In this document: piece by piece, positions 1 to 64,000 of the stretch | Numbering within the stretch: the first letter of the stretch is position 1 | Layout of the letters: each line of letters begins with the position of its first letter | From: a virus | IMG/VR virus record: IMGVR_UViG_3300005529_000023 | Coordinates: 62,001-126,000 of that record | Strand: one strand, 5' to 3' | Length of the DNA stretch: 64,000 nucleotides | The notes under the pieces: model-generated | Databases searched by the model: none | The model's input: only the letters and a program-made list of their open reading frames with translations | What the model was told of the DNA's origin: nothing | Made by a program: the position numbers and the translations under genes

Positions 1-550
1 AAAGTTTTGAGTAAGATCCGACTATGAGATCATGAGTAGGCGGATGGTAAAATCCAGAGATGTATACCTTGCTGTAATACACAGCATCCCAAATTACTGG
101 CGTTGGAGTCCAAATGTTTTCGTTGATCGCCCCGGTAGGGTTTGCGGGAGAATCGAGTAGGGTCACTGGATTCTGTTGACTGAGCACCTTTTGAGTAGTT
201 GGCATGTCATAGAAGTGTTGCATGCCAGCGGCCTGAATCATGGCCGGATAGACGGGGAAGAAAGGAGGTTTGCGCGTGTAAACTGTTTTGTGCCCTTTTT
301 GCTCATATGCGCGCAGCGCAATGGTAACTCCGCCCGTTGCTCCATTGGTTAGAAAGATGTGCTTATAAGTCCGTCCTATTTGTCTTTCGAGTACTTTGCG
401 CGTGATCTCGATGAGGGTTGGATCTCCATTGTGGGGTGTATAGCGTAGGTTCTCATCGCTCATCTTGAAGAAGATGGTCTTAGGAATTCCTTCTAAAAAG
501 GCATGACGAATGGCTACAGCATTTCCCCAAGCTAGATCGAACTGTTTCAT
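1..550 (-). CDS. PLP-dependent aminotransferase, class I/II (partial at window edge)
   Basis: The reading frame opens at an ATG that overlaps the stop of the upstream gene (ATGA) and runs off the window after about 183 codons. The translation shows the fold-type I aminotransferase pattern: YTPHNGDPTL near residue 37, NGATGGVTIAL near 69, DSPANPTG near 133, WDAVYYSK near 151 and GSYSK at the end, where the final Lys is the expected PLP-binding lysine. The family transfers amino groups between amino acids and 2-oxo acids in the cytoplasm. The substrate cannot be told. Such enzymes are uncommon in phages. A role in amino-acid supply or in base or protein modification is only inference. Confidence 0.8.
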   Translation of the reverse strand, partial: MKQFDLAWGNAVAIRHAFLEGIPKTIFFKMSDENLRYTPHNGDPTLIEITRKVLERQIGRTYKHIFLTNGATGGVTIALRAYEQKGHKTVYTRKPPFFPVYPAMIQAAGMQHFYDMPTTQKVLSQQNPVTLLDSPANPTGAINENIWTPTPVIWDAVYYSKVYISGFYHPPTHDLIVGSYSKL

Positions 551-882
551 TTTTTCCTATTTACACCTACGCCAGCTGCCGCAATGACGTTTAATGGCAT
601 ATCCTCATGTCTACTGATAAGAGCTAGCATGATCGTTTTGTGAGGCTCTGGAAGGGTCTCGGCGAAGTTGTAGAAGTCCTTGAGCACATGGGTGTACGTA
701 TTACAGAGCATGTCTCCAACTGGGGTAAGCGAGCCGCCCGAACCCCTAGCTAAATTCTTTACCCTAGCATTGATTTCGTAGATACCATGCTTCTCAGGGG
801 GCTTCTCTTTCGGAACTTCTTGACCAAAGTGTTCGGCTAGTTCGGATGCACTCATTGGCGTTCCTTCGCTTTCGTTACTCAT
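547..882 (-). CDS. Hypothetical protein, 111 aa
   Basis: Soluble protein that I do not recognise. A charged, Pro/Glu-rich N-terminus is followed by a helical part (about residues 40-100). It overlaps the aminotransferase start and the preceding gene's stop by 4 bases each, so the three are one translationally coupled unit. Confidence 0.7.
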   Translation of the reverse strand: MSNESEGTPMSASELAEHFGQEVPKEKPPEKHGIYEINARVKNLARGSGGSLTPVGDMLCNTYTHVLKDFYNFAETLPEPHKTIMLALISRHEDMPLNVIAAAGVGVNRKK

Positions 883-1073
883 TCTTCCTCATCTCTGTAA
901 GGATTACCTGCATCAGAGTACAAGGTCTCAGCTTCCTGCAGAGTATCGCAATCGTGATCCTCGAATAGGCCCATGAGTTCCAGGGCTACTTTCTTACGTT
1001 TCTTCTTTGGAACGAAATCCTTGAAGAGATCCCAAACATTTCCTGCTAATTCGCTACCGCTAGCCCAGCCCAT
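879..1073 (-). CDS. Hypothetical protein, 64 aa
   Basis: Small acidic protein with a Lys/Arg-rich patch (PKKKRKK near residue 22) and an acidic C-terminus. No family recognised. It sits between two coupled small genes of the leftmost minus-strand operon. Confidence 0.6.
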   Translation of the reverse strand: MGWASGSELAGNVWDLFKDFVPKKKRKKVALELMGLFEDHDCDTLQEAETLYSDAGNPYRDEEE

Positions 1074-1081
1074 GTTGACTC

Positions 1082-1519
1082 CTATGCTGCGTGACAGGGG
1101 CAGGCATCGTGATGAGCCTTCCTGTAGTCTTCATCCATACAAGCGCGAAGGATTTCTCTTCCGAGGTCTTCTGCGCCATTGTCACCGTAGGTGCAAACAC
1201 CGCTCACCTTTGGAATGTCCGTTTTCAAGACTTGCGAACAAACCTGCTGAACAGACTCTTGAAAAGACTTACCAAGAAAGGTCTCAACACCGGCTGGTGT
1301 CCGAAAGTGGGCGACGAACATTCTCGTCACATCCTCCCTATCAATACCAAAGGAGTAGTCGGGATTGTCGCAGAGATGGCTATGAGCCTCAACCATGGTC
1401 TCGATAGTTGCCTTTCTTTCCTCATCCGACATCTTGTTTAGTTCCTCGGGAAGAACGTCGCACCAAGCGTAACAAGTTCCATTGCAGGGTTCGTACTTGA
1501 ATCTAAAGAGCTTCCTCAT
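1082..1519 (-). CDS. Hypothetical protein, 145 aa
   Basis: Unrecognised soluble protein rich in Cys and His, with CxCH at the C-terminus and CNGTCYAWC near the N-terminus. An upstream in-frame ATG exists, but the start beginning MRKLF is preferred because AAAGGA lies 6 bases before it. The gene overlaps the SLOG-domain gene. Confidence 0.65.
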   Translation of the reverse strand: MRKLFRFKYEPCNGTCYAWCDVLPEELNKMSDEERKATIETMVEAHSHLCDNPDYSFGIDREDVTRMFVAHFRTPAGVETFLGKSFQESVQQVCSQVLKTDIPKVSGVCTYGDNGAEDLGREILRACMDEDYRKAHHDACPCHAA

Positions 1520-1871
1520 TTTCATTCCTTTCGTGTATGTGGACATAAACAGGTTTATTCAATGATTTCATTTGGTTAATCATATGTCTAGTACCAGGAC
1601 TTTTCCCATCCCAAACAGCAACTAGAGCATCGGCGTACTTTGCCATCTCGGTATTTCTATAGGGACCAGCAGCTCGGCCGAATTTCTTCCAATCGGCAGG
1701 AAAGACTTTGACCGGCATATGATGGAGTCTCGCCAGTGCTTCCCCGACGTGATCTACGCCTCTAGCACCGCCAGACACAACTTCCGTGAACTCGAAGCCA
1801 GACTTCCTGATGGCATCAGCTACTACTGCCCAATCTTCAATATCACGGCTGCCAGCGATGATGACTTTCAT
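1503..1871 (-). CDS. SLOG-family protein (DUF2493/YspA-like)
   Basis: The sequence has the Rossmann-like SLOG pattern: MKVIIAGSRDI at the N-terminus, VVSGGARGVD near residue 32, AGPYRNTEMAKYADALVA near 67 and PGTRHMI near 92. Full length (122 aa) matches the short DUF2493 form common in phages. SLOG domains bind nucleotides or nucleotide-derived ligands, and some relatives act in NAD-linked defence signalling. The ligand here is unknown. It overlaps the next upstream gene by 4 bases. Confidence 0.8.
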   Translation of the reverse strand: MKVIIAGSRDIEDWAVVADAIRKSGFEFTEVVSGGARGVDHVGEALARLHHMPVKVFPADWKKFGRAAGPYRNTEMAKYADALVAVWDGKSPGTRHMINQMKSLNKPVYVHIHERNENEEAL

Positions 1872-2062
1872 GTTTTGTTTCCCTTAGCTTTTTTATTAGC
1901 CGAGTTAAGGGGATTACAATCGTTGCAAATATGGCCCTTCGAGTAAACCTTGTTATCGAATAGTTCTAGCCAATCATCCGGTGTAAGCCAATGTTCTCCA
2001 TTGTATTTTAACGGAGCACGTTTTTTACATTTGTCGCATTCAACCTCATGAATGTACGTCAT
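1868..2062 (-). CDS. Small zinc-finger-like protein, 64 aa
   Basis: Two CxxC pairs (CDKCKK near residue 9 and CNDC near 46) about 35 residues apart predict one structural zinc site. The C-terminal tail is basic. Function unknown. Overlaps both neighbours by 4 bases. Confidence 0.7.
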   Translation of the reverse strand: MTYIHEVECDKCKKRAPLKYNGEHWLTPDDWLELFDNKVYSKGHICNDCNPLNSANKKAKGNKT

Positions 2063-2634
2063 TTGTCTTTCCTATACATCTCAAACAAAGAAAGCTTCTT
2101 TCTCTTCTGAGCGGTAATTCCTAGAGATGCCAGGTTCTTTTCATACTTCTGGATGATGTCCATCCCCTGTTCGGGAGAGATATCTTGGTCTTCGTTGACT
2201 TCGATCTCTAGGAAGTTGGCATGCTTGCCATTTTGGTCTCTGACTGTGTAGTAGACCAAAATGGCATCTTCGTAGTGGTAGATATCGCACATCTTGTAGA
2301 TGCGAAAGTTCTCTGAGAAGCCGATGGAGTTGCAGAAGCTCTCGACTCGGCTAGGATCATTGCCGTCCACTCGTAGATTTGGCTCAGTTCTTACGATGTT
2401 GTTTTTTTCAACATGCTTGATCTTTGGGGTCAGTTCTGCGCGAGGGTCTTTCATGTTTACGACCGGCATTCTATATCTGAGGAAGAGGCCATCTTTGTTG
2501 ATGTAGTAGACATCGTCCGACTCTACGTAGATGAAGGACTTTGGAGAGAGATCTTCGGCGATCTTCTTGAATGCCATTCTGTCAATTTCACTAGCGTCGT
2601 ATTTTGTTTCAATCTCTAGATACTTTTTTGTCAT
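2059..2634 (-). CDS. CYTH-domain phosphohydrolase-like protein
   Basis: The N-terminal EIETK (residues 7-11) is the signature ExExK of the CYTH superfamily (class IV adenylyl cyclase, thiamine triphosphatase, inorganic triphosphatase). Alternating charged strands follow (FLRYR, ELTPKIK, LRVDG, FLEIEV near residue 141), as expected for the eight-stranded tunnel that binds triphosphates with divalent metal. The length of 191 aa is typical. The substrate cannot be assigned. A role in removing a triphosphate or signalling nucleotide during infection is inference. Confidence 0.8.
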   Translation of the reverse strand: MTKKYLEIETKYDASEIDRMAFKKIAEDLSPKSFIYVESDDVYYINKDGLFLRYRMPVVNMKDPRAELTPKIKHVEKNNIVRTEPNLRVDGNDPSRVESFCNSIGFSENFRIYKMCDIYHYEDAILVYYTVRDQNGKHANFLEIEVNEDQDISPEQGMDIIQKYEKNLASLGITAQKRKKLSLFEMYRKDK

Positions 2635-3134
2635 GCGTTTACCTTCATCAATTCCTTACTGATTTCCTCAGACTTTGAAGCCTTATACATCGCACACCTC
2701 TGATTGAAGGTCTGACCTGCTGCATGAATGGTGACGATTTTCTCGTAGTTTAGACCGTTTTGAAGCTCCGTTTCAAGGAGTTTCCTTACATCTGCTTCTT
2801 CTTTGTCGATAAATTCCTTATCGAGCCTTGCCTCTATTGCCCTAATTTTGTTATCTTCTTCGATCTGATCGAGCGTGTCTGGAGGAAGCATTTGGTCGGA
2901 GCCAGAGACAAAGCCGCAGAGCCTGCAGACTTTGATGGTGATATTTCCCTTGTCCGAGATAGCCGGCATATCGATCCAGGTGTGGGGAGCCTTGCACATC
3001 TTATTTTGGTCAACTTTGCTAGGTGCGAACTTCGACATCTTCCTTTTTTCCAGGAAGTATAGGAAGGCACTTTTCCAGATGGGAAACTGGTAGCCAACAT
3101 AGAGGGAAATCAACGCAACAAGCAATGTGATCAT
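2631..3134 (-). CDS. Membrane-anchored protein with C/H-CxxC zinc motif
   Basis: An N-terminal hydrophobic helix (residues 1-17) predicts a membrane anchor. It is followed by MCKAPHTW and VCRLCGF (residues 46-75), a C...H.W...CxxC layout that also occurs in the 18032-18424 protein, and then a helical charged tail. Function unknown. Coupled by 4-base overlaps to the CYTH and ClpP genes. Confidence 0.65.
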   Translation of the reverse strand: MITLLVALISLYVGYQFPIWKSAFLYFLEKRKMSKFAPSKVDQNKMCKAPHTWIDMPAISDKGNITIKVCRLCGFVSGSDQMLPPDTLDQIEEDNKIRAIEARLDKEFIDKEEADVRKLLETELQNGLNYEKIVTIHAAGQTFNQRCAMYKASKSEEISKELMKVNA

Positions 3135-3733
3135 TCGTTTTCTCCTAGCACTTTGTCCGCTAGTCCAAGGGCTACAGATTCTCGTGCAGTCAAGAACGTA
3201 TCATGGTCAAGTAATTTTTGCAATCGCCCTAATTTGTAGAGTGGGTGTTTCTCTACAATTTTTTCCAGGTACATCTTCTCCATCCACTTGTCGATTCTCT
3301 TGAACTCATCGACGATCTTATAGGCAGTCTTGGCATGTTTGTCTACGCCGAGACTTCCATAATGAATCATCTGACTCGCATTGGGCGCCATGATTCTTTC
3401 TTTCGCGGCCTGGAGGATGATTGAGCCCATCGACATAGCGTGCCCAAATACAACGATTTTTACGTGGCTCTGGCAGGATTTGATAGCGTCGTAGATCGCA
3501 AGTCCATGGTTTACGTCTCCACCAATGTTGTTCATCTGAATCGTGATTGGTTCCTGATTCAGGTTTTCTAGGATGTGGAGGTTCTTGATCGTTCGCTCAG
3601 CCATCGCGGCGTCGCAGCCGCTTTCACTGTCGATCTCGATATTCTCGGAGCCCATGAAAATAGTGCGCGTAGGAAGATAGAGCTTATAGTCGTGGAAACG
3701 ATCGATGTCGTCTCTGTTATGCCTCTTGCTCAT
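3131..3733 (-). CDS. clpP: ClpP-like serine protease
   Basis: About 200 aa with the ClpP fold signature: NNIGGDVNHGLAIYDAI (oxyanion strand), GHAMSMGS with the nucleophilic Ser, MIHYGS with the catalytic His, and a conserved C-terminal ESVALGLADKV. ClpP forms a tetradecameric chamber fed by ClpX or ClpA. Phage ClpP homologues usually act in head maturation, but this copy sits in the replication region. The start is placed at the ATG overlapping the primase stop (ATGA), 19 codons inside the longest frame. A stand-alone ClpX zinc domain and a second ClpP-like gene are also in the window. Confidence 0.85.
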   Translation of the reverse strand: MSKRHNRDDIDRFHDYKLYLPTRTIFMGSENIEIDSESGCDAAMAERTIKNLHILENLNQEPITIQMNNIGGDVNHGLAIYDAIKSCQSHVKIVVFGHAMSMGSIILQAAKERIMAPNASQMIHYGSLGVDKHAKTAYKIVDEFKRIDKWMEKMYLEKIVEKHPLYKLGRLQKLLDHDTFLTARESVALGLADKVLGENE

Positions 3734-4635
3734 TTGTCTGTTTTCCCATCGTAAGCATATTTGAATCCGCTTCGTATAGTGATCAGCCACTCCTTCTCGC
3801 GAAAGTCTCTGTCTTCCTGGAAGTAGTATCCTAACTTGTCAATAGTATCATCTTCAGAGTAGCCTGCCAAGGCGAACTCGATTGCTATTGCGAACCATTG
3901 CTTGTTTCTGCCCTTCGTGGGGTCAAAACCATTCTCCAGACGATCCCAAACCCAGTCCTTTACGCGATCAAAGCTGTTCTTGTCATTGTCGGATACCTTA
4001 CGCTTTTCCCGTTCCTTGGGTTTGGCATCGGGATACCTGTTTAGCCATGCAACAAAGTCGGTTATTTTAGTTGGACCCTTATATTCGACTAGGATCTGCT
4101 TCTTGCCGGGCTCTCTATAAGCACCGGGAATACGAATTGATCGCGAAGGGTTGATCGTGTTTTGGTCGGCGGCAGTGTAGATTGCCCTGATCCACTCACT
4201 GAAAAGCCTGTATACCTTTTCGCTGGGTAGATCGGTATCCAGGGAAACCAAGAAGTGGAGGCTTTTATTGCCAGAAAAGACGCAGGCGCTATAAGGGAGG
4301 CCCAGTTTATCGATATAAGCCTTTTGCTCTTTAAGTGGTCCATAGTCTACCTCGATGAGGAAGTTGCGGAAAGCGGTACAGTGTTGATCGAGACGGTACC
4401 CTTTGATAGGGTTCAATGCCACCAGGGTAAGGATATCGCTGCTCACGCGCTCAATCCCTTGCTCAAAGGTGATTTTTCTCTTAGCAACGCTGTCTTCGGT
4501 AGGAACAAGAACTACCGGCCCCTCTAAGGCCATTTGCAAGGGAACACTGTGGTAGCCATACTTGTTATAGCTAACACATACAGTTTCCCCCGGCCTGAAC
4601 ATCAGGTTGAGGAGTTTCTTTCCTGTTTCATCCAT
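3730..4635 (-). CDS. Archaeo-eukaryotic-type primase
   Basis: The 301-aa protein carries AEP catalytic features: FLIEVDYGPL (metal-binding acidic strand, near residue 91), SGNKSLHFLV (the sxH motif, near 121) and NPSRSIRIPGA (near 160). A helical C-terminal domain follows, like PriCT domains. It would make primers for the PolIII-type polymerase and lies two genes upstream of the DnaB-like helicase gene in map order. The family is clear; whether it also has polymerase activity is not. Confidence 0.8.
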   Translation of the reverse strand: MDETGKKLLNLMFRPGETVCVSYNKYGYHSVPLQMALEGPVVLVPTEDSVAKRKITFEQGIERVSSDILTLVALNPIKGYRLDQHCTAFRNFLIEVDYGPLKEQKAYIDKLGLPYSACVFSGNKSLHFLVSLDTDLPSEKVYRLFSEWIRAIYTAADQNTINPSRSIRIPGAYREPGKKQILVEYKGPTKITDFVAWLNRYPDAKPKEREKRKVSDNDKNSFDRVKDWVWDRLENGFDPTKGRNKQWFAIAIEFALAGYSEDDTIDKLGYYFQEDRDFREKEWLITIRSGFKYAYDGKTDK

Positions 4636-5028
4636 TTAGACCTTTGCAGAGCCAGCAAGTTCCTCGTGAAGTAACTGTTTTTGTTTCTCGTGCTCTTGCT
4701 TAGCTCTTTGTTCTTCTTGATGTTGCTTGATTCTTGCTTTGATCTCGTCGAGTTGTTTCTTTCTCTCAAGCATGTACTCGCGAACGGACTCCACGGTATA
4801 ACGTTTGATCGTCGAGCGATATGTACCCCTCGGAGTCTTCACTGGAACGTTCACTTTCCTTTCAGAGCCCGGATCATCGTCCGTTGGGCCTGGAACGAAC
4901 TCTGTCACTTCTTCAGTAATGAGTTCAGGGTGCCCGTTGCTGATCAGCTTCTGCCAACGGCTGGTAGAACCGAAGACTTCCTTAGAAAGGGCGTTCAATT
5001 CTTCTTTGACTTCACGGGCTACTTGCAT
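4636..5028 (-). CDS. Coiled-coil hypothetical protein, 130 aa
   Basis: Residues about 80-130 form a Lys/Glu/Gln-rich helix with heptad character. The N-terminal part is mixed. No family recognised. It lies directly upstream of the primase gene and may be an accessory replication protein, which is inferred only from position. Confidence 0.65.
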   Translation of the reverse strand: MQVAREVKEELNALSKEVFGSTSRWQKLISNGHPELITEEVTEFVPGPTDDDPGSERKVNVPVKTPRGTYRSTIKRYTVESVREYMLERKKQLDEIKARIKQHQEEQRAKQEHEKQKQLLHEELAGSAKV

Positions 5029-5363
5029 CAGCCTTCCTCTTTCGTTACGCTAATACCATCTACCGTCTGAGATAGGTTACGACTTGAATTTTCATTTTCG
5101 GCCTGTTCAATGAGGGCATGGATCTCGTCTGGAGTCTCCAAAACATGAGTTTCTTCGCCGTTTGCGAGAACAACAGTGCTTCCTAGATGTTCTTCGAGAA
5201 CAATACGGGTGTCATTTATGACTTTCCCGGTCCAGAAAGTCTGGTAGCTGTATTCTTCCTCAAGCTCTATATCATCGACGTAGGGTTCTACGCGAACTAC
5301 ATCGCGTAGAGCGACAAGCTCAGTTCCATTTCCGAAAAAATCGGTCAACTTAAGAAACGTCAT
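5028..5363 (-). CDS. Hypothetical acidic protein, 111 aa
   Basis: A longer frame exists, but AAGGAGACTCCGATG places the start at MTFLKL. The protein is acidic with predicted beta strands (WTGKVI, STVVLANG). No family recognised. It overlaps the upstream gene by 14 bases. Confidence 0.65.
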   Translation of the reverse strand: MTFLKLTDFFGNGTELVALRDVVRVEPYVDDIELEEEYSYQTFWTGKVINDTRIVLEEHLGSTVVLANGEETHVLETPDEIHALIEQAENENSSRNLSQTVDGISVTKEEG

Positions 5364-5736
5364 CGGAGTCTCCTTTTGGACAATCACATGCTTCGCATGG
5401 ACCATCGTGTGTTGGTGTTTCTGCCTGCTCTTTTTTACCACAGGTACAATCGCTACAATATCCCTTATTTTCTTGTTTTACAACCGTGAATCTAACTTCA
5501 TCGTTGGTTCCAACGCCAAGTACGATGACATTATTGTTTGGAAAAAGATCCTTAAGTTGCCGTTGTAAGTAGCCTAAAGAAGCATGGCTCACATCGTCAT
5601 TTTTGATGACAACGGAGAGTACATCTCCTGGTCCTAAGCTGATTTTAGTGACTTCCGCCACATCAAAACCGAAGTAACCTTGGCTAGGGCTGCTGGCCTG
5701 GTTGTCCGGTGGACTGTTGTTCTGGTCCTGTTCCAT
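5350..5736 (-). CDS. Hypothetical protein with Cys-rich tail, 128 aa
   Basis: The start is set by GAGGAGAAAAAAGATG, which places the first 53 bases inside the end of the helicase gene. A beta-rich core (residues 20-95) is followed by CSDCTCGKK and CEACDCPKG, two Cys clusters that could bind metal. No family recognised. Confidence 0.65.
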   Translation of the reverse strand: MEQDQNNSPPDNQASSPSQGYFGFDVAEVTKISLGPGDVLSVVIKNDDVSHASLGYLQRQLKDLFPNNNVIVLGVGTNDEVRFTVVKQENKGYCSDCTCGKKEQAETPTHDGPCEACDCPKGDSDDVS

Positions 5737-6868
5737 CTTTTTTCTCCTCGATGATCGGAACATGTCCGATGCTTTTGTTGAACTTCTCGTTTTCTCTTTG
5801 CGCTCTCAGCTGATTGACCTTGGTGATGAACTCGTCAGTATACTGTACGAATCTGCCCTTGTCGTAGCCAGTGTTGAGGCTTTCTCCAAGCATCTCTCCG
5901 AAACGACTCTTATGGACTACCCATTCAGTTCTAAGTTCTGAGTTATGCCTAACGATCTCTAGAGCACAGGTGGCAACGTTTAGAATGACCTTGCGACCTT
6001 CGATCCTTTCCTTGAAAGGAGTGTTGTTTTCTGTAGGCGGTTTTACCTGACCAAGAACTACGATTGGGGCTGGATAGATATTCTTGTATTGGTCCAAAGC
6101 AGCGGCTACTTCTGCCTGCACCTGCCACTCATTCATATAAGGGTTTTCCAGGCTTTCCTTGAAGTTCTGATAGTAGTCAATCAAGATGACATCGTAGAAC
6201 TGCCCATCTGCGATGAGCCTATCGAAGATACGGCGCAGACCTTCAATGGTTGTAGTATTGCCGCGAGTTCCACCGTCATTGTCGTCGATAACTCTGATCA
6301 AGTTTCTTTCGGTGTAGAACTGTGTGTACTTATCGAATGCTTCTAATTGTTCATCAGTAAATTTATCATGATTGACGTAATGCCAGCCCTTAGCCTGGCA
6401 GGTAACCCTGTTGAATACATCTTCTCTTTTCTCTTCGTTCGTAATAACCAGAACTGAACTGGCTTTACCAGTTTCCTTGTTGATGTTTGCAATCGTTGTA
6501 CGAATGAGGTTGGCTACAATAGTACTCTTACCTTCACCTGTCTTACCGCCAATGAAGATCAGGTTCTTGCGAAAGAATGGAACTGCCTTACTCAGGTCTT
6601 CAGTAAGAAAGGGCATCTTCTTTCTGGCAGCTAATAGGTAATCCCTATTTTCCTGACGTAATGCGGCAATTTCTGCATCAGTCAAACGGCCGTAAGAGTT
6701 CTGCTTAGCCTTTTCGTTTTCTTCATCGAGCTTATCTAGGCGATCTAGCTCATTGTCTAGACGACGTTCTTTTACTTTTAGTTCCTTGCCAAGAACCTCT
6801 CTTTTCTTGGCTTCTAGCTCACCTCTTTCAGCGGCTTTCTGCAAAAACTCGTCCTTGTTTTCACTCAT
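5684..6868 (-). CDS. DnaB-like replicative helicase (RecA-fold ATPase)
   Basis: The 394-aa protein has a charged coiled N-terminus (residues 1-60) and then a RecA-fold core: Walker A GGKTGEGKST near residue 106, VLVITNEEK (motif 1a), and Walker B VILIDYYQ near 224. VVLGQVKPP is a motif-3-like Gln segment. This matches DnaB/gp41 C-terminal domains, but the canonical N-terminal DnaB domain is absent. It would unwind DNA at the fork. Gene order places the primase nearby. Confidence 0.85.
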   Translation of the reverse strand: MSENKDEFLQKAAERGELEAKKREVLGKELKVKERRLDNELDRLDKLDEENEKAKQNSYGRLTDAEIAALRQENRDYLLAARKKMPFLTEDLSKAVPFFRKNLIFIGGKTGEGKSTIVANLIRTTIANINKETGKASSVLVITNEEKREDVFNRVTCQAKGWHYVNHDKFTDEQLEAFDKYTQFYTERNLIRVIDDNDGGTRGNTTTIEGLRRIFDRLIADGQFYDVILIDYYQNFKESLENPYMNEWQVQAEVAAALDQYKNIYPAPIVVLGQVKPPTENNTPFKERIEGRKVILNVATCALEIVRHNSELRTEWVVHKSRFGEMLGESLNTGYDKGRFVQYTDEFITKVNQLRAQRENEKFNKSIGHVPIIEEKKDGTGPEQQSTGQPGQQP

Positions 6869-7373
6869 CTGTTAGCCCCATCATTTTGGCTATCTCTGGA
6901 TCGATGTTCTCTTCAACCCTTGGTTGGGCATCAAGGAATGTTCGAACTCTTGCTCTACGAGCCGCTTCTTCTGCGGGATCTTTTGGCGCAGGCTTTGGAG
7001 GTTCAACGATCTTGATGTCTGGTACAGTGGCGGCTGTATTGTAGATGTCCTGCACGAATACAGTGATCGTGTTGACAAAGGCGGCGATACCTCTAGCTCT
7101 AGATTCCTTCTTTTCTTTTCTCGTACATTCTTCTGGTGCCCAAACAGAGTTGGCCAAAGTTTCTTTTGTCGTTCTGTTGCTAAAGTACTCTTTGGGTACG
7201 CCCAAGTCTCTAGCCATTGTTATTGCAGCCCTGAAGACTAGAGGAATACTATCGTCATCGAGCTTGTAGTGGAAAGAACTAGAGTAACGACCCTGCTTGA
7301 TTTCGCCATACTTGGCGATACAAGCGTCGATAATCTCTTTGAATTCTTCTCTAGTAAGACTTCTTTCTTCCAT
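6861..7373 (-). CDS. Hypothetical protein, 170 aa
   Basis: Predicted mostly helical, with a Pro-rich linker near residue 122 (VEPPKPAPKDP) and an acidic C-terminus. It is coupled to the helicase gene (8-base overlap) and could be a helicase loader or partner, but nothing in the sequence proves that. Confidence 0.65.
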   Translation of the reverse strand: MEERSLTREEFKEIIDACIAKYGEIKQGRYSSSFHYKLDDDSIPLVFRAAITMARDLGVPKEYFSNRTTKETLANSVWAPEECTRKEKKESRARGIAAFVNTITVFVQDIYNTAATVPDIKIVEPPKPAPKDPAEEAARRARVRTFLDAQPRVEENIDPEIAKMMGLTDE

Positions 7374-8281
7374 TACACACCGAGTTGTTTCAACAGCTTT
7401 TTGGCCGTCTTCACTTCCTCTTCATATTCAGGCTTATTCTTGTTATTTTTGATGAATTTCTTGAGAACGTGCGCCTTACGCGTAGGAGTTTTGTTGTGAA
7501 ACTCTTCCTGACGTTTTTCCCAAATGTCAGCGGTTTCCACATCGAACAGAATCTCCTCTGGAGTCATATTGTGAAGACTATCATATGGATCGATTCCGGC
7601 ACCAGTAAAATCACTTAAACTAAGGCTCTTCTGCTCAACTGGAACTGAAACGTAGTACTTACCATCGAACCTGAACACGGGTCCATCGGGTCTTACTTTC
7701 TTGCGAATCGACTTGAAGACTGCCGTATCTAGTTTCTTATATCCTAGCTTCTCATGCTTCTCGATCAGATCGCGAAGGATTGCTGGCGGCTTCTTGGTGC
7801 CAACGTAAAAGAAGAACTCTTCAGTGGGCAGACCCTTGATGTTTCGCGCCTTCTGCCTACATACTCTGACCACATCTTCCATTCTCTGCTTGAGGAATAG
7901 TGTGCAGTTCGCCCTGTTCTTATCCAGGAGTTCGCCTTCGTCTGGAGATTCGCCAAACAGTCTGTTGAACAGCTGGATGAAGTCCTGATACTTCTGCGGC
8001 ATCTTCTCTAAAGAGAATAAGCCCAAGAAGCTGACCAAATGGATATTGGCGATGTTAGTGAGATCCTCGCGCTCGAATCCGATCATGTGGAACAGATTCT
8101 TGTAGGTGAAGAAGGTGTTCTTTGCCAGGTTTGCAGCTATGTTGAGGTAGGGCTGCATCTCTTCAGAGGTAGGGTTGTAGTCTACCTTCCTGAAGTACTG
8201 ATGTCTCAAATAGCAAAGTTCGAATTCGTTTCTTGAATGGATCTTTTTCTTTTCTGCCTTGGGTCTGAAAGTCTGACTCAT
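7373..8281 (-). CDS. Possible sigma-70-like protein
   Basis: Residues about 45-92 contain AANLAKNTFF...GFEREDLTNIANIHLVSFLG, which resembles sigma region 2.1-2.2 (a helix, then D-L-x-q-x-a, then L-x-x-a). The C-terminus ends TAKKLLKQLGV, like the first half of a region 4 helix-turn-helix. Similarity is weak and by eye only. If real it could be a gp55-like late factor. A plain replication accessory protein is the alternative. Confidence 0.4.
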   Translation of the reverse strand: MSQTFRPKAEKKKIHSRNEFELCYLRHQYFRKVDYNPTSEEMQPYLNIAANLAKNTFFTYKNLFHMIGFEREDLTNIANIHLVSFLGLFSLEKMPQKYQDFIQLFNRLFGESPDEGELLDKNRANCTLFLKQRMEDVVRVCRQKARNIKGLPTEEFFFYVGTKKPPAILRDLIEKHEKLGYKKLDTAVFKSIRKKVRPDGPVFRFDGKYYVSVPVEQKSLSLSDFTGAGIDPYDSLHNMTPEEILFDVETADIWEKRQEEFHNKTPTRKAHVLKKFIKNNKNKPEYEEEVKTAKKLLKQLGV

Positions 8282-8509
8282 GCACGTCCTTGAAAATCTG
8301 GCAGTGGGCTACTGATTTACTAGCTTCCGCCCTTGGTCCCATATAATTCCCTGGTTAACCAAAAGCCTTCTCAGTCCTTGTCCGATACTACTGCTCGGTC
8401 GCCTGGCGATCAACCCAGGACGCCTCGGATTGTTTAGCACTGTTTTATTATGCCCTTCCCAACGGTACACTCGAAGGATTTTAGCCCTATCGAATGTTCC
8501 TGCCTGAAG
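8282..8509 (-). other. 228-base intergenic region with several inverted repeats
   Basis: No coding frame is supported here. On the minus strand I see CCTGG-N8-CCAGG, CCGA-N9-TCGG and an outer GTCCT/AGGAC pairing, a GGTTAACC palindrome, and GGGC...GCCC near the downstream gene. A possible -10 (CATAAT) lies near 8446. It may be a structured leader or small RNA of the downstream gene. I could not match it to a known RNA family or to a tRNA. Confidence 0.4.
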
Positions 8510-9433
8510 TTACCAAAATTTGTACCAGGGCTTCTTCTTCGGAGCGGGTTCTGGTGCAGCTTCCTGTTGAGGAGCTTGCGGTTGTTCGCTGACCCTGTCT
8601 TCTTGCGCCATGAGTTCTCTGAAATTCGCAGGCTTGGTGTTGGCGAGTCTTTCGGCTCTGTCCTTCACTTCCTGTTTGATCTTTTCAATGTACTCAGGAG
8701 TAATTTCCTCTACTCTTCCGAAGTTGTAGTCTTCATCTTTGGATTTGAGTTCTTCCACGAACTTACTCAGTGTAAGGTCGCAGTACTCATCGATCCAATC
8801 GGTGATGAAGTAGTACTTCTCGTTATCGTAGGAGAATTTTCCGAAGAGGATTGGGTCTTTTTCCCTGATCTTCTCTTTGTTAGTTTTAATCTTTTCACCA
8901 GAATAGTCAAGGTACAAAATCCAAAGTTCGTCAAAAATCCCTTTTTCCTTTACCGACTTAATCACCTTTTGTACCTTAGCTGGGATTGCGCGGGGGAATT
9001 CTTCGAGCTTCTTGAAGAAGACTGGGTTGTCATAGGACTTGTCGTTTTCCGAAACATGGCCCTGGAACTTCGTAATGTCCTTGTGCATGACATACACATC
9101 ATATCCACATGCAACGGCCTCAGACTCGCGAATGGTAGCCATGAGCATACGAGAGAACTCCTCGTACAATGCCTTTTGGCCCATTTCCTCGGCGTCCTTG
9201 ACCAGCGCCTGAAGCTTCGAGAGCCTGGCTTTCAACTTCTTGACTTGGCTCTTGTTGAGCTTAGACTTCACGTAACTGAAGTATAGCCTTGGGCCAATTC
9301 TCTTCCTGCGAGGACTTCCAGCCTGCTCCTTTTGAGCATCGTACCAACCCATAGTAACTCCGGTCCCAGTAGAAGTAGGGACCGACAAGGTAATGGTCTG
9401 ATTCATGTTTCCTTGGTAGATCTGATAGCTCAT
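8510..9433 (-). CDS. Hypothetical protein, 307 aa
   Basis: N-terminal residues 1-30 are Thr/Ser-rich. A basic coiled segment follows (residues 55-85), then a mixed alpha/beta core, then a Pro/Ala/Gln-rich linker ending in KKKPWYKFW. It is coupled to the UvsX-like gene by a 4-base overlap, so a recombination role is possible. No family recognised. Confidence 0.65.
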   Translation of the reverse strand: MSYQIYQGNMNQTITLSVPTSTGTGVTMGWYDAQKEQAGSPRRKRIGPRLYFSYVKSKLNKSQVKKLKARLSKLQALVKDAEEMGQKALYEEFSRMLMATIRESEAVACGYDVYVMHKDITKFQGHVSENDKSYDNPVFFKKLEEFPRAIPAKVQKVIKSVKEKGIFDELWILYLDYSGEKIKTNKEKIREKDPILFGKFSYDNEKYYFITDWIDEYCDLTLSKFVEELKSKDEDYNFGRVEEITPEYIEKIKQEVKDRAERLANTKPANFRELMAQEDRVSEQPQAPQQEAAPEPAPKKKPWYKFW

Positions 9434-10500
9434 TGTTCCTTCTTTCTGATCTCTTCCAGAATGGCCTGATAGAGCTTGTCATCGTCGCGAATAGCGAGAG
9501 CGCACTCCTTCTTGCCCCTGAATGAGAGATCACCGAAACTGTAGGTCTGACCCTTAAGGTTGATCACTCCGGTATTCTTTGCCAGCCAGAAGAGTTCTTC
9601 GTGCTGATTGATGATACCCTTCTTATAGTCCATATAGAACACGCCAGAGCGTCCTGCTTGACCGATTGAAGAGGCTTCCATCCTGACGAAGATCTTGTGA
9701 CCCGTGCGAAGGTTTTCACCGCGAGCATCTTGAGGATCATCGTCAAAGGTCTTATCAACGATCTCCATGTTCTTTTCATCCGTATTGCTAGCCTTAGCTA
9801 GAGATACGAAGTACTCGAACCCATGCTGGGCAGCCCAGCTTTCAGCCATCTTTTCCTTTGGCGCATACTTGTTGGCGGCATCGACGTTACCTCTCATTTG
9901 GGAGGTAGCGTCTAGCTGAATCTTATTCCTCTTACAGAAAGGAACAAGCTTCATTAGGCCGATCGAGACCGTGAGGGCATGGTCGCCTACAAGGTGATCT
10001 GCCACTGAATCAGCATCGCCGCGTTTGACTCCCATGACGTTAGTCAGAGAGTCAATTCCAAGATAGGCCAAAGGCATTCCATCCTGAACCATTGGCTTAA
10101 TGTCTTTTTCAACACGATCGAAGATCTCAACTGGATCATTGGTGTCGTAAATAGTGAGATAGTCGAGGTCGATCTCTGGAAAGACTCCATGTTGGAGCTG
10201 TCCGCGAATCTCGGTATTGAAGATAATCGCATGCCTACGATCGTCAGGTTTGAGACCTGCAGCCTTATCACGCCTCTGCATGTCTAGGACTTTGGCGTAA
10301 AGCGATAGAGATTTACCAGCTTTAGGCTTCGAGTACCAAAGAACTGAAGAGTTCTTCGGAATACCCATAGACTTGTTGGCGAAGATCCAGTTGAAGTACG
10401 GGCTGGGGGTATACAAACAGTTCTCAGGGGCAAACGAATCATACTCGTAGTCTACCGAGTCTTCATATTGCCTGAGCTGTTTCATCCACTTATTTCCCAT
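9430..10500 (-). CDS. UvsX/RecA-like recombinase
   Basis: The RecA core shows Walker A SKPKAGKSL near residue 57, a Walker B-like strand LAYLGIDSLTNVMG near 142, and a motif-3 Gln in LDATSQMRGN near 195. The length (356 aa) fits UvsX. It would coat ssDNA and drive strand exchange, working with the gp32-like SSB two genes upstream and with SbcCD and UvsW elsewhere in the window. Confidence 0.8.
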   Translation of the reverse strand: MGNKWMKQLRQYEDSVDYEYDSFAPENCLYTPSPYFNWIFANKSMGIPKNSSVLWYSKPKAGKSLSLYAKVLDMQRRDKAAGLKPDDRRHAIIFNTEIRGQLQHGVFPEIDLDYLTIYDTNDPVEIFDRVEKDIKPMVQDGMPLAYLGIDSLTNVMGVKRGDADSVADHLVGDHALTVSIGLMKLVPFCKRNKIQLDATSQMRGNVDAANKYAPKEKMAESWAAQHGFEYFVSLAKASNTDEKNMEIVDKTFDDDPQDARGENLRTGHKIFVRMEASSIGQAGRSGVFYMDYKKGIINQHEELFWLAKNTGVINLKGQTYSFGDLSFRGKKECALAIRDDDKLYQAILEEIRKKEQ

Positions 10501-11017
10501 TTGTTCTCCCTTGAGTGATGTACAAGTTGGAGTTCACTCCACTCCTAATGATGAGATCCATTTGTTTTCTCATGTATCTGCAAATATTTTCGAAAGAGCG
10601 AATGTCCCCATCAATCATCGTCAAAAAGGACTTGAGCTGATTGATGCGATCCAAAGCGGCAACATAGTCGGGCTGACGCATAAGATAGGCGTTGCGTAGG
10701 TCCGAACTATCCATGTACTTGGGCTTGCCCTTCATAACTTCTGGATAGTACGTATCGATCAGGTAATCTGCTTTGACCCTCTGAAGAGCCTTGTCAGCCT
10801 CACCCAACTGAAAATTTAGCGCAGCACTGTTTCTTACCAGTTCCCTGTACGCTTCATTGAAGCAATGCTCAAGGTCCGTATAAGTAAGAGGATTGACCAT
10901 CTTAGCTTCTACAGCCCTGATCTTTGCTTCATTGGTTTTGGATCTGTCGAGCCTAAGCTCTGGTGATTTCCCAAAAGCGGGAACCACCAGAGCATGGGCA
11001 ATTGGACTGTCCGACAT
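10490..11017 (-). CDS. Hypothetical helical protein, 175 aa
   Basis: Mostly helical and charged, with no recognised motif. It lies between the UvsX-like and SSB genes and overlaps both, so a mediator role like T4 UvsY is conceivable from position alone. Confidence 0.65.
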   Translation of the reverse strand: MSDSPIAHALVVPAFGKSPELRLDRSKTNEAKIRAVEAKMVNPLTYTDLEHCFNEAYRELVRNSAALNFQLGEADKALQRVKADYLIDTYYPEVMKGKPKYMDSSDLRNAYLMRQPDYVAALDRINQLKSFLTMIDGDIRSFENICRYMRKQMDLIIRSGVNSNLYITQGRTNGK

Positions 11018-12186
11018 TAGAGAAGACCCATCGACTTCAGGAACTCTTCATCTGACTGTTGAGCAATCGACTGGGCCGATGTCTTTGTGTCAGATAGAGT
11101 AGTTACCTTTGGAGCTTGTGGTGCCGCCATTGTTTGGGCGACCTGAGATGTAGCAGCTTGAGCCGCTGGAGGAGTAGCCGCTGCCGGAGCTGGAGCAGCT
11201 GTCGCCTGAGTAGCAGGAGTTGTTGGCGCCGATGCAGGTGCGCTCGCCTGAGTTTGAGCCGCAGGAGTTCCTGTGGTCCCATATTCATCTTCAATATCAG
11301 CATCTGGCTCCTGATAGGTTTGGCCAGTAGCCTGGGCAGCAGCCGTAGCCTCATTCTTTTTGTCAAGAATTTCATCTACTGCCTTCTCCCCTTCCTTCAC
11401 AATCCTTGCCACTTCTTCAGCCGTAGGCTTCTTGAAGAGAGAATCGAGACGTGCGGCTTCCTTATACAGAAAGCTTCCATCCTTATTACGAGTGAGGCAG
11501 CGAGCAGCGATGTCGTCAGTAATCGAATGAACGATGTCCTGTTCGACGGTTCCGAGACCTTCGACATGAAGCTGCTTCTTCTTTACTTCGACCTGATAGA
11601 CGGTCTCAAGAGCGTTTCCAGATCTTCTGAAGGTGAAGAAACGGCCATTCTCAGGCGAAAGAGGTTCAATTTGCTTATCGCGAAGGCCCTTGATTGTCGC
11701 CTGGAGAGCAAGCATTGCACGATGGCGAATCTTAAGAATGCCGATATTGCCCTGCTCATCAATGACGTTGAGATAGTGGTTGCTATCCAAGTTGAAACGA
11801 GATTTCGAACCGCCAACAAGCTTAAGTAGCTTATCCGCCAATTCCTTATTGCCTTCAGCCTTAGCCTTTTCTAGTTCGGCCTTGAGCTGATTGATGCGAT
11901 CAAGGGCGGGATCTGGAACCTCGATCATCTTTGTCTTGCGATTCTTGACCAAGGGACTCTGGAAGGTTCTCATCTCGCCCTTAGAATTCTTGTATCCGTA
12001 ATGGATATTGTAGAAGACGCTCCAGCGGCCTTCCGCAGCTAGGTCTCCCATTGGAGGAAGAATTCGAAAGGTAGATTCGCCGTCTTTCAGCTTGAACCAC
12101 TTCCTCTTGACGAACTCTCCGCCGAACTTTGCGGCGCCGAACAGATTTGTATTACTTGGATTTGTATTACCCGATTGATTGCTCAT
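11017..12186 (-). CDS. gp32-like single-stranded DNA-binding protein
   Basis: The 389-aa protein begins with a short tail, then WFKLKDGESTFRILPP near residue 30, which matches the gp32 core start. An OB-like core extends to about residue 230. A long Ala/Pro/Thr/Gln-rich linker follows (residues 275-365), ending in DEEFLKSMGLL, the kind of acidic amphipathic tail that SSBs use to bind partners. It would coat ssDNA at forks and during recombination. Confidence 0.8.
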   Translation of the reverse strand: MSNQSGNTNPSNTNLFGAAKFGGEFVKRKWFKLKDGESTFRILPPMGDLAAEGRWSVFYNIHYGYKNSKGEMRTFQSPLVKNRKTKMIEVPDPALDRINQLKAELEKAKAEGNKELADKLLKLVGGSKSRFNLDSNHYLNVIDEQGNIGILKIRHRAMLALQATIKGLRDKQIEPLSPENGRFFTFRRSGNALETVYQVEVKKKQLHVEGLGTVEQDIVHSITDDIAARCLTRNKDGSFLYKEAARLDSLFKKPTAEEVARIVKEGEKAVDEILDKKNEATAAAQATGQTYQEPDADIEDEYGTTGTPAAQTQASAPASAPTTPATQATAAPAPAAATPPAAQAATSQVAQTMAAPQAPKVTTLSDTKTSAQSIAQQSDEEFLKSMGLL

Positions 12187-12197
12187 ATTTATTCTCC

Positions 12198-12494
12198 TTA
12201 GTTAAAAACTTTGATTTCTGTGTTGTTATCAACATCGAGAAGCGCTTTTGCTTCTGCCGAATCTCTGGCTAGTCCCTTGTAGTTACCAACGTCGGCGGTC
12301 TCATCGTACATGGCTAGATCACCATCATACGTGATTGGCTCTAATACGAGGCCGTATTCGTACTTCACGACTGCGAAATAAGGAACCTTCACCATCAAAA
12401 TGATGTTCTCCCCGCTAGGTGAGTTTCTGCAATCATAGACTGCGAAAACAGTTTCCGATGCAGAGATAATGTTGATTGTTTCTCTATTGCTCAT
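12198..12494 (-). CDS. Hypothetical protein, 98 aa
   Basis: Small, beta-rich and acidic protein with no recognised family. It lies 11 bases upstream of the SSB gene and is probably cotranscribed with it. Confidence 0.6.
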   Translation of the reverse strand: MSNRETINIISASETVFAVYDCRNSPSGENIILMVKVPYFAVVKYEYGLVLEPITYDGDLAMYDETADVGNYKGLARDSAEAKALLDVDNNTEIKVFN

Positions 12495-12513
12495 ATTATT
12501 CCTTTGACTCGAT

Positions 12514-13290
12514 CTACTTTTTTAGCGAGTCGCTGATTTGTTTTAGTGCTTGTTCAACAGATTCATTTGTTGGGTCTTTGACATAGGCAGATGGTCCGGC
12601 AGCCTTGATAGCTTTGGAAATCTTGCCTGCGCCTACCAAAAAGACTCTAGAAGATACCTTCGCAAGGCCGTTGATTACTTCTAGGGCAAAAGCGTCGTCG
12701 CCCGTGGGCAACAGAATTGGGGTTGTAGAACCTTTGTGGCCAGCGCTGATCGCCTTATTCGTAAGATTCTGAACTGCGTTGATAGCTACGATCTCTGGAC
12801 CAACGCGATCGTTAATGACCGTTCTAATAAAGGTCAGGAAATCTTCGTCTTTAGTGATCGTACGACGATACTTCTCATTGAAAAGGAGCTGATTGTACTC
12901 GGTGACATCGAGTTCGCCCATCTTCTCTTCGAGATGACGGCCAAGGATATCGTGAAGGGCTGTGTTGCTCTCGCGTTTGACATCTGAAACTTTTGTAATC
13001 CTATTGGCGAGATCCTTATAGAAACTCTCTGGATCATCAGAGAAACAACCGAAACTCTCTGTTGCCGTGGAAACGAATTCATTCCTCTTGTCACCGACGA
13101 CGAGGATGTAAGCAGCGGTCGTGCGAAGCTTGTTACGATAGTCTCTCTTGAGCCTCTTGAGGCTTTCGATTGCCTGCGCCTTGCGGCCACGACGAGCATT
13201 CAAAGTTTCGATGAACTTCGTTTCGTCGATGGTCTCTTCTGCGAGTGGCTGTACTTTCTTGATTTCTTCTAGGGTCGTGTTTAATGACAT
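12514..13290 (-). CDS. Hypothetical protein, 258 aa
   Basis: Helical, charged protein. The C-terminal segment SSRVFLVGAGKISKAIKAAG looks like a small Rossmann-type turn but lacks a full motif. Function unknown. It belongs to the SSB transcription unit. Confidence 0.65.
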   Translation of the reverse strand: MSLNTTLEEIKKVQPLAEETIDETKFIETLNARRGRKAQAIESLKRLKRDYRNKLRTTAAYILVVGDKRNEFVSTATESFGCFSDDPESFYKDLANRITKVSDVKRESNTALHDILGRHLEEKMGELDVTEYNQLLFNEKYRRTITKDEDFLTFIRTVINDRVGPEIVAINAVQNLTNKAISAGHKGSTTPILLPTGDDAFALEVINGLAKVSSRVFLVGAGKISKAIKAAGPSAYVKDPTNESVEQALKQISDSLKK

Positions 13291-13301
13291 GAGTTCTCTC
13301 C

Positions 13302-13454
13302 TTAAGTGCGGTCTTGTAAATGCTCACCTTGTAGAATGTGAGCCTTTTGTTCGTGGATTTCGTTCGCCACGTAGTTTTCAGCTTCTTCCAGGGAATCAAA
13401 TTCATCCCAGTACAGGTCAGCGCTCTCTGTCATGTAGACAACGATGAATTTCAT
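13302..13454 (-). CDS. Small hypothetical protein, 50 aa
   Basis: The translation begins MKFIVVYMTESADLYWDEF and contains a charged amphipathic helix. The start codon overlaps the stop of the upstream gene (ATGA), as at most gene joints here, which supports it as a real gene despite its size. Confidence 0.6.
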   Translation of the reverse strand: MKFIVVYMTESADLYWDEFDSLEEAENYVANEIHEQKAHILQGEHLQDRT

Positions 13455-13690
13455 TTTTCATACCCCAAGTATTTCCTCAAATCCCTGATCGTCTTAAAAC
13501 GCTTCTGGAATTCGGCAGCTTCTTTGTTGCCTTCGTAGGTATCTTGAAAACTTTTTTGTACGACCAGTTTACCATCTTCGGAGGAGAACTCAACGAAAAT
13601 TCGACCGGACATTTCGTTTTGCAGCACTTTGAGAGTTAGTTCTTTATCTAGCTTCTTTTTCTTGATTACTCTATTTTCAAAGTTCGCCAT
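13451..13690 (-). CDS. Small hypothetical protein, 79 aa
   Basis: Basic protein with a Lys-rich N-terminus. No family recognised. The extended -10 at 13697-13705 ends 6 bases before the ATG and no ribosome-binding site is present, so this is a predicted leaderless transcript start. Confidence 0.65.
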   Translation of the reverse strand: MANFENRVIKKKKLDKELTLKVLQNEMSGRIFVEFSSEDGKLVVQKSFQDTYEGNKEAAEFQKRFKTIRDLRKYLGYEK

Positions 13691-13696
13691 TGTAGA

Positions 13697-13705
13697 CCTA
13701 TATCA
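13697..13705 (-). promoter_or_regulatory. Extended -10 promoter, TGATATAGG
   Basis: TG-A-TATAGG on the minus strand lies immediately before the 79-aa gene. No clear -35 is seen. It is one copy of the recurrent TGATATA motif. Confidence 0.55.
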
Positions 13706-13707
13706 CA

Positions 13708-14454
13708 TTACTTCGATTCAGAGACTATTTTTCCAGTCGCAATTGCAGTTGCCTGACTGGTGCCTGTCATCGTAATTCCATAAGCAGTAACATCCTCTCC
13801 AACTTCCCATCGAGTTACCCCGATACCATAGTTAGAAGTGGCCGAGCGGCACTGATCATTGGTTAGTTTGCACTTTGCTTTCTTTCGATTCCCGACCACA
13901 ACAATCCGTGGATCGTATACAGCTGGGTAGTAGTGGTTTTTAACAAGATCACTATGCTCATTTCCTGCAGCGGCAATAAACTTCCCGCCTTGATTCAGAA
14001 ATTTTTCAATAGCATTGTACTCTTCGAGATCAAAGTTGGGACCGCCACCAGAGTAGTTGATGAATTTAGCTTTGATGTTGGTCGCATACTTGACTGCACG
14101 AGTAAACGAATTCAAATTCTGCTGTCCGGTGTGTTTCTCAGAAAAGTACTTCAAAACGACAATGCAATAGTTCTTCTTCGGGCCGGCGTATTGGTCGATA
14201 ACTCCAACGATGTTGGTTCCATGGGAATTGAGATCCACTGGAATTGGATCTGCAGTACCGTAGTCTTTGGAAAATTTCTTATCAGCGCTAAAATCCTTAT
14301 GTCCGTATTTGCACAAATTTGCTTGGTGCCCTAAGTTCTGGAAGCCAAAGCCGGTATCGATAACTGCAACTGTTATTGGTCCTTCGCAATATGCGCTTGT
14401 GCCAAATAATCCCGTGAGGGATGTAAATAGGACTATTAGGGAAAATAGCTTCAT
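13708..14454 (-). CDS. Secreted subtilisin-like serine protease (S8)
   Basis: The catalytic triad is visible: AVIDTGFG (Asp), NSHGTNIVGVI (His) and MTGTSQATAIATGKIV (Ser), with the oxyanion AAAGNE between. The N-terminus MKLFSLIVLFTSL...SAYC is a signal peptide, so the enzyme should act in the periplasm or outside. At about 248 aa it is a minimal catalytic domain with no propeptide. The start is placed at MKLF because a consensus promoter ends 7 bases upstream. Host-surface or lysis-related proteolysis is inference. Confidence 0.85.
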   Translation of the reverse strand: MKLFSLIVLFTSLTGLFGTSAYCEGPITVAVIDTGFGFQNLGHQANLCKYGHKDFSADKKFSKDYGTADPIPVDLNSHGTNIVGVIDQYAGPKKNYCIVVLKYFSEKHTGQQNLNSFTRAVKYATNIKAKFINYSGGGPNFDLEEYNAIEKFLNQGGKFIAAAGNEHSDLVKNHYYPAVYDPRIVVVGNRKKAKCKLTNDQCRSATSNYGIGVTRWEVGEDVTAYGITMTGTSQATAIATGKIVSESK

Positions 14455-14461
14455 TAAGGAA

Positions 14462-14490
14462 ATAGTATCTACTCGCATAGACTGTGTCAA
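14462..14490 (-). promoter_or_regulatory. Consensus sigma-70 promoter for the subtilase gene
   Basis: TTGACA (14485-14490), a 17-base spacer and TACTAT (14462-14467) on the minus strand. It overlaps the end of the polymerase gene, and the -10 ends 7 bases before the subtilase ATG. Confidence 0.7.
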
Positions 14491-17400
14491 GTCTCAACCA
14501 CCACGCCCTGAATGGACATGTCTTTTCTTCCGACTTTCTTTCTGAAGAAAACGGTGGCTATGCACCCTTTTTTAAACTCTTTCGGATAGACCAGTTGACC
14601 TGACTCGTACTCTGGCCACAAGACCTTTTCTGAGACATATCCATCGGCATCCAAAATGATCTTAAGTGCTCTTTTGGTTGGGTTCTTCTTGGGATATGAG
14701 AACTCTTCCGCTTTAACCACGAAACAAGTCGCGGCTACGTAGAAGTCCTTGGGAACGCTTTCTCCTGGGATCTCATCGATCCTCTTGAGTCTTTCGCCGT
14801 CCACCAGGCGAGTCTCATAACCGTTCAAACTAGTAACCGAGGGGATGATAGGGTTGCCAGTTTTCACTTTGGAGAACTTAAGTCCCAAAGCGTGCATGTC
14901 GATTGGTAGACTAGGAAGCACGGACTTTCTCATCGCAGCATCCTTGATCGGATGGAGATTCACATACTCCTCGGGGATGATTCCTTCCTTAGGAGAAGTG
15001 GATCTAACTTTCTTTCCTTCCTTAGCGGCCTTTTCGAGTTTGTCAGAGAACTTCTTCTTCTCAGCCGCATCCTCAAACATCTTCAGCTTCTCAAGCAGGT
15101 TCGTATTTGGAGGGAACAAACTGTCTAGGACACCAACATGAATTAACTTATGCGATAGAGCTGGACCAGCCACGTCTTTGTTGACGAAGTCCTGGATATC
15201 CTTGTAGGGCCTATTTTCTACGATCGGAGCAATGGTGTTCTCGCCGATACCGCGAATCACCCCTAGCTTTGAACGAATCTTGCTATGGGCATAGTCCACC
15301 GCCATGATGTCACTCGACAGATTGATGTCTGGAGGAAACACCTTGTCCTTAACGAAGGGCCAAAAGGTTCCCGTGATCTCTTGCTCTTCTGCGTTCGTGA
15401 GTACTGCAGCCCACCATTCTAGTGGATAGAAATGCTTCAGGAACATGCAGGCAAAGGTAATGTGCGCGTACTCGACGGCATGAATGATGGAGAAGCCGTA
15501 TCGACCGAAGGTCACCATTCGATCCCAAATGGCCTCTGCCGCTTCTACTCCGATCCTTTGCTTGGCACCTTCCATGAACTCTGGCTTCATATCCATGAGT
15601 TCTTTCATCTTCTTTTTGGCCATGTTCTTACGAAGTACTTCGGCTTTGGGACCAGGGAAGCCGGCTAGGTCACGCGCGATCTTGTTCAGCTGCTCTTGGA
15701 ACGTAATAATGCCGTAAGTCTCTGGTAGGAGTTCTGCAAGCTCTTTAATGTCCTGCTTGCCAGCGCCCTTACGACGTTCAATGTACTCGTCCACCATGTT
15801 ACGGCCAGTTTCTTCATCAACGAAATCCATAGGACCAGGACGAACAAGAGCCAAGATAGTTGCAAGGTCCATAATGCTAGTCGGGCAAATTTGCATAACA
15901 TAGGGAATCATCGATTTAGTGTTGATTTGGAAAATCGTCTCAGTCGATCCGCCCCACGTACTTTTGAACACTTCTGGAAGTTCTGGGAGATCCCAAATAT
16001 AGGTTGGAGTACCGTTGTGGGTGAAATACCCTACGGATTGCTTTTCTTTATGCTTCTTGTTGATCAGATCTAGGCACAAACGAATATCACGAAGCTGATG
16101 GATCACGAGGAAGTCGTACTTGATCAGGCCAGCAGCCTCACATTCTTTGGCCTCGTACTGGGTGACGTTGCCGTCTTTGACTGGAACGATGTCCTTAATC
16201 GGAACGTCCGAAAGAACGAATGCTGAAGCATGCTTCGAGAAGGCACGGGTGAGACCCATCGCCTTACTGACAATAGCCCACTCTTCTGGTCGGGCTTCCG
16301 CATATTTCTTCAGGTCATCGGAAGTCTCAAATAGGCCAGAAATGTGCTCACCGTCGCTGTCTTCATATCCAAAGACGAACTGGTGATCGTTAACGCCCTG
16401 TGGAGGCGCTGGCAGCCCTTTAGAGAAGACTTGGATGTCGTCCTCTACCTTGCCCTTGAAGTAACGATTCGTGTCAAGGATGGCACTCTTGAGGCGTATA
16501 GTGGTGCGTGTAGAGATCTGTGCGGCCCTGTCGCCGTACTTCCCATACAAGTAGCCCGAATGAGTATCCTCGCCGACAAGGAGAGTTCTCTCTTCCAAGT
16601 CCACGTCGATGTCGGGAAGCTCATTCCCCATAATACGATCTAAAGAGAAGAATCTCTGGAAGGGCAGATCGTACTTAAAGGGATCAATTTGAGTAATTCC
16701 AAGTAGATAGCAGAATAGTGAGCCTCCTGCAGAACCTCGGCCAGGGCCAACGAGAAGCCCATTTTCGGTGTAGTGATTCAAAACGCTGCGAATGGGAAGG
16801 AAGTATGGAGTCAGATCCTTCTTTGGGTTTTTCGCAATGACTTCGAGTTCTTCTCTGAGACGTGCGACATATTTTGGATCGTCCCACTTCATGCGACCAT
16901 TCTGGCGAATGATCTCCATAGCCTGCTTAAGAGGATCGGCACCAGAATCAGCGAGACGCCATTCGTACTTGAGAACCAAACCATCAAAGCGAGCGGCCCA
17001 AGCTTCGTTGTTTTTGTAGAAATCCCACTCTTCTGTCGTCGAGACGCCAAGAGTATGGATTAGATACTGGCTGATCTCCTCGGCGTCTTTCATGTGGAGG
17101 TTCGGCTGGAGTTTGTTGGTTCCTTCCAAGCGCATAGTCTGAACTATCTTATCGTCTTTATTGGCATAATAAGCGTAGTCGCTTACGAGGCTCATCAGAC
17201 CATGCTTTTTGGACAATGCCTTCAAAAATTTATTGATCTTGAGAGTAACGTCGCCACCAGGAAGAGGGAGAAAGCCTTTATGGAGCTTCACTTCCTTGAT
17301 TTCTTTGTTCACGTCTTTGTAGGTGTTGTTTGCATTCAAGGACTTCACTAGTAGGTGACCGGACTTCTCATATAAGTCGAGCGCCTTGATTCTACGAGCC

Positions 17401-18035
17401 CGATTGGTCGTAACAAAGTCATTCGAGAGACAAACATCCTTGGAGCCATCCAAGTAAATGATCTCAATGAGGCTGTTGTACTTCTTCGTCCAAGGTTCAC
17501 AGATTATCGATGTATAGAGGCGATCCTTGAAGAAGTGATGAAGCTGATTCAGAACTCTCTCTGCGAGGTCTGGAGCACCAGCAAGCATGACTTTTCCAAC
17601 CATGCAATGTACACCTCCCAAAACGAGATTGGTCTTGAACTTGGCCATATGCTCAAGCTCTTTCCAAGTCCATAGCTGCTGCTTTTCTTCGTAGATATCA
17701 ATCGTAGCCATGTCAGTGCGGCTGACAAGACGGCAGAGTTCCTTGTAAGCTTCGGCATCTTCGCAATACAAAGTCGCAGTGAAGTACTTACAGCGATTGG
17801 CCGAGGTATTTCCGATGATTGGGCAAGAAGAATCCTTAAAGTAGAACTCAATACCTGGAATGAACTTGAGTCCAGCCTTCTTCACCTTGGTATAAGTCTT
17901 AAGGCATGAAGACAAGTGCCCATGGTCGGTATACGCAAAGTGCGTGCGACCTAATTCCTTAGCTCTCTTGATTAAATTATCAATCGTGCTGCCGGTAAGC
18001 GGACTTTCGCAGTGAGTATGTGGACTAACTTTCAT
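14487..18035 (-). CDS. dnaE: DNA polymerase III alpha subunit
   Basis: The 1182-aa length is typical of DnaE. The PHP domain starts with HTHCESPLTGS (residue 6) and FAYTDHGHLSS. The polymerase palm shows GPGRGSAGG (near 432) and the catalytic PDIDVDLEE (near 473). FQEQLNKIARDLAGFPGPKAE-type residues (near 775) and GFSIIHAVEYAH follow, and the C-terminus carries the OB-like tail. A separate DnaQ-type exonuclease gene is two genes upstream. C-family replicases are much rarer in phages than A or B families. Confidence 0.95.
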   Translation of the reverse strand: MKVSPHTHCESPLTGSTIDNLIKRAKELGRTHFAYTDHGHLSSCLKTYTKVKKAGLKFIPGIEFYFKDSSCPIIGNTSANRCKYFTATLYCEDAEAYKELCRLVSRTDMATIDIYEEKQQLWTWKELEHMAKFKTNLVLGGVHCMVGKVMLAGAPDLAERVLNQLHHFFKDRLYTSIICEPWTKKYNSLIEIIYLDGSKDVCLSNDFVTTNRARRIKALDLYEKSGHLLVKSLNANNTYKDVNKEIKEVKLHKGFLPLPGGDVTLKINKFLKALSKKHGLMSLVSDYAYYANKDDKIVQTMRLEGTNKLQPNLHMKDAEEISQYLIHTLGVSTTEEWDFYKNNEAWAARFDGLVLKYEWRLADSGADPLKQAMEIIRQNGRMKWDDPKYVARLREELEVIAKNPKKDLTPYFLPIRSVLNHYTENGLLVGPGRGSAGGSLFCYLLGITQIDPFKYDLPFQRFFSLDRIMGNELPDIDVDLEERTLLVGEDTHSGYLYGKYGDRAAQISTRTTIRLKSAILDTNRYFKGKVEDDIQVFSKGLPAPPQGVNDHQFVFGYEDSDGEHISGLFETSDDLKKYAEARPEEWAIVSKAMGLTRAFSKHASAFVLSDVPIKDIVPVKDGNVTQYEAKECEAAGLIKYDFLVIHQLRDIRLCLDLINKKHKEKQSVGYFTHNGTPTYIWDLPELPEVFKSTWGGSTETIFQINTKSMIPYVMQICPTSIMDLATILALVRPGPMDFVDEETGRNMVDEYIERRKGAGKQDIKELAELLPETYGIITFQEQLNKIARDLAGFPGPKAEVLRKNMAKKKMKELMDMKPEFMEGAKQRIGVEAAEAIWDRMVTFGRYGFSIIHAVEYAHITFACMFLKHFYPLEWWAAVLTNAEEQEITGTFWPFVKDKVFPPDINLSSDIMAVDYAHSKIRSKLGVIRGIGENTIAPIVENRPYKDIQDFVNKDVAGPALSHKLIHVGVLDSLFPPNTNLLEKLKMFEDAAEKKKFSDKLEKAAKEGKKVRSTSPKEGIIPEEYVNLHPIKDAAMRKSVLPSLPIDMHALGLKFSKVKTGNPIIPSVTSLNGYETRLVDGERLKRIDEIPGESVPKDFYVAATCFVVKAEEFSYPKKNPTKRALKIILDADGYVSEKVLWPEYESGQLVYPKEFKKGCIATVFFRKKVGRKDMSIQGVVVET

Positions 18036-18424
18036 GGAATTCCTTGCATAATGGGCTGGGGCCTGGCGTTACACTTCTTACAGTACGTAAACGTATCGAT
18101 GAGACCAACATATTGATCCCATTCATGTACACAGTTTTGTGGGGTTAGAAGTGCATTTCCAAAATCAATTTTTTGACATTCTTCTTTGCCATCGCTGCGT
18201 TTCACAAACCAAGGCGTAATATCTGGCGGTAAACCACCATCGGGGATATCCCTGAATGCGTCAGAACTTACAAACATGTACTGAAGCAAGGAGGAAGGAT
18301 CTTGGGTAAATCCCAAAATTTTAGTGTCAGGAGGCATTTTCTTCATCATATCGCAAAACAAACTGGCTTTCATGCCATTGCTTTGTAAGAAAGCCACACT
18401 GAAGCCTAATCGAGCGTATTTCAC
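18032..18424 (-). CDS. Hypothetical protein with zinc motif, 130 aa
   Basis: The C-terminal part has CVHEWDQYVG...TYCKKCNA, a C-x-H-x-W...CxxC zinc layout like that in the 2631-3134 protein. The rest is unrecognised. It sits between the polymerase and exonuclease genes with 4-base overlaps, so a replisome role is possible. Confidence 0.65.
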   Translation of the reverse strand: MKYARLGFSVAFLQSNGMKASLFCDMMKKMPPDTKILGFTQDPSSLLQYMFVSSDAFRDIPDGGLPPDITPWFVKRSDGKEECQKIDFGNALLTPQNCVHEWDQYVGLIDTFTYCKKCNARPQPIMQGIP

Positions 18425-19056
18425 TCGGCCTCCAAAAGAGAAATCAAGTCTTGAGACTGACCGCCATCCTTCTTAGATTTCATGATCTCCAGATACTTTT
18501 TGTACACATCAACAGTCATAAGCGTATCTTCTTTGGCGTTGTGTGCCGCTCTCTTTGGAAGCTGCAGGTATTCAACGATAGAACCAAGAGTTCCGAGTTC
18601 CTTGGGAAACCATCCAGCGTCCTTGAAGAAGTCGCAGATTGTCTTGGTATCGATCTTTCCATAGTGAATCATGCTATCCCACTGATCACGAGGAATAAGG
18701 TGTTGATGAGTCCAGTCGATATCGAACTGCACGTTTTGGCCAAGGGGACGAATGTTGCTGTAGCGCCCATTCTTCTTCAGATAGCGCCTTACCATTCCGA
18801 TGATCTTCTCTCGTCCAGCGGAGTAGGGAATGGTCTCGGGATCTGCTAGGTGTGCAGCGATATTGATACCGTTCACTCTCAATGCACCGGCTTCAGCAAT
18901 AGGCATTCTGTCGCCATCTGGCTTCAACTTTAGATAAAGTTCTTCAATGAGCTTGAATTCTTCGTCGAGAATAGCTCCATACCAAGTAAGGAGATCGGCA
19001 GTTGCTGGATTGAGTCCACCAGTTTCAGAGTCAAAAGCGAGATAAAATTGAGCCAT
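18421..19056 (-). CDS. DnaQ-like 3'-5' exonuclease
   Basis: DEDDh signature: FDSETGG (Exo I, residue 8), GQNVQFDIDW (Exo II, near 107) and AAHNAKEDT (Exo III with His, near 171). The length (211 aa) matches proofreading epsilon subunits. It probably proofreads for the PolIII alpha encoded next door. Confidence 0.9.
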   Translation of the reverse strand: MAQFYLAFDSETGGLNPATADLLTWYGAILDEEFKLIEELYLKLKPDGDRMPIAEAGALRVNGINIAAHLADPETIPYSAGREKIIGMVRRYLKKNGRYSNIRPLGQNVQFDIDWTHQHLIPRDQWDSMIHYGKIDTKTICDFFKDAGWFPKELGTLGSIVEYLQLPKRAAHNAKEDTLMTVDVYKKYLEIMKSKKDGGQSQDLISLLEAE

Positions 19057-19340
19057 TATGGTGCGTTCCTTAAATCGTAAAAGGGTTTTGCGCGTTCCTC
19101 TACCAGAATTTCAGTACAAATATCACCGCATTCATCGCAGATAGATACGCAAGGTCCAACAATGAGTTGCCGTACCTCTTTATTGTTCTTGCCGCAAAAA
19201 GAGCAAATGAACATAAAAGTAGGTTGATGTATTTTCCCGATTTCTTCGTTGAGAAGTTTTTCAAACTCTTCTTTTGGTAACTTTTTAAGTTCTTCGAGAA
19301 CTTCTAGGGCGGCTTTTTGTACAGCGGGCGAATTGCTCAT
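19056..19340 (-). CDS. Stand-alone ClpX-type zinc-binding domain protein
   Basis: Residues 46-82 read [11 protein letters not shown]...[15 protein letters not shown], matching the C4 zinc-binding domain at the N-terminus of ClpX. The 94-aa protein has no AAA+ module. In ClpX this domain dimerises and binds adaptors such as SspB and some substrates. A free copy could compete for adaptors or alter ClpXP specificity, which is inference. It lies between the exonuclease and RNase H genes, and phage ClpP is encoded 16 kb away. Confidence 0.85.
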
Positions 19341-19981
19341 CGAGACTTTTCCTCTCGGACTTCAAGAGCGCTGCCCCGAGATCCGTGAATTCCTCTATCG
19401 TAGTTTTCTACAATATTAGTCTCAAGATCGACAATTTTCAAGCAATTTTTGTACCAAACGCAAATAACGCCTGATTTCTTAGCTCCGATAAGAGTCTTGC
19501 CTTCTAAAATCGCTTCTGCTTTATCTCTCTTACTGCTCGCGCCAGTCCTGGCCTCATTGGCTAGTTTGTCGCAGCGTTCATTGTGCTCATCGCCTGTGTG
19601 ACCGCGAACATGTCTGAACTTCACACCTAGACGAGCTACCAGGAACTTGAGCTGATGATACTTTTCGATCTTATCTTGTTGCTTAAACCTGTAGCGACCA
19701 GATGCCCAACCAAGGACAAGTTCGCTATCGGAAACAAGAAAGGTTTCTGCCTTAGCTACTTGTTCAAGAGTACAGACTCGCGGAGCAGTTTCTCCAAGCC
19801 ACTTGAGGACAGAGGCAAGTCCTTGGATAGCAGCTTCCATCTCGGCGTCATTATTGGAGGCACCTTCCATGTGACCACAACACTCAGCTATCTTGATGTT
19901 GTCTACTACCATGACATATGCCCAACCGCCTGGCTTGTCCGCAGTTGTAGCGCTACCGTCTGTGTAGACTTCAATCTTCAC
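19337..19981 (-). CDS. rnhA: Ribonuclease HI with C-terminal extension
   Basis: Catalytic residues are in place: YTDGSA (Asp), NNDAEMEAA (Glu), VSDSELV (Asp) and [19 protein letters not shown] (His and Asp). A C-terminal extension of about 60 residues with no recognised domain follows. The enzyme removes RNA primers. It overlaps the ClpX-domain gene by 4 bases. Confidence 0.9.
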
Positions 19982-20289
19982 AAGGAACCCTTTCTAATGA
20001 TCTCTTTGTAATGCCTAAGATTCGCAAGATATAGGCTGTTATCGCCATATTCTTCGGCGTCCCTTTCAAGAGCCATAATGAGAAGGTCTGTGTTCCCCTG
20101 ACATTTGAGAGCATAAAAAGCGAGTCTCACAGCGGGATTCTGCCAATCACCGATGAATTTGGTAGTGTAATTGTCTTTTTGATTACCCACCATGCAAAGA
20201 AAGGGCATATCCCTTTCGTTACACTTCTTAGCTAGATCCGCGAGTACAGGAGCAACATGCTCGTCATAGAATTGCTCATTCGGGTTCAT
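19978..20289 (-). CDS. Hypothetical protein, 103 aa
   Basis: Mixed alpha/beta protein with no recognised family. Coupled by overlap to the RNase H gene and to the next small gene. Confidence 0.65.
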   Translation of the reverse strand: MNPNEQFYDEHVAPVLADLAKKCNERDMPFLCMVGNQKDNYTTKFIGDWQNPAVRLAFYALKCQGNTDLLIMALERDAEEYGDNSLYLANLRHYKEIIRKGSL

Positions 20290-20497
20290 GAAGACGAACT
20301 TTCTCTTTAGGTTGTAAAATTGATTTTCTTCCTAGGACAAGTTCTAGTCCTCCAATGAGGTAAGAAACTTCTTCATTTGTGAGATATAAAACATCCCAAT
20401 CGTGCTCATATTCAATGAGAAAATCGACACCGCTTCCATCTTCCCTTTTGGTAAGAGTGATAGCTTTGCCATCGCAGTGGATAGTGATTTTATTCAT
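20276..20497 (-). CDS. Hypothetical protein, 73 aa
   Basis: Small acidic beta-strand-rich protein. No family recognised. Overlaps both neighbouring genes. Confidence 0.6.
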   Translation of the reverse strand: MNKITIHCDGKAITLTKREDGSGVDFLIEYEHDWDVLYLTNEEVSYLIGGLELVLGRKSILQPKEKVRLHEPE

Positions 20498-20711
20498 TTT
20501 CTATCATGTCCTTTCTAAGCAACTTGATAGCGTCTTCGTAAATGGCATGAACCTCTTCTTCAGGGATCATCAGCAATCGCGCTATCACGCTATCTTCTAC
20601 GCCTTCAGGATTTTTTGCAACAAATTTCGATAAGGAATTAGAACATTTTGGACAACGGATGTAGTCCTCTTCCTCACGAACTCGCTTTTGCAGTTCGTCT
20701 TTGTCAGTCAT
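20490..20711 (-). CDS. Small protein with CxxC and sigma region 4-like helix-turn-helix
   Basis: The start is set by GGGAGGAAAGATG. One CPKC motif lies near residue 20. Residues 40-66 (SVIARLLMIPEEEVHAIYEDAI) followed by LLRK resemble sigma-70 region 4.2, with an xIAxxLxIxxxxVxxIxxxAxxxLR pattern. A role at promoters, together with the sigma-like proteins encoded elsewhere in the window, is inference. A generic HTH or zinc protein is the alternative. Confidence 0.6.
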   Translation of the reverse strand: MTDKDELQKRVREEEDYIRCPKCSNSLSKFVAKNPEGVEDSVIARLLMIPEEEVHAIYEDAIKLLRKDMIENE

Positions 20712-21084
20712 CTTTCCTCCCGAAATTCGCATGAAGCACATTGTCGTCTCCCTTTTTGAGCTTCTCGATCTCTTCCTTGATCTTAGCTACAGATGCCTCT
20801 ACTTCAGCCTTCGCTTTATGATAGTGCGCTCTATCGTTCTGTAGAGCGGTCGCCCTTAGTCTGGTTTTCTTCAGATCTTCTTTGGCCTTCTTGTACTCCG
20901 AAGCAATGGGAATAGTGCTGCTATTTTTCAAGCACTTTAGATTTTCTTCTAGAGTGTCTTCTAAGTTGGAAAGAGTATCTAACTCTTTATCCAGGCCAAC
21001 AATAGATGAATGGACCGTATGTAGCCTGATCTCCGCGTCCTTGACGGCACGGTCCAACTTCGCCAGATCTTCTAGCCTTCCCAC
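20704..21084 (-). CDS. Coiled-coil protein, 126 aa
   Basis: Almost the whole length is predicted coiled coil, with repeating Leu/Lys/Glu heptads at residues 1-118. No family recognised. It overlaps the small HTH-like gene by 8 bases. Confidence 0.65.
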   Translation of the reverse strand: MGRLEDLAKLDRAVKDAEIRLHTVHSSIVGLDKELDTLSNLEDTLEENLKCLKNSSTIPIASEYKKAKEDLKKTRLRATALQNDRAHYHKAKAEVEASVAKIKEEIEKLKKGDDNVLHANFGRKDD

Positions 21085-21096
21085 TGATGCTCCAAG

Positions 21097-22728
21097 TTAT
21101 TTTAAACGCCATTTGCCATTGAAGGAGTTGATCATTTGTCTACATCCATTAGGGTAAGTAAGAATTGAACTATGCACCCAATCAGATGGACCTTCGTTGT
21201 AACTCAGTTTCAGGTAGCTAGACGTGCCTGCCTGCCATGCACCACGAAGGATTTCTGGAGAATGAGCATGTCCTGTATTTGACTTTCTATAGGACTTTTC
21301 CATTCCCCTAATGTTCCCACGACTACCCTTTGGCCCCTTATGGCCGTGCGCCCCATGCTGGATACCAGCGATGAAGTAGTCCTCGTCCATGGAAAGCCAA
21401 CGAATCTTGCTCTTGTTCTTCAGGCCGTACATTGTTTCCGCAGCAAACTGAAGTGGGTTGTGCCCATCTTTCATCGCCTTGGCTAAGTCTACGCCGATGG
21501 AGTAGTTGTTAGCGTCCTTAGTCCACCTACCGTGATCTAGCCAACGATCAAGAAAGAGATCGTGATTAGACTTCACAACATCGACTTCTTCCACGTTAGG
21601 GAAGTTGGAAAGCATGTCTAAGTCTTTAGTGAACTGTTTGAGTTCACTTTCCAGATTAAGCAAACCCTTCTGAGCAAGAATAGCTCTACGAATCTGTCTA
21701 TCTTCCTCGTGATGGTTGATGCTCAGGCCATTGAAACCATCGTGAATGAAGAGTCTTTTCGGTTTGACAAGATTACAGACTTCCTTCCATGCCTTTACGG
21801 CCGTAGGATCAGTCTCACCTGAGTGCCAGTCGCCCATTGTGAGGCTTTCAGCGTACATCTTCGTTACGGTATCGCCGAGATAGTAGTCGCCAAGGTCAAC
21901 GAATCCACCTTTGTCATCGGCTTGGATCTGCCTGAAGTGGTAGATATCATCATTTTCGATCTCTACAATGATAGCGCCGACAACATGGTCAAAGTTTGCT
22001 ATGTAAGCAGTTCTCTTACACATATAAGGACTGCAAATTACGTCATCATTGATGTCAAAGTACCTAGGAATAGTAGCTGCACCAGTAGTCATTTCTGCGT
22101 GAGGATTTTTGACGTTACTGACGGGCATGAACTTCAATCTTTGCTTCGGAGAAGCGTAGATGAAAGACCCATTTCCCTGACCAATACGATCCAGGCCGGT
22201 AGTGGGGTCAATTTGTTTGGCACTTAGCTCGATTGAGCACAAAAACAGATTTGAATTCAAGGCGACATCGGCAAAAACAATGGAATCAACCCCAAACTTA
22301 GGGTCCAGGTTCCAACTTCCAGCTGAGGCAGGATCTGCGCAAGGTAGAACTAGTAACTTGGCCTTCTTTTTCTCGCAGAAAGTTTGAATACTATCCAAAA
22401 ACATAGGGTGCGCGGGGCATCCAACTACGCCGGAAGTAATGACAAATCTTTTATGTTTCTTGATGCTCTGTTTGAGAGCTTCGAGGTTTTTCTCAGTGAA
22501 AATGTTGGAGTCGATGACATGGCTGAAAGCCTCGGGGTCATTGTCCGCTGCCCACTCCCGGGCCTTTTCTCTGAGTATGGTTAGATTCGAGAAATAGTGA
22601 CGAAGCTGGTCTCGACTCCAGCCTTTTCTAGATAAATCGGCTCTTCCAGGATACATGCCCGTCACTTTGACGAAGGCGATGTAGTCCTGGATAAGCTTAA
22701 TATGGTTTTCTGTTAGTTCCATAATCAT
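21097..22728 (-). CDS. Calcineurin-like metallophosphoesterase, T5 A1-like
   Basis: The 543-aa protein has a helical N-terminal domain and then a phosphoesterase core with MGDWHSGE (near 297), HDGFNG, SNHDLFLDRWLDHG (near 385), HGAHGHKG and GHAHSPEI (near 489), which together supply the His and Asp metal ligands. The overall layout and C-terminus remind me of the T5 A1 protein, needed for host DNA breakdown and second-step DNA transfer. That assignment is from memory and should be tested by a profile search. Confidence 0.7.
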   Translation of the reverse strand: MIMELTENHIKLIQDYIAFVKVTGMYPGRADLSRKGWSRDQLRHYFSNLTILREKAREWAADNDPEAFSHVIDSNIFTEKNLEALKQSIKKHKRFVITSGVVGCPAHPMFLDSIQTFCEKKKAKLLVLPCADPASAGSWNLDPKFGVDSIVFADVALNSNLFLCSIELSAKQIDPTTGLDRIGQGNGSFIYASPKQRLKFMPVSNVKNPHAEMTTGAATIPRYFDINDDVICSPYMCKRTAYIANFDHVVGAIIVEIENDDIYHFRQIQADDKGGFVDLGDYYLGDTVTKMYAESLTMGDWHSGETDPTAVKAWKEVCNLVKPKRLFIHDGFNGLSINHHEEDRQIRRAILAQKGLLNLESELKQFTKDLDMLSNFPNVEEVDVVKSNHDLFLDRWLDHGRWTKDANNYSIGVDLAKAMKDGHNPLQFAAETMYGLKNKSKIRWLSMDEDYFIAGIQHGAHGHKGPKGSRGNIRGMEKSYRKSNTGHAHSPEILRGAWQAGTSSYLKLSYNEGPSDWVHSSILTYPNGCRQMINSFNGKWRLK

Positions 22729-22746
22729 CCTTTGGTTATTGGATGA

Positions 22747-23346
22747 TTACTGCTGTGCAGCTGGTTGATCCGCCTGTGGAGCCTCTTGCGCGGGAGCCGG
22801 TGCGGCCTCAGCTGGGGCAGCTTCTGCGGCTGGCTGAGGAGTTTCTGCCTTCGTGATGTCGTACACTTCGGCAACCTGTAGACGATACTGCCCTTCCTGA
22901 ACTTGCGTCGTCTCGCCAACCTTGAGTCCGAGGATCTTCTCGCAAACCAAAGGATTGGTTGCCTTGAGCTGAGAGTACACGAACTGATAGCGAGGGTTGA
23001 CGATTGTTCCGTCGTCAGCGATCTCGCGAAGAACTACGAAGGAGTTGTCCGTGATCTGTTCAGCAGCGGACATGAAACCTTGGGCTACCCAATTCTTTAC
23101 CCTGTTCGACATCTCTTCGACGTTATTTTCAATCATGATCTTGCGAATCACATCGTCGTTGATTGGCTGTTCAGAGGAAGCAGCTTTTACGATCGAATTG
23201 ACCTTATTGTCGAGAACCTTCAGGATATCCTTGATGGTCATGACATCGCGAACTAGGTTATCCATCGTTTGAAACAGCGAGATAACTCCCTGTTCTAGAT
23301 CCCTGATCTTTTCAGACGCGCTACGATTATCGGTTTTATTTGACAT
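22747..23346 (-). CDS. Hypothetical protein with coiled coil and Ala/Pro tail
   Basis: Residues 1-60 form a coiled coil. The middle is mixed, with LKVGETTQVQEGQYRLQVAEV near 140 faintly resembling the GreA C-terminal domain. The C-terminus is a low-complexity Ala/Pro/Glu/Gln tail. Function unknown; a transcription-elongation link is weak. Confidence 0.6.
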   Translation of the reverse strand: MSNKTDNRSASEKIRDLEQGVISLFQTMDNLVRDVMTIKDILKVLDNKVNSIVKAASSEQPINDDVIRKIMIENNVEEMSNRVKNWVAQGFMSAAEQITDNSFVVLREIADDGTIVNPRYQFVYSQLKATNPLVCEKILGLKVGETTQVQEGQYRLQVAEVYDITKAETPQPAAEAAPAEAAPAPAQEAPQADQPAAQQ

Positions 23347-23360
23347 GCAATTCTCCTTGA

Positions 23361-23663
23361 TTAGTTTTCGACTTCTTCGCTACCGCGAAGGGCCTGAATT
23401 AGAGTTCTTGTTCTACCGATAGCCGCAGCTACGGAGGTACAACTTCTGTTTAGTGAGGAATCTAGTCCGCTCTTTGGTTCCAGCTTTTCGTTGGAATCCT
23501 GGTGACCATAGCCAAGAATGATGGAATCGAGCGTGTCAAGTTCATTATGTAGATCACTTAGAAAATCTTCGATTTCCTCGGCAGTTTTCATAATCGGCCT
23601 AGCCTTTGGAATTGCCGTTAAATTTTCACAGCTATTGGACTTCGGACTTACCTTATCTCTCAT
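23361..23663 (-). CDS. Hypothetical protein, 100 aa
   Basis: A start 5 codons further upstream exists, but the -10 hexamer ends only 2 bases before it. The start at MRDKV has AAGGA 6 bases upstream inside a plausible transcript. The protein is helical with no known family. Confidence 0.6.
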   Translation of the reverse strand: MRDKVSPKSNSCENLTAIPKARPIMKTAEEIEDFLSDLHNELDTLDSIILGYGHQDSNEKLEPKSGLDSSLNRSCTSVAAAIGRTRTLIQALRGSEEVEN

Positions 23664-23680
23664 TTTGTTTTCCTTCATAC

Positions 23681-23689
23681 CTTATATCA
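23681..23689 (-). promoter_or_regulatory. Extended -10 promoter, TGATATAAG
   Basis: TG-A-TATAAG on the minus strand, between the 343-aa gene and the 100-aa gene. No clear -35 is seen. A transcript starting 7 bases downstream would keep the AAGGA site of the 100-aa gene. Confidence 0.5.
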
Positions 23690-24718
23690 TCCTGGGTTTT
23701 TTGCTGGCATTGTGCTTACCTTCGCGAGAAGCGCTGCCATGCCTGGCGCCCCCTGAATCTGCGTAGCTCTCTGAATCGCCAATGCCGCTTCCTGTTCTGG
23801 CGTTGCAGGAGGAAGTGCGCTGGTCGAAGTTACTCTCTTGGTAGTGGAGCGAATTCTTTCTTGTGTTTCCTTGAGTCTCTTAGCTTGTTCTTCAGCGGAA
23901 AGCGCGTTGATTGGCTTTTCCAGAGGGACGTAACCGAGTTCTTTTTTCAGCTCATCAACTGAGACTCCCTCTTCTGCGGCAACTTGTTCGATGGTGAGAT
24001 CAAGCTGAGTTCTCTTCATGGGAGTAGCGGCCTTAGTTGGAAGCTTAGCAGCAGATGTCTTGGAGTGAAGCTGAGGCTTAGAAGCTGACTTGGGCGCCGT
24101 AGTTCCGCCAATAGGGTTGAGGGTCGTTCTCTTTGGAGCCCTAAGCACGCTAGCTACTTGATTTGCTTCGGCAGTTTCAGTCGCTCCATTAGTAGCCTTG
24201 GAGGCTAGTTTCTTTAAAATATCGACTTCTAGGTCGTTGAATGGACTGGCTACAACGGCGTGCTTTGGAGCTTCTTGTCTCATTCCGAGCATGACTTCCA
24301 TTCTCTCGCGAGCAAAACGCTTGATCTCACGCTCCACATTTTTGATGGCCCGTGCATCAGCTTCCATTCCTTCAAAGAGGCTATGGTTCATGATCATCTT
24401 GTAAAGGTTACCTTGCTCCAGACGAAGACTGGCGTCATTCAGCACCGCAGAAAAATCTTCTTCCTCATCATCGCCATCTGGGAAAAGATCTAGTTCTGGA
24501 TCACCTTCAAAAACAGCAACTTCTGGCTCAGCTGGAGCCGTAAGAGGAGTGAATCCTCGCGACTTTGGCTCTGGCCTATTAGCCGCAGGAAGTGGTGCAG
24601 TGGCCAAGGGCGGAATCAACTGCTGGGCTAGTTCCTGAACGGACTTGCTTTGCTGGACCGAAATAGCGTCTTCTGGCTTGTCCTGAAATTCTTCTTCATT
24701 GTCCCATAGATTGCTCAT
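23687..24718 (-). CDS. Hypothetical low-complexity protein, 343 aa
   Basis: Long Ala/Pro/Thr-rich linkers flank an acidic stretch (DGDDEEEDF near residue 82) and two helical segments. The C-terminal part contains LTIEQVAAEEGVSVDELKKE, a helix-turn-helix-like segment. No enzyme motif. A scaffold or adaptor role is possible, but nothing shows it. Confidence 0.6.
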   Translation of the reverse strand: MSNLWDNEEEFQDKPEDAISVQQSKSVQELAQQLIPPLATAPLPAANRPEPKSRGFTPLTAPAEPEVAVFEGDPELDLFPDGDDEEEDFSAVLNDASLRLEQGNLYKMIMNHSLFEGMEADARAIKNVEREIKRFARERMEVMLGMRQEAPKHAVVASPFNDLEVDILKKLASKATNGATETAEANQVASVLRAPKRTTLNPIGGTTAPKSASKPQLHSKTSAAKLPTKAATPMKRTQLDLTIEQVAAEEGVSVDELKKELGYVPLEKPINALSAEEQAKRLKETQERIRSTTKRVTSTSALPPATPEQEAALAIQRATQIQGAPGMAALLAKVSTMPAKNPG

Positions 24719-25328
24719 TTTTTATCCTTCGAAGATGATAGCAGTATCCAAGCATGAGGGAATCTGCGGTATCTTCATCTTTCTTTCTCAGAGGCACGCT
24801 CAGAAACTGTCCAAACACTTCGTTTGCCCTTCGAATGTTGACGTGTTTTCTGCCGATGCGCCCGATGCGCTTGCCTTCCTCGTTATAAGCCACTTTTCCG
24901 CCGTTCTTTTCCTTATATTTCTTAACGACCTTATTATGCTTACTTTCTTCTTTGGTCATTTTGCATCCGGTCTCACGACGCCATTGTTCGGTCATGAGGT
25001 ACACGGTCTTAATACGAGTCTCTTTCACATATTGTGCCACAAGAAAGTGGATGAATTCAAGGATTTTCTGCGTATGAATCGCTTTACTTCCCGCAGAAGT
25101 CTCTTCAATCACCAAAGTATCTGGAGCATAGTGGTCAATTAATTTCACTATTTCCCTATAGCAGCTATGTGCCCAATCTACGAAATTGATGGGGTAAATA
25201 CCATCTGGCTGGTGGATCTGCGGAATCTGCCCATACATCTCCAGGTCGATACCATCCTTAGTACTGACCATTGAGGCCCAGCCGGTCTTGGTGGAGATAT
25301 CGAGTGCGAGAATGCGTTCATCGATCAT
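24696..25328 (-). CDS. RuvC-like Holliday-junction resolvase/nuclease
   Basis: RNase H-fold acidic residues are visible: LALDISTKTGWA (residue 7), TLVIEET (near 75) and DEDTADSLMLGY (near 189). A basic region (near 145-165) suits DNA binding. Length 210 aa. It would cut branched recombination or packaging intermediates. Confidence 0.8.
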   Translation of the reverse strand: MIDERILALDISTKTGWASMVSTKDGIDLEMYGQIPQIHQPDGIYPINFVDWAHSCYREIVKLIDHYAPDTLVIEETSAGSKAIHTQKILEFIHFLVAQYVKETRIKTVYLMTEQWRRETGCKMTKEESKHNKVVKKYKEKNGGKVAYNEEGKRIGRIGRKHVNIRRANEVFGQFLSVPLRKKDEDTADSLMLGYCYHLRRIKNEQSMGQ

Positions 25329-25576
25329 AGGATCTGCTTCGATAGCCCCTCTATTTCCTTTTGGAGTTTGCCGATTTCTTTCTCTATGAACTCCATTTTC
25401 ATGCGAACCCTAGCGTTGTGGTGCTGCTTTTTGCGTTCGTTCCTGCGCCTTTTGAGTTCTTCAGCAATTTCTGCCGAAGTGTAGTCTTTCAGCTTTTTTA
25501 CTGGCGTACATGCGTAACAAGCCAAGTAAGCAGTGTCGGGACTTCCGCAGTTATCGCAGCGACCTACGTGTCTCAT
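25325..25576 (-). CDS. Zinc-finger coiled-coil protein, 83 aa
   Basis: N-terminal CDNCGSPDTAYLACYAC gives two CxxC pairs. A Lys/Arg-rich coiled coil follows (residues 35-83). It overlaps the RuvC-like gene by 4 bases. Nucleic-acid binding is likely but not shown. Confidence 0.7.
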   Translation of the reverse strand: MRHVGRCDNCGSPDTAYLACYACTPVKKLKDYTSAEIAEELKRRRNERKKQHHNARVRMKMEFIEKEIGKLQKEIEGLSKQIL

Positions 25577-25797
25577 TTGTCAACATCCCACTCTTCACAG
25601 AAGTAGTGATTTAGCCCATAGGCCATCTCATTCTTCAGAAAACAGTAGGTGTTGGTAATCCTACTATTGTCCTTATAGTCGTGCTTGAACATTTGCATGC
25701 CCTGTTCCATCACGATCACATCGTAATAGTATTTTCTAGGCTGACTAGCACAGGAAAACAGTCCAAACATTAGAAATGGGATAAGGTACTTGATCAC
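25573..25797 (-). CDS. Small lipoprotein
   Basis: MIKYLIPFLMFGLFSC is a signal peptide with a lipobox (LFSC), so Cys16 should be lipidated and the mature 59-aa protein held in the host envelope. Phage lipoproteins often act in superinfection exclusion or lysis (Rz1-like), but this is not Pro-rich like Rz1. Role unknown. Confidence 0.7.
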   Translation of the reverse strand: MIKYLIPFLMFGLFSCASQPRKYYYDVIVMEQGMQMFKHDYKDNSRITNTYCFLKNEMAYGLNHYFCEEWDVDK

Positions 25798-26084
25798 GCT
25801 CCACCTTTTTCTTTAATTAAAGAAACAAGGTACTTGATTCTTTTCTTGTTCTCTTTGCGAGGTTCGGTATAGACCGAGGCCAGTTCCTTCACCTCAGCCT
25901 TGGCAGCCGAAAGCTGTTCATCATTCTTTTGGTTTTCATCGTGTTCAGACTGAGCCTTTGCGATGTCACCAAGACGGCCACGAAGTTGATCGACAGAAAG
26001 TCCGACTACCTCGCCAACGAAAGCCGAATCTTCCTTTTCCATCTTCTCTTCAAACGTAAGTTTCTTTTTAGGTGCTTTAGCCAT
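25794..26084 (-). CDS. Hypothetical helical protein, 96 aa
   Basis: Charged helical protein with Lys-rich ends. No family recognised. Overlaps the lipoprotein gene by 4 bases. Confidence 0.6.
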   Translation of the reverse strand: MAKAPKKKLTFEEKMEKEDSAFVGEVVGLSVDQLRGRLGDIAKAQSEHDENQKNDEQLSAAKAEVKELASVYTEPRKENKKRIKYLVSLIKEKGGA

Positions 26085-26087
26085 GAT

Positions 26088-26423
26088 TTACTCCCTGTAG
26101 TCTATTTTCACTTGTCTTTTGAGCAAGTGCATTTTGTTCAAGTACGAAATAACAGCTTCTATCATAGCTACATGAGGCGTTTCGCTGGAATCGAGCGGTC
26201 TCTTTGAGACCTTCATCGGAAGCTTTGCCTTACTGTAGTTACTCTTGGCTGTACTCATGATATCGAACAAATCTTGTGAGTTAACGACGTGCTCTAGGCT
26301 GCTGATCTCAAAGTGCTTGTGGAAGATCATCTTTAGCCAGACAAGTCTTTCGTCCCGGCGCAGGTTAGCTTCTTTTTCCAGGTATTCCCTAAGCTCGCTA
26401 TCTAGCCTTTGCGGGTCACTCAT
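26088..26423 (-). CDS. Hypothetical protein, 111 aa
   Basis: Helical soluble protein, unrecognised. It lies 8 bases downstream of the SbcC-like gene and is probably cotranscribed with it. Confidence 0.6.
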   Translation of the reverse strand: MSDPQRLDSELREYLEKEANLRRDERLVWLKMIFHKHFEISSLEHVVNSQDLFDIMSTAKSNYSKAKLPMKVSKRPLDSSETPHVAMIEAVISYLNKMHLLKRQVKIDYRE

Positions 26424-26431
26424 GCACGCTC

Positions 26432-28492
26432 CTATGCTGCCTGTACAATTCTACTTGTGGCGCCTTCTCTCACAACCACGAGTCTACTTCCGACCATCTG
26501 CTTTACCTCTGGATTGTGGTCTACAATGATCAGCTTTTTGCTGACATTGGAGTTCTTAAGAACTTCGAGTGCCATTTCAATACACACAGTATCCAGCCCA
26601 GTGAAGGGTTCGTCAAGAATAAAAATGCCTATTCCCTTATTTGACTTATTTTCGATAAGGTCGATGACAGCTAGATCCACGGCTAAATCAGTCGCAGAAC
26701 GTTCGCCGCCACACAAACTCTTGATAGGGATGTTCTCGTCTCCATCCAAGTGAATTACGGCATTGACCTCTTCCTTGACTTTGCCTTCTTTGGTCTCCTT
26801 CAATCCTTCAAGCTGGATTGTCGCATTCGCCATGTTGGGAACTTTCCGAATCATGGTCGTTGCACTGTTGCCAATGTCTTCCAGAGCCTCATCAAAAGAA
26901 CGGGACAGGTGACTCTTTAGGGCCTTCTTTAGCTCTTCTGCCTTCTCCAATTCCTTGACTATTGTAGTCAGGACATCGGAAAATCCATCGACCTTGGCAG
27001 CGTGTCCTATTTCCTGCTCTTGGAGGCGTTTTAACATCGACTCATAGTTCTTGAGAGCGGTATCGTAGGCTTTTAGCTTTGATACGGCAGCATCCAAGGC
27101 CCTGCGATCCACTTCTGCCTGTCCGCGAGCTTGATCGGACAGAGAAGCGTGCTTATCCCTCAAAGCTTTCTGTCGAAATGCAAAGTCATCCTGCCAGGTC
27201 TTGTTCAGATGGTGGATGGCATTGGCTTTGTCGGTCTCATTCTGCTTTTCCTGGGCGATCTTCCTGATGAGTTCAACCTCATACTTCTGCATGTGATCAT
27301 ATCCTACGGGAACAAATGGCTTAGCTTGCACTGTAAGTAAGCCCAGTTCGCTAGTCTCGCTTGCAAGCTGTGCAGCCGCTTCATCTCCTGCCTGAATGAT
27401 CTCTTTGAATTTGGCAATTTTCTCAAGAAGGACAGTTTCTTCTGCCTTGGCCCCTTCAGTTGCCCAACTCTGAAGGCAGGTATGGCAAATGTTCTCTCTG
27501 AGTTTCTTGATTTTTAGCGCCGAAGCAGCCGCCTCAGGCTTGACATAGTCACGTTGCCTGACTTTTTCAGCCAAGGAGGACATTTTGAGCTTGAGGGCGG
27601 TGATTTGAGCGTTGATCTTAGACTGCCTATCCTTCTCTTCGAGCATGAGTTGACCCATTTGCGCTCGTAATTGGGTCAGATTCTGCTCCAATTGTGCTCT
27701 AGTTGAGGTATCCACCACAGTTGATTGTGGCTGAGGACGTTGAAGATCGAAAGCTTCTGCTTCAATTCTTTGTTGAGCCAAAATCATCGTGAGGGCGGCA
27801 CTAGAGGTGTCAGCTTTATTCTTGAGTTGGAGTACTACTTCTTGGTGCATATCTCTGACGGGAGCCAATCCCAACCCTAGAATGGCGTCCTGGGTCGTTT
27901 TTACAGCAACACGAGCGCTGTTCAATGAAGTAGTAGCCAGTTCTTTCTTTTCCGTTAGCTCTTTGATCTTGGCATCTAGCACTTCTAGGTCTTTTTTGTG
28001 CTTCGACAGGCCAAGACAATCTGTTAGGAAGTCATTCATTTCCTTTGGTGTGAGAGAAAGAAAGAAACCGCCTTCTTTTTGTCTTTTGTGAAGGATTTTT
28101 CTGAAAAGATCGCGTGGCATTGCTAAAATCTCATCTAGTTTCTCTTCCGAGATCTTACTACTTCCCCTGGTCTCTACACCGTCGAGTTCGATGGCGAGTT
28201 TTCCCTTGTTGCGCGAGATTTTAAGAGCCTTGCCATTGTAATCGAATAGGCCAGAGACAGAAATGGGGTCTTTTGAGACGCGAGACTGTAAAACTGTATT
28301 GGGGATGTCGTTCAGGCCAAGAAGATAGTCTAGGGCATGAAAAACAGTACTTTTACCGGCGCCACTTGAGCCACCAGTGTTCCTGTTCTCCCCGTCTACC
28401 TGAACTAGGTCGCCAAGACTCTCAAAATTGATCACCTGTTCATCAACAAAGCGACCAATTCCAGAGAAACGCAACTCTTTCGGATCAATCAT
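26432..28492 (-). CDS. SbcC/Rad50/gp46-like nuclease ATPase subunit
   Basis: The 686-aa SMC-type protein has Walker A GGSSGAGKST near residue 40, long coiled coils around a zinc hook CHTCLQSW near residue 343, the signature LCGGERSATDLA near 590, and Walker B GIFILDEPFTGLD. With the SbcD-like protein at 31280 it would form the Mre11-Rad50-type nuclease that resects ends for recombination-dependent replication and helps degrade host DNA. Confidence 0.9.
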   Translation of the reverse strand: MIDPKELRFSGIGRFVDEQVINFESLGDLVQVDGENRNTGGSSGAGKSTVFHALDYLLGLNDIPNTVLQSRVSKDPISVSGLFDYNGKALKISRNKGKLAIELDGVETRGSSKISEEKLDEILAMPRDLFRKILHKRQKEGGFFLSLTPKEMNDFLTDCLGLSKHKKDLEVLDAKIKELTEKKELATTSLNSARVAVKTTQDAILGLGLAPVRDMHQEVVLQLKNKADTSSAALTMILAQQRIEAEAFDLQRPQPQSTVVDTSTRAQLEQNLTQLRAQMGQLMLEEKDRQSKINAQITALKLKMSSLAEKVRQRDYVKPEAAASALKIKKLRENICHTCLQSWATEGAKAEETVLLEKIAKFKEIIQAGDEAAAQLASETSELGLLTVQAKPFVPVGYDHMQKYEVELIRKIAQEKQNETDKANAIHHLNKTWQDDFAFRQKALRDKHASLSDQARGQAEVDRRALDAAVSKLKAYDTALKNYESMLKRLQEQEIGHAAKVDGFSDVLTTIVKELEKAEELKKALKSHLSRSFDEALEDIGNSATTMIRKVPNMANATIQLEGLKETKEGKVKEEVNAVIHLDGDENIPIKSLCGGERSATDLAVDLAVIDLIENKSNKGIGIFILDEPFTGLDTVCIEMALEVLKNSNVSKKLIIVDHNPEVKQMVGSRLVVVREGATSRIVQAA

Positions 28493-28830
28493 TTCCCAGG
28501 CTCCAGATTCTTCTCATGCCAGCCGCCCTTACCGTCAGATTCTTCGTACTTGACGTTGCCACGAATGATCTCTTTCTGCAGAGCCATCCAAGATTGAAAC
28601 TCTTTCGTCTCAGTCATTCTTTTGAACGCCTTCTTTTTGTTAGCGAGCTGATCGCGTTCTTCCCTCGACTCACCTACGGCACCGCTAGCTTCGTGGACGA
28701 TGCGAACTCCAGAGTTCACCTTGTTCTGATTCTGACCACCTTTGCCACCCGAGCGGAAGGTGTCTATTCTGAGGTCTTTAGCTGTGATGCTAAAGACAAG
28801 TTTACGTTTCTTCACTTGTTGCCGTCCCAA
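28489..28830 (-). CDS. GGQ-domain release-factor-like protein
   Basis: Residues 14-75 match the RF-1 catalytic domain: FRSGGKGGQNQNKV carries the GGQ peptidyl-tRNA hydrolysis motif, followed by VRIVHEASG and the basic helix REERDQLANKKKAF. There is no stop-codon-recognition domain, so it resembles ArfB/PrfH-type rescue factors, but with a 113-aa length. It could free stalled ribosomes during infection. It overlaps both the SbcC-like and MazG-like genes. Confidence 0.85.
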   Translation of the reverse strand: MGRQQVKKRKLVFSITAKDLRIDTFRSGGKGGQNQNKVNSGVRIVHEASGAVGESREERDQLANKKKAFKRMTETKEFQSWMALQKEIIRGNVKYEESDGKGGWHEKNLEPGK

Positions 28831-29129
28831 ATGATGCCAGCATAGAAGCTGCCACGTTTCAGATACTTTTCTTCTCTGAGTCTTTCGAGTTCGTGGTCTT
28901 TGATGTTGAAGTTCATCTTGAGCGCTCGAATGACTTCTAGGACATCAGCCAACTCTTCGTATAGCTCAAGTGTGTTCCTTGCATTCTTGGCTTCTGTAGC
29001 CTCTTCAACAAGCTTATCGAGCATGAATCTAAGGAGTTCGTTACCCTTGGCGATCCTATATTTCATAGGCGTCCTAAGAGGATCTTCGGCGCAAATCTTG
29101 GGCATATGGTCTCTGACCAATTTTTCCAT
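28812..29129 (-). CDS. MazG-like nucleotide pyrophosphohydrolase
   Basis: MEKLVRDHMPKI at the N-terminus and KLVEEATEA...YEELADVLEV (near residues 38-68) give the EExxE...ExxD metal-binding pattern of all-alpha NTP pyrophosphatases, close to phosphoribosyl-ATP pyrophosphohydrolase-like phage proteins. It may lower unwanted nucleotides, including alarmones. Confidence 0.8.
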   Translation of the reverse strand: MEKLVRDHMPKICAEDPLRTPMKYRIAKGNELLRFMLDKLVEEATEAKNARNTLELYEELADVLEVIRALKMNFNIKDHELERLREEKYLKRGSFYAGIIWDGNK

Positions 29130-29377
29130 TAGCTATCCTTAAAATCTTTTGTGGATCTATTTTTGATATCTTCGATAACGTCCAAGTTCACTTCTACCGC
29201 TCGTGCCTGTACTCCGTTATCGACCTTAATTATAGACTGAGACGAAGGAGCCTTCAACATTCTTTTCGCGTTTTTTCCGCATTTTTCGCATGAAAAAAAG
29301 GCAGGCGCTTGCGACGCCTGCCTGAAAAACTTACTCACCGAATTCTTGCATTCGCAAAGGTAATAGATGAGTGGCAC
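29129..29377 (-). CDS. FmdB-like zinc-ribbon protein
   Basis: MPLIYYLCECKN...FFSCEKCGKNAKRML has the FmdB layout (MPxYxYxC..C...CxxCG...R.L). Its codons 19-29 also form a strong terminator-like hairpin with a T-run (29293-29323). It lies between the exported ClpP-like gene and the MazG-like gene. Confidence 0.7.
   Translation of the reverse strand: MPLIYYLCECKNSVSKFFRQASQAPAFFSCEKCGKNAKRMLKAPSSQSIIKVDNGVQARAVEVNLDVIEDIKNRSTKDFKDS
29293..29323 (-). terminator. Rho-independent terminator inside a coding region
   Basis: On the minus strand AGGCAGGCG and CGCCTGCCT pair perfectly (9 bp, 7-base loop) and are followed by seven T. It follows the exported ClpP-like gene by about 60 bases but lies inside the FmdB-like frame, so it may act as an attenuator. 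Confidence 0.75.
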
Positions 29378-29383
29378 AGTAAA

Positions 29384-30262
29384 TTACCAGTACATAGGAA
29401 CAACTTGCTTCTGCTTGTTGTCGAACTGTTCCTTGAACTTTTTGATCATATCTACTTTTTGTTCGCTGGTGTAAATTACCTTACCCTCTGGAGCAACAAT
29501 TTTGATGTTCATTGGACTCGTATTAAGAGGGCAATTGTCGAGATCGTAATGAATCTCAACTCCAAAGAAATCGATTGAATGGGTCGTAGCGCCAGCAAGC
29601 GTTTCATCGCACTTCACAAGAACTACGCGATCAGCATAGCCTTCAGTGACAGCCTGGGTGCCAGTAAGCCACATCTCATCTGCGTACTCTTTCTGATAAC
29701 TCTGTAGTGTTTGCTTACCCTTAGTTCTCTTAACCGTCTGCTGATCAAGTTCGGTGAGACGAGACATCCAAAGCTTGTATCTGCTCTCGATCTGACTTGG
29801 CGATGGTCCACCGAATGCACCAACAAACTCACCAGCCGCTCTATGGCTCATCAAGACACCGTTCTTAAGAACGAGACGATCGCCAAGGTTCTGCGCAATT
29901 TGGAATCCCATGCTTGCAGCAAATAGAGTAACAGTGTGAATAGAACGACCAAGGCCGTTAAGGGCTTCAATCATCTCAAGGCCAGACTGAATGCTTCCGC
30001 CTGGCGTGTTAAGGAAAAGATAAAGAGGCTTCTTCTCGCCCTTGATCTTGGACTTCAGGGTATTGAGTCCCCTATCCAGTTCCTTGGCGTTGGCAATGAT
30101 CTTACCAACACTTGCGCCGTCAACTTCTTCATTCAGAACTAAGGTGTTATCCTTAGAAAGTACAACGGTTTCAGTCTTCTCTTCGCTGTCGGTCGATTTA
30201 GATGGCGTCGCCGCAGCGATCAAAAACGCCAATAGTACTACTAGTACCCTATTTAGTTTCAT
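29384..30262 (-). CDS. ClpP/SppA-like serine protease with signal peptide
   Basis: MKLNRVLVVLLAFLIAAATPS is a signal peptide. The mature part shows NTPGGSIQSGLEMIEAL, FAASMGFQIA with the nucleophilic Ser, LMSHRAAGE with the catalytic His, and a C-terminal AVTEGYADRVV, all typical of the ClpP/crotonase fold. An extension of about 80 residues follows. It should act in the periplasm or at the membrane like SppA, independent of ClpX. Its own promoter and a good ribosome-binding site (AAGGAGA) precede it. Confidence 0.8.
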   Translation of the reverse strand: MKLNRVLVVLLAFLIAAATPSKSTDSEEKTETVVLSKDNTLVLNEEVDGASVGKIIANAKELDRGLNTLKSKIKGEKKPLYLFLNTPGGSIQSGLEMIEALNGLGRSIHTVTLFAASMGFQIAQNLGDRLVLKNGVLMSHRAAGEFVGAFGGPSPSQIESRYKLWMSRLTELDQQTVKRTKGKQTLQSYQKEYADEMWLTGTQAVTEGYADRVVLVKCDETLAGATTHSIDFFGVEIHYDLDNCPLNTSPMNIKIVAPEGKVIYTSEQKVDMIKKFKEQFDNKQKQVVPMYW

Positions 30263-30947
30263 TGTTAGAATCTCCTTCGTCTTGGTCTATATCACTACTC
30301 TTCTTCGCTTTTGCCTGGCTCTCCGCTTCGCGCCTCATATCGGCAAACTGTTTCAACTTTGAATTGATAGCGGAATCTTTTGGGGTAATAGTGAGTTTGT
30401 TTTCCCCAGTCTTTTCAATGGTTACGCCGTCGCCTACATTGAGGCCGACAGCAGGAGACTTAGAAGATTTGCCGGGATCTTTGCCAAGATCATTGACGTG
30501 TTCAATCGCCTTTATGATCTGAGCAAGTTCCTTCATATCCAGGTCCATGTGTTCTTCATCACCCGTAGCTAGATATTGAGTCAGCTTATTGCCAACCTTT
30601 TTCTGACTTGCCTGAAGCAACAACAGCATGAAGTTTTGATTCATTACCTTGGCTTCAGCGATTCTGCTTTTGATTGTATGCTGGAGTTCGGTCAAGTACT
30701 CTTTCTTAGTCAAGAACCAATCGAACTTATGTGCCAGATACAGGACCAAATTCTTCTTAATACGCAAAGCATTTGAGATCTGCGAGTAGGTGCTACCAGA
30801 AAGGTACATGTCCATCATTCTGTACAATGACTTGTCGTCTACGGACTCAAGGCCCGGCATCCCTTCAGTAACGTATTCTTGTACGCGCTCTAACTCTAGA
30901 GCCGTCATATCTGTTGGTTTTTCTGGAACTGGTAGATTATCTGACAT
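30249..30947 (-). CDS. Candidate terminase small subunit
   Basis: Residues 40-80 (YRMMDMYLSGSTYSQISNAL...) look like a DNA-binding helix-turn-helix. A helical middle and a disordered charged C-terminus follow, as in many TerS proteins. The size (232 aa) fits. TerL is 7 kb away on the other strand, so the link is inference. Confidence 0.45.
   Translation of the reverse strand: MSDNLPVPEKPTDMTALELERVQEYVTEGMPGLESVDDKSLYRMMDMYLSGSTYSQISNALRIKKNLVLYLAHKFDWFLTKKEYLTELQHTIKSRIAEAKVMNQNFMLLLLQASQKKVGNKLTQYLATGDEEHMDLDMKELAQIIKAIEHVNDLGKDPGKSSKSPAVGLNVGDGVTIEKTGENKLTITPKDSAINSKLKQFADMRREAESQAKAKKSSDIDQDEGDSNNETK
30286..30294 (-). promoter_or_regulatory. Extended -10 promoter, TGATATAGA
   Basis: TG-A-TATAGA on the minus strand, 24 bases before the exported ClpP-like gene's ATG, leaving room for the AAGGAGA ribosome-binding site. 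It lies inside the end of the upstream gene. Confidence 0.6.
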
Positions 30948-31287
30948 CTTTGCTCTCGTATTTTTTTTCGTCGTTAATGTAGACTTCTACTTTTACATCT
31001 CGCCAAAAAAGATTTCTAACCGCCGCTTCTAGAGCCTGAAATCTCTTCTCCATGTTTTCTCCTTCAACAGGGCCTGTGAAGCGATAGCAAACACGCGAAC
31101 CGTGTTGAACTTCTTTCTTAGCTTCATTAACGGCATGACCAAAATCGTAATCGATGGAAGCGCTCTTGATGTTGTCAAAGAACACAAAAGGAAACTTTCT
31201 AAGATTTTCTGCGTGAAAATCGCTGATCCTATTTGCCAAGACTGCCAGCTGCGCTCTTTCTTTTAGTTTCTGTTTTAGATCAGACAA
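30937..31287 (-). CDS. Hypothetical protein, 116 aa
   Basis: Mixed alpha/beta soluble protein, no family recognised. Overlaps the SbcD-like gene end by 8 bases. Confidence 0.65.
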   Translation of the reverse strand: MSDLKQKLKERAQLAVLANRISDFHAENLRKFPFVFFDNIKSASIDYDFGHAVNEAKKEVQHGSRVCYRFTGPVEGENMEKRFQALEAAVRNLFWRDVKVEVYINDEKKYESKDVR

Positions 31288-32263
31288 TTCCCAACTCCTT
31301 TGCGTATCGAACCAACTCGTCCTTGTCCATTTTGGTCACGTACAAGTTGCGCAGAAAATCCTCAAACCCCTTAGCGGCCTGCCTCTTCTCTGTTTTCTTG
31401 GTGTCGGTGATCTTGGTCTTGATTGCACACTTTCCCTTCAGAGCTAACTTCTGCTTAGATACCCAATCCGAAGATCCAACGAGTTCTATGGCTACCCTTG
31501 CCCCCTCAGGGAAATTTGGAATTTCTTCTCCTTCTCCAACGCTAAATTGGAGAATAGGACTACAGACCCCTTCGGTGGAGATGTACTCCTCAGAAATGAT
31601 TTCCCCTGTGGAGTCGCTATGAACGTAAATTGTAAGGCCCTTAGGTTGATTAGCATCGGCTGTGGTATCCCAACGGGGAGTACCTGGATATTTGACTCGT
31701 CCGAACTCCTGCCTGGAATGGATGTGACCGGAAATGACGTGGATAAATTGCGGGGATAAAAGAGAGACATCAATTCCATCGGGGGTGTACATTCCGCTTT
31801 CATACTTACTTCCTTTGAAAGTTTGATGACAGACAAGAACCTTGGCCAATCCAGATAATGAATTGACAACATCTACAAATCTCGCTGAATCATGGATGTA
31901 TGGTACATAGAGAAATTGGCCATTAATAGTGGGTATATTCACAATCTTCAAGTTTTTCTTGCTATCCTCAATCCATTGGAAGACATCGAGAGCAGAGGCA
32001 GAGGAGCTATAATCGCCCGTTTGATCATGGTTTCCCACGAGAACTACTACCTCACAGACATTTGCTAGCTCAATCAGCGCTTCTTCCCAAAACCTAAGAA
32101 CTTCTAGCCTAATGATCGAATGGGTATGAAACAAGTCCCCTAGAATCTCGATCCTATCCACTTTGTGCTCAACAGCAAGCCAAACGATGAACTTCAGCAG
32201 TTTCTCGCTTTCCTTGATGTTGTTCACTTTGACGTGAGGATCGCCGACGCGTAGGATTTTCAT
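31280..32263 (-). CDS. SbcD/Mre11/gp47-like nuclease
   Basis: Metallophosphoesterase motifs in order: GDPHVK (residue 7), EILGDLFHTHS, LVGNHDQTGD, VCHQTFKGS and ISGHIHSRQEFG. A capping domain follows, and the C-terminus (residues 290-327) is probably the Rad50-binding segment. It is the partner of the SbcC-like ATPase at 26432. The family has dsDNA end nuclease activity. Confidence 0.9.
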   Translation of the reverse strand: MKILRVGDPHVKVNNIKESEKLLKFIVWLAVEHKVDRIEILGDLFHTHSIIRLEVLRFWEEALIELANVCEVVVLVGNHDQTGDYSSSASALDVFQWIEDSKKNLKIVNIPTINGQFLYVPYIHDSARFVDVVNSLSGLAKVLVCHQTFKGSKYESGMYTPDGIDVSLLSPQFIHVISGHIHSRQEFGRVKYPGTPRWDTTADANQPKGLTIYVHSDSTGEIISEEYISTEGVCSPILQFSVGEGEEIPNFPEGARVAIELVGSSDWVSKQKLALKGKCAIKTKITDTKKTEKRQAAKGFEDFLRNLYVTKMDKDELVRYAKELGIV

Positions 32264-32265
32264 CT

Positions 32266-32403
32266 TTATCCTAGTTCATGGTCCAGCGTAAGTAGCGCAA
32301 TGTACATGAAGAAACCAGCTAGAACGCTATGCTGCCAAAATCCAAAGAGAGTCGCTCCGGTTGCAATTCTGATCCATACTGCTAATGCTTTAGTGAGATC
32401 CAT
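32266..32403 (-). CDS. Small membrane protein, 45 aa
   Basis: The translation has one hydrophobic segment (about residues 8-40, containing FGFWQHSVLAGFFMYIALL). It begins right after the 52-aa gene and ends just before the SbcD-like gene, so it fits the tight packing. Function unknown; a small holin-like protein is only one option. Confidence 0.5.
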   Translation of the reverse strand: MDLTKALAVWIRIATGATLFGFWQHSVLAGFFMYIALLTLDHELG

Positions 32404-32404
32404 C

Positions 32405-32563
32405 TTATTTTTCCTTTTTGAGAGTTCCACAGAATGCACAATTGTCGTGCGGTTTTCCGTGAAGCAAAGTTACAAACCAACGATTGTACTTTGGCATGAT
32501 CCACTTGGTGAATTCCCAAATCGCGATGCTGCCAACAAACTGAACTATACCTGTGTCAGTCAT
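32405..32563 (-). CDS. Small protein with C-terminal CAFC, 52 aa
   Basis: A moderately hydrophobic N-terminal helix (VQFVGSIAIWEF) is followed by HDNCAFCGTLKK, a zinc-knuckle-like end. The ATG overlaps the stop of the upstream GroES-like gene (ATGA), which supports the gene call. Confidence 0.55.
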   Translation of the reverse strand: MTDTGIVQFVGSIAIWEFTKWIMPKYNRWFVTLLHGKPHDNCAFCGTLKKEK

Positions 32564-32898
32564 GCGGCCTCATCTGGCGGCGGAGAAAGGAACTCTACGA
32601 ATTGCATATCTACGATCAAGAAAGGACAAGGAAGAGTCTCACACTCAAGAGCTTTTTGTGCCCATGCTTGTGTATGAAGGCTTTCTTCTCTGATGTACGC
32701 AGTAGAACCCTTGCGTACGTAGAGTCCGAATCTAGTTCCGTCGTCTAGTCTAGTATCGACTAGAACCTTAAGTCCCTTAAGAGCTAGCTTTTGAGAAACG
32801 AATGCAAAGCCATTCTTCTCGGTAGCACGAAGCCCCTCTTTTTTGTACGCCTCAACGATAAGACGATTGTTCATCGAAAGTGGAAAGTCTAAAGTCAT
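32560..32898 (-). CDS. Possible GroES-like co-chaperonin
   Basis: Residues 9-35 (NNRLIVEAYKKEG...NGFAFVSQ) suggest a GroES start with mobile-loop region. VRKGSTAYIREESL and FLIVDMQFVEFL resemble the C-terminal GroES strands (KVGDxVxF..., ILAIVE). Length 112 aa is near GroES and T4 gp31. A groEL gene lies 2.6 kb away in the other direction. Similarity is by eye and modest. Confidence 0.5.
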   Translation of the reverse strand: MTLDFPLSMNNRLIVEAYKKEGLRATEKNGFAFVSQKLALKGLKVLVDTRLDDGTRFGLYVRKGSTAYIREESLHTQAWAQKALECETLPCPFLIVDMQFVEFLSPPPDEAA

Positions 32899-33926
32899 AA
32901 TTTGATTCCTTTCAATTGTAGCACTTTTTTATGAAGTATTGGAAGCCTCTTTGCGAGAGAAAGCATTTGCTCTGTAGCTTCTTTCTCCATGTATGCTTCT
33001 TCTATATCTTGGGTAGTGTCAGGAGTGAAATGGTAAACACCATAACCCTCGTCGTTCACAGTAGCATCGGCAGATACCGTACTAGACGCATTCATTAATG
33101 CACTAAGTTGGCTAACAGTGACCTTCTCTTTTGGTATGCTTTTGCCTTCTTCTGCGTCCTTTTTGAAACTTTCGTTGATCGCCTTAGTCAGTTCCTTGAT
33201 GTCCTCAATTCCTTGGCGCGCACGAATCGTATGAGCCTTATAGAGAATTCTCTTATCAGAAGGATAGAAGTGCAACATCGTCTCACTGTAGCTGTCGATC
33301 ATATTGCCGACCATTCGACCGATGCAAACCGATCGGAAAACCGGAGAATATTCACCAGACCACTTATCTACGCCAGCCGCTAAGCCAAGACCGCAGATAC
33401 CGATAAAATCCATCAAGGTCAGATGACTCTTTGGAGTTTTGCGATAGAACAGTTTGGCCCGGTTGATAGCTAGGGGCATGTTGTTCTCGATCAGGATAGT
33501 GCGTGCTTTGTGGACTCGCTGAAATAGTTGTTCGGCGCGCTTTGGGAATGGGCCTAACCACGCATCGCGGATGAATTTGATGAACTGATAGTTGATATCG
33601 AAACGTTTCAGAGTTTCTACGTCGCGCACTTTGATTGCAGGTGTAATATGCTTACTGAAGGAAGTAGCGATCTCTCTGAAATAAGGACGCGCGCTCAAAA
33701 TGTTTTTGTTTTGAATACAAACCTTCTGGAGGAATTTTTTGTAGATCTCAGTCGATTGACGATACTTCAAAATAGTTTCTTTGAATTTACGTTCCGCATC
33801 CAAAAGTTCTTCGACCTGTTCCTTCTGAAGGGAACCGTCCCTGTTCTTTTCTAGAGCCTTGGTAACTTCACCAGCTAATCTGTAAAACGAGTCGTCAAAC
33901 GCTTCCTGGCGTTTTGTTTTTTGCAT
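32895..33926 (-). CDS. Sigma-70-like transcription factor
   Basis: Residues about 148-215 follow sigma region 2: ENNMPLAINRAKLFY, LTLMDFIGICGLGLAAGVDKW and FRSVCIGRMVGNMID correspond to 2.1, 2.2 and 2.3-2.4. The C-terminal MLSLAKRLPILHKKVLQLKGI looks like the start of region 4, which is then cut short. The gene has its own TGATATA promoter ending 6 bases before the ATG. It probably redirects host RNA polymerase to phage promoters. Confidence 0.75.
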   Translation of the reverse strand: MQKTKRQEAFDDSFYRLAGEVTKALEKNRDGSLQKEQVEELLDAERKFKETILKYRQSTEIYKKFLQKVCIQNKNILSARPYFREIATSFSKHITPAIKVRDVETLKRFDINYQFIKFIRDAWLGPFPKRAEQLFQRVHKARTILIENNMPLAINRAKLFYRKTPKSHLTLMDFIGICGLGLAAGVDKWSGEYSPVFRSVCIGRMVGNMIDSYSETMLHFYPSDKRILYKAHTIRARQGIEDIKELTKAINESFKKDAEEGKSIPKEKVTVSQLSALMNASSTVSADATVNDEGYGVYHFTPDTTQDIEEAYMEKEATEQMLSLAKRLPILHKKVLQLKGIKL

Positions 33927-33932
33927 AACCCT

Positions 33933-33941
33933 TATATATCA
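33933..33941 (-). promoter_or_regulatory. Extended -10 promoter, TGATATATA
   Basis: TG-A-TATATA on the minus strand. The hexamer ends 6 bases before the sigma-like gene's ATG, predicting a leaderless message. Confidence 0.55.
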
Positions 33942-33946
33942 TAGGG

Positions 33947-35452
33947 CTATATTCTAGGTATTCTTATGTACTTGATTTCGGAACCAGAGTCGCTATAATA
34001 TTCGATCCTTTTCTCCAGGTGGGCACCTTGTTGCTCGCAGTCATAGATGTTGAAATCCCAAATTGTGGCTTTGTCCTTTTGGACACACTTGTCTTTCCAG
34101 GGATTCTGATTATGCAAGCGAACTGATCGGCCTACAGCACCTTGTTTGGTCTTAATCTCACTCGTCCCGCCCTGCCAGTTAATCGTATGGTGGGTAGGGT
34201 AAATGTTAGTTCCCGTAGAAATACAAGAGGTTCCGACCAAAGCATCCACTTCGTGCTTATTAAAAGCTTCAACACTCTCTGCGGGATCGACTTTGTGTAG
34301 GCCAATCTCCGCGAGTCTTGCGGCGTTTTTCTCCGCATGTGCGATGGCTACTCGGCACTTCAGAAGAGGTAGAATCATTCTAATTTGGTCTAATTCCTCA
34401 ACAAGAATAAGAGTTTGTCTTCCTAGGGCTGCCGCTTGTGCATTGGCCAATTTTGCGGAGAATGCGGCGATATTCTTGTTACCAAGGAAGTGAACGCGCT
34501 TCATTTCGAGAGCGTCATTGCTGGCAAAGCTCGGATCGCTAGATTCTAGGCTCACGATTCCGAATTCGTGGGGGCAGATGTATCCTTTTGCGACTGCTTC
34601 AGCAGTCGTAAGTGTGTGGACCGTCTTTCCAATGATGCTTTGTAGTAGCTTCTCCGCGCCGTCGCCACGAGTTTGGGTACCAGAAAAGAATAAGCGATAA
34701 GGAACAGCAGAAAGTACACCATGACAGATTTTCTCCAGAGTTTCTGCGCCCCAAGTATGACTCTCGTCCACGCATATCATTTGTAGTTTAGAAAAGAACT
34801 CCCACTCGGGCATTCCAGGCTTTACGTTTGCGATCGAATCTCCGATACAGATGGTAAACTTCTTACCTAGAACCTTCTTGCCATCGCCAAAACGGCCTAC
34901 CATTCCCTTGCCAAAGTGGTGCTCGAACTTTTCTAGCAACTCGTTGAAGATGCTTCGCGAAGGAGCGATGATGGCAGAGTTGAAGCCGGTTTCTCTGCAA
35001 AGTTTGAGTAGGATGGCAGATTTGCCGGACCCCGTACAAAGTTCGACATTGCCATGTTTGATTGCTAGAAGCTTTTCCCAGCTTTCCTCTTGGTAAGGAT
35101 GCAATTCAAAAGGCAAAAGGTGCTTCCACGGCACCTTTTTTGGCTCTGGATACGTTACTGTACTTGCTACTTCGAGTGTAAGACCTTCAAGATAAGGTAA
35201 AGACCCAGGCCGAATAAACTGTCCACCATCACTAAAGAGAAGAGTATTTTTAATGCTCTTTTTAAGTTCATCGAGTCTTGCTTCCCACGCCACCCTGTTC
35301 TTCGAACGAAACCAGTGATTCTGGTAGTGACGTTTCAAAAGGTGTTGATTGGCAGTATTTGTATAGGTGAGCTGAGTGATCAGAGATTGCATCTCTGCCT
35401 CGGAACAAACTCGAATGTCCGCCCTGCTTGGCGAATCTACCTGAAATTGCAT
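33947..35452 (-). CDS. UvsW-like superfamily 2 helicase
   Basis: The 501-aa protein has ELHPYQEES (Q-like motif), ELCTGSGKSA (Walker A, near residue 137), ICVDESHTWG (DExH, near 226), FFSGTQT (motif III), and a C-terminal RecA lobe with GTSCISTGTNI and QGAVGRSVR (motifs V and VI). This fits UvsW, which remodels branched DNA and ends origin-dependent T4 replication. A TGATATT promoter ends 6 bases upstream of its ATG. Confidence 0.85.
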   Translation of the reverse strand: MQFQVDSPSRADIRVCSEAEMQSLITQLTYTNTANQHLLKRHYQNHWFRSKNRVAWEARLDELKKSIKNTLLFSDGGQFIRPGSLPYLEGLTLEVASTVTYPEPKKVPWKHLLPFELHPYQEESWEKLLAIKHGNVELCTGSGKSAILLKLCRETGFNSAIIAPSRSIFNELLEKFEHHFGKGMVGRFGDGKKVLGKKFTICIGDSIANVKPGMPEWEFFSKLQMICVDESHTWGAETLEKICHGVLSAVPYRLFFSGTQTRGDGAEKLLQSIIGKTVHTLTTAEAVAKGYICPHEFGIVSLESSDPSFASNDALEMKRVHFLGNKNIAAFSAKLANAQAAALGRQTLILVEELDQIRMILPLLKCRVAIAHAEKNAARLAEIGLHKVDPAESVEAFNKHEVDALVGTSCISTGTNIYPTHHTINWQGGTSEIKTKQGAVGRSVRLHNQNPWKDKCVQKDKATIWDFNIYDCEQQGAHLEKRIEYYSDSGSEIKYIRIPRI

Positions 35453-35458
35453 GCCCCT

Positions 35459-35467
35459 AGAATATCA
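35459..35467 (-). promoter_or_regulatory. Extended -10 promoter for the UvsW-like gene
   Basis: TG-A-TATTCT on the minus strand, 6 bases before the ATG. It forms one arm of an inverted repeat with the divergent groEL promoter. Confidence 0.5.
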
Positions 35468-35489
35468 CAACTAGCGAACTATGTGATAT
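35462..35489. promoter_or_regulatory. Divergent promoter inverted repeat, ATATCACA-N12-TGTGATAT
   Basis: Perfect 8-base arms with a 12-base spacer lie between the UvsW-like and groEL genes. The arms overlap the two extended -10 elements. They may simply be two copies of the promoter motif back to back, or an operator for a dimeric regulator. Confidence 0.6.
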
Positions 35490-35492
35490 AGC
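35484..35492 (+). promoter_or_regulatory. Extended -10 promoter for groEL, TGATATAGC
   Basis: TG-A-TATAGC on the plus strand, 26 bases before the ATG, with GGAGG as ribosome-binding site. No clear -35. Confidence 0.6.
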
Positions 35493-35518
35493 CAGTTAGA
35501 GAAAATTGGAGGATAACA

Positions 35519-37291
35519 ATGTCATCTCGCAAGGCAAAGAGCGCACCTAAGATTTTTGAAATCGATTCGAAAACGCTCAAGAAGAAAGTACTTGATACAA
35601 TGCATAGAGTATCTGAAGCTGTGGGCCGCACTATGGGTCCAGGCGGAAGAAACATCCTGATCGAAAGTGATTACCCAGGTATCCCAAACAAGAACACTAA
35701 AGACGGCGTGACTGTTTTTAAGAGTCTCGGCGCAATCGATGCCTACGAGCACCTTATCATCGAACAGGCTCGCGACGTTGCTCAAAGAACTGCAACAGAA
35801 GCCGGCGACGGCACTACGACAGCTACAGTACTTGCCTACTCCATCATTGATAATCTTTTTGAGTTCTGCGAAAAGAATCCAAAATACAGCCCTCAAAAAG
35901 CCGCACGACGCATCACAAAGGTCACGGATGACCTACTTATTCCCTTCATCGAATCGCGCAGTATCGCAATTGGTGTAGAGAACAAAGACATGCTCAAGAT
36001 GGTGGCTACTATCTCTGCTAACGGAGATTCGGACATGGCCGCTGCCGTAATCGATGCCTTTGAACAAATTGGCTACGGGGATTCCTCGCACGTCACAATT
36101 CGCGAGCTAAGCGGCAAGAAGGGTTACAAGGTCGAGCGCATCGAAGGATTTCCAATTGCGGTAGGCTTCGAAGAGTCTATCGGCAAACTCCATACTGCGT
36201 TTATCAACGATCAAGCCAATCAGCGCTGCTACCTGGAGAATCCCTTGTTTCTTCTCTACGATGGAAACGTGAACGATCTAGTCATGTTCATTCCGCTCAT
36301 GGAATCGATCGGCAACAAGTTCGTTACCGAAGGAAACAGCGACTTCAAGAATCTCGTAATTTTCGCTCACGGATTTAGCGAGAATGTACTCACGCAACTT
36401 GCATTCAATTTCTCAAACCCAAACACGATCAATGTTTTACCGATGATCACTCCTATGGCCCAATTTCTCAACAGCCAAACTCATTTCCTCCATGATTTGG
36501 CTGCATTCACTGGTGCCAAAGTATTTGGTCTGAAGGATCAAGTCTCACAAGCCACGCTATCAGACCTGGGCCGTGGTATGGAGAGCTTCGAAGCTTATCG
36601 CTTCAGATCTACTGTCATCGGCGACCCTGACCCCGTTAACGTCGAGGTCAGGGCCGAAGATTTGAAAACCATGATGGAAAATGCGGAAAGCCAAGCAGAA
36701 AAGATCCTGCTTGAGGAACGCATCGGCAAGATCACAAACGGTATTGCCAAACTGACCATCTATGGTGGCTCAAATGGCGAGTTGAAGGAAGCTCACGATC
36801 GCTGCGAAGACGCAGTTTGCGCAGTTCGCTCTGCGATCTCACACGGCGCCCTTCCCGGTGGATGCCGAATGGCCATCGACATGGCGATTAAGCTCATGCA
36901 GGACATTCCCGAAGGAGATCCTGCCCGAGAAGTGCTGGTCCCCGCACTTTTGTCGCTTCCAAGCAAACTCCTAGATAACGCTGGTTACGACAAAGAAGAG
37001 ATCAATGATGTTATCTCCAAGCTTGTCCAAGACCAGGATACTGTCTACGATATCGAGAACCAAAAGTACGGAAAAGCTGAAGAACTTGGCCTATTTGACG
37101 CTACTAAGGCAGTTTCTGAGTCACTAAGAAATGCAGTTTCGATCGCCTCGGTTCTAGGAACCATGGGCGGCCTTGTTTGCCATCCTCGCGATGATGTTTT
37201 CGAACGTGCCGAAGCAAGGTTGGACTCTGAGTACATGCGTGCGACAGAGAATCCCAACCAATTTATCAACGAAGCTAACGAACGCCCTTAG
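35519..37291 (+). CDS. groEL: GroEL-like chaperonin
   Basis: The 590-aa protein shows the chaperonin core: GRTMGPGGRNILIE, TKDGVTVFKS, AGDGTTTATVLA (ATP-binding) and ISHGALPGG. It is longer than bacterial GroEL (about 548 aa), with the extra length in the apical/intermediate region, and lacks the GGM repeat tail. Phage chaperonins fold capsid and other proteins. Position just before the packaging and head genes suits that role. Confidence 0.9.
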   Translation: MSSRKAKSAPKIFEIDSKTLKKKVLDTMHRVSEAVGRTMGPGGRNILIESDYPGIPNKNTKDGVTVFKSLGAIDAYEHLIIEQARDVAQRTATEAGDGTTTATVLAYSIIDNLFEFCEKNPKYSPQKAARRITKVTDDLLIPFIESRSIAIGVENKDMLKMVATISANGDSDMAAAVIDAFEQIGYGDSSHVTIRELSGKKGYKVERIEGFPIAVGFEESIGKLHTAFINDQANQRCYLENPLFLLYDGNVNDLVMFIPLMESIGNKFVTEGNSDFKNLVIFAHGFSENVLTQLAFNFSNPNTINVLPMITPMAQFLNSQTHFLHDLAAFTGAKVFGLKDQVSQATLSDLGRGMESFEAYRFRSTVIGDPDPVNVEVRAEDLKTMMENAESQAEKILLEERIGKITNGIAKLTIYGGSNGELKEAHDRCEDAVCAVRSAISHGALPGGCRMAIDMAIKLMQDIPEGDPAREVLVPALLSLPSKLLDNAGYDKEEINDVISKLVQDQDTVYDIENQKYGKAEELGLFDATKAVSESLRNAVSIASVLGTMGGLVCHPRDDVFERAEARLDSEYMRATENPNQFINEANERP

Positions 37292-37325
37292 CTCTATTAA
37301 AAAATATAGTGCGACAGTAATCTTA

Positions 37326-37508
37326 ATGATTATGAAGCCTTACAAGACTATACGCGGTGACGAAGGCTATTGTTGTGAGTGGGACGATGGACCATACAAA
37401 GACTTCAAAAGAAAACATCGCAGAACAAAGAAAAGAGCAGACAAAAATCTGGTCAAGGAAGAACTTTCTAAGGAACTGGCGTCAGTGGCTAAGAAAGTTA
37501 AAGTGTAA
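37326..37508 (+). CDS. Small basic protein, 60 aa
   Basis: The translation from MIMKPYKTIRGDE is strongly charged with a YCCEW segment. It overlaps the next frame by more than 100 bases, so one of the two may be extended wrongly, or they may be joined by +1 frameshifting. A TATAGT lies at 37305-37310. Confidence 0.45.
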   Translation: MIMKPYKTIRGDEGYCCEWDDGPYKDFKRKHRRTKKRADKNLVKEELSKELASVAKKVKV

Positions 37509-37641
37509 GCTCGGTTTCCATGACTGCGAGAACTATTTCTACGTCATGTCGATTCCAGGGAAGGACGAAGAGTATCCCTGGCGAACTTATGGGAGAAGGT
37601 ACTGTAAGCACTGTCCTTACTGGTGCCTCATAAGCAAATGA
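37387..37641 (+). CDS. Small Cys-rich protein upstream of terminase, 84 aa
   Basis: The C-terminal part has FHDCENYF and RRYCKHCPYWC, a zinc-like layout. The stop overlaps the terminase ATG (ATGA), which supports the frame. The start is uncertain: an earlier in-frame ATG at 37357 exists, and the gene overlaps the 60-aa frame. Confidence 0.5.
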   Translation: MDHTKTSKENIAEQRKEQTKIWSRKNFLRNWRQWLRKLKCKLGFHDCENYFYVMSIPGKDEEYPWRTYGRRYCKHCPYWCLISK

Positions 37642-39551
37642 ACTTCAAAGACCTATCAGAAGAGTTAACCAAAGAGTACTCGGACGAGATGTTCCGAATT
37701 CTGAACTCTGCCGATGAGCTAAAAGACTGGATCATGTTCTACCTTGGTTTGGATATGCCTAACGGTCATGTCGATCCCGATAGCAACTCTAGTCCCGTAG
37801 AAGCCATGTGGGAAATCTACGACACGATCAAGAACAACAAGGGCGAGGACAGTCCTGGCTACATCATGTTGTCGGCTCGTGAAGGCTACAAAACGCTTTC
37901 TTCTTCTATTCTAGAAACACTTCTGATGCTGCACTTTCAGGTGACCATCGCTCACATGGCGGCCATCAAAGAGCAGTCTTCGAAATCGATATCTTATATC
38001 AATTACTTCTTCAGTAAGATCGAACCACTCCTGGTCTATCGTGGATGGGTCAATAAGAGCCAAAACAAAACCAAAGTAGAATGGCGTTCGCCCGAAGGCG
38101 AAGATGTATACATCCAGGTCATCGTGGCCACCATGTCCGGTGCTAACTCTGCGCATACGAACCTCATGTTCATTGATGAGATCGACGTTGTGAAAGATCC
38201 TCAAGCTTATGAGGAAGCAAAGCTTATCCCTGGTTTCGCTAAGGGTATATTCCCGGTAACGGTCAAGCTTTCTACGCGTAAATTTGCATTCGGTCTTATG
38301 CAAATCGAGATTGATAAGGCAACCAAGCCTATCGACCCTTCTGGTGATAAGATCCTTCGCTGGAACATTATTGATGTTACTGCTAGGTGTGAAACTACTA
38401 GGCATAAGCCCGACCTTCCTAGAGAAGATCGCTATGTAGCAAAAGGACTGCCGCTCAGACAGATCAGCGTTGAAGACTTTGAAGGTCTTCCAGAGATTGA
38501 AAAAGACAAATGGGAAAAAGTAGAACAAGCATTCGAGGGATGTAAGAGTTGTAAACTTCTCCCTGTTTGTAAAACAAGACTAGCCAAACGTCCAGAATCA
38601 GACGTGCCTAGTCCAACTAAACTCTACAAGCCAGTTGGCACCGTAATCAACACTTTCAAGAAAACCAATCCCGACATGGCTGAAGCTCAGCTTATGTGCT
38701 GGAAACCTTCCAGCAAGGGCATGGTGTACCCACGCTTCGAGAACGTGGTCGATAACGGTAACGTGTTGAGCCTGGAGAAGGCTTGGGAAATTCTATCTGG
38801 CGACAAGCCTAAGAAGTCCAAGATTTCAGACATCGATTTGATCTTCTTGATGAAGATAGCCGGCATCCGATTCTTTGCCGGAGTGGATTGGGGCTATACG
38901 CATGACTTCGTTATCGTTGTATTCGCCATGATCCCTAACGGTGACGTTTGGGTCGTAGACTGTTACTCCAACTCTGGCCTTGAATTTCCTGACTGCTTGG
39001 AAATTGCCAAAACCTACAGGGACAAGTACACAATAGAACGCTGGTTCTGCGACCAAGCGATGCCTTCGCATATCAAGTCCTTCAATAAGAACCATATGAA
39101 GTCTCCGAAGTTCACCAAGGATGTTATTGGAGGTATTGAGGCCCTACGCTCGAAGATTGTGGATACTACCGGGCGCCGCTATCTTCAGGTGCTAAACGTT
39201 GAAGCAAACCAAAAAGTGATCTTCTCTTTTCTTAAGCACCACTTCAAACTCGGCCCGGACGGCAACCCAACTCTTGAGCCAGATGATACTCCAGGAGTAG
39301 CCGACCAGGCGGACGCCATGCGCTACGTGGGACAGAACATGTTCCCTGTAAAAGGCCCTCAGAAGCCCGAGGCAGTTTGGGTAGACCAATCAGGCCAACG
39401 CATGGACCCAAACGATCCTATAGCCAGGGAACAGGCTAGGATCGCATCCCAGCATGAGATCCAGATGCGCGACGAAATAGCCAAGAGAATCGGGGCAGAA
39501 CCCTCCTCGGGTGGAACTGTACGTAAGGGTGGGTTCCACTGGAGTTTTTGA
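37638..39551 (+). CDS. terL: Terminase large subunit
   Basis: The ATPase part has a degenerate Walker A SAREGYKTLS near residue 85 and Walker B LMFIDEID near 175. The nuclease part has AGVDWGYTHDF (near 417), WFCDQAMPSHI and the acidic DQADAMRY (near 560). A four-Cys insert (CKSCKLLPVC near residue 302) is unusual. It is the packaging motor and cuts concatemers. The start is chosen at MNFKD, which overlaps the upstream stop. Confidence 0.9.
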   Translation: MNFKDLSEELTKEYSDEMFRILNSADELKDWIMFYLGLDMPNGHVDPDSNSSPVEAMWEIYDTIKNNKGEDSPGYIMLSAREGYKTLSSSILETLLMLHFQVTIAHMAAIKEQSSKSISYINYFFSKIEPLLVYRGWVNKSQNKTKVEWRSPEGEDVYIQVIVATMSGANSAHTNLMFIDEIDVVKDPQAYEEAKLIPGFAKGIFPVTVKLSTRKFAFGLMQIEIDKATKPIDPSGDKILRWNIIDVTARCETTRHKPDLPREDRYVAKGLPLRQISVEDFEGLPEIEKDKWEKVEQAFEGCKSCKLLPVCKTRLAKRPESDVPSPTKLYKPVGTVINTFKKTNPDMAEAQLMCWKPSSKGMVYPRFENVVDNGNVLSLEKAWEILSGDKPKKSKISDIDLIFLMKIAGIRFFAGVDWGYTHDFVIVVFAMIPNGDVWVVDCYSNSGLEFPDCLEIAKTYRDKYTIERWFCDQAMPSHIKSFNKNHMKSPKFTKDVIGGIEALRSKIVDTTGRRYLQVLNVEANQKVIFSFLKHHFKLGPDGNPTLEPDDTPGVADQADAMRYVGQNMFPVKGPQKPEAVWVDQSGQRMDPNDPIAREQARIASQHEIQMRDEIAKRIGAEPSSGGTVRKGGFHWSF

Positions 39552-39575
39552 ACTCAGAAGCAATCTTTAACCTAT

Positions 39576-40181
39576 ATGGAAGCTTATATTTACAAAATCA
39601 CTAATAAAATCAACGACAAAGTTTACATTGGTCAAACAGTTCAGAAGCTCAATAAGAGATGGAGCGAACACTGTCACAATGCAAGTAGCTGTAAAGTTCT
39701 CAGAAGTGCAATTCAGAAATATGGCCCAGAAAACTTTGAGATGACACCGTTACACATTATTCATGGAGATGACAAAACGCTAATTAGAAAAGAGTTGAAT
39801 GTCTTAGAGATGCAAGAAATAAAATCACATTCTTCTTTGATCCCCCATGGATACAACATACTGAAAGGTGGGAATACTTCTCCTGGTAGGCGATGGAAAG
39901 TGCCGCCATTTCAGGGAAGAAAACACACGGAAGAAACAAAGCAAAAAATTGCTAAAGCAAACGTTGGACTCAAACGCCCCTGGATGCTCGAACATGCTCA
40001 TAAAATGACCGAGCAAAGAAAAAGACAGATTGTCTGCAATGAAACTGGTCAAGTGTGGAACTCGATCAAAGAGTGCGCAAAGAGTTTCGGGGCTAAGCCA
40101 GAAGCTGTCCACAGAGTACTTAGAGGAAAACGTAAGCATTTCAGAAAACTCACCTTTTCCTATTTTCCAAAGCAATCTTAG
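39576..40181 (+). CDS. GIY-YIG homing endonuclease
   Basis: YIYKITNKINDKVYIGQT at the N-terminus is the GIY-YIG motif, followed by KRWSEH and YGPENF. The C-terminal part has GRKHTEETKQKIAKAN (NUMOD3-like) and an ETGQVWNSIKECAKSFG helix-turn-helix (NUMOD1-like). It is a free-standing selfish gene between TerL and the head genes. Its composition is more AT-rich than its neighbours. Confidence 0.9.
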   Translation: MEAYIYKITNKINDKVYIGQTVQKLNKRWSEHCHNASSCKVLRSAIQKYGPENFEMTPLHIIHGDDKTLIRKELNVLEMQEIKSHSSLIPHGYNILKGGNTSPGRRWKVPPFQGRKHTEETKQKIAKANVGLKRPWMLEHAHKMTEQRKRQIVCNETGQVWNSIKECAKSFGAKPEAVHRVLRGKRKHFRKLTFSYFPKQS

Positions 40182-40212
40182 ATAGTGAGTAGTCTAAACA
40201 AGAGGTTCTTGA

Positions 40213-40599
40213 ATGCCAAACTTTAATTTCGAAGTGTTTCTAAATAGTTATGCGGATGCTATCTCGACGAATAGCCCATCCATGAACAACTTCAAATGGG
40301 ATAGAAACGTAAACGGACTTTCCGTAAATAATCCAACTAGTTTGACAGCACAGATCGCCGCTTCTGGATCGCAAACTCTCTTCACTGGCGGCAACACTAA
40401 GAGAATGGTCTACCTAGAAGTTGACCAGATTTGTACGGTTACTATCAACGGCAGTATCACCTTCACCGTTAAGCCTCTTGTCCAGGGAACTAACGTCTAC
40501 CCCGGAGTTCTCATGTTGGTCAGTGATATAACTTCTTTAAGCGTTACAAATACTAGCGGCACAACTGCAGCAAACGTGTTTATGGCGGCTATCGAGTAA
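40213..40599 (+). CDS. Predicted structural protein, 128 aa
   Basis: Thr/Ser/Asn-rich, beta-strand-rich sequence with no enzyme motif. Its place between TerL and portal suggests a virion or decoration protein, an inference from position. Confidence 0.6.
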   Translation: MPNFNFEVFLNSYADAISTNSPSMNNFKWDRNVNGLSVNNPTSLTAQIAASGSQTLFTGGNTKRMVYLEVDQICTVTINGSITFTVKPLVQGTNVYPGVLMLVSDITSLSVTNTSGTTAANVFMAAIE

Positions 40600-40605
40600 T
40601 AGACT

Positions 40606-42456
40606 ATGAGCGACCAAAACAAACAACAGCCTCAGCCTGATCCAAAGGCAGTTACCATTCCTCAGAAGATGGTGTTTGCTATGAGTCAGTCTGCCGGTGA
40701 GTTGCTAGAAAAGTCTGGCTATGAATCAGCGAATCCTTACTCTCCGCTGATGTACGCCCTCTCGTCTAGCTTGACGAACCCAGTGAACAAGAAAGCTCCA
40801 CGACTTGCTTTCACAGAAAACCCTGCTCCATCCGATAACTACCTCGGCCTTTTCAAGTCGAAGCGTCGCCTACTACCCGACGAAGTCTTAAAGCAGATCC
40901 GCGTACAGGACCATCTAGTTGCGTCGATTCTACGTGCTCGCGGAAGCATGCTCAGCCTCTTTGGCCATCTCCGCAAGGACCGATTCGATGTAGGCGTAGA
41001 GATCGCACTCAAACCAGATTTTTACGATGTCCTCACTCCCGAACAGTATTCCAAAGTAACTGAACGCATGAAGAAGTTCGAAAAGCTTCTTCTCAACTGC
41101 GGTCATACTGCTGGCCTAGAACTTCAAGACAAGATGACTCTTGCGCAGTTTATGGACATTCAAACACAGAACGGCCTCAACTTTGGCAGGTTCGCTACAG
41201 AAATTATCTACGATCGTACAGCTGAAGAAGATGAGGATGGCAATTTCCCATTTCATCGCTTCCGTCCAGTTGATGTGGCCACGATCTATCGCTGTGTTCG
41301 TAAGGGCGAGTATGTAGGCAACAACCTACGTGAAATCGCCATGAAGATGCTGGAAAGCATCACAGGCGACAAGCCTAAGATCGACATGAGCAAACTCAGG
41401 GAAGACCAATATGCCTGGTTACAGGTGATTGATGGAACGCCAAGGCAGGCGTTCACCCATCGTGAAATGCTCGTCTTCAACCTATTTCCATGTACCGACA
41501 TCGAAATGAATGGGTATCCTGTATCTCCGCTTGATACAGTTGTTAGCTCGGTCACAACGCACATTTCTATCGATGCGTACAAAAAACTCTACTTCCAAAA
41601 CGGACGTGCCTCAAAGGGTATGCTCGTTATCAAGTCTGACGAAATCGACGGCCAGACACTAAATGACATCAAACTGCAATTCAACGCGTCGATTAACAAC
41701 GTTACAAACAGTTTCCGTACTCCTATCTTCGGTATGGGCAAGGAAGACGACGTTGACTGGTTACCCTTCAACGGCGAAGGAATGCACGATGACGACTTCC
41801 AGTTCATGTATGACCAGATCGCTAGAAACATTCTATCGGCTTTCTCGATTAGTCCTGATGAGCTACCTGGCTATAGTCATTTGTCTCGTGGTACTAACAG
41901 TCAGACTCTGTCTGAAAGTAACAACGAGTTTAAGCTTACTGCTGCTCGCGATACTGGGCTACGTCCCCTCATCCTTAAGTTCCAGACCTTCTTCAACGAA
42001 ATCCTCTTCCCAATTGTAGATCCACTTCTAGCTAAAATCGCAGAAGTGAAGTTCAGTGGTATCGACGCTCAATCCAAGGAACAGGAGTCTACACGTCTAC
42101 AGCAAGACATGCCTACTCACATGACCTACGATGAGGTTCTTCGTGAGGTAGACAAGGAACCAGTAGGCAAGATCCTGGCCGGCGAGTTCCCATTCAACGA
42201 ACGCTGGCAGTTGATCGTAGATAAGTACAAGAACGTTGGCGAACTCATGGGCGAAACGCTCAATGATTGTGCCGCTATCGTAGATCCACTACTGCGCTAC
42301 AAACGCGATCCATTTCATTTACAGTGGCTACAACTAATGGCTCAAGCAAACCCTGCAGCAGTGCAGGCATACTTTGCTCCAAGACCTTACGCTATGGAAA
42401 TCCTAAAGATGTGCGTAGAGGATTCTTTGGAAGCCGAAGAGAATATCGGAGAGTAA
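40606..42456 (+). CDS. Portal protein
   Basis: The 616-aa protein directly follows the TerL block and has the portal pattern: a helical N-terminus, RVQDHLVASILRARGSML, a wing/stem region around residues 330-430 (ISIDAYKKLYFQNGRASKG, NILSAFSISPDELPG) and a Gln/Ala-rich end. It would form the dodecameric ring for DNA entry. No sequence motif proves it; size, order and pattern agree. Confidence 0.8.
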   Translation: MSDQNKQQPQPDPKAVTIPQKMVFAMSQSAGELLEKSGYESANPYSPLMYALSSSLTNPVNKKAPRLAFTENPAPSDNYLGLFKSKRRLLPDEVLKQIRVQDHLVASILRARGSMLSLFGHLRKDRFDVGVEIALKPDFYDVLTPEQYSKVTERMKKFEKLLLNCGHTAGLELQDKMTLAQFMDIQTQNGLNFGRFATEIIYDRTAEEDEDGNFPFHRFRPVDVATIYRCVRKGEYVGNNLREIAMKMLESITGDKPKIDMSKLREDQYAWLQVIDGTPRQAFTHREMLVFNLFPCTDIEMNGYPVSPLDTVVSSVTTHISIDAYKKLYFQNGRASKGMLVIKSDEIDGQTLNDIKLQFNASINNVTNSFRTPIFGMGKEDDVDWLPFNGEGMHDDDFQFMYDQIARNILSAFSISPDELPGYSHLSRGTNSQTLSESNNEFKLTAARDTGLRPLILKFQTFFNEILFPIVDPLLAKIAEVKFSGIDAQSKEQESTRLQQDMPTHMTYDEVLREVDKEPVGKILAGEFPFNERWQLIVDKYKNVGELMGETLNDCAAIVDPLLRYKRDPFHLQWLQLMAQANPAAVQAYFAPRPYAMEILKMCVEDSLEAEENIGE

Positions 42457-42457
42457 C

Positions 42458-43168
42458 ATGGCTGAAATCAATTACAAAAAGAAGTATTTCGACCTGAGAA
42501 CTAGATATATCAACGATCTAGATATGGCATTTCGCCTTGGCATCGAACAAGGCGCCCAACAGGAACAGATCAATCAGGCTAACCAGCAGCAACAGCAACA
42601 AGCTGAACTTGAAATGGCTCAGGCACAAGCTGCGGCTGGCGGTGGACAGCCTGGCGAAGGCGGACCTCCAGGTGCTGGCGGCCCAGAAGGCGCCCCTAAA
42701 GAAGGCGGAGAGAAGCCCCCAGGACAAGAATCTGGACAAGAATCTGGACAGATGTCCAGTTCCAGTCCAGATGGCGCACCAGCTATCGGCGGCGGTTCGG
42801 AACTAGATCAGCACATCTCTCAGCTAGAATCCATGCTCGGTAAGCCAGCTGGATCTCCCGAAGAAATGCAGAGTAACATCAAGAAAGCCCTAGGCGAGAT
42901 TAAGTCTCTTCGTAAGGCTCAACTCCAAGCAATCGAATTAAAGAAGTCCGCTGCAGCTATTCCAGCCATTGCTAAGGCCCTTCACAGGCCAGCTTTCAAG
43001 ATGAGCAGACTTGCTTCTCAAAACTTGAACGACAACGCCAAAAAAGCCGTAACGATGCAAGAAAAAATCGTTGGCGACATCATGAAGAAGTGGCAAGAAG
43101 AAGAAACTAAGGCTGCCAAAGATATCGTGAACGTTCTGAGCGTTGAAGGCTTGACCAAGAAGGAGTAA
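42458..43168 (+). CDS. Head-associated protein with Gly/Pro/Gln-rich linker
   Basis: A helical N-terminus, a Gln-rich then Gly/Pro/Glu-rich disordered linker (residues 35-115), and a helical C-terminal half. It lies between portal and the MuF-like gene, so a scaffold or internal head role is likely but not shown. Confidence 0.6.
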   Translation: MAEINYKKKYFDLRTRYINDLDMAFRLGIEQGAQQEQINQANQQQQQQAELEMAQAQAAAGGGQPGEGGPPGAGGPEGAPKEGGEKPPGQESGQESGQMSSSSPDGAPAIGGGSELDQHISQLESMLGKPAGSPEEMQSNIKKALGEIKSLRKAQLQAIELKKSAAAIPAIAKALHRPAFKMSRLASQNLNDNAKKAVTMQEKIVGDIMKKWQEEETKAAKDIVNVLSVEGLTKKE

Positions 43169-43171
43169 GCC

Positions 43172-43939
43172 ATGTTTGGCATCTCCTCTTCAGGGAAAGA
43201 AGCCTTAGCGCAAACTATAGAAGACCTATTCGATAGAATTGCCCTAGAGTTTCTTGGTGAAATCCCTAGCCTCAAAGACAAGAAAAAGCTGATCATCAGC
43301 TACGCAAGGAACTTTGGCCTTCCGCACTTATTCATTCAGGCAATGGCCAACAGAACTCCGAACGCTATTGAGGCAGACGTTCTCAAAAGCCTACTCGCAA
43401 GTTCTCATGGCTACATTGAGTCCCTAAAGAATAAGACTCGCTCAAACGTTACCGAAAGAATCGATGGTTTGGCCAGAGAAGCCCGCCTGCAAAAGCGCAA
43501 GCTAGCTGTAGAAGAAGTCCAAGCTGTCCTGGATGACGAACTAGGAAAGGCCAAGAGCCACCTTCAAGCGATCGTAGAGTCTGAGAGCACGAAACTGCGC
43601 AACCTTGGCACAGCCATGGATATCACGCGTGTAGCGGCTGATCTTGGGGACAGCGACCCTACGGTATTTTTTGTAGTAGTAAGGGATGGAGCGACCTGCA
43701 AAGAATGCGTTCGCCTGCATCTTTCGGAAGATGGCGTGACGCCTAGATTGTGGAAGTTTTCGGAACTTAAACAGGGTTACCATAAGCGTGGGGAAGAGAA
43801 TCCTTCAGCATTCGGCTTACATCCTCATTGCCGCTGTACTCTTACATACTTGAGCAGAGGGTTTGGTTTTAACGAAAGTGGCAAGCTACAATACCAAGCA
43901 GAAGCACACGACGAATACTCTCACCAGAGAAAGAAATAG
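43172..43939 (+). CDS. MuF-like minor head protein
   Basis: The C-terminal part carries the gpF signature: VVRDGATCKECVRLHL (near residue 170) and GLHPHCRCTLTYL (near 218), with Cys and His spaced as in the Mu F domain. The N-terminal two thirds are helical. It follows portal as in Mu and SPP1. Confidence 0.85.
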   Translation: MFGISSSGKEALAQTIEDLFDRIALEFLGEIPSLKDKKKLIISYARNFGLPHLFIQAMANRTPNAIEADVLKSLLASSHGYIESLKNKTRSNVTERIDGLAREARLQKRKLAVEEVQAVLDDELGKAKSHLQAIVESESTKLRNLGTAMDITRVAADLGDSDPTVFFVVVRDGATCKECVRLHLSEDGVTPRLWKFSELKQGYHKRGEENPSAFGLHPHCRCTLTYLSRGFGFNESGKLQYQAEAHDEYSHQRKK

Positions 43940-43940
43940 T

Positions 43941-43969
43941 TTGACTGCTTAACTACACATTGATACTCT
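43941..43969 (+). promoter_or_regulatory. Sigma-70 promoter with extended -10
   Basis: TTGACT (43941-43946), a 17-base spacer and TG-A-TACTCT (-10 at 43964-43969). The -10 ends 6 bases before the ATG of the cysteine-protease-like gene. Confidence 0.65.
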
Positions 43970-43975
43970 GAGTAT

Positions 43976-44410
43976 ATGCAGTGGGTATACAATGACGGTG
44001 GAAGAAAAGAAGCCGGTTACAAAGGCGCAGCACGCGACTGCGTAACTAGGGCGATCTGCATAATCACGAAAAAGTCATATCAAGAAGTCTACGAGGCTCT
44101 AGTTGAAGAAGCAATGCGGGAGCGTCCACGAAATGGAAAGAAGCGCTCGCACTCTAGAACGGGCGTCCAAAAACCCACCATAAGACGGTACCTAGAATCT
44201 TTAGGGTTCGAATGGGTGCCTACCATGAAGATCGGCTCGGGATGCAAAGTTCACTTGAATAAAGATGAGCTACCGAGCGGCGAATTGATCGTGAGTGTAA
44301 GCAGACATCTAGTTGCCGTCGTTGACGGCATCGTGTATGACACGCATGATCCAACTCGTGGAGGTAACCGTTGTGTCTATGGTTATTTCCGCAAAACCGA
44401 AAGGAAGTAG
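43976..44410 (+). CDS. C39/papain-like cysteine protease-like protein
   Basis: ARDCVTRAICIITKKSYQEVY provides a Cys at a helix start, and SRHLVAVVDGIVYDTHDP provides His and Asp further on, the layout of papain-fold peptidases. Length 144 aa. The substrate is unknown. It has its own near-consensus promoter within the late region, which suggests separate timing. Confidence 0.65.
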   Translation: MQWVYNDGGRKEAGYKGAARDCVTRAICIITKKSYQEVYEALVEEAMRERPRNGKKRSHSRTGVQKPTIRRYLESLGFEWVPTMKIGSGCKVHLNKDELPSGELIVSVSRHLVAVVDGIVYDTHDPTRGGNRCVYGYFRKTERK

Positions 44411-44411
44411 T

Positions 44412-44660
44412 ATGCCACGTACATTAATAGAACAGGCTCTCAAGGACTTCATTCTCGAAACGATCTCTGAACACTTCTCTTCCCTTGGCCAAACCTCCAG
44501 GCCACGACCACAGGCACAAGAGGCTCAGCGAGTGATTGGCGTCCGGTTCCGGCCCCAGCGGGTTACTCGTAGGAGACGTTCTGGCCCGAAGGGACGGGTC
44601 ACCGATCCCAGCACCGACAAGCGTCTCAAGGCTAACCGACAAAAGGCTGGGAACGCATAA
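44412..44660 (+). CDS. Small basic protein, 82 aa
   Basis: AAAGGAAGTAGTATG sets the start. The N-terminus is helical and the C-terminal half is very rich in Arg/Lys (RRRRSGPKGR), suggesting nucleic-acid binding. No family recognised. Confidence 0.6.
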   Translation: MPRTLIEQALKDFILETISEHFSSLGQTSRPRPQAQEAQRVIGVRFRPQRVTRRRRSGPKGRVTDPSTDKRLKANRQKAGNA

Positions 44661-44714
44661 AATTATTGCCTGGGAGAGGAAGCCAGGGTAAAGCAGTCCG
44701 CTAGGAGGAAATGT

Positions 44715-44930
44715 ATGGAGCAAAAATTTGAAGACGGCCAGAGAGTCAAATTGATCGGCCATTCAGACTGGAAGTACAACAATCGTCGCGCAGGAACGAC
44801 AGGAACCATCTTTGATGTGTTTCAATCTGAAAAATCTGGCGACATCGTTTACGAAGTGGACTTTGAGGCGACCAATACCTCGGGCAGTGGCTACCAGCTT
44901 GTTCATCAAGCGGATCTCGAAGCAGAATAA
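44715..44930 (+). CDS. Small SH3-like protein, 71 aa
   Basis: GGAGGAAATGTATG sets the start. The sequence DGQRVKLIG...AGTTGTIFDVF...YEVDFE has the spacing of a KOW/SH3-like barrel. Function unknown. Last gene of the plus-strand head unit. Confidence 0.6.
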   Translation: MEQKFEDGQRVKLIGHSDWKYNNRRAGTTGTIFDVFQSEKSGDIVYEVDFEATNTSGSGYQLVHQADLEAE

Positions 44931-45204
44931 GCAGGCCGTTTATAGTCGTCGTTTAACCCACCGAGACGGTTATGGCGTATTCTAGCACTGAAGGCTTTTG
45001 GCACCTGCTAAAAGGCTAGGTCGGCAAAGAGATTCTCGGCCTCTTTGCCGACCTATCGACTTCTTACCTGCCTACACTCTAGAGAGGCGGAACCAACTCC
45101 ACGTCTTCCGGGGTTTCAAATCCCGGCGTGCTTTTGGCTTGCAGGCCAGGTTCCTGGCAGGCGTGGGACGGTCTGCAAGAACCGTGATTATCCCACTTTA
45201 AATT
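44931..45204. other. Non-coding structured region beside tRNA-Met
   Basis: No supported frame. It holds a perfect 15-bp inverted repeat with 9-base loop (45017-45055), CACG-TCTT-CCGGG with a T-loop-like TTCAAAT loop (45100-45130), GCCAGGTTCCTGGC enclosed by TTGCAG/CTGCAA, and GTGGGA/TCCCAC around CGGT/ACCG. Plus-strand head genes and minus-strand tRNA-Met converge on it, so part may be a two-way terminator. It may also encode structured RNA. Confidence 0.5.
45017..45055. repeat. Perfect 15-bp inverted repeat with 9-base loop
   Basis: The arms start TAGGTCGGC and end GCCGACCTA. There is no T-run on either side. It could end transcription from both sides, protect RNA 3' ends, or be part of a structured RNA. 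Confidence 0.75.
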
Positions 45205-45282
45205 TGGTAGCGGGTAATGGTATCGCACCATTCTGATTTGGCTTATGAGACCAAGCTGGATCTATCTCCAGTCCAACCCGCT
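45205..45282 (-). tRNA. tRNA-Met (CAU)
   Basis: Acceptor AGCGGGT pairs with ACCCGCT (7 bp), followed by A and an encoded CCA. Anticodon stem TTGGT/GCCAA holds the loop CTCATAA, identical to bacterial tRNA-Met. T-stem AATGG/CCATT has loop TGCGATA, with G in place of the usual U55. The D-arm (CTGG/CCAG) is slightly enlarged and total length is 78. A TGATAGATT promoter lies 6 bases upstream. Confidence 0.85.
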
Positions 45283-45288
45283 ATTTGA

Positions 45289-45297
45289 AATCTATCA
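45289..45297 (-). promoter_or_regulatory. Extended -10 promoter for tRNA-Met, TGATAGATT
   Basis: TG-A-TAGATT on the minus strand with TTGAAC 18 bases upstream of the hexamer. It ends 6 bases before the tRNA 5' end and overlaps the end of the 103-aa gene. Confidence 0.6.
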
Positions 45298-45606
45298 CAT
45301 CTCTCTGGCGTTGTTCAATGCCAAATTTGCACACATCACTGTTATTTCATCCTCAGTCATCTTCCTGGCATAGTCCACGATGTAACCCCAAACTAGGTCA
45401 TAGTCCAGATTCATGACCATCTGGGTAGTTTCCTTGGTTTTACTGTCATAGTGATCCATCAGAAAACCGGGGCGCGCCTTATTGCACATCACGATAGTAT
45501 GGCCGCTCGCTAGTTTGATGTCTCCACCAAGCGCAAGCCACTCCAAACAAGTTCTCATAGCCCAGATGAATCTCTTGCCGGTTGCTTCTAGATCAAGTCG
45601 TTGCAT
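45295..45606 (-). CDS. Hypothetical protein, 103 aa
   Basis: Mixed alpha/beta soluble protein, unrecognised. Last coding gene of the ABC-transporter operon, overlapping the DUF4031 gene by 14 bases. Confidence 0.6.
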   Translation of the reverse strand: MQRLDLEATGKRFIWAMRTCLEWLALGGDIKLASGHTIVMCNKARPGFLMDHYDSKTKETTQMVMNLDYDLVWGYIVDYARKMTEDEITVMCANLALNNAREM

Positions 45607-45853
45607 TTGCCCTCCAAAACCTAATCAGTGAAACGACCTTCTTTCTATCGGCAACGATAGCCCCATGGATGATAGCCAGCGCTATTTTTGTTCTACAAAT
45701 ATCGTAATGGGGTGTGCTGCCCGGTTGAAACCACTTCCTGGCGACACCGATCTTATCCGCCATAGCGTGCAGCTCTTCTAAGCTGTCCGCTAGCATGTGG
45801 CACATGATCATGCCACGATAATGAGCCTGCATGGTATCTACATAGACGCTCAC
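45593..45853 (-). CDS. DUF4031-family protein
   Basis: The pattern MCHMLADSLEELHAMADKIG...WFQ...PHYDI...ALAIIHGAI matches the small DUF4031 family seen in phages and plasmids. A GTG start that overlaps the ABC ATPase stop (GTGA) fits better than the longer frame. Length 86 aa. Function of the family is unknown. Confidence 0.75.
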   Translation of the reverse strand: MSVYVDTMQAHYRGMIMCHMLADSLEELHAMADKIGVARKWFQPGSTPHYDICRTKIALAIIHGAIVADRKKVVSLIRFWRANATT

Positions 45854-46671
45854 AGATTCTTGAACTCTTCTTTCACTTCCCTTACGAAGTCGTAAAATCT
45901 CGAAGTCTTCATGATCTCTGGATGCCAGCACAAATCGCGTTCGATCAAGTTGTATTCCTTCATGATCCTGGAACCGGGAATCTTGGTTCCATCTGGTGCG
46001 GAGTCCCTGCCCATGAGCCAAAGATGATTGGAGATCGAGGCCGCTGCAGTGATGTCATGAGTAACAACAATGATAGTGTTCAGCTCATCCTTACTGGCGA
46101 GTTTGTTCAAGAGCTGACATGTCTTGTCGAGCATTAACGGATCAAGACCGGAAAACGGTTCGTCCATGAGCAGGAAATGCTCGGAACATAACGCTTGCTG
46201 AATAATTGCACATCTCTGCCTCTGACCACCTGAAAGCTGGGCGGGATAGTGATGAGCTTTATCAATCAGATTGAACTCGTTAAGGTACTCCACCACCTTT
46301 TCGCGTGCGATCTTCGAATTGCTTTCATTCTGCATGGCCGAAACCATAAGGTTAGAAAAGACAGTACGATGATCAAAAAGGGGATAGCTTTGAGCAACTA
46401 CACCGACCTCGCCAGCGATCACGGATCTATCTTTCTCATTGATACAAACCTTGCCGGAAGTAGGTTTATTCAGACCCGCAATGATCCTAAAAAGTTGAGT
46501 TTTTCCGATACCCGATGGACCAAGGAAACCGACTACTTGACCCGGCTTTTTGCCTGTAGAAGTGAGGATATTCTTGATTTCACCGTTGACGTTCTTAAGA
46601 ACCGGCTTACCATCATATTCCAGGCAGACATTTTCGATTCTAAGAAGAGACTTACCAAGTGAGTAGTTCAT
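45850..46671 (-). CDS. ABC transporter ATP-binding protein (NitT/TauT type)
   Basis: All ABC motifs are present: Walker A GPSGIGKTQ (near residue 51), Q-loop VVAQSYPLFD, signature LSGGQRQRCA (near 147), Walker B LLMDEPFSGLD and the switch His VVTHD. The C-terminal 70 residues are an extension. It would power the permease encoded at 46962-47744. Complete ABC importer parts are very unusual in phage genomes. Confidence 0.9.
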   Translation of the reverse strand: MNYSLGKSLLRIENVCLEYDGKPVLKNVNGEIKNILTSTGKKPGQVVGFLGPSGIGKTQLFRIIAGLNKPTSGKVCINEKDRSVIAGEVGVVAQSYPLFDHRTVFSNLMVSAMQNESNSKIAREKVVEYLNEFNLIDKAHHYPAQLSGGQRQRCAIIQQALCSEHFLLMDEPFSGLDPLMLDKTCQLLNKLASKDELNTIIVVTHDITAAASISNHLWLMGRDSAPDGTKIPGSRIMKEYNLIERDLCWHPEIMKTSRFYDFVREVKEEFKNL

Positions 46672-46674
46672 TTA

Positions 46675-46965
46675 TTAAACTATGAAAGCAATGCTCCCAT
46701 AGCCCTCCGGTTCATCAACTTGTTTCATGCTTCCATCTTCTTGCATCATGAGCCAAATACGATTCTTACTCTTTGGCCACTCATGACCAAACTGTCTTTC
46801 TTCGATCACCGCGCCTTCGTACCATCCGGCTTCATCACAAAAAGACATCTTTTCTCGGGCTTCTTCAGCTGTCTTCCAAATCGTCTGAAGATGCATTCTC
46901 TCAAAACCGTAGTTTTGGCCTCTCTTATCGAATTTGAAGAAGCCTACCAAGAATACTGACTTCAT
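46675..46965 (-). CDS. Hypothetical protein, 96 aa
   Basis: A start at MKSVFLVGFF overlapping the permease stop (ATGA) is preferred to the longer frame. Soluble alpha/beta protein with no family recognised, placed between the permease and ATPase genes. Confidence 0.65.
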   Translation of the reverse strand: MKSVFLVGFFKFDKRGQNYGFERMHLQTIWKTAEEAREKMSFCDEAGWYEGAVIEERQFGHEWPKSKNRIWLMMQEDGSMKQVDEPEGYGSIAFIV

Positions 46966-47744
46966 TTTCTCTCCGTGGTCAGGGTAGAGTAAGGGCAAAA
47001 TACATTCTTGAGTATGCCGATGGCGTAGTCTTGACCGAGACCGACCAACAGAATTAAGAGCTGAATCGCCATAACTGAACTCAGATGGAAGTGCTTATTT
47101 TGGTTCAGAAGAACCGCCCCGATTCCACCTTCGCTGCGCGACATACCCTCGATCATAGTCAACATCATCCAGCCGATGGCTGCGTTCTGTCTTAAGCAGT
47201 CGAAAACCTTATCGGCCTGCCCGAGAACAATAACTTCCCAAACTTCACGCCAGGCACCCATTTTAAGTGTCTTGGCCAAATCAAACTGAACATTGGGGAT
47301 TGAAGCAAGCACGTCTAACATGCTAGTTACAAAGAACACCGCGATAGAGTAGACGAGTAAGTATAGTTTCAATTCATGGCCGCTTTTAGCCGCCATCGTG
47401 AAGAAGAAAGTGAGACCTGCCAGGGACAGGAAGCGAAGCTTCCCAAAGAAAGCGATGATCGGTTTGAAGAAAGGGATGACACTCAAATAGGCCAATCCAA
47501 TGGATGCTAAAAGGGCGATGCCGATAGCCTGAAGGTTCAAGTAAAAACTCGTAATCAGCTCAGATCCGAGTCCTTCTTGCCAAAGTTCTCCAAAGGAATG
47601 CAGGGTTTCGCCTGGGCTTGGCAGAAACACGAAATTCGAGGAAGCCCAAAACAGGAATAGGCCGATCACCTGTGCTACGACCAGTAGCGTCCCAGTAGAC
47701 TTGGATAAAACTTTGTTTGGTGAAAAGATCTCTAAGAACTTCAC
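46962..47744 (-). CDS. ABC transporter permease (NitT/TauT type)
   Basis: The 260-aa protein has about six hydrophobic segments (residues 18-38, 65-90, 95-112, 128-148, 190-210, 228-250). The cytoplasmic loop FDLAKTLKMGAWREVWEVIV is the EAA coupling loop of SsuC/TauC-type permeases. It would sit in the host inner membrane with the ATPase. Confidence 0.85.
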   Translation of the reverse strand: MKFLEIFSPNKVLSKSTGTLLVVAQVIGLFLFWASSNFVFLPSPGETLHSFGELWQEGLGSELITSFYLNLQAIGIALLASIGLAYLSVIPFFKPIIAFFGKLRFLSLAGLTFFFTMAAKSGHELKLYLLVYSIAVFFVTSMLDVLASIPNVQFDLAKTLKMGAWREVWEVIVLGQADKVFDCLRQNAAIGWMMLTMIEGMSRSEGGIGAVLLNQNKHFHLSSVMAIQLLILLVGLGQDYAIGILKNVFCPYSTLTTERK

Positions 47745-48142
47745 AGATTTAATCCAATCCCAAAACTAGCAGAAAAGCTAAATGTGCCTGAATAGAGTAG
47801 GCTGTTGTTTTCTTTTATATAGACCAGGCTAGAAAGATTCTGCTGCCAGCCAGCCTCGGGACCAAGAGCGTACACTGCTGATCCATCTGTCCTAGAAAAA
47901 GTGATCGCTTGAGCAAATCCCACGTTGATGTGTTCGCCCTGAATACCAAAGGAAAGATAGGGTTGAATGTAGCTGGAGTTTCCGGTCAAAGAGATGTCTG
48001 CATAAGGCCAATCTTTTACGAACTCATAATCAAAGCCGTAGAAAGGTCTCGTTCCGTTACCAAAGCCTGCGTCTAAAGCCATCATGTCCGCTTGAGCGAC
48101 GAGTGGAACCATCGTCAAAAGCAGGATCGCCAGAAACTTCAT
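47741..48142 (-). CDS. Exported beta-barrel-like protein
   Basis: MKFLAILLLTMVPLVAQA is a signal peptide. The mature 115 aa is rich in alternating aromatic and polar residues (FYGFDYEF, SYIQPYLSFGI) and ends in a hydrophobic strand with terminal Leu, as in small outer-membrane barrels. No family recognised. It lies between the substrate-binding and permease genes. Confidence 0.65.
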   Translation of the reverse strand: MKFLAILLLTMVPLVAQADMMALDAGFGNGTRPFYGFDYEFVKDWPYADISLTGNSSYIQPYLSFGIQGEHINVGFAQAITFSRTDGSAVYALGPEAGWQQNLSSLVYIKENNSLLYSGTFSFSASFGIGLNL

Positions 48143-48163
48143 AACAAACCTTTCTTTTGGTGA

Positions 48164-48192
48164 GGGGCACCCGTTAATCAGACGGGTGCCCC
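48164..48192. repeat. Perfect 11-bp stem-loop between substrate-binding and barrel genes
   Basis: GGGGCACCCGT and ACGGGTGCCCC with a 7-base loop and no T-run. In many ABC operons such a hairpin after the binding-protein gene stabilises its mRNA or lowers downstream expression, and that role fits here. Confidence 0.75.
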
Positions 48193-48200
48193 GAATTGGA

Positions 48201-50015
48201 CTACTTAACCAGAGTGATCTCGACTCGGCGATTCGCAGCGCGACCCGCAGAAGTCGAATTTGAACTCACAGGCTGCATGGAACCATGTCCACTGACCCTA
48301 AAGCGAGAGCCAGGGAAGTTGCTCGGAGCAGCCTGCTGCAAGAAGCTCTTCACCGCCTGAGCGCGAGCGATAGACAGAGGAAGATTGGTCTTCTGTTCAT
48401 CGCCGGTATTATCGGTGTGACCATCGATTCTGATGTTCAAGCCGGTAATAGCGAAGTTGTCCTTAAGGAAGTTCAGCTGACGAATGCCTTCCGCCGTAAG
48501 AGTAGCCTGCCCAACGTTGAAGTTAATACTATACGAGCGCGTGGAAACGACCGTATTACTACTCGAAACGTCGAAGGTCGGAGTATCAGCGGCAGCGCCC
48601 GATGAATCGGCCACGGCCTGAGCACCAGTCACGAAGGACTTGTCTTCGATATCGCGAACTTCGGGAAGCGGGGTATCCTTGAACAGCTCGCCATACTGCT
48701 GCATGACGATACTGCCGAACAGGGTGTACGTGGACCTGAAGTTGTCGTTCACGCCCGGACGAAGTCCGAACAGAATGACATTGTCTTCCAGACCATTCAC
48801 CGCCGAACCACCGAGTGAAACTTGGTTTCCTTCGCGATCCGTTTCGGTCACGCCCTTATAGTAACGATACCAGTAAGCGGCGTCCTGGTCATTGTACACT
48901 TTAGCTGAGATCTCAGCTGCCTTGTACAGCGCCTTGTCATAAGCACGAACTTGGTCGCCACCTTCGAAAGCGCCCGCAAGAAGGTTAGTGACCTCATCGC
49001 GATTGGTATTGAAGAAGGTGCGAGAGCCAATAATGACCGCAGGCATCTGAGAACGATATTCCTTCGAAGAGACGATCTTGATAAGGCCGCCCTTATTCTT
49101 GAATGCCGTCACGTCGCCAGGGGTCCAAGTGACCACTGAGTCGATGCAAACGTGCTTGGTTTCGCCCGTAGGATGGCCGTCCTTGACTACACGACGATCT
49201 TCGCACTGACCAGCAACGTACATTTCTGCTGCCTTATTGTAGTCAGGAGCGTTGACCCAGTTGATCGCGTCGGGATCATAGGTCTTCTCATCCGGGTTGT
49301 TCTTGATGTTGTTATCGCCAGCCCACTTGAGAGCGATATTCCAGTCGCCATCGCGAATAACGCCCGCCGTGAGCAAGCCCTTGGCGTTCTGAGGGTTATT
49401 CTTAACGCGAGGAGGAACCATGAAGGAGTCCTCACCACGACTGTAACCGACAGCTCCGATCACGACGAGAGAATCATTCAGCTTCTTCAGCTGGGGATTC
49501 ACTGCAGCCGCGAACTGAGCGCTACCGTCACCCATAATGACGACGAAGTTTGCCCCGGTAGAGCACTGCTTAGCACCATCGTGGATCTCCTTTGCACAAG
49601 CGAGGAGGTCTTCCTGCATCTTATTGGTGTCATCCTGGCGAGTAAGCTGGAGGTTCACCTTACGTTTTTCAAGCAGCGAGCCACGAGTCGTGGTGGCGCC
49701 ACCGTTGGCATACAGGAGACCCATCTGAGCGTTCCACTCCCAAATCTCACCACGAATGAGGGTGTTGGCCACAGATGCTTCGGAAGTCCCAGGAAACGGA
49801 GCCGGAGCCACGTTTTGAACCTGAGCGTCCTTGAGTTCAGGCAGCTGGACTTGGCTCGGGATCAGAGACTTAACGATACCCGGAGTCGGGATCACGCCAA
49901 GTTCTGCGCCCTTGCGAAGGCCAAAAAATGCTACCGCACATACAAACACAGTGATCAGGAGCTTCGCAAGAAGCGTGGCCCGGCCACTTTCATCGTTCCA
50001 GATATCAGTTTTCAT
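48201..50015 (-). CDS. Substrate-binding protein fused to an OmpA domain
   Basis: The 604-aa protein has an N-terminal membrane helix (LLITVFVCAVAFFGL, residues 18-33), a long periplasmic alpha/beta region (60-470) resembling NitT/TauT-type binding proteins, and a C-terminal OmpA domain (about 495-604). The latter includes FNVGQATLT, RIDGHTDNTG (Asp) and GRAANRRVEI (Arg), the meso-diaminopimelate-binding residues. It would link inner membrane, ligand and peptidoglycan. It is encoded with an ABC permease and ATPase. Confidence 0.85.
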   Translation of the reverse strand: MKTDIWNDESGRATLLAKLLITVFVCAVAFFGLRKGAELGVIPTPGIVKSLIPSQVQLPELKDAQVQNVAPAPFPGTSEASVANTLIRGEIWEWNAQMGLLYANGGATTTRGSLLEKRKVNLQLTRQDDTNKMQEDLLACAKEIHDGAKQCSTGANFVVIMGDGSAQFAAAVNPQLKKLNDSLVVIGAVGYSRGEDSFMVPPRVKNNPQNAKGLLTAGVIRDGDWNIALKWAGDNNIKNNPDEKTYDPDAINWVNAPDYNKAAEMYVAGQCEDRRVVKDGHPTGETKHVCIDSVVTWTPGDVTAFKNKGGLIKIVSSKEYRSQMPAVIIGSRTFFNTNRDEVTNLLAGAFEGGDQVRAYDKALYKAAEISAKVYNDQDAAYWYRYYKGVTETDREGNQVSLGGSAVNGLEDNVILFGLRPGVNDNFRSTYTLFGSIVMQQYGELFKDTPLPEVRDIEDKSFVTGAQAVADSSGAAADTPTFDVSSSNTVVSTRSYSINFNVGQATLTAEGIRQLNFLKDNFAITGLNIRIDGHTDNTGDEQKTNLPLSIARAQAVKSFLQQAAPSNFPGSRFRVSGHGSMQPVSSNSTSAGRAANRRVEITLVK

Positions 50016-50040
50016 TGTTTTCCCTTTCTTTCAGTTTCAG

Positions 50041-51066
50041 TTATTGCAGTACGTTCTTGAACTTGCCTGACTTTGCAGGAACGGCAACTTTCTGCGGTTC
50101 CTTAGCAAAGTCCACGACCTGGGTGGGATCGTAAGCCTGTGAAATCAACACAGCCTTGTCGGTTCCCAAGAGAGCGCTGCTACCGCTCTTTTCCCATTGC
50201 TCAAGCATTTTAAGCGCATCATCCTGGATGACACCCTTTTCGAGGTCCACACCCTTGATGATACCCTGAGAGAGGTCCATGATGTCGTCGATCTCTGCCA
50301 ACTGCTTGTTCGCAGTTTCAGCAATATTCTCCATCGCGCGATTGAACATCTCAGCTTCAGGGCCACTGCCGCCGATAACCTTCCATCCTTTGACCATACC
50401 CGCATGGGCAGCCATGATGGCTTTTCTTTCTTCCTTCTTGATCTCAAGTTCGCTGCGCGTCTTCTTGATGTTGAAATCGACGGTCGAAACCATCTTGTCA
50501 AGCACGCGATACATGAGTTCAATCTTGTTCTTCGTCTCAGTGAGAGACTTATTAGACAGTGTCAGCTGTTGAGCTTCGAGAGCCATCAAGGTTCGGCCCT
50601 GAACATCGCCCTGCTTTTCAGCCTGCTGAGCCATCTTAAGGTCTCTCTCAGCGCGATCTGCATTCGACTTGATCTTAGCCGTGAGACCCTTGAGTTGGCC
50701 ACCGACTTCGGCCTTACTTGACGACATCTCGTCCAAGCGAGACTGCATGATCTTGATGCTGGTCTCGATGACACCGATTGGATCTTGGTTTACGATGGCA
50801 TATCCAATTGCTCGGGTGAGAGACTTCCAAGCGTAGTACACCGCCGTGTGGACGTTCTTGTCTAGGGCCGCGAAAACCAAGGCCGCAAGAACTCCCATGA
50901 GGAAAACTGCGTAGATCGTGTTGGTCGCAGCCAAAATCACGAACGGCAGAAGATGGATCGCAGCGTAAGTCAGAAGTGCCGCCAAGGCCAATCCAACCAC
51001 GGGAGCGCCAATGAAGTTTTCACTCTTCTTCCACCAAGGCTTTCTCGAAACAGTCGTCGTATCCAT
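50041..51066 (-). CDS. Membrane-anchored PspA-like coiled-coil protein
   Basis: Two hydrophobic segments (residues 19-45 and 50-68) are followed by QDPIGVIETSIKIMQSRL and a long coiled coil (95-225), which recalls the PspA/IM30 layout, and then a helical tail. Length 341 aa. It is probably part of the envelope machine encoded by this operon. The PspA link is by eye. Confidence 0.6.
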   Translation of the reverse strand: MDTTTVSRKPWWKKSENFIGAPVVGLALAALLTYAAIHLLPFVILAATNTIYAVFLMGVLAALVFAALDKNVHTAVYYAWKSLTRAIGYAIVNQDPIGVIETSIKIMQSRLDEMSSSKAEVGGQLKGLTAKIKSNADRAERDLKMAQQAEKQGDVQGRTLMALEAQQLTLSNKSLTETKNKIELMYRVLDKMVSTVDFNIKKTRSELEIKKEERKAIMAAHAGMVKGWKVIGGSGPEAEMFNRAMENIAETANKQLAEIDDIMDLSQGIIKGVDLEKGVIQDDALKMLEQWEKSGSSALLGTDKAVLISQAYDPTQVVDFAKEPQKVAVPAKSGKFKNVLQ

Positions 51067-51089
51067 ATTTTCCTCTTTTCCTTATTGCA

Positions 51090-51734
51090 TTATTGCAGAT
51101 ATTGACCAATTTTGTCAATGTTTGTTTTGATCGTATTCCTCAGAGTGTCAAGAGTGACACTGAAGGCAGCCTTTCTGGAATCAAGCTTCGCCTTTTCGGC
51201 ATGTAATTCCTGAGTCAGCGTAGCGCTGTCCTCGGTCAGCTGACTCAGCTGCTTTTTAAGGTCGGCGATCGTAGATTCGACCTTGGCTAACTTGGCTTCA
51301 CGGGCTTGGACCTGAGCCCTCTCGTACTCCGCGCAGTCGGCATTGAAATCATTTTCGTCCTGGTTCAGCACATCGATATAATGCTGGCCAGACTTGAGGA
51401 GGGAGTTCTTGTCCACGCCAAGCTGCTTGGCCGTGGAAAACGTCACCTTGTAACAAGCTTCCTCGGCAAGACCCGTAGATTTGGTTTCCTGGACCGCAGA
51501 AATGAACTTGAGATAGTCGAAACCGGCCAGCTTGTTTTCCTCAAGCGACTTGGTCAACATCTCGTTGAGTGCAGGGTCGATACTCGGGGCCGGCACCGAG
51601 AAACTGAATGATGTAGAGGAAGGGATCGGAGTTCCAGTGGACACGTTGGTTGTGGCAGTTGGTGCCGCAGGCTTGGCCTTCGCAACCGGCATATCGTCTT
51701 CAACCAAACCAAGCTTCGTCAGAAAGTTCTTCAT
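51090..51734 (-). CDS. Cytoplasmic coiled-coil protein, 214 aa
   Basis: A Thr/Ser/Pro-rich linker (residues 15-55), a helical domain and a long C-terminal coiled coil (135-214). No signal peptide. First gene of the envelope operon, with RBS AAGGAGATAGCATG. Probably a partner of the membrane coiled-coil protein. Confidence 0.65.
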   Translation of the reverse strand: MKNFLTKLGLVEDDMPVAKAKPAAPTATTNVSTGTPIPSSTSFSFSVPAPSIDPALNEMLTKSLEENKLAGFDYLKFISAVQETKSTGLAEEACYKVTFSTAKQLGVDKNSLLKSGQHYIDVLNQDENDFNADCAEYERAQVQAREAKLAKVESTIADLKKQLSQLTEDSATLTQELHAEKAKLDSRKAAFSVTLDTLRNTIKTNIDKIGQYLQ

Positions 51735-51790
51735 GCTATCTCCTTATTCAAACTCTAGTACAGTTTTCCATAGAGCCTTATTTTCGTCAA

Positions 51791-52108
51791 CTATTTTTTG
51801 GAATTTAATTCTTTAATGATTTCATCCAACTTGATGTGCAAACCCTTGATATATTCTCGATCTCGCTCCACTTGCCTGTTCTGGCTCATCATAATAATGG
51901 GACTTTGCATCGTACTAACAATAGTCAAAAACAAATTTAAAAGAATGAAAGGATAGGGATCAAAATGGGCGCACAAAACCAGTAGAGTATTGAGTAAAAC
52001 CCATACTGTGATTCCAGCAGAAAACCAAAAAACAAATCCCCATGATCCGCAGAATTCAGCGATGTTATCGGACCAGCGCTGCGACCTACTTCTGTTGTCC
52101 GTTTCCAT
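51791..52108 (-). CDS. DUF1003 membrane protein
   Basis: Two transmembrane segments (about residues 23-45 and 52-72) with HFDPYPFILLNLFLTIVSTMQ then PIIMMSQNRQ, the DUF1003 signature, and a coiled tail. Family function is unknown. It overlaps the phosphatase gene by 23 bases. Confidence 0.85.
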   Translation of the reverse strand: METDNRSRSQRWSDNIAEFCGSWGFVFWFSAGITVWVLLNTLLVLCAHFDPYPFILLNLFLTIVSTMQSPIIMMSQNRQVERDREYIKGLHIKLDEIIKELNSKK

Positions 52109-52733
52109 CGCTCTCCCATTGTTTTGTGAATTTTACCCAAGAAGACCATGAAAGTTCGAGTCTGTTGCCAAGCGTATCCAGGCTTTCGTAGCCCCATTCG
52201 GTGTCCTCGGCATTTTTGGTAGCCAGAGCAAGTTTTTCTAGCTCTGGATAATCTCGAATGTAGCTTCGCCAATACTCCATGGGACAGGAATGGTAATTTT
52301 CTTCCTTGCCATAGAGAGTACGTGCCTGAGCAATAGCATCAGCTTGTTCGGGATGGTAAGTAAGCAAATAGGCCCCAAAGACCGTAACGGATCTGTGGGT
52401 GCCTGCATCGCAGTGGATAAATACGTGGCTGAGCTTCAGCTGGTCGATCCAATAGTGAAGCGTACGCAAAGAACCATGAATCACTTCTGGTGAAGGAGGG
52501 CCAGATTCGCGCCATGGAAACCATGCCTGGAAGGTCCACATTGGCTGCGGGACAAAGCGATCGGTAATGTTCATCCATGCATCGATTTCATCCAGGTCAA
52601 ACTCGCTATCGCAGCTAGAGGGGTAATCTGGCCTTCCAGCCACTAAAACAGTGGTTTCTCCTACTTTATATGAGGCCGCCCGAACCCTCTTCTTGCTTAT
52701 ATCGCCATTCCACCAATGTCCTGTCCTATTCAT
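52086..52733 (-). CDS. Dual-specificity/tyrosine phosphatase-like protein
   Basis: VFIHCDAGTHRSVTVF (near residue 105) is the HCx5R catalytic loop, with the general-acid candidate in FDLDEID upstream. Length 215 aa. It could dephosphorylate host proteins or nucleotides. RBS AAAAGG precedes the ATG. Confidence 0.8.
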   Translation of the reverse strand: MNRTGHWWNGDISKKRVRAASYKVGETTVLVAGRPDYPSSCDSEFDLDEIDAWMNITDRFVPQPMWTFQAWFPWRESGPPSPEVIHGSLRTLHYWIDQLKLSHVFIHCDAGTHRSVTVFGAYLLTYHPEQADAIAQARTLYGKEENYHSCPMEYWRSYIRDYPELEKLALATKNAEDTEWGYESLDTLGNRLELSWSSWVKFTKQWESDGNGQQK

Positions 52734-52751
52734 GGTTTATATCCTTTTCTT

Positions 52752-53216
52752 TTAAAAAACTATTCGTTCAACGTCGATCTCTCGTAGCAATTTGCCAATT
52801 TTTATAAATTCTTTATGTGTAAATTCAGAAGATTTCACTCTATTACATCTTCCGCAACAAACTACCAAATTGCTATATTCGTAATCTATTTCGTTGTTGA
52901 TTCTATCCAAATTGTAAGCCGTAGTGTTCCACGAAACTAGTCCGCTGCAATAGAAACAATCATTTTGAGCCACAAAATCTAGAAATTGTTCGTAGGTAAT
53001 GAAAACTTCCCTATTAGATCTTTTCGCTTCTCTGCATAAAACTCTGAATAGACTTTCATAGGGTCTCAAGGTTCTCTTTTTAACAGCTGCCGCATTAGCT
53101 ATTTTGTGATTTCTCCGACCTAAACATTTTCTACAAACACCAGTTTGACCTTTGTTTTTGGTAAATCTTTCATATTTGCAATCTGGACATATTATCAAAT
53201 ATGGTTTACGCGGCAT
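52752..53216 (-). CDS. HNH endonuclease
   Basis: Two CxxC zinc sites at the N-terminus (CPDC, CRKC) and an HNH core with CFYCSG, YNLDRINNE and LVVCCGRCNRVKSS. The gene is clearly more AT-rich than its neighbours, which suggests recent arrival as a free-standing homing endonuclease between the ligase and phosphatase genes. Confidence 0.85.
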   Translation of the reverse strand: MPRKPYLIICPDCKYERFTKNKGQTGVCRKCLGRRNHKIANAAAVKKRTLRPYESLFRVLCREAKRSNREVFITYEQFLDFVAQNDCFYCSGLVSWNTTAYNLDRINNEIDYEYSNLVVCCGRCNRVKSSEFTHKEFIKIGKLLREIDVERIVF

Positions 53217-53218
53217 AT

Positions 53219-54376
53219 TTACTCATAATCTCTGATACTTAGACCTACAGGAAACCTTGGTACCTTTTCTGCACCAGTTAGCCCTTGGTACTGCACAGTA
53301 AGCAGTTTTCCAGTCCACAGAGAGTGGTTATCGAAAAATTCTTTAAGCCGAGATGTCTCTCCACGCATTTTAGCAAGAAAGTCTTTCCCGCTCTTCGTCC
53401 TACAAAGAAAACTACCGACGTGTCCGGCCAGCTTTCCACGGCCTTCTTCAAATCCGACAATAGGGAATTCGTCATCATCAAACTCTTTAACTTTCTGGAG
53501 GTCATACGATCTTTTATTGGCATACTTGCCTTCAAGATTGCGTAACATGGCTCCTTCATATCCATCAGCTCTGAATTTTTCGAAGACATCTGTGACCTGA
53601 TCCTCATTTTCTACTACCCATGTATCTACCTTGACGATACTGCCCTCGAACCAACTCGACTTCATATAGCGAAGTTTAAGCATTCTCCTAGAGAAAGGCT
53701 CATCTGTAACTACATCGTAGACGTGGTATTCAACCAATTCATATCCTTCTTCGGGCTTTTCTTTCCTTACTGCCGAAACAATCTTCTCGAAGTCCTTTTT
53801 GAACTGGTGATTGTATAGTTCGCCGTCCAAAATGATTTCAGTGCCGGCAGGAAAGCCTTCTTCGATCTGCTTGATGATATGCGGCATGGAAGTAATTGGC
53901 TTTCTAGTACGAGACCAAAGGGTACACCTGCCATCCTTCAAAATAGCGATACAACGAATACCGTCCAGCTTAGGCTGCGCTGCAGCAGGATACTTGATCT
54001 TATGGCCGTGCTCGGAGAATTTGTGAGCTAGCATCGGAACGATGCCGCCCTCGATTAGGTCGTCGGTTTCCTCGGCTTCTGCGGCCTTCTTGGTCTCGAC
54101 GTAACCCTTCTTCTTTTGCTTTTCCCACTTCGCTTTTGCCTCTGCTTCGGCCTGCTGGAACGCGGACGTTTCATTCTTTTTCCCCTTGTTTTTGCCTTCA
54201 GAGATCGTATCTTCAGTCTTTTGCGGACTTTCAGTGCCTAGCTGCCCGTACTCGGTTATGATCACCCCTCGCCAATCGCCAGAGCCCTGCGGCCCGCAGG
54301 CTCTTTCGACTGATATGGTCCAGTATTGGATTGCTCCGGTGCTTGTTTTCTTGTAGAGGGTAGGGAAATTTACCAT
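53219..54376 (-). CDS. ATP-dependent DNA ligase with WGR-like N-terminus
   Basis: The adenylation motif QPKLDGIRC (Lys near residue 134) is followed by ILDGELYNHQF, EGAMLRN and LQKVKEF (motifs III, IV, V), then an OB fold. The first 100 residues (IQYWTISVE...ITEYGQLGT) resemble a WGR domain, unusual on a ligase. It seals nicks during replication and repair. Confidence 0.9.
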   Translation of the reverse strand: MVNFPTLYKKTSTGAIQYWTISVERACGPQGSGDWRGVIITEYGQLGTESPQKTEDTISEGKNKGKKNETSAFQQAEAEAKAKWEKQKKKGYVETKKAAEAEETDDLIEGGIVPMLAHKFSEHGHKIKYPAAAQPKLDGIRCIAILKDGRCTLWSRTRKPITSMPHIIKQIEEGFPAGTEIILDGELYNHQFKKDFEKIVSAVRKEKPEEGYELVEYHVYDVVTDEPFSRRMLKLRYMKSSWFEGSIVKVDTWVVENEDQVTDVFEKFRADGYEGAMLRNLEGKYANKRSYDLQKVKEFDDDEFPIVGFEEGRGKLAGHVGSFLCRTKSGKDFLAKMRGETSRLKEFFDNHSLWTGKLLTVQYQGLTGAEKVPRFPVGLSIRDYE

Positions 54377-54576
54377 ACTTTTTCTAGCCTTTCTTGAAGT
54401 TCTTTGACGGTCATCTTGTCTCCAAAGACCTTGAAGAGTCTTTCTGAGACTGACTGAATCAGTTGTTCTTGTCTCTCGGTTATCTGGCCACTTGGAAGGT
54501 TGTAGACTTCGTGAAGTGCCAGCATTATTTCAAACCTAATGACATTAGAAAAGAAACCTTGTTTCGTCAGTGACAC
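54370..54576 (-). CDS. Hypothetical helical protein, 68 aa
   Basis: AAAGGATATAAAGTG places a GTG start just after the upstream stop, which is better than the longer frame. Helical, charged, no family recognised. Overlaps the ligase start. Confidence 0.6.
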   Translation of the reverse strand: MSLTKQGFFSNVIRFEIMLALHEVYNLPSGQITERQEQLIQSVSERLFKVFGDKMTVKELQERLEKVW

Positions 54577-54577
54577 T

Positions 54578-54904
54578 TTATATCCTTTTTGTCCATTTTG
54601 GACAGAAGAACATATGGATCTGAGGAAAGCTAGTGTAAATTGCGCCACACTCGCATTTTGTTCCTCCGTACCCCATCATACTCTCAATTGAGACATAAAC
54701 AGTTGCATGCCAATTTGGATCGTAACTCTGTACTCCGGCAAACACGCAGTTGTAGTCTGATGCGCCAGTAAGATCCTCTTCGTAGATGACAAACTCATAC
54801 TTCTTATCTTTGTAAGTCACCAAATACGGAAAGTCTTTTATCTCTTTCCACCAGTTCATCTCTACTTTAGAACCGCTTAGGCCAAAATGAAGGGTCAACT
54901 TCAT
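54578..54904 (-). CDS. Hypothetical protein, 108 aa
   Basis: Beta-rich, aromatic-rich protein with a KCECGAIY motif near residue 83 and one later Cys. No family recognised. Confidence 0.65.
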   Translation of the reverse strand: MKLTLHFGLSGSKVEMNWWKEIKDFPYLVTYKDKKYEFVIYEEDLTGASDYNCVFAGVQSYDPNWHATVYVSIESMMGYGGTKCECGAIYTSFPQIHMFFCPKWTKRI

Positions 54905-54910
54905 CTAGTC

Positions 54911-55732
54911 TCATACCTTCTGGTAGATCTGCGCGATTCTTTGGTTCAGATACTCTTGAGCCGTGAAGCCTGGAGCTAGAAGCGTATCGCCGTGAGGATG
55001 AACAAAAAGAGGCATGCTAACACGATCAGAAGAGGAGTCATCAGGGTTGATAACCCTGTGAGTAGTAGACTTAAAAAGACCTTTAGAAGCAAGCTGAAGC
55101 ATATCGCCAATATTGACAACAATAGAATTTTCTTCATGGGGAACGTCATGCCATTTTCCTTCTTTGTCGAGAACCTGCAAGCCAGGTGCGCTTGCAGCTA
55201 CAAGCAATGTAATGAAGTTGATATCTTCATGTGCGGCTGCTCGAACTGCGCCCGGCTGAGCAGTGAAGTTCAATGCTGGGTAGTAGATCGTGCGAAGGAT
55301 CGTATTATCACTCTCTTCGCAAGCGGCTCTGTATTCAGTAAGACCATCTTGAAAATCGTCGATCACCTTGAGGATCTGACTTGAGATGTCTTCCAGTTGA
55401 AAGAAAATAGACTGGGTTACCGTAGAGACATCGCCCGGAAGAAGCTTGCCTGGCTGCCAGTGATAGAACTCCTTCAGATCTGAAACTTTAGCGCCGACAG
55501 CCTTCTCGGAACCGAAAGCCTTATAGCCCAAGTTTCCATCTTCTTTATTGACGAACTTGCTCTTGTAGCTTGGCTTATCAAGGAAAAACATGCGCCATGC
55601 CGACTGCACGTCGCGAATAAGACCATGATCAATTCCGTGATGAGTGATAACTGCAAACCCGGTGTTGATTACTGAATCAATAAACTCAGCTCCAAAGTCG
55701 CTGGAACGCAAATTACAGACCTTGATATTCAT
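54911..55732 (-). CDS. Isopenicillin N synthase-like Fe(II)/2OG oxygenase
   Basis: The facial triad is visible: AAHEDINFITLL (HxD, near residue 178) and STTHRVINP (His, near 233), with DRVSMPLFVHP carrying the RxS 2-oxoglutarate-binding pair. The N-terminal NTGFAVITHHGI is typical of the DIOX_N domain. Length about 273 aa after choosing the MNIK start, preceded by TTGGAG. The substrate is unknown; nucleotide, peptide or small-molecule oxidation are possible. Confidence 0.85.
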   Translation of the reverse strand: MNIKVCNLRSSDFGAEFIDSVINTGFAVITHHGIDHGLIRDVQSAWRMFFLDKPSYKSKFVNKEDGNLGYKAFGSEKAVGAKVSDLKEFYHWQPGKLLPGDVSTVTQSIFFQLEDISSQILKVIDDFQDGLTEYRAACEESDNTILRTIYYPALNFTAQPGAVRAAAHEDINFITLLVAASAPGLQVLDKEGKWHDVPHEENSIVVNIGDMLQLASKGLFKSTTHRVINPDDSSSDRVSMPLFVHPHGDTLLAPGFTAQEYLNQRIAQIYQKV

Positions 55733-55786
55733 CTTATGGCTCCAATCTTTAAGTATAGGATAGAGCAAATAAGGAAATAAGACAAT

Positions 55787-56236
55787 ATGATTTCGAAAGA
55801 TGAACTACTCAAAGGCAGAGACAAGTTGTATCCAAGCGACTACACGCAGCAGATTTCCGACAACCTCGATCAACTACTCGTACCAATGAATCAGATCAGA
55901 ACTGCATGGGGACAGCCGATGACCGTTGATTCTGGATGGCGCTCACCAGAAGAAAATGCAAATACAGCTGGTGCAGCTCCACACTCTAAGCACATGCTCG
56001 GTCTCGCATGCGACATCGCTGATGCAGACGGATCTCTTTGGGCTTGGGTTCTCCAAAATCTTGCGCTCATGAAGCAGCTAGGGATCTACTTCGAAGATAA
56101 GCGCTGGACACCAACATGGGTGCATTTTCAGCTCGGTGGACCTGCGAGCGGCCACAGGATCTTCGTACCTTACACTACAAGACCGTCCGCTCCAGATGCT
56201 TGGGACGGCAATTACGACCATTCTTTTGATGGATAA
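55787..56236 (+). CDS. M15-family peptidase (putative endolysin)
   Basis: DSGWRSPEENANT, APHSKHMLGLACDIAD and WVHFQ provide the zinc ligands (His, Asp, His) of M15 D,D-carboxypeptidase/endopeptidase domains. At 149 aa with no signal peptide it fits a phage endolysin that needs a holin, or a virion-bound enzyme. It is read divergently from the oxygenase gene. Confidence 0.85.
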   Translation: MISKDELLKGRDKLYPSDYTQQISDNLDQLLVPMNQIRTAWGQPMTVDSGWRSPEENANTAGAAPHSKHMLGLACDIADADGSLWAWVLQNLALMKQLGIYFEDKRWTPTWVHFQLGGPASGHRIFVPYTTRPSAPDAWDGNYDHSFDG

Positions 56237-56298
56237 GAAACGAGCGACTACAAAAAGATCTAGAGCTGAGTAACTTTTTGGGTCAAGCTGATGAATGA

Positions 56299-56351
56299 GG
56301 GGTGTCGGCGAGACATCACGATTTCACGACCTAGTTTCTCTCCGACGCCCC
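56299..56351. repeat. Long hairpin between the M15 gene and the tRNA cluster
   Basis: GGGGTGTCGG pairs with CCGACGCCCC (one T-G wobble on the plus strand), with GAGA/TCTC inside. Convergent transcripts meet here, so an end-of-transcript role is likely. Confidence 0.5.
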
Positions 56352-56361
56352 GGATTTAAAA

Positions 56362-56434
56362 CGCCAACTGCCGGATTCGAACCGGCGTTTCTGCCCGATA
56401 GTGGGAGCGTCCTAGGCCCCTAGACGAAGTTGAC
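56362..56434 (-). tRNA. tRNA, anticodon uncertain (UAU by spacing)
   Basis: Acceptor GTCAACT/AGTTGGC, D-stem GTCT/GGAC and T-arm GCCGG-TTCGAAT-CCGGC are clear, total 73 bases, with no encoded CCA. The D-arm resembles tRNA-Glu. The anticodon stem CTCCC/GGCAG has one C-C mismatch, and the loop ACTATCG reads UAU (Ile, AUA) by standard spacing but has C instead of U33. It may be a degenerate or specially processed tRNA. Confidence 0.7.
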
Positions 56435-56499
56435 TGCCCGTTGTAGCGGGATTGTAACCATCACCGGCTTCTACAAAAGCATGTGGCGGATTACATAAA

Positions 56500-56575
56500 T
56501 GGTGGAACCGAAGAGAGTTGCACTCTTCACAGTCCCCGTGCAAGGGGGACTCGCCACTACGGAACATGCGATCCC
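56500..56575 (-). tRNA. tRNA-Ala (UGC)
   Basis: Exactly 76 bases including an encoded CCA. Acceptor GGGATCG pairs with CGGTTCC and contains the G3-U70 wobble that defines tRNA-Ala. Anticodon stem TCCCC/GGGGA with loop CTTGCAC gives UGC. T-stem AAGAG/CTCTT has loop TGCAACT with G instead of U55. The D-stem is weak. A TGATATAGT promoter lies 6 bases upstream. Confidence 0.8.
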
Positions 56576-56581
56576 AATAGA

Positions 56582-56590
56582 ACTATATCA
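56582..56590 (-). promoter_or_regulatory. Extended -10 promoter for the tRNA unit, TGATATAGT
   Basis: TG-A-TATAGT on the minus strand, 6 bases before the tRNA-Ala 5' end. No clear -35. Confidence 0.6.
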
Positions 56591-56595
56591 CATCA

Positions 56596-56724
56596 TTTCT
56601 GTGGCTGGGAATCCCGATTCTCCACCCAGCTCTACCCCACTGCCTAGTCCATTAATCTAGGCGTTTCGGATTGCTAGTAGGTGAGGCGTGCGTTTTTATA
56701 CTCGTCTCGTACACTACACAGAAA
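56596..56724 (-). ncRNA. Candidate structured RNA domain, 129 bases
   Basis: TTTCTGTG and CACAGAAA close the domain (8 bp). Inside are GCCTAG-N9-CTAGGC and GCTGGG...CCCAGC with GAATC-GG-GATTC nested. No frame fits. The strand is chosen because flanking genes are minus. No known family recognised. Confidence 0.4.
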
Positions 56725-56727
56725 TTG

Positions 56728-56878
56728 TTGGTGGGTCGGGCTTGATACCGACTACTCTCACTTAACAACAACCCCCTTGAAGGTTACATTCAACAAGGGC
56801 GTCTGAGAGTTGCTTTCGGCGTTTCTTTGCCTGTAACTGCCAGCCTACATTATGCGTGTCCATCCACGCCGCCACCAA
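56728..56878 (-). ncRNA. Candidate tRNA-like structured RNA, 151 bases
   Basis: TTGGTGG/CCACCAA (7 bp) closes the element, and the 3' strand directly follows a T-arm-like hairpin GTCGG-TATCAAGC-CCGAC, the geometry of an acceptor and T-arm. A D-arm-like GCGTG-GATGGA-CACGC follows the 5' strand. ACTCTCA/TGAGAGT and CCCTTG/CAAGGG helices fill the long middle. No encoded CCA. Confidence 0.4.
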
Positions 56879-56925
56879 TTTTAGAGTTTAGAAGTAACCG
56901 TAACCGTCACTTCCTCAACGTAAAA

Positions 56926-57108
56926 CTAACTTTTCTTATTTTCGAGATTGTAGACCTTTGCGGCCTCTTCGATCTCGTTGGCGAACGTGCGAATACTCGA
57001 CACGACGACCTCAGCGTTTGCCGGATCAAAAGGATCAACTTCATTTTCTAGATCATTGATCTTGTCGAGAGATTCACCTACAGCGTCTGCATATCTATCT
57101 TTTGTCAT
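56926..57108 (-). CDS. Small acidic protein, 60 aa
   Basis: Helical, acidic protein with no family. RBS AAAGGGAAG and promoter TGATAGATT upstream support expression. It would be the first gene of a transcript continuing into the structured RNA region. Confidence 0.6.
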   Translation of the reverse strand: MTKDRYADAVGESLDKINDLENEVDPFDPANAEVVVSSIRTFANEIEEAAKVYNLENKKS

Positions 57109-57135
57109 TTTCTTCCCTTTCGAACTAACAATTTG

Positions 57136-57144
57136 AATCTATCA
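57136..57144 (-). promoter_or_regulatory. Extended -10 promoter, TGATAGATT
   Basis: TG-A-TAGATT on the minus strand with TTGTTT 16 bases before the hexamer. It drives the 60-aa gene. Confidence 0.6.
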
Positions 57145-57164
57145 CACCTATTTTCTAAAACAAG

Positions 57165-57656
57165 CTATTTCGTAAAATTTATTTTTGCCTTAAAATCTTC
57201 TCTGACCCTGGTCAAAATCTGGCCAAGCCAGTTCGTACCATCCCAGTTTTCCTTATCCAAAATCAAGGGGTTATCCTCAGCAAGACCAACTCCCCAAATT
57301 TTGTCGTAAGGGCTCGCTTCGACGATTTCCCTATCACCAGTATCCAAAAGGATCTTTTGGAGTTCAGGATCAGAGAATTTGGCCTTGTTCGCCACGTAAA
57401 CAACTTCTTTGCAGACGATATTCCATGAGTCTGGATTAAAATTCTTGACGGTCCTGCCTATCGCCTTCTGTTCCTTTGGATTCTTTGCAGCCATGATCTT
57501 ATGCCAAGCCTCGAAGTCGCTAAACATCTTGGCTTTCATCGCCATCATGAACTGTTCGCAGCAGTTGTATTCTACTTCGCCGACAACAAAGGGGTGCTGG
57601 TACCACTGGCTAAATGGGCCACCCCAAAAGAATACGAATTTATCGGTAACTCTCAT
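57165..57656 (-). CDS. NADAR-domain protein (YbiA-like)
   Basis: The sequence follows the NADAR family: FFWGGPFSQWYQHPF, YNCCEQFMMAMKAKMF, KAIGRTVKNF, LLDTGDREIVEASPYDKIWGVG and WLGQILTRVRE, including the conserved Glu, Asp and Trp residues. NADAR enzymes cleave N-glycosidic bonds of ADP-ribose-type substrates, and some remove ADP-ribose from guanine placed by DarT. The start MRVTDK overlaps the upstream stop. Its neighbours are NAD-synthesis genes. Confidence 0.85.
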   Translation of the reverse strand: MRVTDKFVFFWGGPFSQWYQHPFVVGEVEYNCCEQFMMAMKAKMFSDFEAWHKIMAAKNPKEQKAIGRTVKNFNPDSWNIVCKEVVYVANKAKFSDPELQKILLDTGDREIVEASPYDKIWGVGLAEDNPLILDKENWDGTNWLGQILTRVREDFKAKINFTK

Positions 57657-57916
57657 AACTTTTTGATTTCCTTTTTTGCAGCCTTTTTGATTGAACCACC
57701 CCAGCCCCAACAAAAGAAGTCTTTCAGTGTGAATGCATATTCGACAGCCTTTCTATAGGTGCCTTCTACACATTCCAAAAAAGCTTCATGATGAGATCCC
57801 CCGAGGTCGGGATTTGTGTCCTCTGCGTAGATTTCCCAAATCCCGTATTCCTCGGGGTCATGTTTTGACCATGAATACTCCGACCTTTCCTTAATGTACT
57901 GGTCAACAGTTTTCAC
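57653..57916 (-). CDS. Hypothetical protein, 87 aa
   Basis: A GTG start two bases from the Nampt-like stop is preferred to the longer frame. The protein is acidic and rich in Trp/Tyr, with no family recognised. It sits between the Nampt-like and NADAR genes with tight overlaps, so it probably belongs to the same NAD-related unit. Confidence 0.65.
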   Translation of the reverse strand: MKTVDQYIKERSEYSWSKHDPEEYGIWEIYAEDTNPDLGGSHHEAFLECVEGTYRKAVEYAFTLKDFFCWGWGGSIKKAAKKEIKKL

Positions 57917-57917
57917 G

Positions 57918-59456
57918 TTACACCTTTGCTCTAGCCCTAACTTCCTCAAACGTAGTTGCGTTGAGGATCTTACCGTTCTCGAAGATCGGAACCAACATGT
58001 CGCCAGACATCTCGTGATCAAGAGTCAGTCCATCTGTGTAGTTGATCTTCCCGTTAGCATCCTTCCAAACAGCAACCTTACCCTTTTGGCTCTTCTTGAT
58101 CCCGTCATCGGTCTTAGGATTCTTGAAGATCTGCTTCTCTTTTCCGTTGATCACGCACGCAGTAGACTTGAGTGCGAAACCAAAAGTATCTCGGGTGTTG
58201 TATTGATAGGTGTACGAACCAATCCCGAAGACTACGTTGATCGAAGCGAAACCCTTGGCTTTAAGCCTATCCATAATCTCTTTGGCGCGATTGAGTGTGA
58301 TCGCATCACCGTAGATCAGGCCAATATGGGAGTCAAGCAGGCAGTAGCCATTGGCGGTGACAGTTCCACCGAAGATATCCCAAAGAGCTTCGACGGCGCC
58401 TTTATGTTGAAGGCTTCCCCTCGGAGCATCGGGATCGCCGCAAACGATAAGGACTGGATCTCCTGAGTCAGGACGAATGACTACTTTGTCGAGACCGATC
58501 GGGCTGCCCTTGCGAGCGAGAATGTCCTTCTTGAGAGCAGGAATCACTCGTCCGATCACATCCCAAAAGTCGTATCCATCGGAAACGATCGACACTGGAC
58601 CGCTAGGATGAACGACATTGATGAGAGTTCTCAAATATTCCATGTCGTCGCCATAAGCGCACTGGATGCTGTGCTCGGAAGCAGGAATGGAAGTTCCAAC
58701 GAGTTCCTTTTCGATGTTAGCCTTGTAGTAGTACTCAGCTGAGGAAATCGACGGACACGTATCTGTTCCAGAGAACTGAGTCAGATGGCCCATGCCAGTG
58801 AGCATTCCAGCGTGAACACCCATCATTCCTCTCATCGAGAAATCATGGCCTTGGAACATCACAAAGCCCGTATCACCGACAGTTTCCATTGCTGCCTTAT
58901 TGAGGATCTTACGATACTCACGAGCGATGGTAGCTGCGGTGTAGCAAGGCCACAGTTCGCAGGAGGCCAAAGTCTCGATGTAGTTCGTGAGCCAAAAGAA
59001 TCGGGGATCGGTGTTCTGGATCGTGAGAACTGGCGTACGAAGAGGAACAACCGTTCCTTCTGGAAGTGCCTTGATGAGCAAGGGCAGATAACCCAAGTCA
59101 TGAAGCTCTTCAAGATGCTTCGTTTCAGGGTTTTGATCGCCGAGAGTAAATTTCACGAAGCGAGTGTACTCCGCGAGCACTTCTTGCTTATTTCTCTTAA
59201 AGAAGTTCTTGTTGAAGTAGTCGATCAAGAACCTCTTAGTGAAAGCCTGATTACCGAAAACGGCGACTTCACAGACATCCTTCATGCGCGTAGCGCGAGG
59301 AGTCCAAGTGGAGTACACGAGCTGCGTTCCCTTGGGATACATCGGCCTGTGTGCGAGCTTGTAGAAGTCGCACAAAGCAGCTGCCAAAGGCTCAAATTCG
59401 CCCGGCGTGTTTAGGGGAAACTCCATACCAATATCGTGACTGTAGTAGTTGCTCAT
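57918..59456 (-). CDS. Nicotinamide phosphoribosyltransferase-like protein (Nampt/NadV or Namat)
   Basis: The 512-aa protein has the Nampt layout: FYKLAHRPMYPKG at the N-terminus, FQGHDFSMRGMMG near residue 200, TSIPASEHS near 255, SIVSDGYDFWDVI near 290, VVIRPDSGDPVLI near 322 and INVVFGIGSYTYQYNTRDTFGFA near 415. Canonical Nampt makes NMN from nicotinamide and PRPP. In the phage NARP1 pathway a homologue (Namat) instead joins nicotinamide to ADP-ribose pyrophosphate. The Prs-like gene next door makes that option worth testing. Confidence 0.9.
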   Translation of the reverse strand: MSNYYSHDIGMEFPLNTPGEFEPLAAALCDFYKLAHRPMYPKGTQLVYSTWTPRATRMKDVCEVAVFGNQAFTKRFLIDYFNKNFFKRNKQEVLAEYTRFVKFTLGDQNPETKHLEELHDLGYLPLLIKALPEGTVVPLRTPVLTIQNTDPRFFWLTNYIETLASCELWPCYTAATIAREYRKILNKAAMETVGDTGFVMFQGHDFSMRGMMGVHAGMLTGMGHLTQFSGTDTCPSISSAEYYYKANIEKELVGTSIPASEHSIQCAYGDDMEYLRTLINVVHPSGPVSIVSDGYDFWDVIGRVIPALKKDILARKGSPIGLDKVVIRPDSGDPVLIVCGDPDAPRGSLQHKGAVEALWDIFGGTVTANGYCLLDSHIGLIYGDAITLNRAKEIMDRLKAKGFASINVVFGIGSYTYQYNTRDTFGFALKSTACVINGKEKQIFKNPKTDDGIKKSQKGKVAVWKDANGKINYTDGLTLDHEMSGDMLVPIFENGKILNATTFEEVRARAKV

Positions 59457-59635
59457 TTTGCACCCCCAACTTCATCACGGGACTTTCCGCAAATTTCGCA
59501 CAAGCTGCTATTCTTGAACCAGTGCAAGTGTGGGGTCTTCGCCAGCCTGGCCTTGGGTTCTCTACTGTGATACACAGTTTCCATTTGTTTCTTGGTCATT
59601 CCTAAGGAATTGACCTTCTCTACTGTTTTTTCCAT
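59453..59635 (-). CDS. Small zinc-knuckle protein, 60 aa
   Basis: HLHWFKNSSLCEICGKSRDE gives H...CxxC that could bind zinc. Basic N-terminus. It lies between the Prs-like and Nampt-like genes and overlaps the latter by 4 bases. Confidence 0.6.
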   Translation of the reverse strand: MEKTVEKVNSLGMTKKQMETVYHSREPKARLAKTPHLHWFKNSSLCEICGKSRDEVGGAK

Positions 59636-59652
59636 ATAATCTCCTATATGGG

Positions 59653-60432
59653 TTAAGCTTCACTCTTCTCGCCATCGCGAGTGAAGACACGTTTGATGCC
59701 TGATTCATGTAGGGTCTTCACACCGCGTGAGAAGATCCCGTGAGTGACAAAGAGATTTACCTCTTTTGCACCTGCGGCCAACAGGTCTTTGGCCAACAAC
59801 TTGAAGGTGGCGCCACCATCGCAGATATCGTCTACAATTAGGACGTTTTTGCCGGCGCAATCACCGATAACTTTGTAACTGAGAATGTTTCCACTGAGCT
59901 GATCGCGAACTTTTTCACCGTAAATGTGCGGCCTGAAACAAGTAGAGTAAACCTTCGAGTACTTGGTCAGCGCACCCTTGTCTGGATAGCAGAAAATTGT
60001 GAATGCGCCGTTTTTGTCCATTTCTTGAGCAACTTCTTCGACCTTCTTAACAGGGTAGATGGCTTCAGCGGAACAACTCGGACGAACAGCGTCCCAATTA
60101 TGGGGATCGTGAATGATCAGATGATTGACGAATGTGAATGTGTTGAAGAGTTTGAAAAAGGTCTTGAGTGCAAAACAACTATCATTCGCTATCGGCTTGT
60201 CTTGGCGAGCATACGGCAAATAAGTAATTTCGATCTCGCTTTGAACAGCAAGGGTGTCGAAGAGATGAAGAAGCTGGAACAGCTGCATCACTTCTGCTTC
60301 ATTCGAATATTGCCAGAGAATTTTTGCTGGATTGGAACGAGAACCAGTGAGCGGTTCGGGAAGTTTCCAGACCTGGGAGGTCTTATCGGGGAAAACCGTA
60401 ACATTCAACGGTTGACCGTTTAGGTAAATCAT
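59653..60432 (-). CDS. Ribose-phosphate pyrophosphokinase-like protein (Prs or Adps)
   Basis: The PRPP-synthetase pattern is clear: ITYLPYARQDKP near residue 69, IIHDPHNWD near 103 and VLIVDDICDGGATF near 198 (PRPP-binding loop). At 259 aa it is shorter than cellular Prs (about 315). It could make PRPP for the Nampt-like enzyme, or act like Adps, which adds pyrophosphate to ADP-ribose in NARP1. Confidence 0.9.
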   Translation of the reverse strand: MIYLNGQPLNVTVFPDKTSQVWKLPEPLTGSRSNPAKILWQYSNEAEVMQLFQLLHLFDTLAVQSEIEITYLPYARQDKPIANDSCFALKTFFKLFNTFTFVNHLIIHDPHNWDAVRPSCSAEAIYPVKKVEEVAQEMDKNGAFTIFCYPDKGALTKYSKVYSTCFRPHIYGEKVRDQLSGNILSYKVIGDCAGKNVLIVDDICDGGATFKLLAKDLLAAGAKEVNLFVTHGIFSRGVKTLHESGIKRVFTRDGEKSEA

Positions 60433-60506
60433 TTGGGCTCCTTATCGAGTTCACTCCGAGTTCCATCAATCTCGAACTTCGGTGGCGAACTTGCCTTACA
60501 CTTAAG

Positions 60507-60515
60507 GTTATATCA
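60507..60515 (-). promoter_or_regulatory. Extended -10 promoter for the NAD unit, TGATATAAC
   Basis: TG-A-TATAAC on the minus strand with TTGTTT exactly 17 bases upstream of the hexamer. It starts the Prs-like/Nampt-like/NADAR unit, leaving a leader of about 70 bases. Confidence 0.65.
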
Positions 60516-60550
60516 GAGCCTATTTAGCGAAACAAGGAAAATAAGGAAAT

Positions 60551-60574
60551 AAAAAAGGCGCCATCCCTGGCGCC
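60551..60574 (-). terminator. Rho-independent terminator
   Basis: GGCGCC-N6-GGCGCC followed by TTTTTT on the minus strand. It ends the prohead-protease unit just before the NAD-unit promoter. Confidence 0.8.
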
Positions 60575-60615
60575 CCATCTTTTGAAAAGATGTCTCTGTG
60601 TCTTCCTGACACGTA

Positions 60616-60786
60616 CTAGAGTTTTAGAACAATTTTAACAGCTTGCACAGCTGCATCGACAGCAGCCTTGATCAGTCCATGACCAAAGTAGCCGATTGCG
60701 ATGCCGCAAGCAAGATGTGACCAGCCATAAGCTTTCGCAAGCCAAGGCTGAACTTGTGCCCAAAGGGCGAGTAATTTAGCTTTCAT
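60616..60786 (-). CDS. Small membrane protein, 56 aa
   Basis: Translation from MKAKLLALWA has a hydrophobic segment (about residues 23-40, containing HLACGIAIGYFGHGL) and an amphipathic C-terminal helix ending in Lys-Leu. It overlaps the end of the prohead-protease-like gene and is followed by a terminator. A holin-like role is possible but unproven. Confidence 0.55.
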   Translation of the reverse strand: MKAKLLALWAQVQPWLAKAYGWSHLACGIAIGYFGHGLIKAAVDAAVQAVKIVLKL

Positions 60787-62248
60787 TTTTCTTCTCCTTC
60801 TTTTCGGCCATCATTATGCCGAGATTGTCGTTACCAGTTGAAAACGGTCCAGTACCAGTCATCTTGCGCAGACTTTTTTCGGCCCTGAGCGACTTGCTGA
60901 GAGCTAAAGTCCTACCGATTGCGTCAATTTCTCCCTTTGTAAGATGGGGAAGACGCTCTTGCATGAACTTGACGAACTGCTCGCGCTTTTCCCATTTCTG
61001 GTACTCTTCTTCCGCGCGAGCAAACCATTGCGACTTTTCTAGCTTTGGCTTGATCTGCTTCATCTCTTTGAGCGCTACTTTGGCATGTCGGCGTGCCATT
61101 TCTTTCGAACCATGGCCGGCGCTAGATGGCTGCCTGATGTGAGTTCCCATTACGCTAGTTCCACCCTTGGGATTGGAAGCGGGAGCCATATGTACGCCCT
61201 TGATGTTTTTGTCGAGATCTTCTTTTGCTAGAGCAGCACCTTGTGTAAGTTCTGAAGGCGCAGCTAGACCAGATCCTGCATCGAGGGCTTTGTGAAGAGT
61301 TGGCGCAAGTCTGGTTTGTTTTCTTTCAGCGGTACCAGCTGCCTGCATGTGAAGTTTCATCTTGTCTACGTGGTGAGCGCCAAGCTTAGGGTCTTTGGCT
61401 TTTCCAGCGGCAGCATGATGAAAGCCAGCAGCTTCCGTGTGGTCTTGGCTAGAAAACCCATGGTATTCATGAATTTTTGCGTGAGTGAAAACTTTCTTGC
61501 CTGACTTCGTAGTACCCATGTGAAGACCGGGGTTGCTAGTTGGCGATGCAATCGCAGGAGTATGCGCTTTTGGAGCAGCAGGAGGAACTTGGCCAGTTGT
61601 AGTCAGAGATTTTTGTATATCTTCTTGTTTCACTAGTTCTACGTAAGAAGGTTGAGAGAACTGAAACAGCTCAATCTCAGTCGATTCAGTCTTAAACAGT
61701 TCATTTATGTCTTTTGGCTTTCTTGGAGGCATGATTTCAGCAACCGCTGTCTTGTTACAGGGAGTCACAGTAATCGTGACTTTGCGGGCGATAGAACGAG
61801 GAATATCCATTCCCTTCTTTTCGATTCTTGCGCCTTCGATAGAGAAATTATTTACGTAAGCCTGATTCTGGCCCTTTTTGTCATGATCATAACGGAACTT
61901 TCCAGCCAAATCGCGAGCTGCGTCTGTGTAGTCATCAAATAGTTCACCCATCACATATAAGTAGGGAGTTTCGATTTTGCGCCAGAATTTCAATTGATGA
62001 TCGTCGTCGCAGTCTTCTTCTTTGAAGATCTTCTTAGCCTTAAGAATTTTTCCAACAACCATTGCAGGAACTTTGATTTGCAATTCTACGGGCCTACCAT
62101 CTTTATCTGGTACTTTTCCAGTTTCATGTTCAAAGTTGAATACTCCATCTTTTTCAAGACTTGAGATATCCATTCCAGCAATTGAAATACGTTCACCCGA
62201 ACTGTCAATGTTTTCTGAGGCAGCGATGCCGTGAATGAAAGTACTCAT
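60776..62248 (-). CDS. Prohead-protease-like protein with long C-terminal extension
   Basis: The N-terminal 170 residues (GIAASENIDSSGERISIAG, GVFNFEHETG, YVNNFSIEGARIEKKG) fit phage prohead protease/head-maturation proteins. Residues 215-400 are a disordered His/Ala/Gly/Lys-rich region with repeated HAAAGKAK-like pieces, and the C-terminus is helical. The extension may be an internal head or scaffold part. It lies on the opposite strand to the portal/terminase genes. Confidence 0.7.
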   Translation of the reverse strand: MSTFIHGIAASENIDSSGERISIAGMDISSLEKDGVFNFEHETGKVPDKDGRPVELQIKVPAMVVGKILKAKKIFKEEDCDDDHQLKFWRKIETPYLYVMGELFDDYTDAARDLAGKFRYDHDKKGQNQAYVNNFSIEGARIEKKGMDIPRSIARKVTITVTPCNKTAVAEIMPPRKPKDINELFKTESTEIELFQFSQPSYVELVKQEDIQKSLTTTGQVPPAAPKAHTPAIASPTSNPGLHMGTTKSGKKVFTHAKIHEYHGFSSQDHTEAAGFHHAAAGKAKDPKLGAHHVDKMKLHMQAAGTAERKQTRLAPTLHKALDAGSGLAAPSELTQGAALAKEDLDKNIKGVHMAPASNPKGGTSVMGTHIRQPSSAGHGSKEMARRHAKVALKEMKQIKPKLEKSQWFARAEEEYQKWEKREQFVKFMQERLPHLTKGEIDAIGRTLALSKSLRAEKSLRKMTGTGPFSTGNDNLGIMMAEKKEKKNES

Positions 62249-62250
62249 AT

Positions 62251-62706
62251 CTATAAGATTAACTTGTTGTTCTTTTTGCGATTCTCATCTGCGGATAAGT
62301 ACTGAAGATTCCAAGGAACATGTAGTCCACAAACATCTCTGCCACGTAAAGGAACTATGTGATCTACGTGAAAACCCACTGGACAACTGTCATATATCGC
62401 GGAAATCTCTTTCTCGAAATTCCCAATAGTAGCCTTGAGTTGGATAGCACGTCTTTTGGCTTGATTTATCCTATGTTTATGTTTTCTCACTGGATTCTGA
62501 AAATATTTTCTATCCAATTCCCTAAGTCTTTCTGAGTTATTTTCTTTCCATTTCTCTCGTCTTAACGAATATTTATCCTTATTTGGTTTGTAATAAATAT
62601 CTATAAAACAGGGCTTACAGACAGAAGTCCTTCCAAACTTTCCCTTCTTTTGCTTATTAAATTGATCAAGCTCTTTTTCTAAACCGCAATTTTTACAAAT
62701 TTTCAT
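62251..62706 (-). CDS. HNH endonuclease
   Basis: CKNCGLEKELDQFNK and CKPC form an N-terminal zinc finger. VDHIVPLRG...CGLHVPWNLQYLSADENRKKNNK is the HNH core. The start MKICKN is chosen over a longer frame because it begins the conserved finger. It sits directly upstream of the prohead-protease-like gene. Confidence 0.85.
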   Translation of the reverse strand: MKICKNCGLEKELDQFNKQKKGKFGRTSVCKPCFIDIYYKPNKDKYSLRREKWKENNSERLRELDRKYFQNPVRKHKHRINQAKRRAIQLKATIGNFEKEISAIYDSCPVGFHVDHIVPLRGRDVCGLHVPWNLQYLSADENRKKNNKLIL

Positions 62707-62763
62707 ATGTAGAAGATTCGTTCTTGTGAATACGTAGTTAAAGAATTTACAAACTTGCATCAT

Positions 62764-62887
62764 AAACTATCGTTTTTACACGATAAAGTTGATGAGCGAC
62801 ATTCTTTAACAGTATCGAGAAGTTAAGCCACTTAGGAAATAAGTGGAATAAATGTGTCACGACACAAAATACTAAGGAGAATTTACA
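62764..62887 (+). promoter_or_regulatory. Structured leader of the plus-strand 62.9 kb operon
   Basis: CCACTTA-GGAAA-TAAGTGG (7-bp hairpin) and TGTGTC-AC-GACACA (6-bp) precede AAGGAG and the ATG at 62888. I see no certain -35/-10. The hairpins may protect or control a highly expressed mRNA. Confidence 0.5.
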
Positions 62888-63355
62888 ATGCCAAGTTCAA
62901 ATGCAAAAGCCGTAGCACTTGCTCGCGACCTAGCTGACAAGCTAGCTAAGCGTTATGCTGGTGGTTCTGGTCTAAATACAATCCGCCAAGCTTTCGATGC
63001 TAATGGCTGGCCAATGATTTTCGTTTCCCACGGTGGAAACGAAGCTGAAGGACAAGCAGTTGTTCTCATCCGTATCAAGGGTGTAGACGCTGTTTCGAAG
63101 GACATCTTCGGCAACGCAACGACTGCCTATGCTCCTCACACGCTTGAGTTGGCATATGAGCTTACTGCGACTTCGAACTGCCCAATTCCAACTCTCGCTG
63201 ACCTAGCTCAGGCTGAGTTCGAAGCTATCAAGACTGGCGTTCGTTACCAGCTTAAGGAAATTGCTAACGCTACTCAGGTTACTGAAGCGGCTATCAACGC
63301 AAAGTCTGCAGACGCGGATATCGACGAACTATACTGGCCAACGAAGTCTGTGTAA
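62888..63355 (+). CDS. Probable structural protein, 155 aa
   Basis: Small Ala/Thr-rich alpha/beta protein. A strong RBS (AAGGAG) and paired 5' hairpins suggest high expression. No family recognised. A virion protein near capsid genes is inferred. Confidence 0.6.
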   Translation: MPSSNAKAVALARDLADKLAKRYAGGSGLNTIRQAFDANGWPMIFVSHGGNEAEGQAVVLIRIKGVDAVSKDIFGNATTAYAPHTLELAYELTATSNCPIPTLADLAQAEFEAIKTGVRYQLKEIANATQVTEAAINAKSADADIDELYWPTKSV

Positions 63356-63379
63356 TTGGTTACGTAGGGAGAAACCACT

Positions 63380-64000
63380 ATGTATACCGAAACACAGCTT
63401 TCAAAGCTAATCGAGGACGTGGAAAAAGAATTCACGGCTCATTTGGCGAAGGCGGAGGAAGGCTTCAAAGTCTCTCTCGCTAAGTCAGAAGAAGCCAATG
63501 CTAATTCCGAACCTCTAGCTAAGGCTGAAGAAGGCGAAAAAAAGCCTCCTACAGAAAAAAAGCCTGAAGCTAAAGAAGGAAAGGAAGAAGGCAAGGAAGC
63601 CCCAAGTCACGATGGTAAGGAAGCTGCGCCAGCACCAGCTGAAGGCGAAAAGCCAGCAGAAGGCGCTCCAGCACCAGAAGCTAAGGAAGGCGCTCCAGCA
63701 CCAGCAGAAGGTGCTCCAGCTCCTGCACAAGGCGGAGACCAATGTGACTACGACGCGGAAGACTTGGAACACATGAGCAAAATGTACATGTCCATGTCTA
63801 AAGGTGAACTACTAGCTCACCACGACGCTGTCAGGAAGGCTTTAGATACAAAAGGAATGGGTGAACCCATGATGAAGTCTGAACTAAATGCTCATCCTGA
63901 TAATGCGCCAAAGCCAAAGGACAACGGTAAGTCGTTGGACAGCGATCCTGCCAACGGCGGAATTGTTGAACAGGCTCCTGACAATACGCCAGGTGCTAAG
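63380..64000 (+). CDS. Low-complexity structural or scaffold protein (partial at window edge)
   Basis: The frame opens after GGGAGAAACC and runs off the window after 207 codons. Residues 40-115 are made of imperfect Glu/Ala/Pro/Lys repeats (EGAPAPAEGAPAPA), followed by a helical HMSKMYMSMSKGELLAHHDAV segment. Its place suggests a capsid-region protein, possibly a scaffold or head fibre. Confidence 0.65.
   Translation, partial: MYTETQLSKLIEDVEKEFTAHLAKAEEGFKVSLAKSEEANANSEPLAKAEEGEKKPPTEKKPEAKEGKEEGKEAPSHDGKEAAPAPAEGEKPAEGAPAPEAKEGAPAPAEGAPAPAQGGDQCDYDAEDLEHMSKMYMSMSKGELLAHHDAVRKALDTKGMGEPMMKSELNAHPDNAPKPKDNGKSLDSDPANGGIVEQAPDNTPGAK

Follow-up and report, generated by a model that had tools for sequence, protein, structure and literature searches.

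Why would a virus carry what looks like a complete ABC importer, packed into one operon with a coiled-coil protein and a PspA-like membrane protein? Single transport genes have been recognised in phages, and the preliminary description of the window analysed here (64,000 nucleotides, bases 62001-126000 of a 176,870-bp virus record) took complete importers to be very rare among phages. The importer gene set that it reported is present, comprising an OmpA-fused binding protein, a permease and an ATPase, with the PspA-like protein alongside. Taking phages as a whole, complete importers may be uncommon; this particular one, however, turns up in many large phages that are unlike each other. On balance, the locus is probably a phage-borne copy of a mobile module in which a wall-tethered ABC importer and a PspA-type scaffold preserve the inner membrane and solute balance of the host. 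The identity and descent of the module can be given with great confidence; its joint role in import and membrane maintenance is less certain.

The operon runs, from 5' to 3', through the genes for the coiled coil, the PspA-like protein, the binding protein::OmpA fusion, an exported 133-aa protein, the permease, an ORF of about 96 aa, the ABC ATPase, a DUF4031 protein and a 103-aa ORF (Table 1). No terminator-like site was found on the minus strand from the coiled-coil gene to the ATPase. Every gene named in the preliminary description proves to be an intact minus-strand frame, and neither the permease nor the ATPase frame is broken. Its gene list is correct for five core genes, but the barrel-like protein and DUF4031 fall outside the conserved core, and although DUF4031 is present, the end of the run is a separate ORF. 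The genomic setting is that of a virus, the same window having genes for a terminase, a portal and a DNA polymerase, and for DnaB-like, GroEL-like and NAMPT-like proteins. NAD salvage was considered as a hint to the ligand and rejected, since NAMPT lies near the module in few viral loci only.

Table 1. Features of the operon and its upstream neighbour, in window coordinates
Feature	Position	Strand	Remarks
Operon run	45295-51734	-	Tightly packed open frames
103-aa ORF	45295-45606	-	Last of run
DUF4031 protein	45593-45853	-	PF13223 1.9e-25; GTG start overlaps end of ATPase gene
ABC ATPase, 273 aa	45850-46671	-	Pfam ABC_tran 8.8e-26; all catalytic motifs
~96-aa ORF	46675-46965	-	Unconserved; outside core
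ABC permease, NrtB/CmpB/TauC class, 260 aa	46962-47744	-	Profile matches CmpB/NrtB
Exported 133-aa protein, possible small beta-barrel	47741-48142	-	Signal-peptide-like N-terminus; outside core
Binding protein::OmpA, 604 aa	48201-50015	-	OmpA match; predicted PBP fold
PspA/Vipp1/Snf7 (ESCRT-III)-like protein, 341 aa	50041-51066	-	Two TM helices at ~26-68
Coiled-coil protein, 214 aa	51090-51734	-	First core gene; open frame
DUF1003 membrane protein	51791-52108	-	PF06210 1.8e-25; outside core

DUF4031 is common in other phages and is probably an unrelated neighbour of the core. The DUF1003 gene lies 56 bases upstream of the operon on the same strand and is possibly co-transcribed with it. The ORF of about 96 aa belongs to no family, and its sole relative among the compared loci is the window's own record. 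The exported protein has no family match either; its export is plausible from its N-terminus, but its description as a barrel is unproven, with a beta-strand pattern not above that of shuffled sequences (p 0.08). At the equivalent place in the cassette, a second phage clade encodes an exported barrel-like protein; the idea that the two proteins are homologous was set aside, as no homology was detected.

The ATPase has the full set of ABC motifs, namely Walker A (GPSGIGKT), LSGGQ, LLMDEP, SGLD and THD, together with its family match. It is found in 81 of the 85 viral contigs assembled below; among its viral relatives, Walker A, the signature and Walker B are present in 77-79 of 80 and the H-loop pattern in 71 of 80. 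The window's permease sequence alone has no Pfam match. At the family level, BPD_transp_1 is matched by 34 of 41 permease relatives, and the permease profile finds CmpB (1.7e-8) and NrtB (5e-6) in the PDB. The parts that define a Type I ABC importer of the NitT/TauT class are therefore represented by the ATPase motifs, by a BPD_transp_1 permease at the family level and by a dedicated periplasmic binding protein, the last assigned by predicted fold, not by sequence.

The preliminary description had staked its reading on a periplasmic binding fold, and the predicted fold agrees. The fusion protein occurs in 79 of the 85 viral contigs, and its AlphaFold model has a pLDDT of 88.9. For the binding region (about aa 80-470), the nearest Foldseek matches are NrtA, CmpA, TauA and SsuA. 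By sequence, the binding domain has marginal NMT1 matches only, and when it was searched alone against solved structures there was no match; a library of predicted viral structures held no full-length match to the fusion. Its polar residues that are invariant in phages and bacteria include R126, D128, D163, E195, D196, D222, D224, D242, D247, D301 and D411 (full-length numbering), from which a charged or metal-bound ligand may be guessed.

The two ends of this protein suggest where it resides. Helix 15-39 of the model is hydrophobic enough for a membrane anchor, and the protein is predicted to be tethered to the inner membrane by this N-terminal helix. The OmpA-like domain (aa 499-596) matches PF00691 at 1.3e-15, with 58 bits against a cut-off of 27.2. 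Its D535 and R551 are invariant in 39 sequences; this Asp-Arg pair is the one through which diaminopimelate would be bound. The domain should grip peptidoglycan. Fixed in the inner membrane at one end and on peptidoglycan at the other, the protein would tie the inner membrane to the wall. The suggested machine spanning both membranes is supported as far as this tie, but not in its reach to the outer membrane; only the exported 133-aa protein, whose barrel nature is unproven, could extend so far.

The PspA-like protein was described from its sequence as a membrane coiled-coil protein, and its two TM helices and profile kinship to PspA bear this out. It falls below the PF04012 cut-off (13.2 bits versus 33.9). 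In hhalign, however, its profile matches that of the PspA of a related bacterial operon at 92.9% over 204 columns, collinearly, versus 12% for two other helical families used as controls, and that bacterial PspA is bona fide (PF04012, 3e-15). The best matches in a fold search are Vipp1 and PspA, although these are weak (E 3e-3). Judged by profile kinship, the protein is probably a member of the PspA/Vipp1/Snf7 superfamily that falls outside the classical PspA/IM30 definition on two counts, the PF04012 cut-off and the absence of a TM helix. A 300-aa TM coiled-coil protein found near bacterial relatives was also considered as its counterpart and is ruled out (12%). The separate coiled-coil family is present in 70 of 85 viral contigs, and related bacterial operons have a coiled coil that its profile matches at 96.5%.

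How far the arrangement extends among viruses could be seen only through alignment searches, as single-sequence searches returned few relatives. A tblastn search of phage records with the PspA-like protein gave no match, a DNA-level search of phage records matched DUF4031 alone, and a plasmid search found OmpA domains only. Alignment searches with the binding protein and the permease gathered 84 viral contigs, to which LR756500, a 462-kb sequence from an uncultured phage, was added to make 85. The copy in LR756500 is identical to that in IMG/VR contig L037, which puts the count of distinct phages below 85. Seventeen of the 85 contigs exceed 200 kb.

The core consists of the coiled coil, the PspA-like protein, the binding protein::OmpA fusion, the permease and the ABC ATPase. 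The preliminary description had proposed looking for the same gene order in other large phages and in bacterial islands, and all five genes occur in this one order in 67 of the 85 viral contigs, as well as in some chromosomes. Several of the incomplete sets stop at a contig edge. In some long contigs (L003, L011, L033 and L051), the coiled-coil or PspA-like gene is not detectable, so coupling between the PspA-like protein and the transporter may be optional. Among 45 unlike loci, whose permeases are less than 75% identical, the five core families alone are common to more than eight, which argues for a self-contained cassette rather than a genome segment of a single phage lineage. The viral copies are under strong purifying selection: most informative pairs have a dN/dS of about 0.03-0.13, and a few reach 0.20-0.28, mostly at very low dS. 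In two pairs (L068/L077 and L025/L032), the 5' genes are near-identical and the 3' genes have diverged, which looks like recombination within the cassette.

Relatives are also found on chromosomes. When bacterial and archaeal genomes were scanned, 398 binding-protein relatives came up, 80 of which were kept, from Acidobacteriota, Myxococcota, Armatimonadota, Bacteroidota, Patescibacteria-type groups and others. Most of the bacterial relatives have the binding protein::OmpA, permease and ATPase genes together. Near the 80 kept loci, the 300-aa TM coiled-coil protein is found 45 times, the coiled coil 39 times, PspA 14 times and an AAA+ ATPase 10 times. The complete phage-type order occurs in Acidobacteriota chromosomes amid ordinary metabolic genes, and in Bacteroidota, where it adjoins ATP synthase genes and is followed by an AAA+ gene. 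The phage operon has no AAA+ partner, and the window's own record, which is perhaps incomplete, yields sub-threshold matches only; an AAA+ gene is present in a few viral loci.

Chromosomal copies are scattered, occurring in 8 of 396 Bacteroidota genomes and in 11 of 396 from Acidobacteriota. The closest non-viral relatives are chromosomal, from Acidobacteriota, and 66% identical. Viral and bacterial rows interleave in the trees, with at least five changes forced by well-supported branches, and the clade to which the window's copy belongs comprises 12 viral and three acidobacterial rows, although the picture is biased in that the bacterial rows were picked by likeness to the window. A horizontally moving module appears to be the best reading of the locus.

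The order of likelihood among the other functional explanations runs from a nutrient importer through an FtsEX-like signalling device to superinfection exclusion. In the first, the genes would be auxiliary metabolic genes for a plain importer with which the phage would raise the uptake of one limiting solute of the nitrate, taurine, bicarbonate or thiamine kind, with the PspA-like protein and coiled coil aiding assembly only. The importer is complete, its fold and permease class fit oxyanion and sulfonate importers, the binding domain has many invariant polar residues, and L003 retains the binding protein, permease and ATPase without the other two genes. However, the PspA-like and coiled-coil genes accompany the transporter in most phages and in bacterial relatives, a peptidoglycan anchor is atypical for a nutrient-binding protein, and no linked metabolic gene recurs among the loci. 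We regard this explanation as unlikely, if still one to be reckoned with.

Less likely again is an ABC device that senses the wall or transmits force in the manner of FtsEX, in which ATP cycles would shift the peptidoglycan-bound protein and signal to the PspA-like scaffold. The inner-membrane anchor, the OmpA fusion and the PspA-like partner would suit such a device, and the ATPase scores against FtsE too, as it does against many families. The permease, however, is of the importer class (BPD_transp_1/NrtB-CmpB) and not FtsX, and the binding domain has the complete fold of a periplasmic binding protein, along with conserved polar residues.

Superinfection exclusion or another surface change, by which the proteins would stop adsorption or DNA entry of other phages, is improbable. 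It would draw on the membrane and exported proteins and on the barrel-like accessory gene of two phage lineages, and a huge-phage paper suggests that phage membrane proteins may alter susceptibility to other phages (PMC7162821). Yet many phyla have the same operon as an ordinary part of the chromosome, and the catalytic transporter core is strongly conserved, whereas conservation is lowest in the exported protein, the likeliest surface part. That bacterial DNA was wrongly filed as viral, or that the assembly is chimeric, is very improbable: although the nearest non-viral relatives are chromosomal and the 63-kb contig L009, which pairs with a bacterial copy, may be one such case, the window's operon is flanked on one side by portal/terminase genes and on the other by DNA ligase and NAMPT-like genes, the module is carried by the 17 contigs above 200 kb, the viral copies are under purifying selection, and a terminase match is found in 20 of 29 large records, this last being support and not proof because control bacterial genomes also give terminase matches. 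A portal-family search matched 3 of the 29 and adds no weight either way.

In the favoured explanation, a wall-tethered importer working beside a PspA-type scaffold, the binding protein held between inner membrane and wall would capture a small solute or ion, perhaps a charged one, which its binding domain would pass to the permease, with ATP hydrolysis powering import. Close to the transporter, on the cytoplasmic side, the PspA-like protein would assemble as a membrane-bound scaffold that could seal, bend, stabilise or remodel the membrane. By expressing the set, the phage would maintain the inner membrane and solute balance of its host through a long infection, and the cell infected by a large phage with a long cycle would stay energised and intact until lysis. 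Counted for this explanation were the single gene order in most contigs, the dN/dS values, the full ABC motifs, the NrtB/CmpB permease class, the NrtA/CmpA/TauA/SsuA fold joined to OmpA, the PspA kinship, the bacterial operons with bona fide PspA and AAA+, and the published prediction for such operons (PMC11237479). Counted against it were the Pfam failure, weak fold match and TM helices of the PspA-like protein, the want of a convincing AAA+ partner, and the viral contigs in which the coiled-coil or PspA-like gene is not detectable.

A conserved cassette of importer and PspA-like protein in many large phages suggests that phages tend the envelope of the infected cell, and its conservation in unlike large phages under strong selection suggests that upkeep of the host envelope is a general need of large phages. 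More tentatively, it may be that the large phages of several bacterial phyla have in common a self-contained machine of the PspA/ESCRT-III type, wall-anchored and ABC-powered, that keeps the envelope of the infected cell sealed and energised and is exchanged with host chromosomes.

Several known systems resemble parts of the module. The nitrate and bicarbonate transporters NrtABCD and CmpABCD, and likewise TauABC and SsuABC, have the same permease class and binding fold; unlike theirs, the phage binding protein is OmpA-fused and TM-anchored and has PspA-like and coiled-coil partners. PspA and Vipp1, of the ESCRT-III superfamily, share profile kinship and the top fold matches with the phage protein, but classical PspA has no TM helix, whereas the phage protein has two at its N-terminus and lies below the Pfam cut-off. 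In the Jug phages (preprint, PMC12363816), which are also huge, a pspA-like gene adjoins terD; the linkage there is to TerD, and the text has neither an ABC transporter nor OmpA. ABC transporters are likewise absent from the main text of a huge-phage paper (PMC7162821) and of a 2026 jumbo-phage review (PMC13282480).

The closest precedent is bacterial. One passage of Ravi et al. 2024 (PMC11237479), whose main text has neither the word virus nor bacteriophage, predicts a PspA/Snf7(TM)-AAA+-ABC ATPase-permease-PBPB::OmpA operon, with OGG56892.1 as the example, and proposes that such operons couple membrane remodelling with transport. No mention of the phage version was found in open-access papers, and an earlier report elsewhere is possible; this kind of operon thus appears to be known in bacteria as a prediction, its widespread phage-borne form being undescribed among open-access papers. 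Both bring together PspA/Snf7 (with or without TM), an ABC ATPase, a permease and a solute-binding::OmpA protein. The AAA+ ATPase is missing from within the phage operon, and where the published operon is a prediction for bacteria only, the phage version keeps its five genes in a fixed order and includes a coiled-coil partner. The phage cassette opens a way into a bacterial operon known to date from a single comparative-genomics passage, and allows a test of whether PspA/ESCRT-III-like proteins and this importer act as one machine.

The genes of the operon (window 45850-51734) differ in composition. GC at third codon positions is 0.60-0.63 in the coiled-coil, PspA-like and binding-protein genes, and lower, at 0.47-0.52, in the ATPase and barrel-like genes, a contrast that hints that the operon may be of mosaic ancestry.

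An exported protein, mostly of 150-165 amino acids, is also found in another phage clade, where it looks like a small outer-membrane beta-barrel. Its gene mostly lies with the binding-protein gene on one side and the permease gene on the other, which is where the window has its 133-aa exported ORF; sequence kinship between the two exported proteins is not detectable.

The dual-specificity-phosphatase-like protein encoded near the operon has a homologue in the related locus L003 (37% over 100 aa), located within the module, with the permease on one side and the ATPase on the other. Other genes in the window include a subtilase-family protease with an apparent signal peptide.

Features in the window and in related loci (L handles; numbering within each locus)
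Feature	Locus	Coordinates	Remark
Dual-specificity-phosphatase-like protein	window	52086-52733	upstream of operon
Its homologue	L003	14308-14904
2OG-Fe(II) oxygenase (DIOX_N/2OG-FeII_Oxy kind)	window	54911-55768	phage-borne
Subtilase-family (S8) serine protease	window	13708-14490	adjoins DNA polymerase gene
Phage GroEL-like chaperonin	window	35519-37291	upstream of terminase
NAMPT-like gene	window	57918-59456
NMN adenylyltransferase/Nudix-like gene and NAMPT	L002	13483-15832	both directly after module
NAMPT	L008	4147-5673	near module
Two membrane proteins	L002	6035-7722	upstream of module
Exported barrel-like protein	L068	9540-9995	also L074-L077, L079-L081, L083, L085, L088, L091, L093-L095, L097, L098, L101, L102, L110

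The NAMPT-like and NMN adenylyltransferase/Nudix-like genes possibly serve to restore NAD+ against host defence. The two membrane proteins of L002 (367 and 189 aa) gave nothing above the cut-off against Pfam; by eye, they recall TPM and LemA proteins.

Follow-up and report, generated by a model that had tools for sequence, protein, structure and literature searches.

A phage-borne fusion of a solute-binding protein with an OmpA-like domain lies in a conserved module with ABC importer and putative PspA/Vipp1-like genes

The question raised by the locus analyzed here is why a virus should encode a solute-binding protein (SBP) joined in a single chain to an OmpA-like peptidoglycan-binding domain. 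The window, i.e., the whole stretch of 64,000 nucleotides subjected to computational analysis (positions 62,001 to 126,000 of IMG/VR record IMGVR_UViG_3300005529_000023), belongs to a virus record of 176,870 bp and encodes a portal protein, a terminase large subunit, head-protease-like and endolysin-like proteins, a DNA ligase, and a DnaE-type polymerase. The first-pass annotation of this DNA, made from the letters and their translations, recognized the architecture of the fusion protein, the fold of its middle part, and a hairpin after its gene, but it missed the phage genome, the PspA/Vipp1-like operon, and the earlier description of such a fusion in bacteria.

The SBP-OmpA gene (positions 48201-50015, minus strand) starts with ATG and is uninterrupted over 604 amino acids. 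Its AlphaFold model, built on 68 homologues (mean pLDDT 90.9, pTM 0.74), displays the three-part chain that had been claimed: a membrane helix at residues 15-38 (49902-49973, minus strand), a mixed alpha/beta part at residues ~84-470 (48606-49766, minus strand), and, after a short flexible linker in which the model confidence is lowest (residues 473-479), an OmpA fold at residues 489-604 (48204-48551, minus strand). The N-terminal helix is a probable uncleaved signal anchor, and an N-terminal segment with mean hydropathy above 1.6 is found in 56 of the 68 homologues. The OmpA domain is recognized by Pfam PF00691 at residues 499-596 (E 1.3e-15, 58 bits versus a cut-off of 27.2), and Foldseek matches the C-terminal part to TagL, OprF, and Acinetobacter baumannii OmpA (3td3/3td4/3td5), of which 3td4 represents the complex with diaminopimelate. 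Two residues of this domain, D535 and R551, are invariant in the alignment of the 68 homologues, and they presumably hold diaminopimelate, as the corresponding Asp/Arg pair is known to do in A. baumannii OmpA.

Residues 60-470 matched no family in Pfam, PHROGs, NCBIfam, or PDB sequence searches. In Pfam and NCBIfam, OmpA families alone matched the protein, with no curated binding-protein family among the hits; a PHROGs search using the 68 homologues matched it in the OmpA part only, and BFVD contained no catalogued viral SBP-OmpA protein, returning OmpA proteins and weak PBP2_Bug matches. The middle part is identified solely by its predicted structure. In the structural comparison that the first-pass annotation had named as able to refute it, the proposed bilobed TauA/SsuA-type fold was borne out by Foldseek matches to TauA (6ssy, TM 0.75 by target length, E 9e-9), SsuA (2x26, 3ksj), NrtA (2g29), CmpA (2i48), and a thiamin-binding protein (4nmy), and the earlier label "binding-protein-like" is therefore correct. 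Homologues that share this architecture over their full length were found in dozens of independent contigs, viral as well as bacterial, so the fusion is not the product of a chance read-through or an assembly error.

The binding domain has the bilobed fold in common with TauA, SsuA, NrtA, and CmpA, whereas it shows only ~10% identity to them, has no Pfam hit, carries an extra membrane helix and the OmpA domain, and contains acidic conserved motifs (RQDD, MGDG, SRGED, DGDW, and WTPGD). Numbered along the chain, the conserved positions comprise W94-N95, R126-x-D128, M161-GDG, and S192-x-GED, followed by DGDW and TWTPGD; the AlphaFold model places them at strand ends and helix starts, where the ligand sites of TauA/SsuA-type binding proteins lie. 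With so many invariant acids, the ligand may be cationic, metal-assisted, or rich in hydroxyls, and a plain oxyanion seems less likely. A membrane helix or anchor combined with an OmpA-like peptidoglycan-binding domain is also the plan of MotB/PomB, TssL/TagL, and Pal-type wall anchors; in contrast to these, the middle domain of the window protein is a solute-binding protein and not a plug, a linker, or a secretion part.

The minus-strand run to which the fusion gene belongs encodes, in order, a coiled-coil protein, a 341-aa protein with two membrane helices, SBP-OmpA, a 133-aa protein, a permease, a 107-aa ORF, and an ABC ATPase. The coiled-coil protein (214 aa, 51090-51734, minus strand) is the first gene of the module, a place that it retains at 35 of the 38 viral loci, and belongs to a family that matches the bacterial cc8 family in a profile comparison (96%, E 2e-9). 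The ABC ATPase (45850-46671, minus strand; Pfam ABC_tran 8.8e-26) has an intact Walker A, Q-loop, LSGGQ, Walker B, and H-loop, and the Walker and signature motifs are intact in all 36 viral copies, with the H-loop pattern present in 34. The permease (46962-47744, minus strand) is probably of the binding-protein-dependent type, with an EAA-like loop: BPD_transp_1 is matched by six of the eight family members tested (best 5.8e-7), whereas the window copy itself has no Pfam permease match and yields weak NCBIfam matches to SaoP (2.8e-4) and TauC (7e-3). Two further genes of the run are not conserved in the module, namely the 107-aa ORF between permease and ATPase (46675-46998, minus strand) and the 133-aa exported-looking protein between SBP and permease (47741-48142, minus strand). 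The latter, which has a signal-peptide-like start and a beta-rich look, matched no family in Pfam or PHROGs and is absent from the neighborhoods of two compared loci, L003 and L039.

The 341-aa protein (50041-51066, minus strand) consists of two N-terminal membrane helices followed by a long helical hairpin resembling that of PspA/Vipp1 proteins of the ESCRT-III superfamily. Its match to Pfam PspA_IM30 (E 0.067, 13.2 bits) lies below the cut-off of 33.9, and the sequence profile of the family gave coiled-coil noise only against the PDB. Profile-profile alignment of the family with true PspA proteins encoded beside bacterial copies reached 91% (hhalign, E 1e-6 over 79 columns), and the top Foldseek matches of its model (pLDDT 72) were Vipp1 structures 7o3w and 7o3x, with a probability of 1.00 but an E-value of 0.009. 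A PspA/Vipp1-like protein is thus the best assignment, weak by sequence and short of proof. A TelA identity considered for the 368-377-aa proteins of a second phage clade was dropped, as no Pfam match was found.

Homologue scans recovered 36 loci on viral contigs and a further 64 in bacterial genomes; with the huge phage record LR756500 (462 kb) and the window, the viral set comprises 38 loci. Of these, 35 share one gene order (coiled coil, PspA-like protein, SBP-OmpA, permease, ATPase), with SBP identities among module phages falling to ~31%. Two of the exceptions meet a contig end, and the third, L004, differs upstream. At that locus (L004:5734-7692), an FtsH-like AAA protein with an M41 peptidase (Peptidase_M41 1.3e-17) replaces the coiled-coil and PspA-like genes upstream of SBP-OmpA. 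A terminase (E < 0.001) was detected in 11 of the 30 carrier records tested, including records of 152 to 463 kb. Bacterial copies are found in Acidobacteriota, Armatimonadota, Myxococcota, and Bacteroidota, and their gene orders are undercounts, since high-GC loci yield spurious antisense ORFs in gene calls. Some of these copies adjoin a true PspA and an AAA+ ATPase; the operon at L050, for instance, runs from cc8 through PspA (Pfam 3.3e-15), SBP-OmpA, permease, ATPase, and a helix-rich protein to an AAA+ ATPase (1.1e-20), and its SBP-OmpA is 47% identical to the window protein over residues 21-602. At two loci, L039, a relative from Acidobacteriota, and L092, the five-gene form lies amid F420-cofactor-like genes (identities read from sequence), which marks these loci as chromosomal.

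In a midpoint-rooted tree of 67 viral and bacterial sequences, the two kinds are intermixed, with seven label changes, at least six of which are forced by well-supported branches, and a single viral clade is rejected (p 1e-73). The window clade is nested with Acidobacteriota, and the second large phage clade adjoins a Bacteroidota sequence (L100); as the root is a midpoint, the directions of transfer are deduced rather than read directly. On the reading that we favor, phages captured the five-gene module from Gram-negative hosts several times, Acidobacteriota being the most likely source for the window clade. Among phage copies, dN/dS was 0.04-0.19 in ten pairs, not all of them independent, indicating purifying selection.

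Directly after the SBP-OmpA stop codon lies the hairpin noted in the first-pass annotation, a perfect 11-bp stem with a 7-nt loop (48164-48192, minus strand; -24.4 kcal/mol, z -5.7). It has no T-run and is therefore not a standard intrinsic terminator; that role was ruled out for the window hairpin, although several relatives do have a T-run. When perfect stems of at least 8 bp within 100 nt past the stop were counted in dereplicated phage loci, they followed the SBP gene in 14 of 27 loci, compared with an expectation of 1.6 for shuffled sequences; for each of the four other module genes, the count was between 2 and 4 among ~26 loci. With three G-C pairs required, stems were found after 12 of 27 phage SBP genes, compared with 20 of the 396 other genes at these loci (Fisher p 3e-8); these statistics include related phages, so the loci are not fully independent. 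Stem sequences vary between clades, which points to conservation of position rather than of sequence. The recurrence of the hairpin supports a separate dosage of binding protein and permease, and it is not evidence of the excess of binding protein suggested earlier; the expression level of the SBP gene would probably differ from that of the permease through the hairpin.

Several other features of the window and of related loci may be recorded. A 15-bp perfect inverted repeat (45017-45055) lies just past a tRNA-Met gene at the end of the minus-strand run and probably marks a transcript end. Adjoining NAMPT-like (57918-59456; Pfam NAPRTase 1.8e-39) and PRPP-synthetase-like (59653-60432) genes on the minus strand form an NAD-salvage-like pair, and at L003 ORFs for NMNAT-like and NAMPT-like proteins come immediately after the ABC ATPase gene (11483-13832). 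A GroEL-like chaperonin gene (35519-37291, plus strand; Cpn60 3.3e-34) adjoins the terminase and portal genes. ClpP/SppA-looking proteins are encoded at 3131-3790 and 29384-30262 (minus strand), the latter with a signal-peptide-like start that suggests a periplasmic protease. ORFs resembling GIY-YIG or HNH homing endonucleases were noted at 39576-40181, 52752-53216, and 62251-62763, one of them between the terminase and portal genes.

Among described systems, the nearest is a PBPB+OmpA protein reported in bacterial PspA/Snf7-AAA-ABC operons, with OGG56892.1 as an example (Ravi et al., 2024; PMC11237479). These operons, like that of the window, combine an SBP and OmpA in one chain with an ABC ATPase and a permease, and they contain a homologue of PspA or of membrane-bound Snf7, to which the putative PspA-like protein of the window would correspond; the module of the window differs in residing in phages and in the absence of an adjoining AAA+ ATPase, no match to which was found among the scanned neighboring genes. 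The AAA+ ATPase is an optional partner in the published description and does not define the fusion protein (PMC11237479). Being homologous over its full length to bacterial copies that have these neighbors, the window protein is classed with the PBPB+OmpA kind, its link to OGG56892.1 being one of description. The fusion alone was thus already known in bacteria, and what is new here is its repeated carriage by phages, which was not found in the literature searched, together with purifying selection on the phage copies and the recurrent hairpin after the SBP gene. PspA-like proteins have also been described in phages, namely a PspA homologue (phrog_1203) of Kuttervirus SeF3a (PMC9409062) and a pspA-like gene of Jug phages (PMC12363816); the accessible parts of these two reports describe no transporter or SBP-OmpA partner, and the PspA-like protein of the window additionally has two membrane helices compared with the proteins as presented there.

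We consider it rather probable that the genes were acquired from hosts and constitute a module for envelope maintenance and uptake, in which a wall- and membrane-anchored importer works beside a PspA-like protein; the same functional idea was proposed by Ravi et al. (2024) for the bacterial operons (PMC11237479). SBP-OmpA would be the solute-binding subunit of a type I ABC importer, anchored by the inner-membrane helix at one end and by the OmpA domain on peptidoglycan at the other, a span from membrane to wall that is suggested by the order of parts in the chain. The binding domain would probably be held at a fixed height above the permease, much as MotB fixes the stator, and the importer would act beside the membrane-bound PspA/Vipp1-like protein and its coiled-coil partner. 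By keeping the module, phages may maintain or protect the host envelope during infection while a small solute is imported. The same gene set in the same order in at least 35 virus fragments suggests that phages with the module gain by shoring up or feeding the envelope of the infected cell. A bolder form of this proposal, which we put forward as speculative and on balance unlikely, is that large phages have repeatedly acquired machinery for membrane repair, in which an ESCRT-III-like protein is coupled to a wall-anchored ABC system. Such machinery would keep the host inner membrane energized and sealed through long infections or against membrane-permeabilizing defenses, and it would be the phage's own counterpart to the phage shock response of bacteria.

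The presence of a complete importer (binding protein, permease, and ATPase) could also be read more simply, as a set of auxiliary metabolic genes for the uptake of a limiting solute, comparable to cyanophage pstS, with the PspA-like protein merely traveling along. To our knowledge, Pst importers employ a binding protein of another family and have neither a wall anchor nor a PspA-like partner. Phage-borne pstS and whole pst clusters, which likewise unite a binding protein with ABC importer genes, provide a precedent (PMC10987575). However, a wall anchor is unnecessary for uptake, and the coiled-coil and PspA-like genes have retained their place in the order at 35 of the 38 viral loci despite the divergence of the SBPs to ~31% identity, whereas mere hitch-hikers should have been lost; we regard pure nutrient uptake as possible but doubtful. 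The PspA-like partner lends itself to a different account, in which the module seals the inner membrane against membrane-permeabilizing abortive infection or prevents the DNA of rival phages from entering, the SBP serving as a sensor or scaffold and not in transport. A related role, guarding the proton-motive force against abortive infection, is proposed for phage PspA in the accessible part of the SeF3a report (PMC9409062). Strong conservation of the ATPase motifs and of the SBP motifs at strand ends would be expected if transport is real, and its observation makes such a counter-defense or superinfection-control function improbable in our view. That the module is bacterial DNA misfiled as viral, or inert chance cargo, might be suspected from its close chromosomal relatives (L039 and L040) and from several short viral contigs with no detected terminase; yet terminase, portal, and head-protease matches surround it in the window, terminase-bearing carriers reach 463 kb, dN/dS is well below 1, and carriage is repeated, which leaves this explanation with very little probability.

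Carriage of the module by phages would link ESCRT-III-like membrane remodeling to phage-host conflict or to phage feeding. In phages of up to ~460 kb, the complete module is present with a single fixed gene order, apparently after several captures, and what the PspA-ABC operons do in bacteria may thereby become testable through infection phenotypes.
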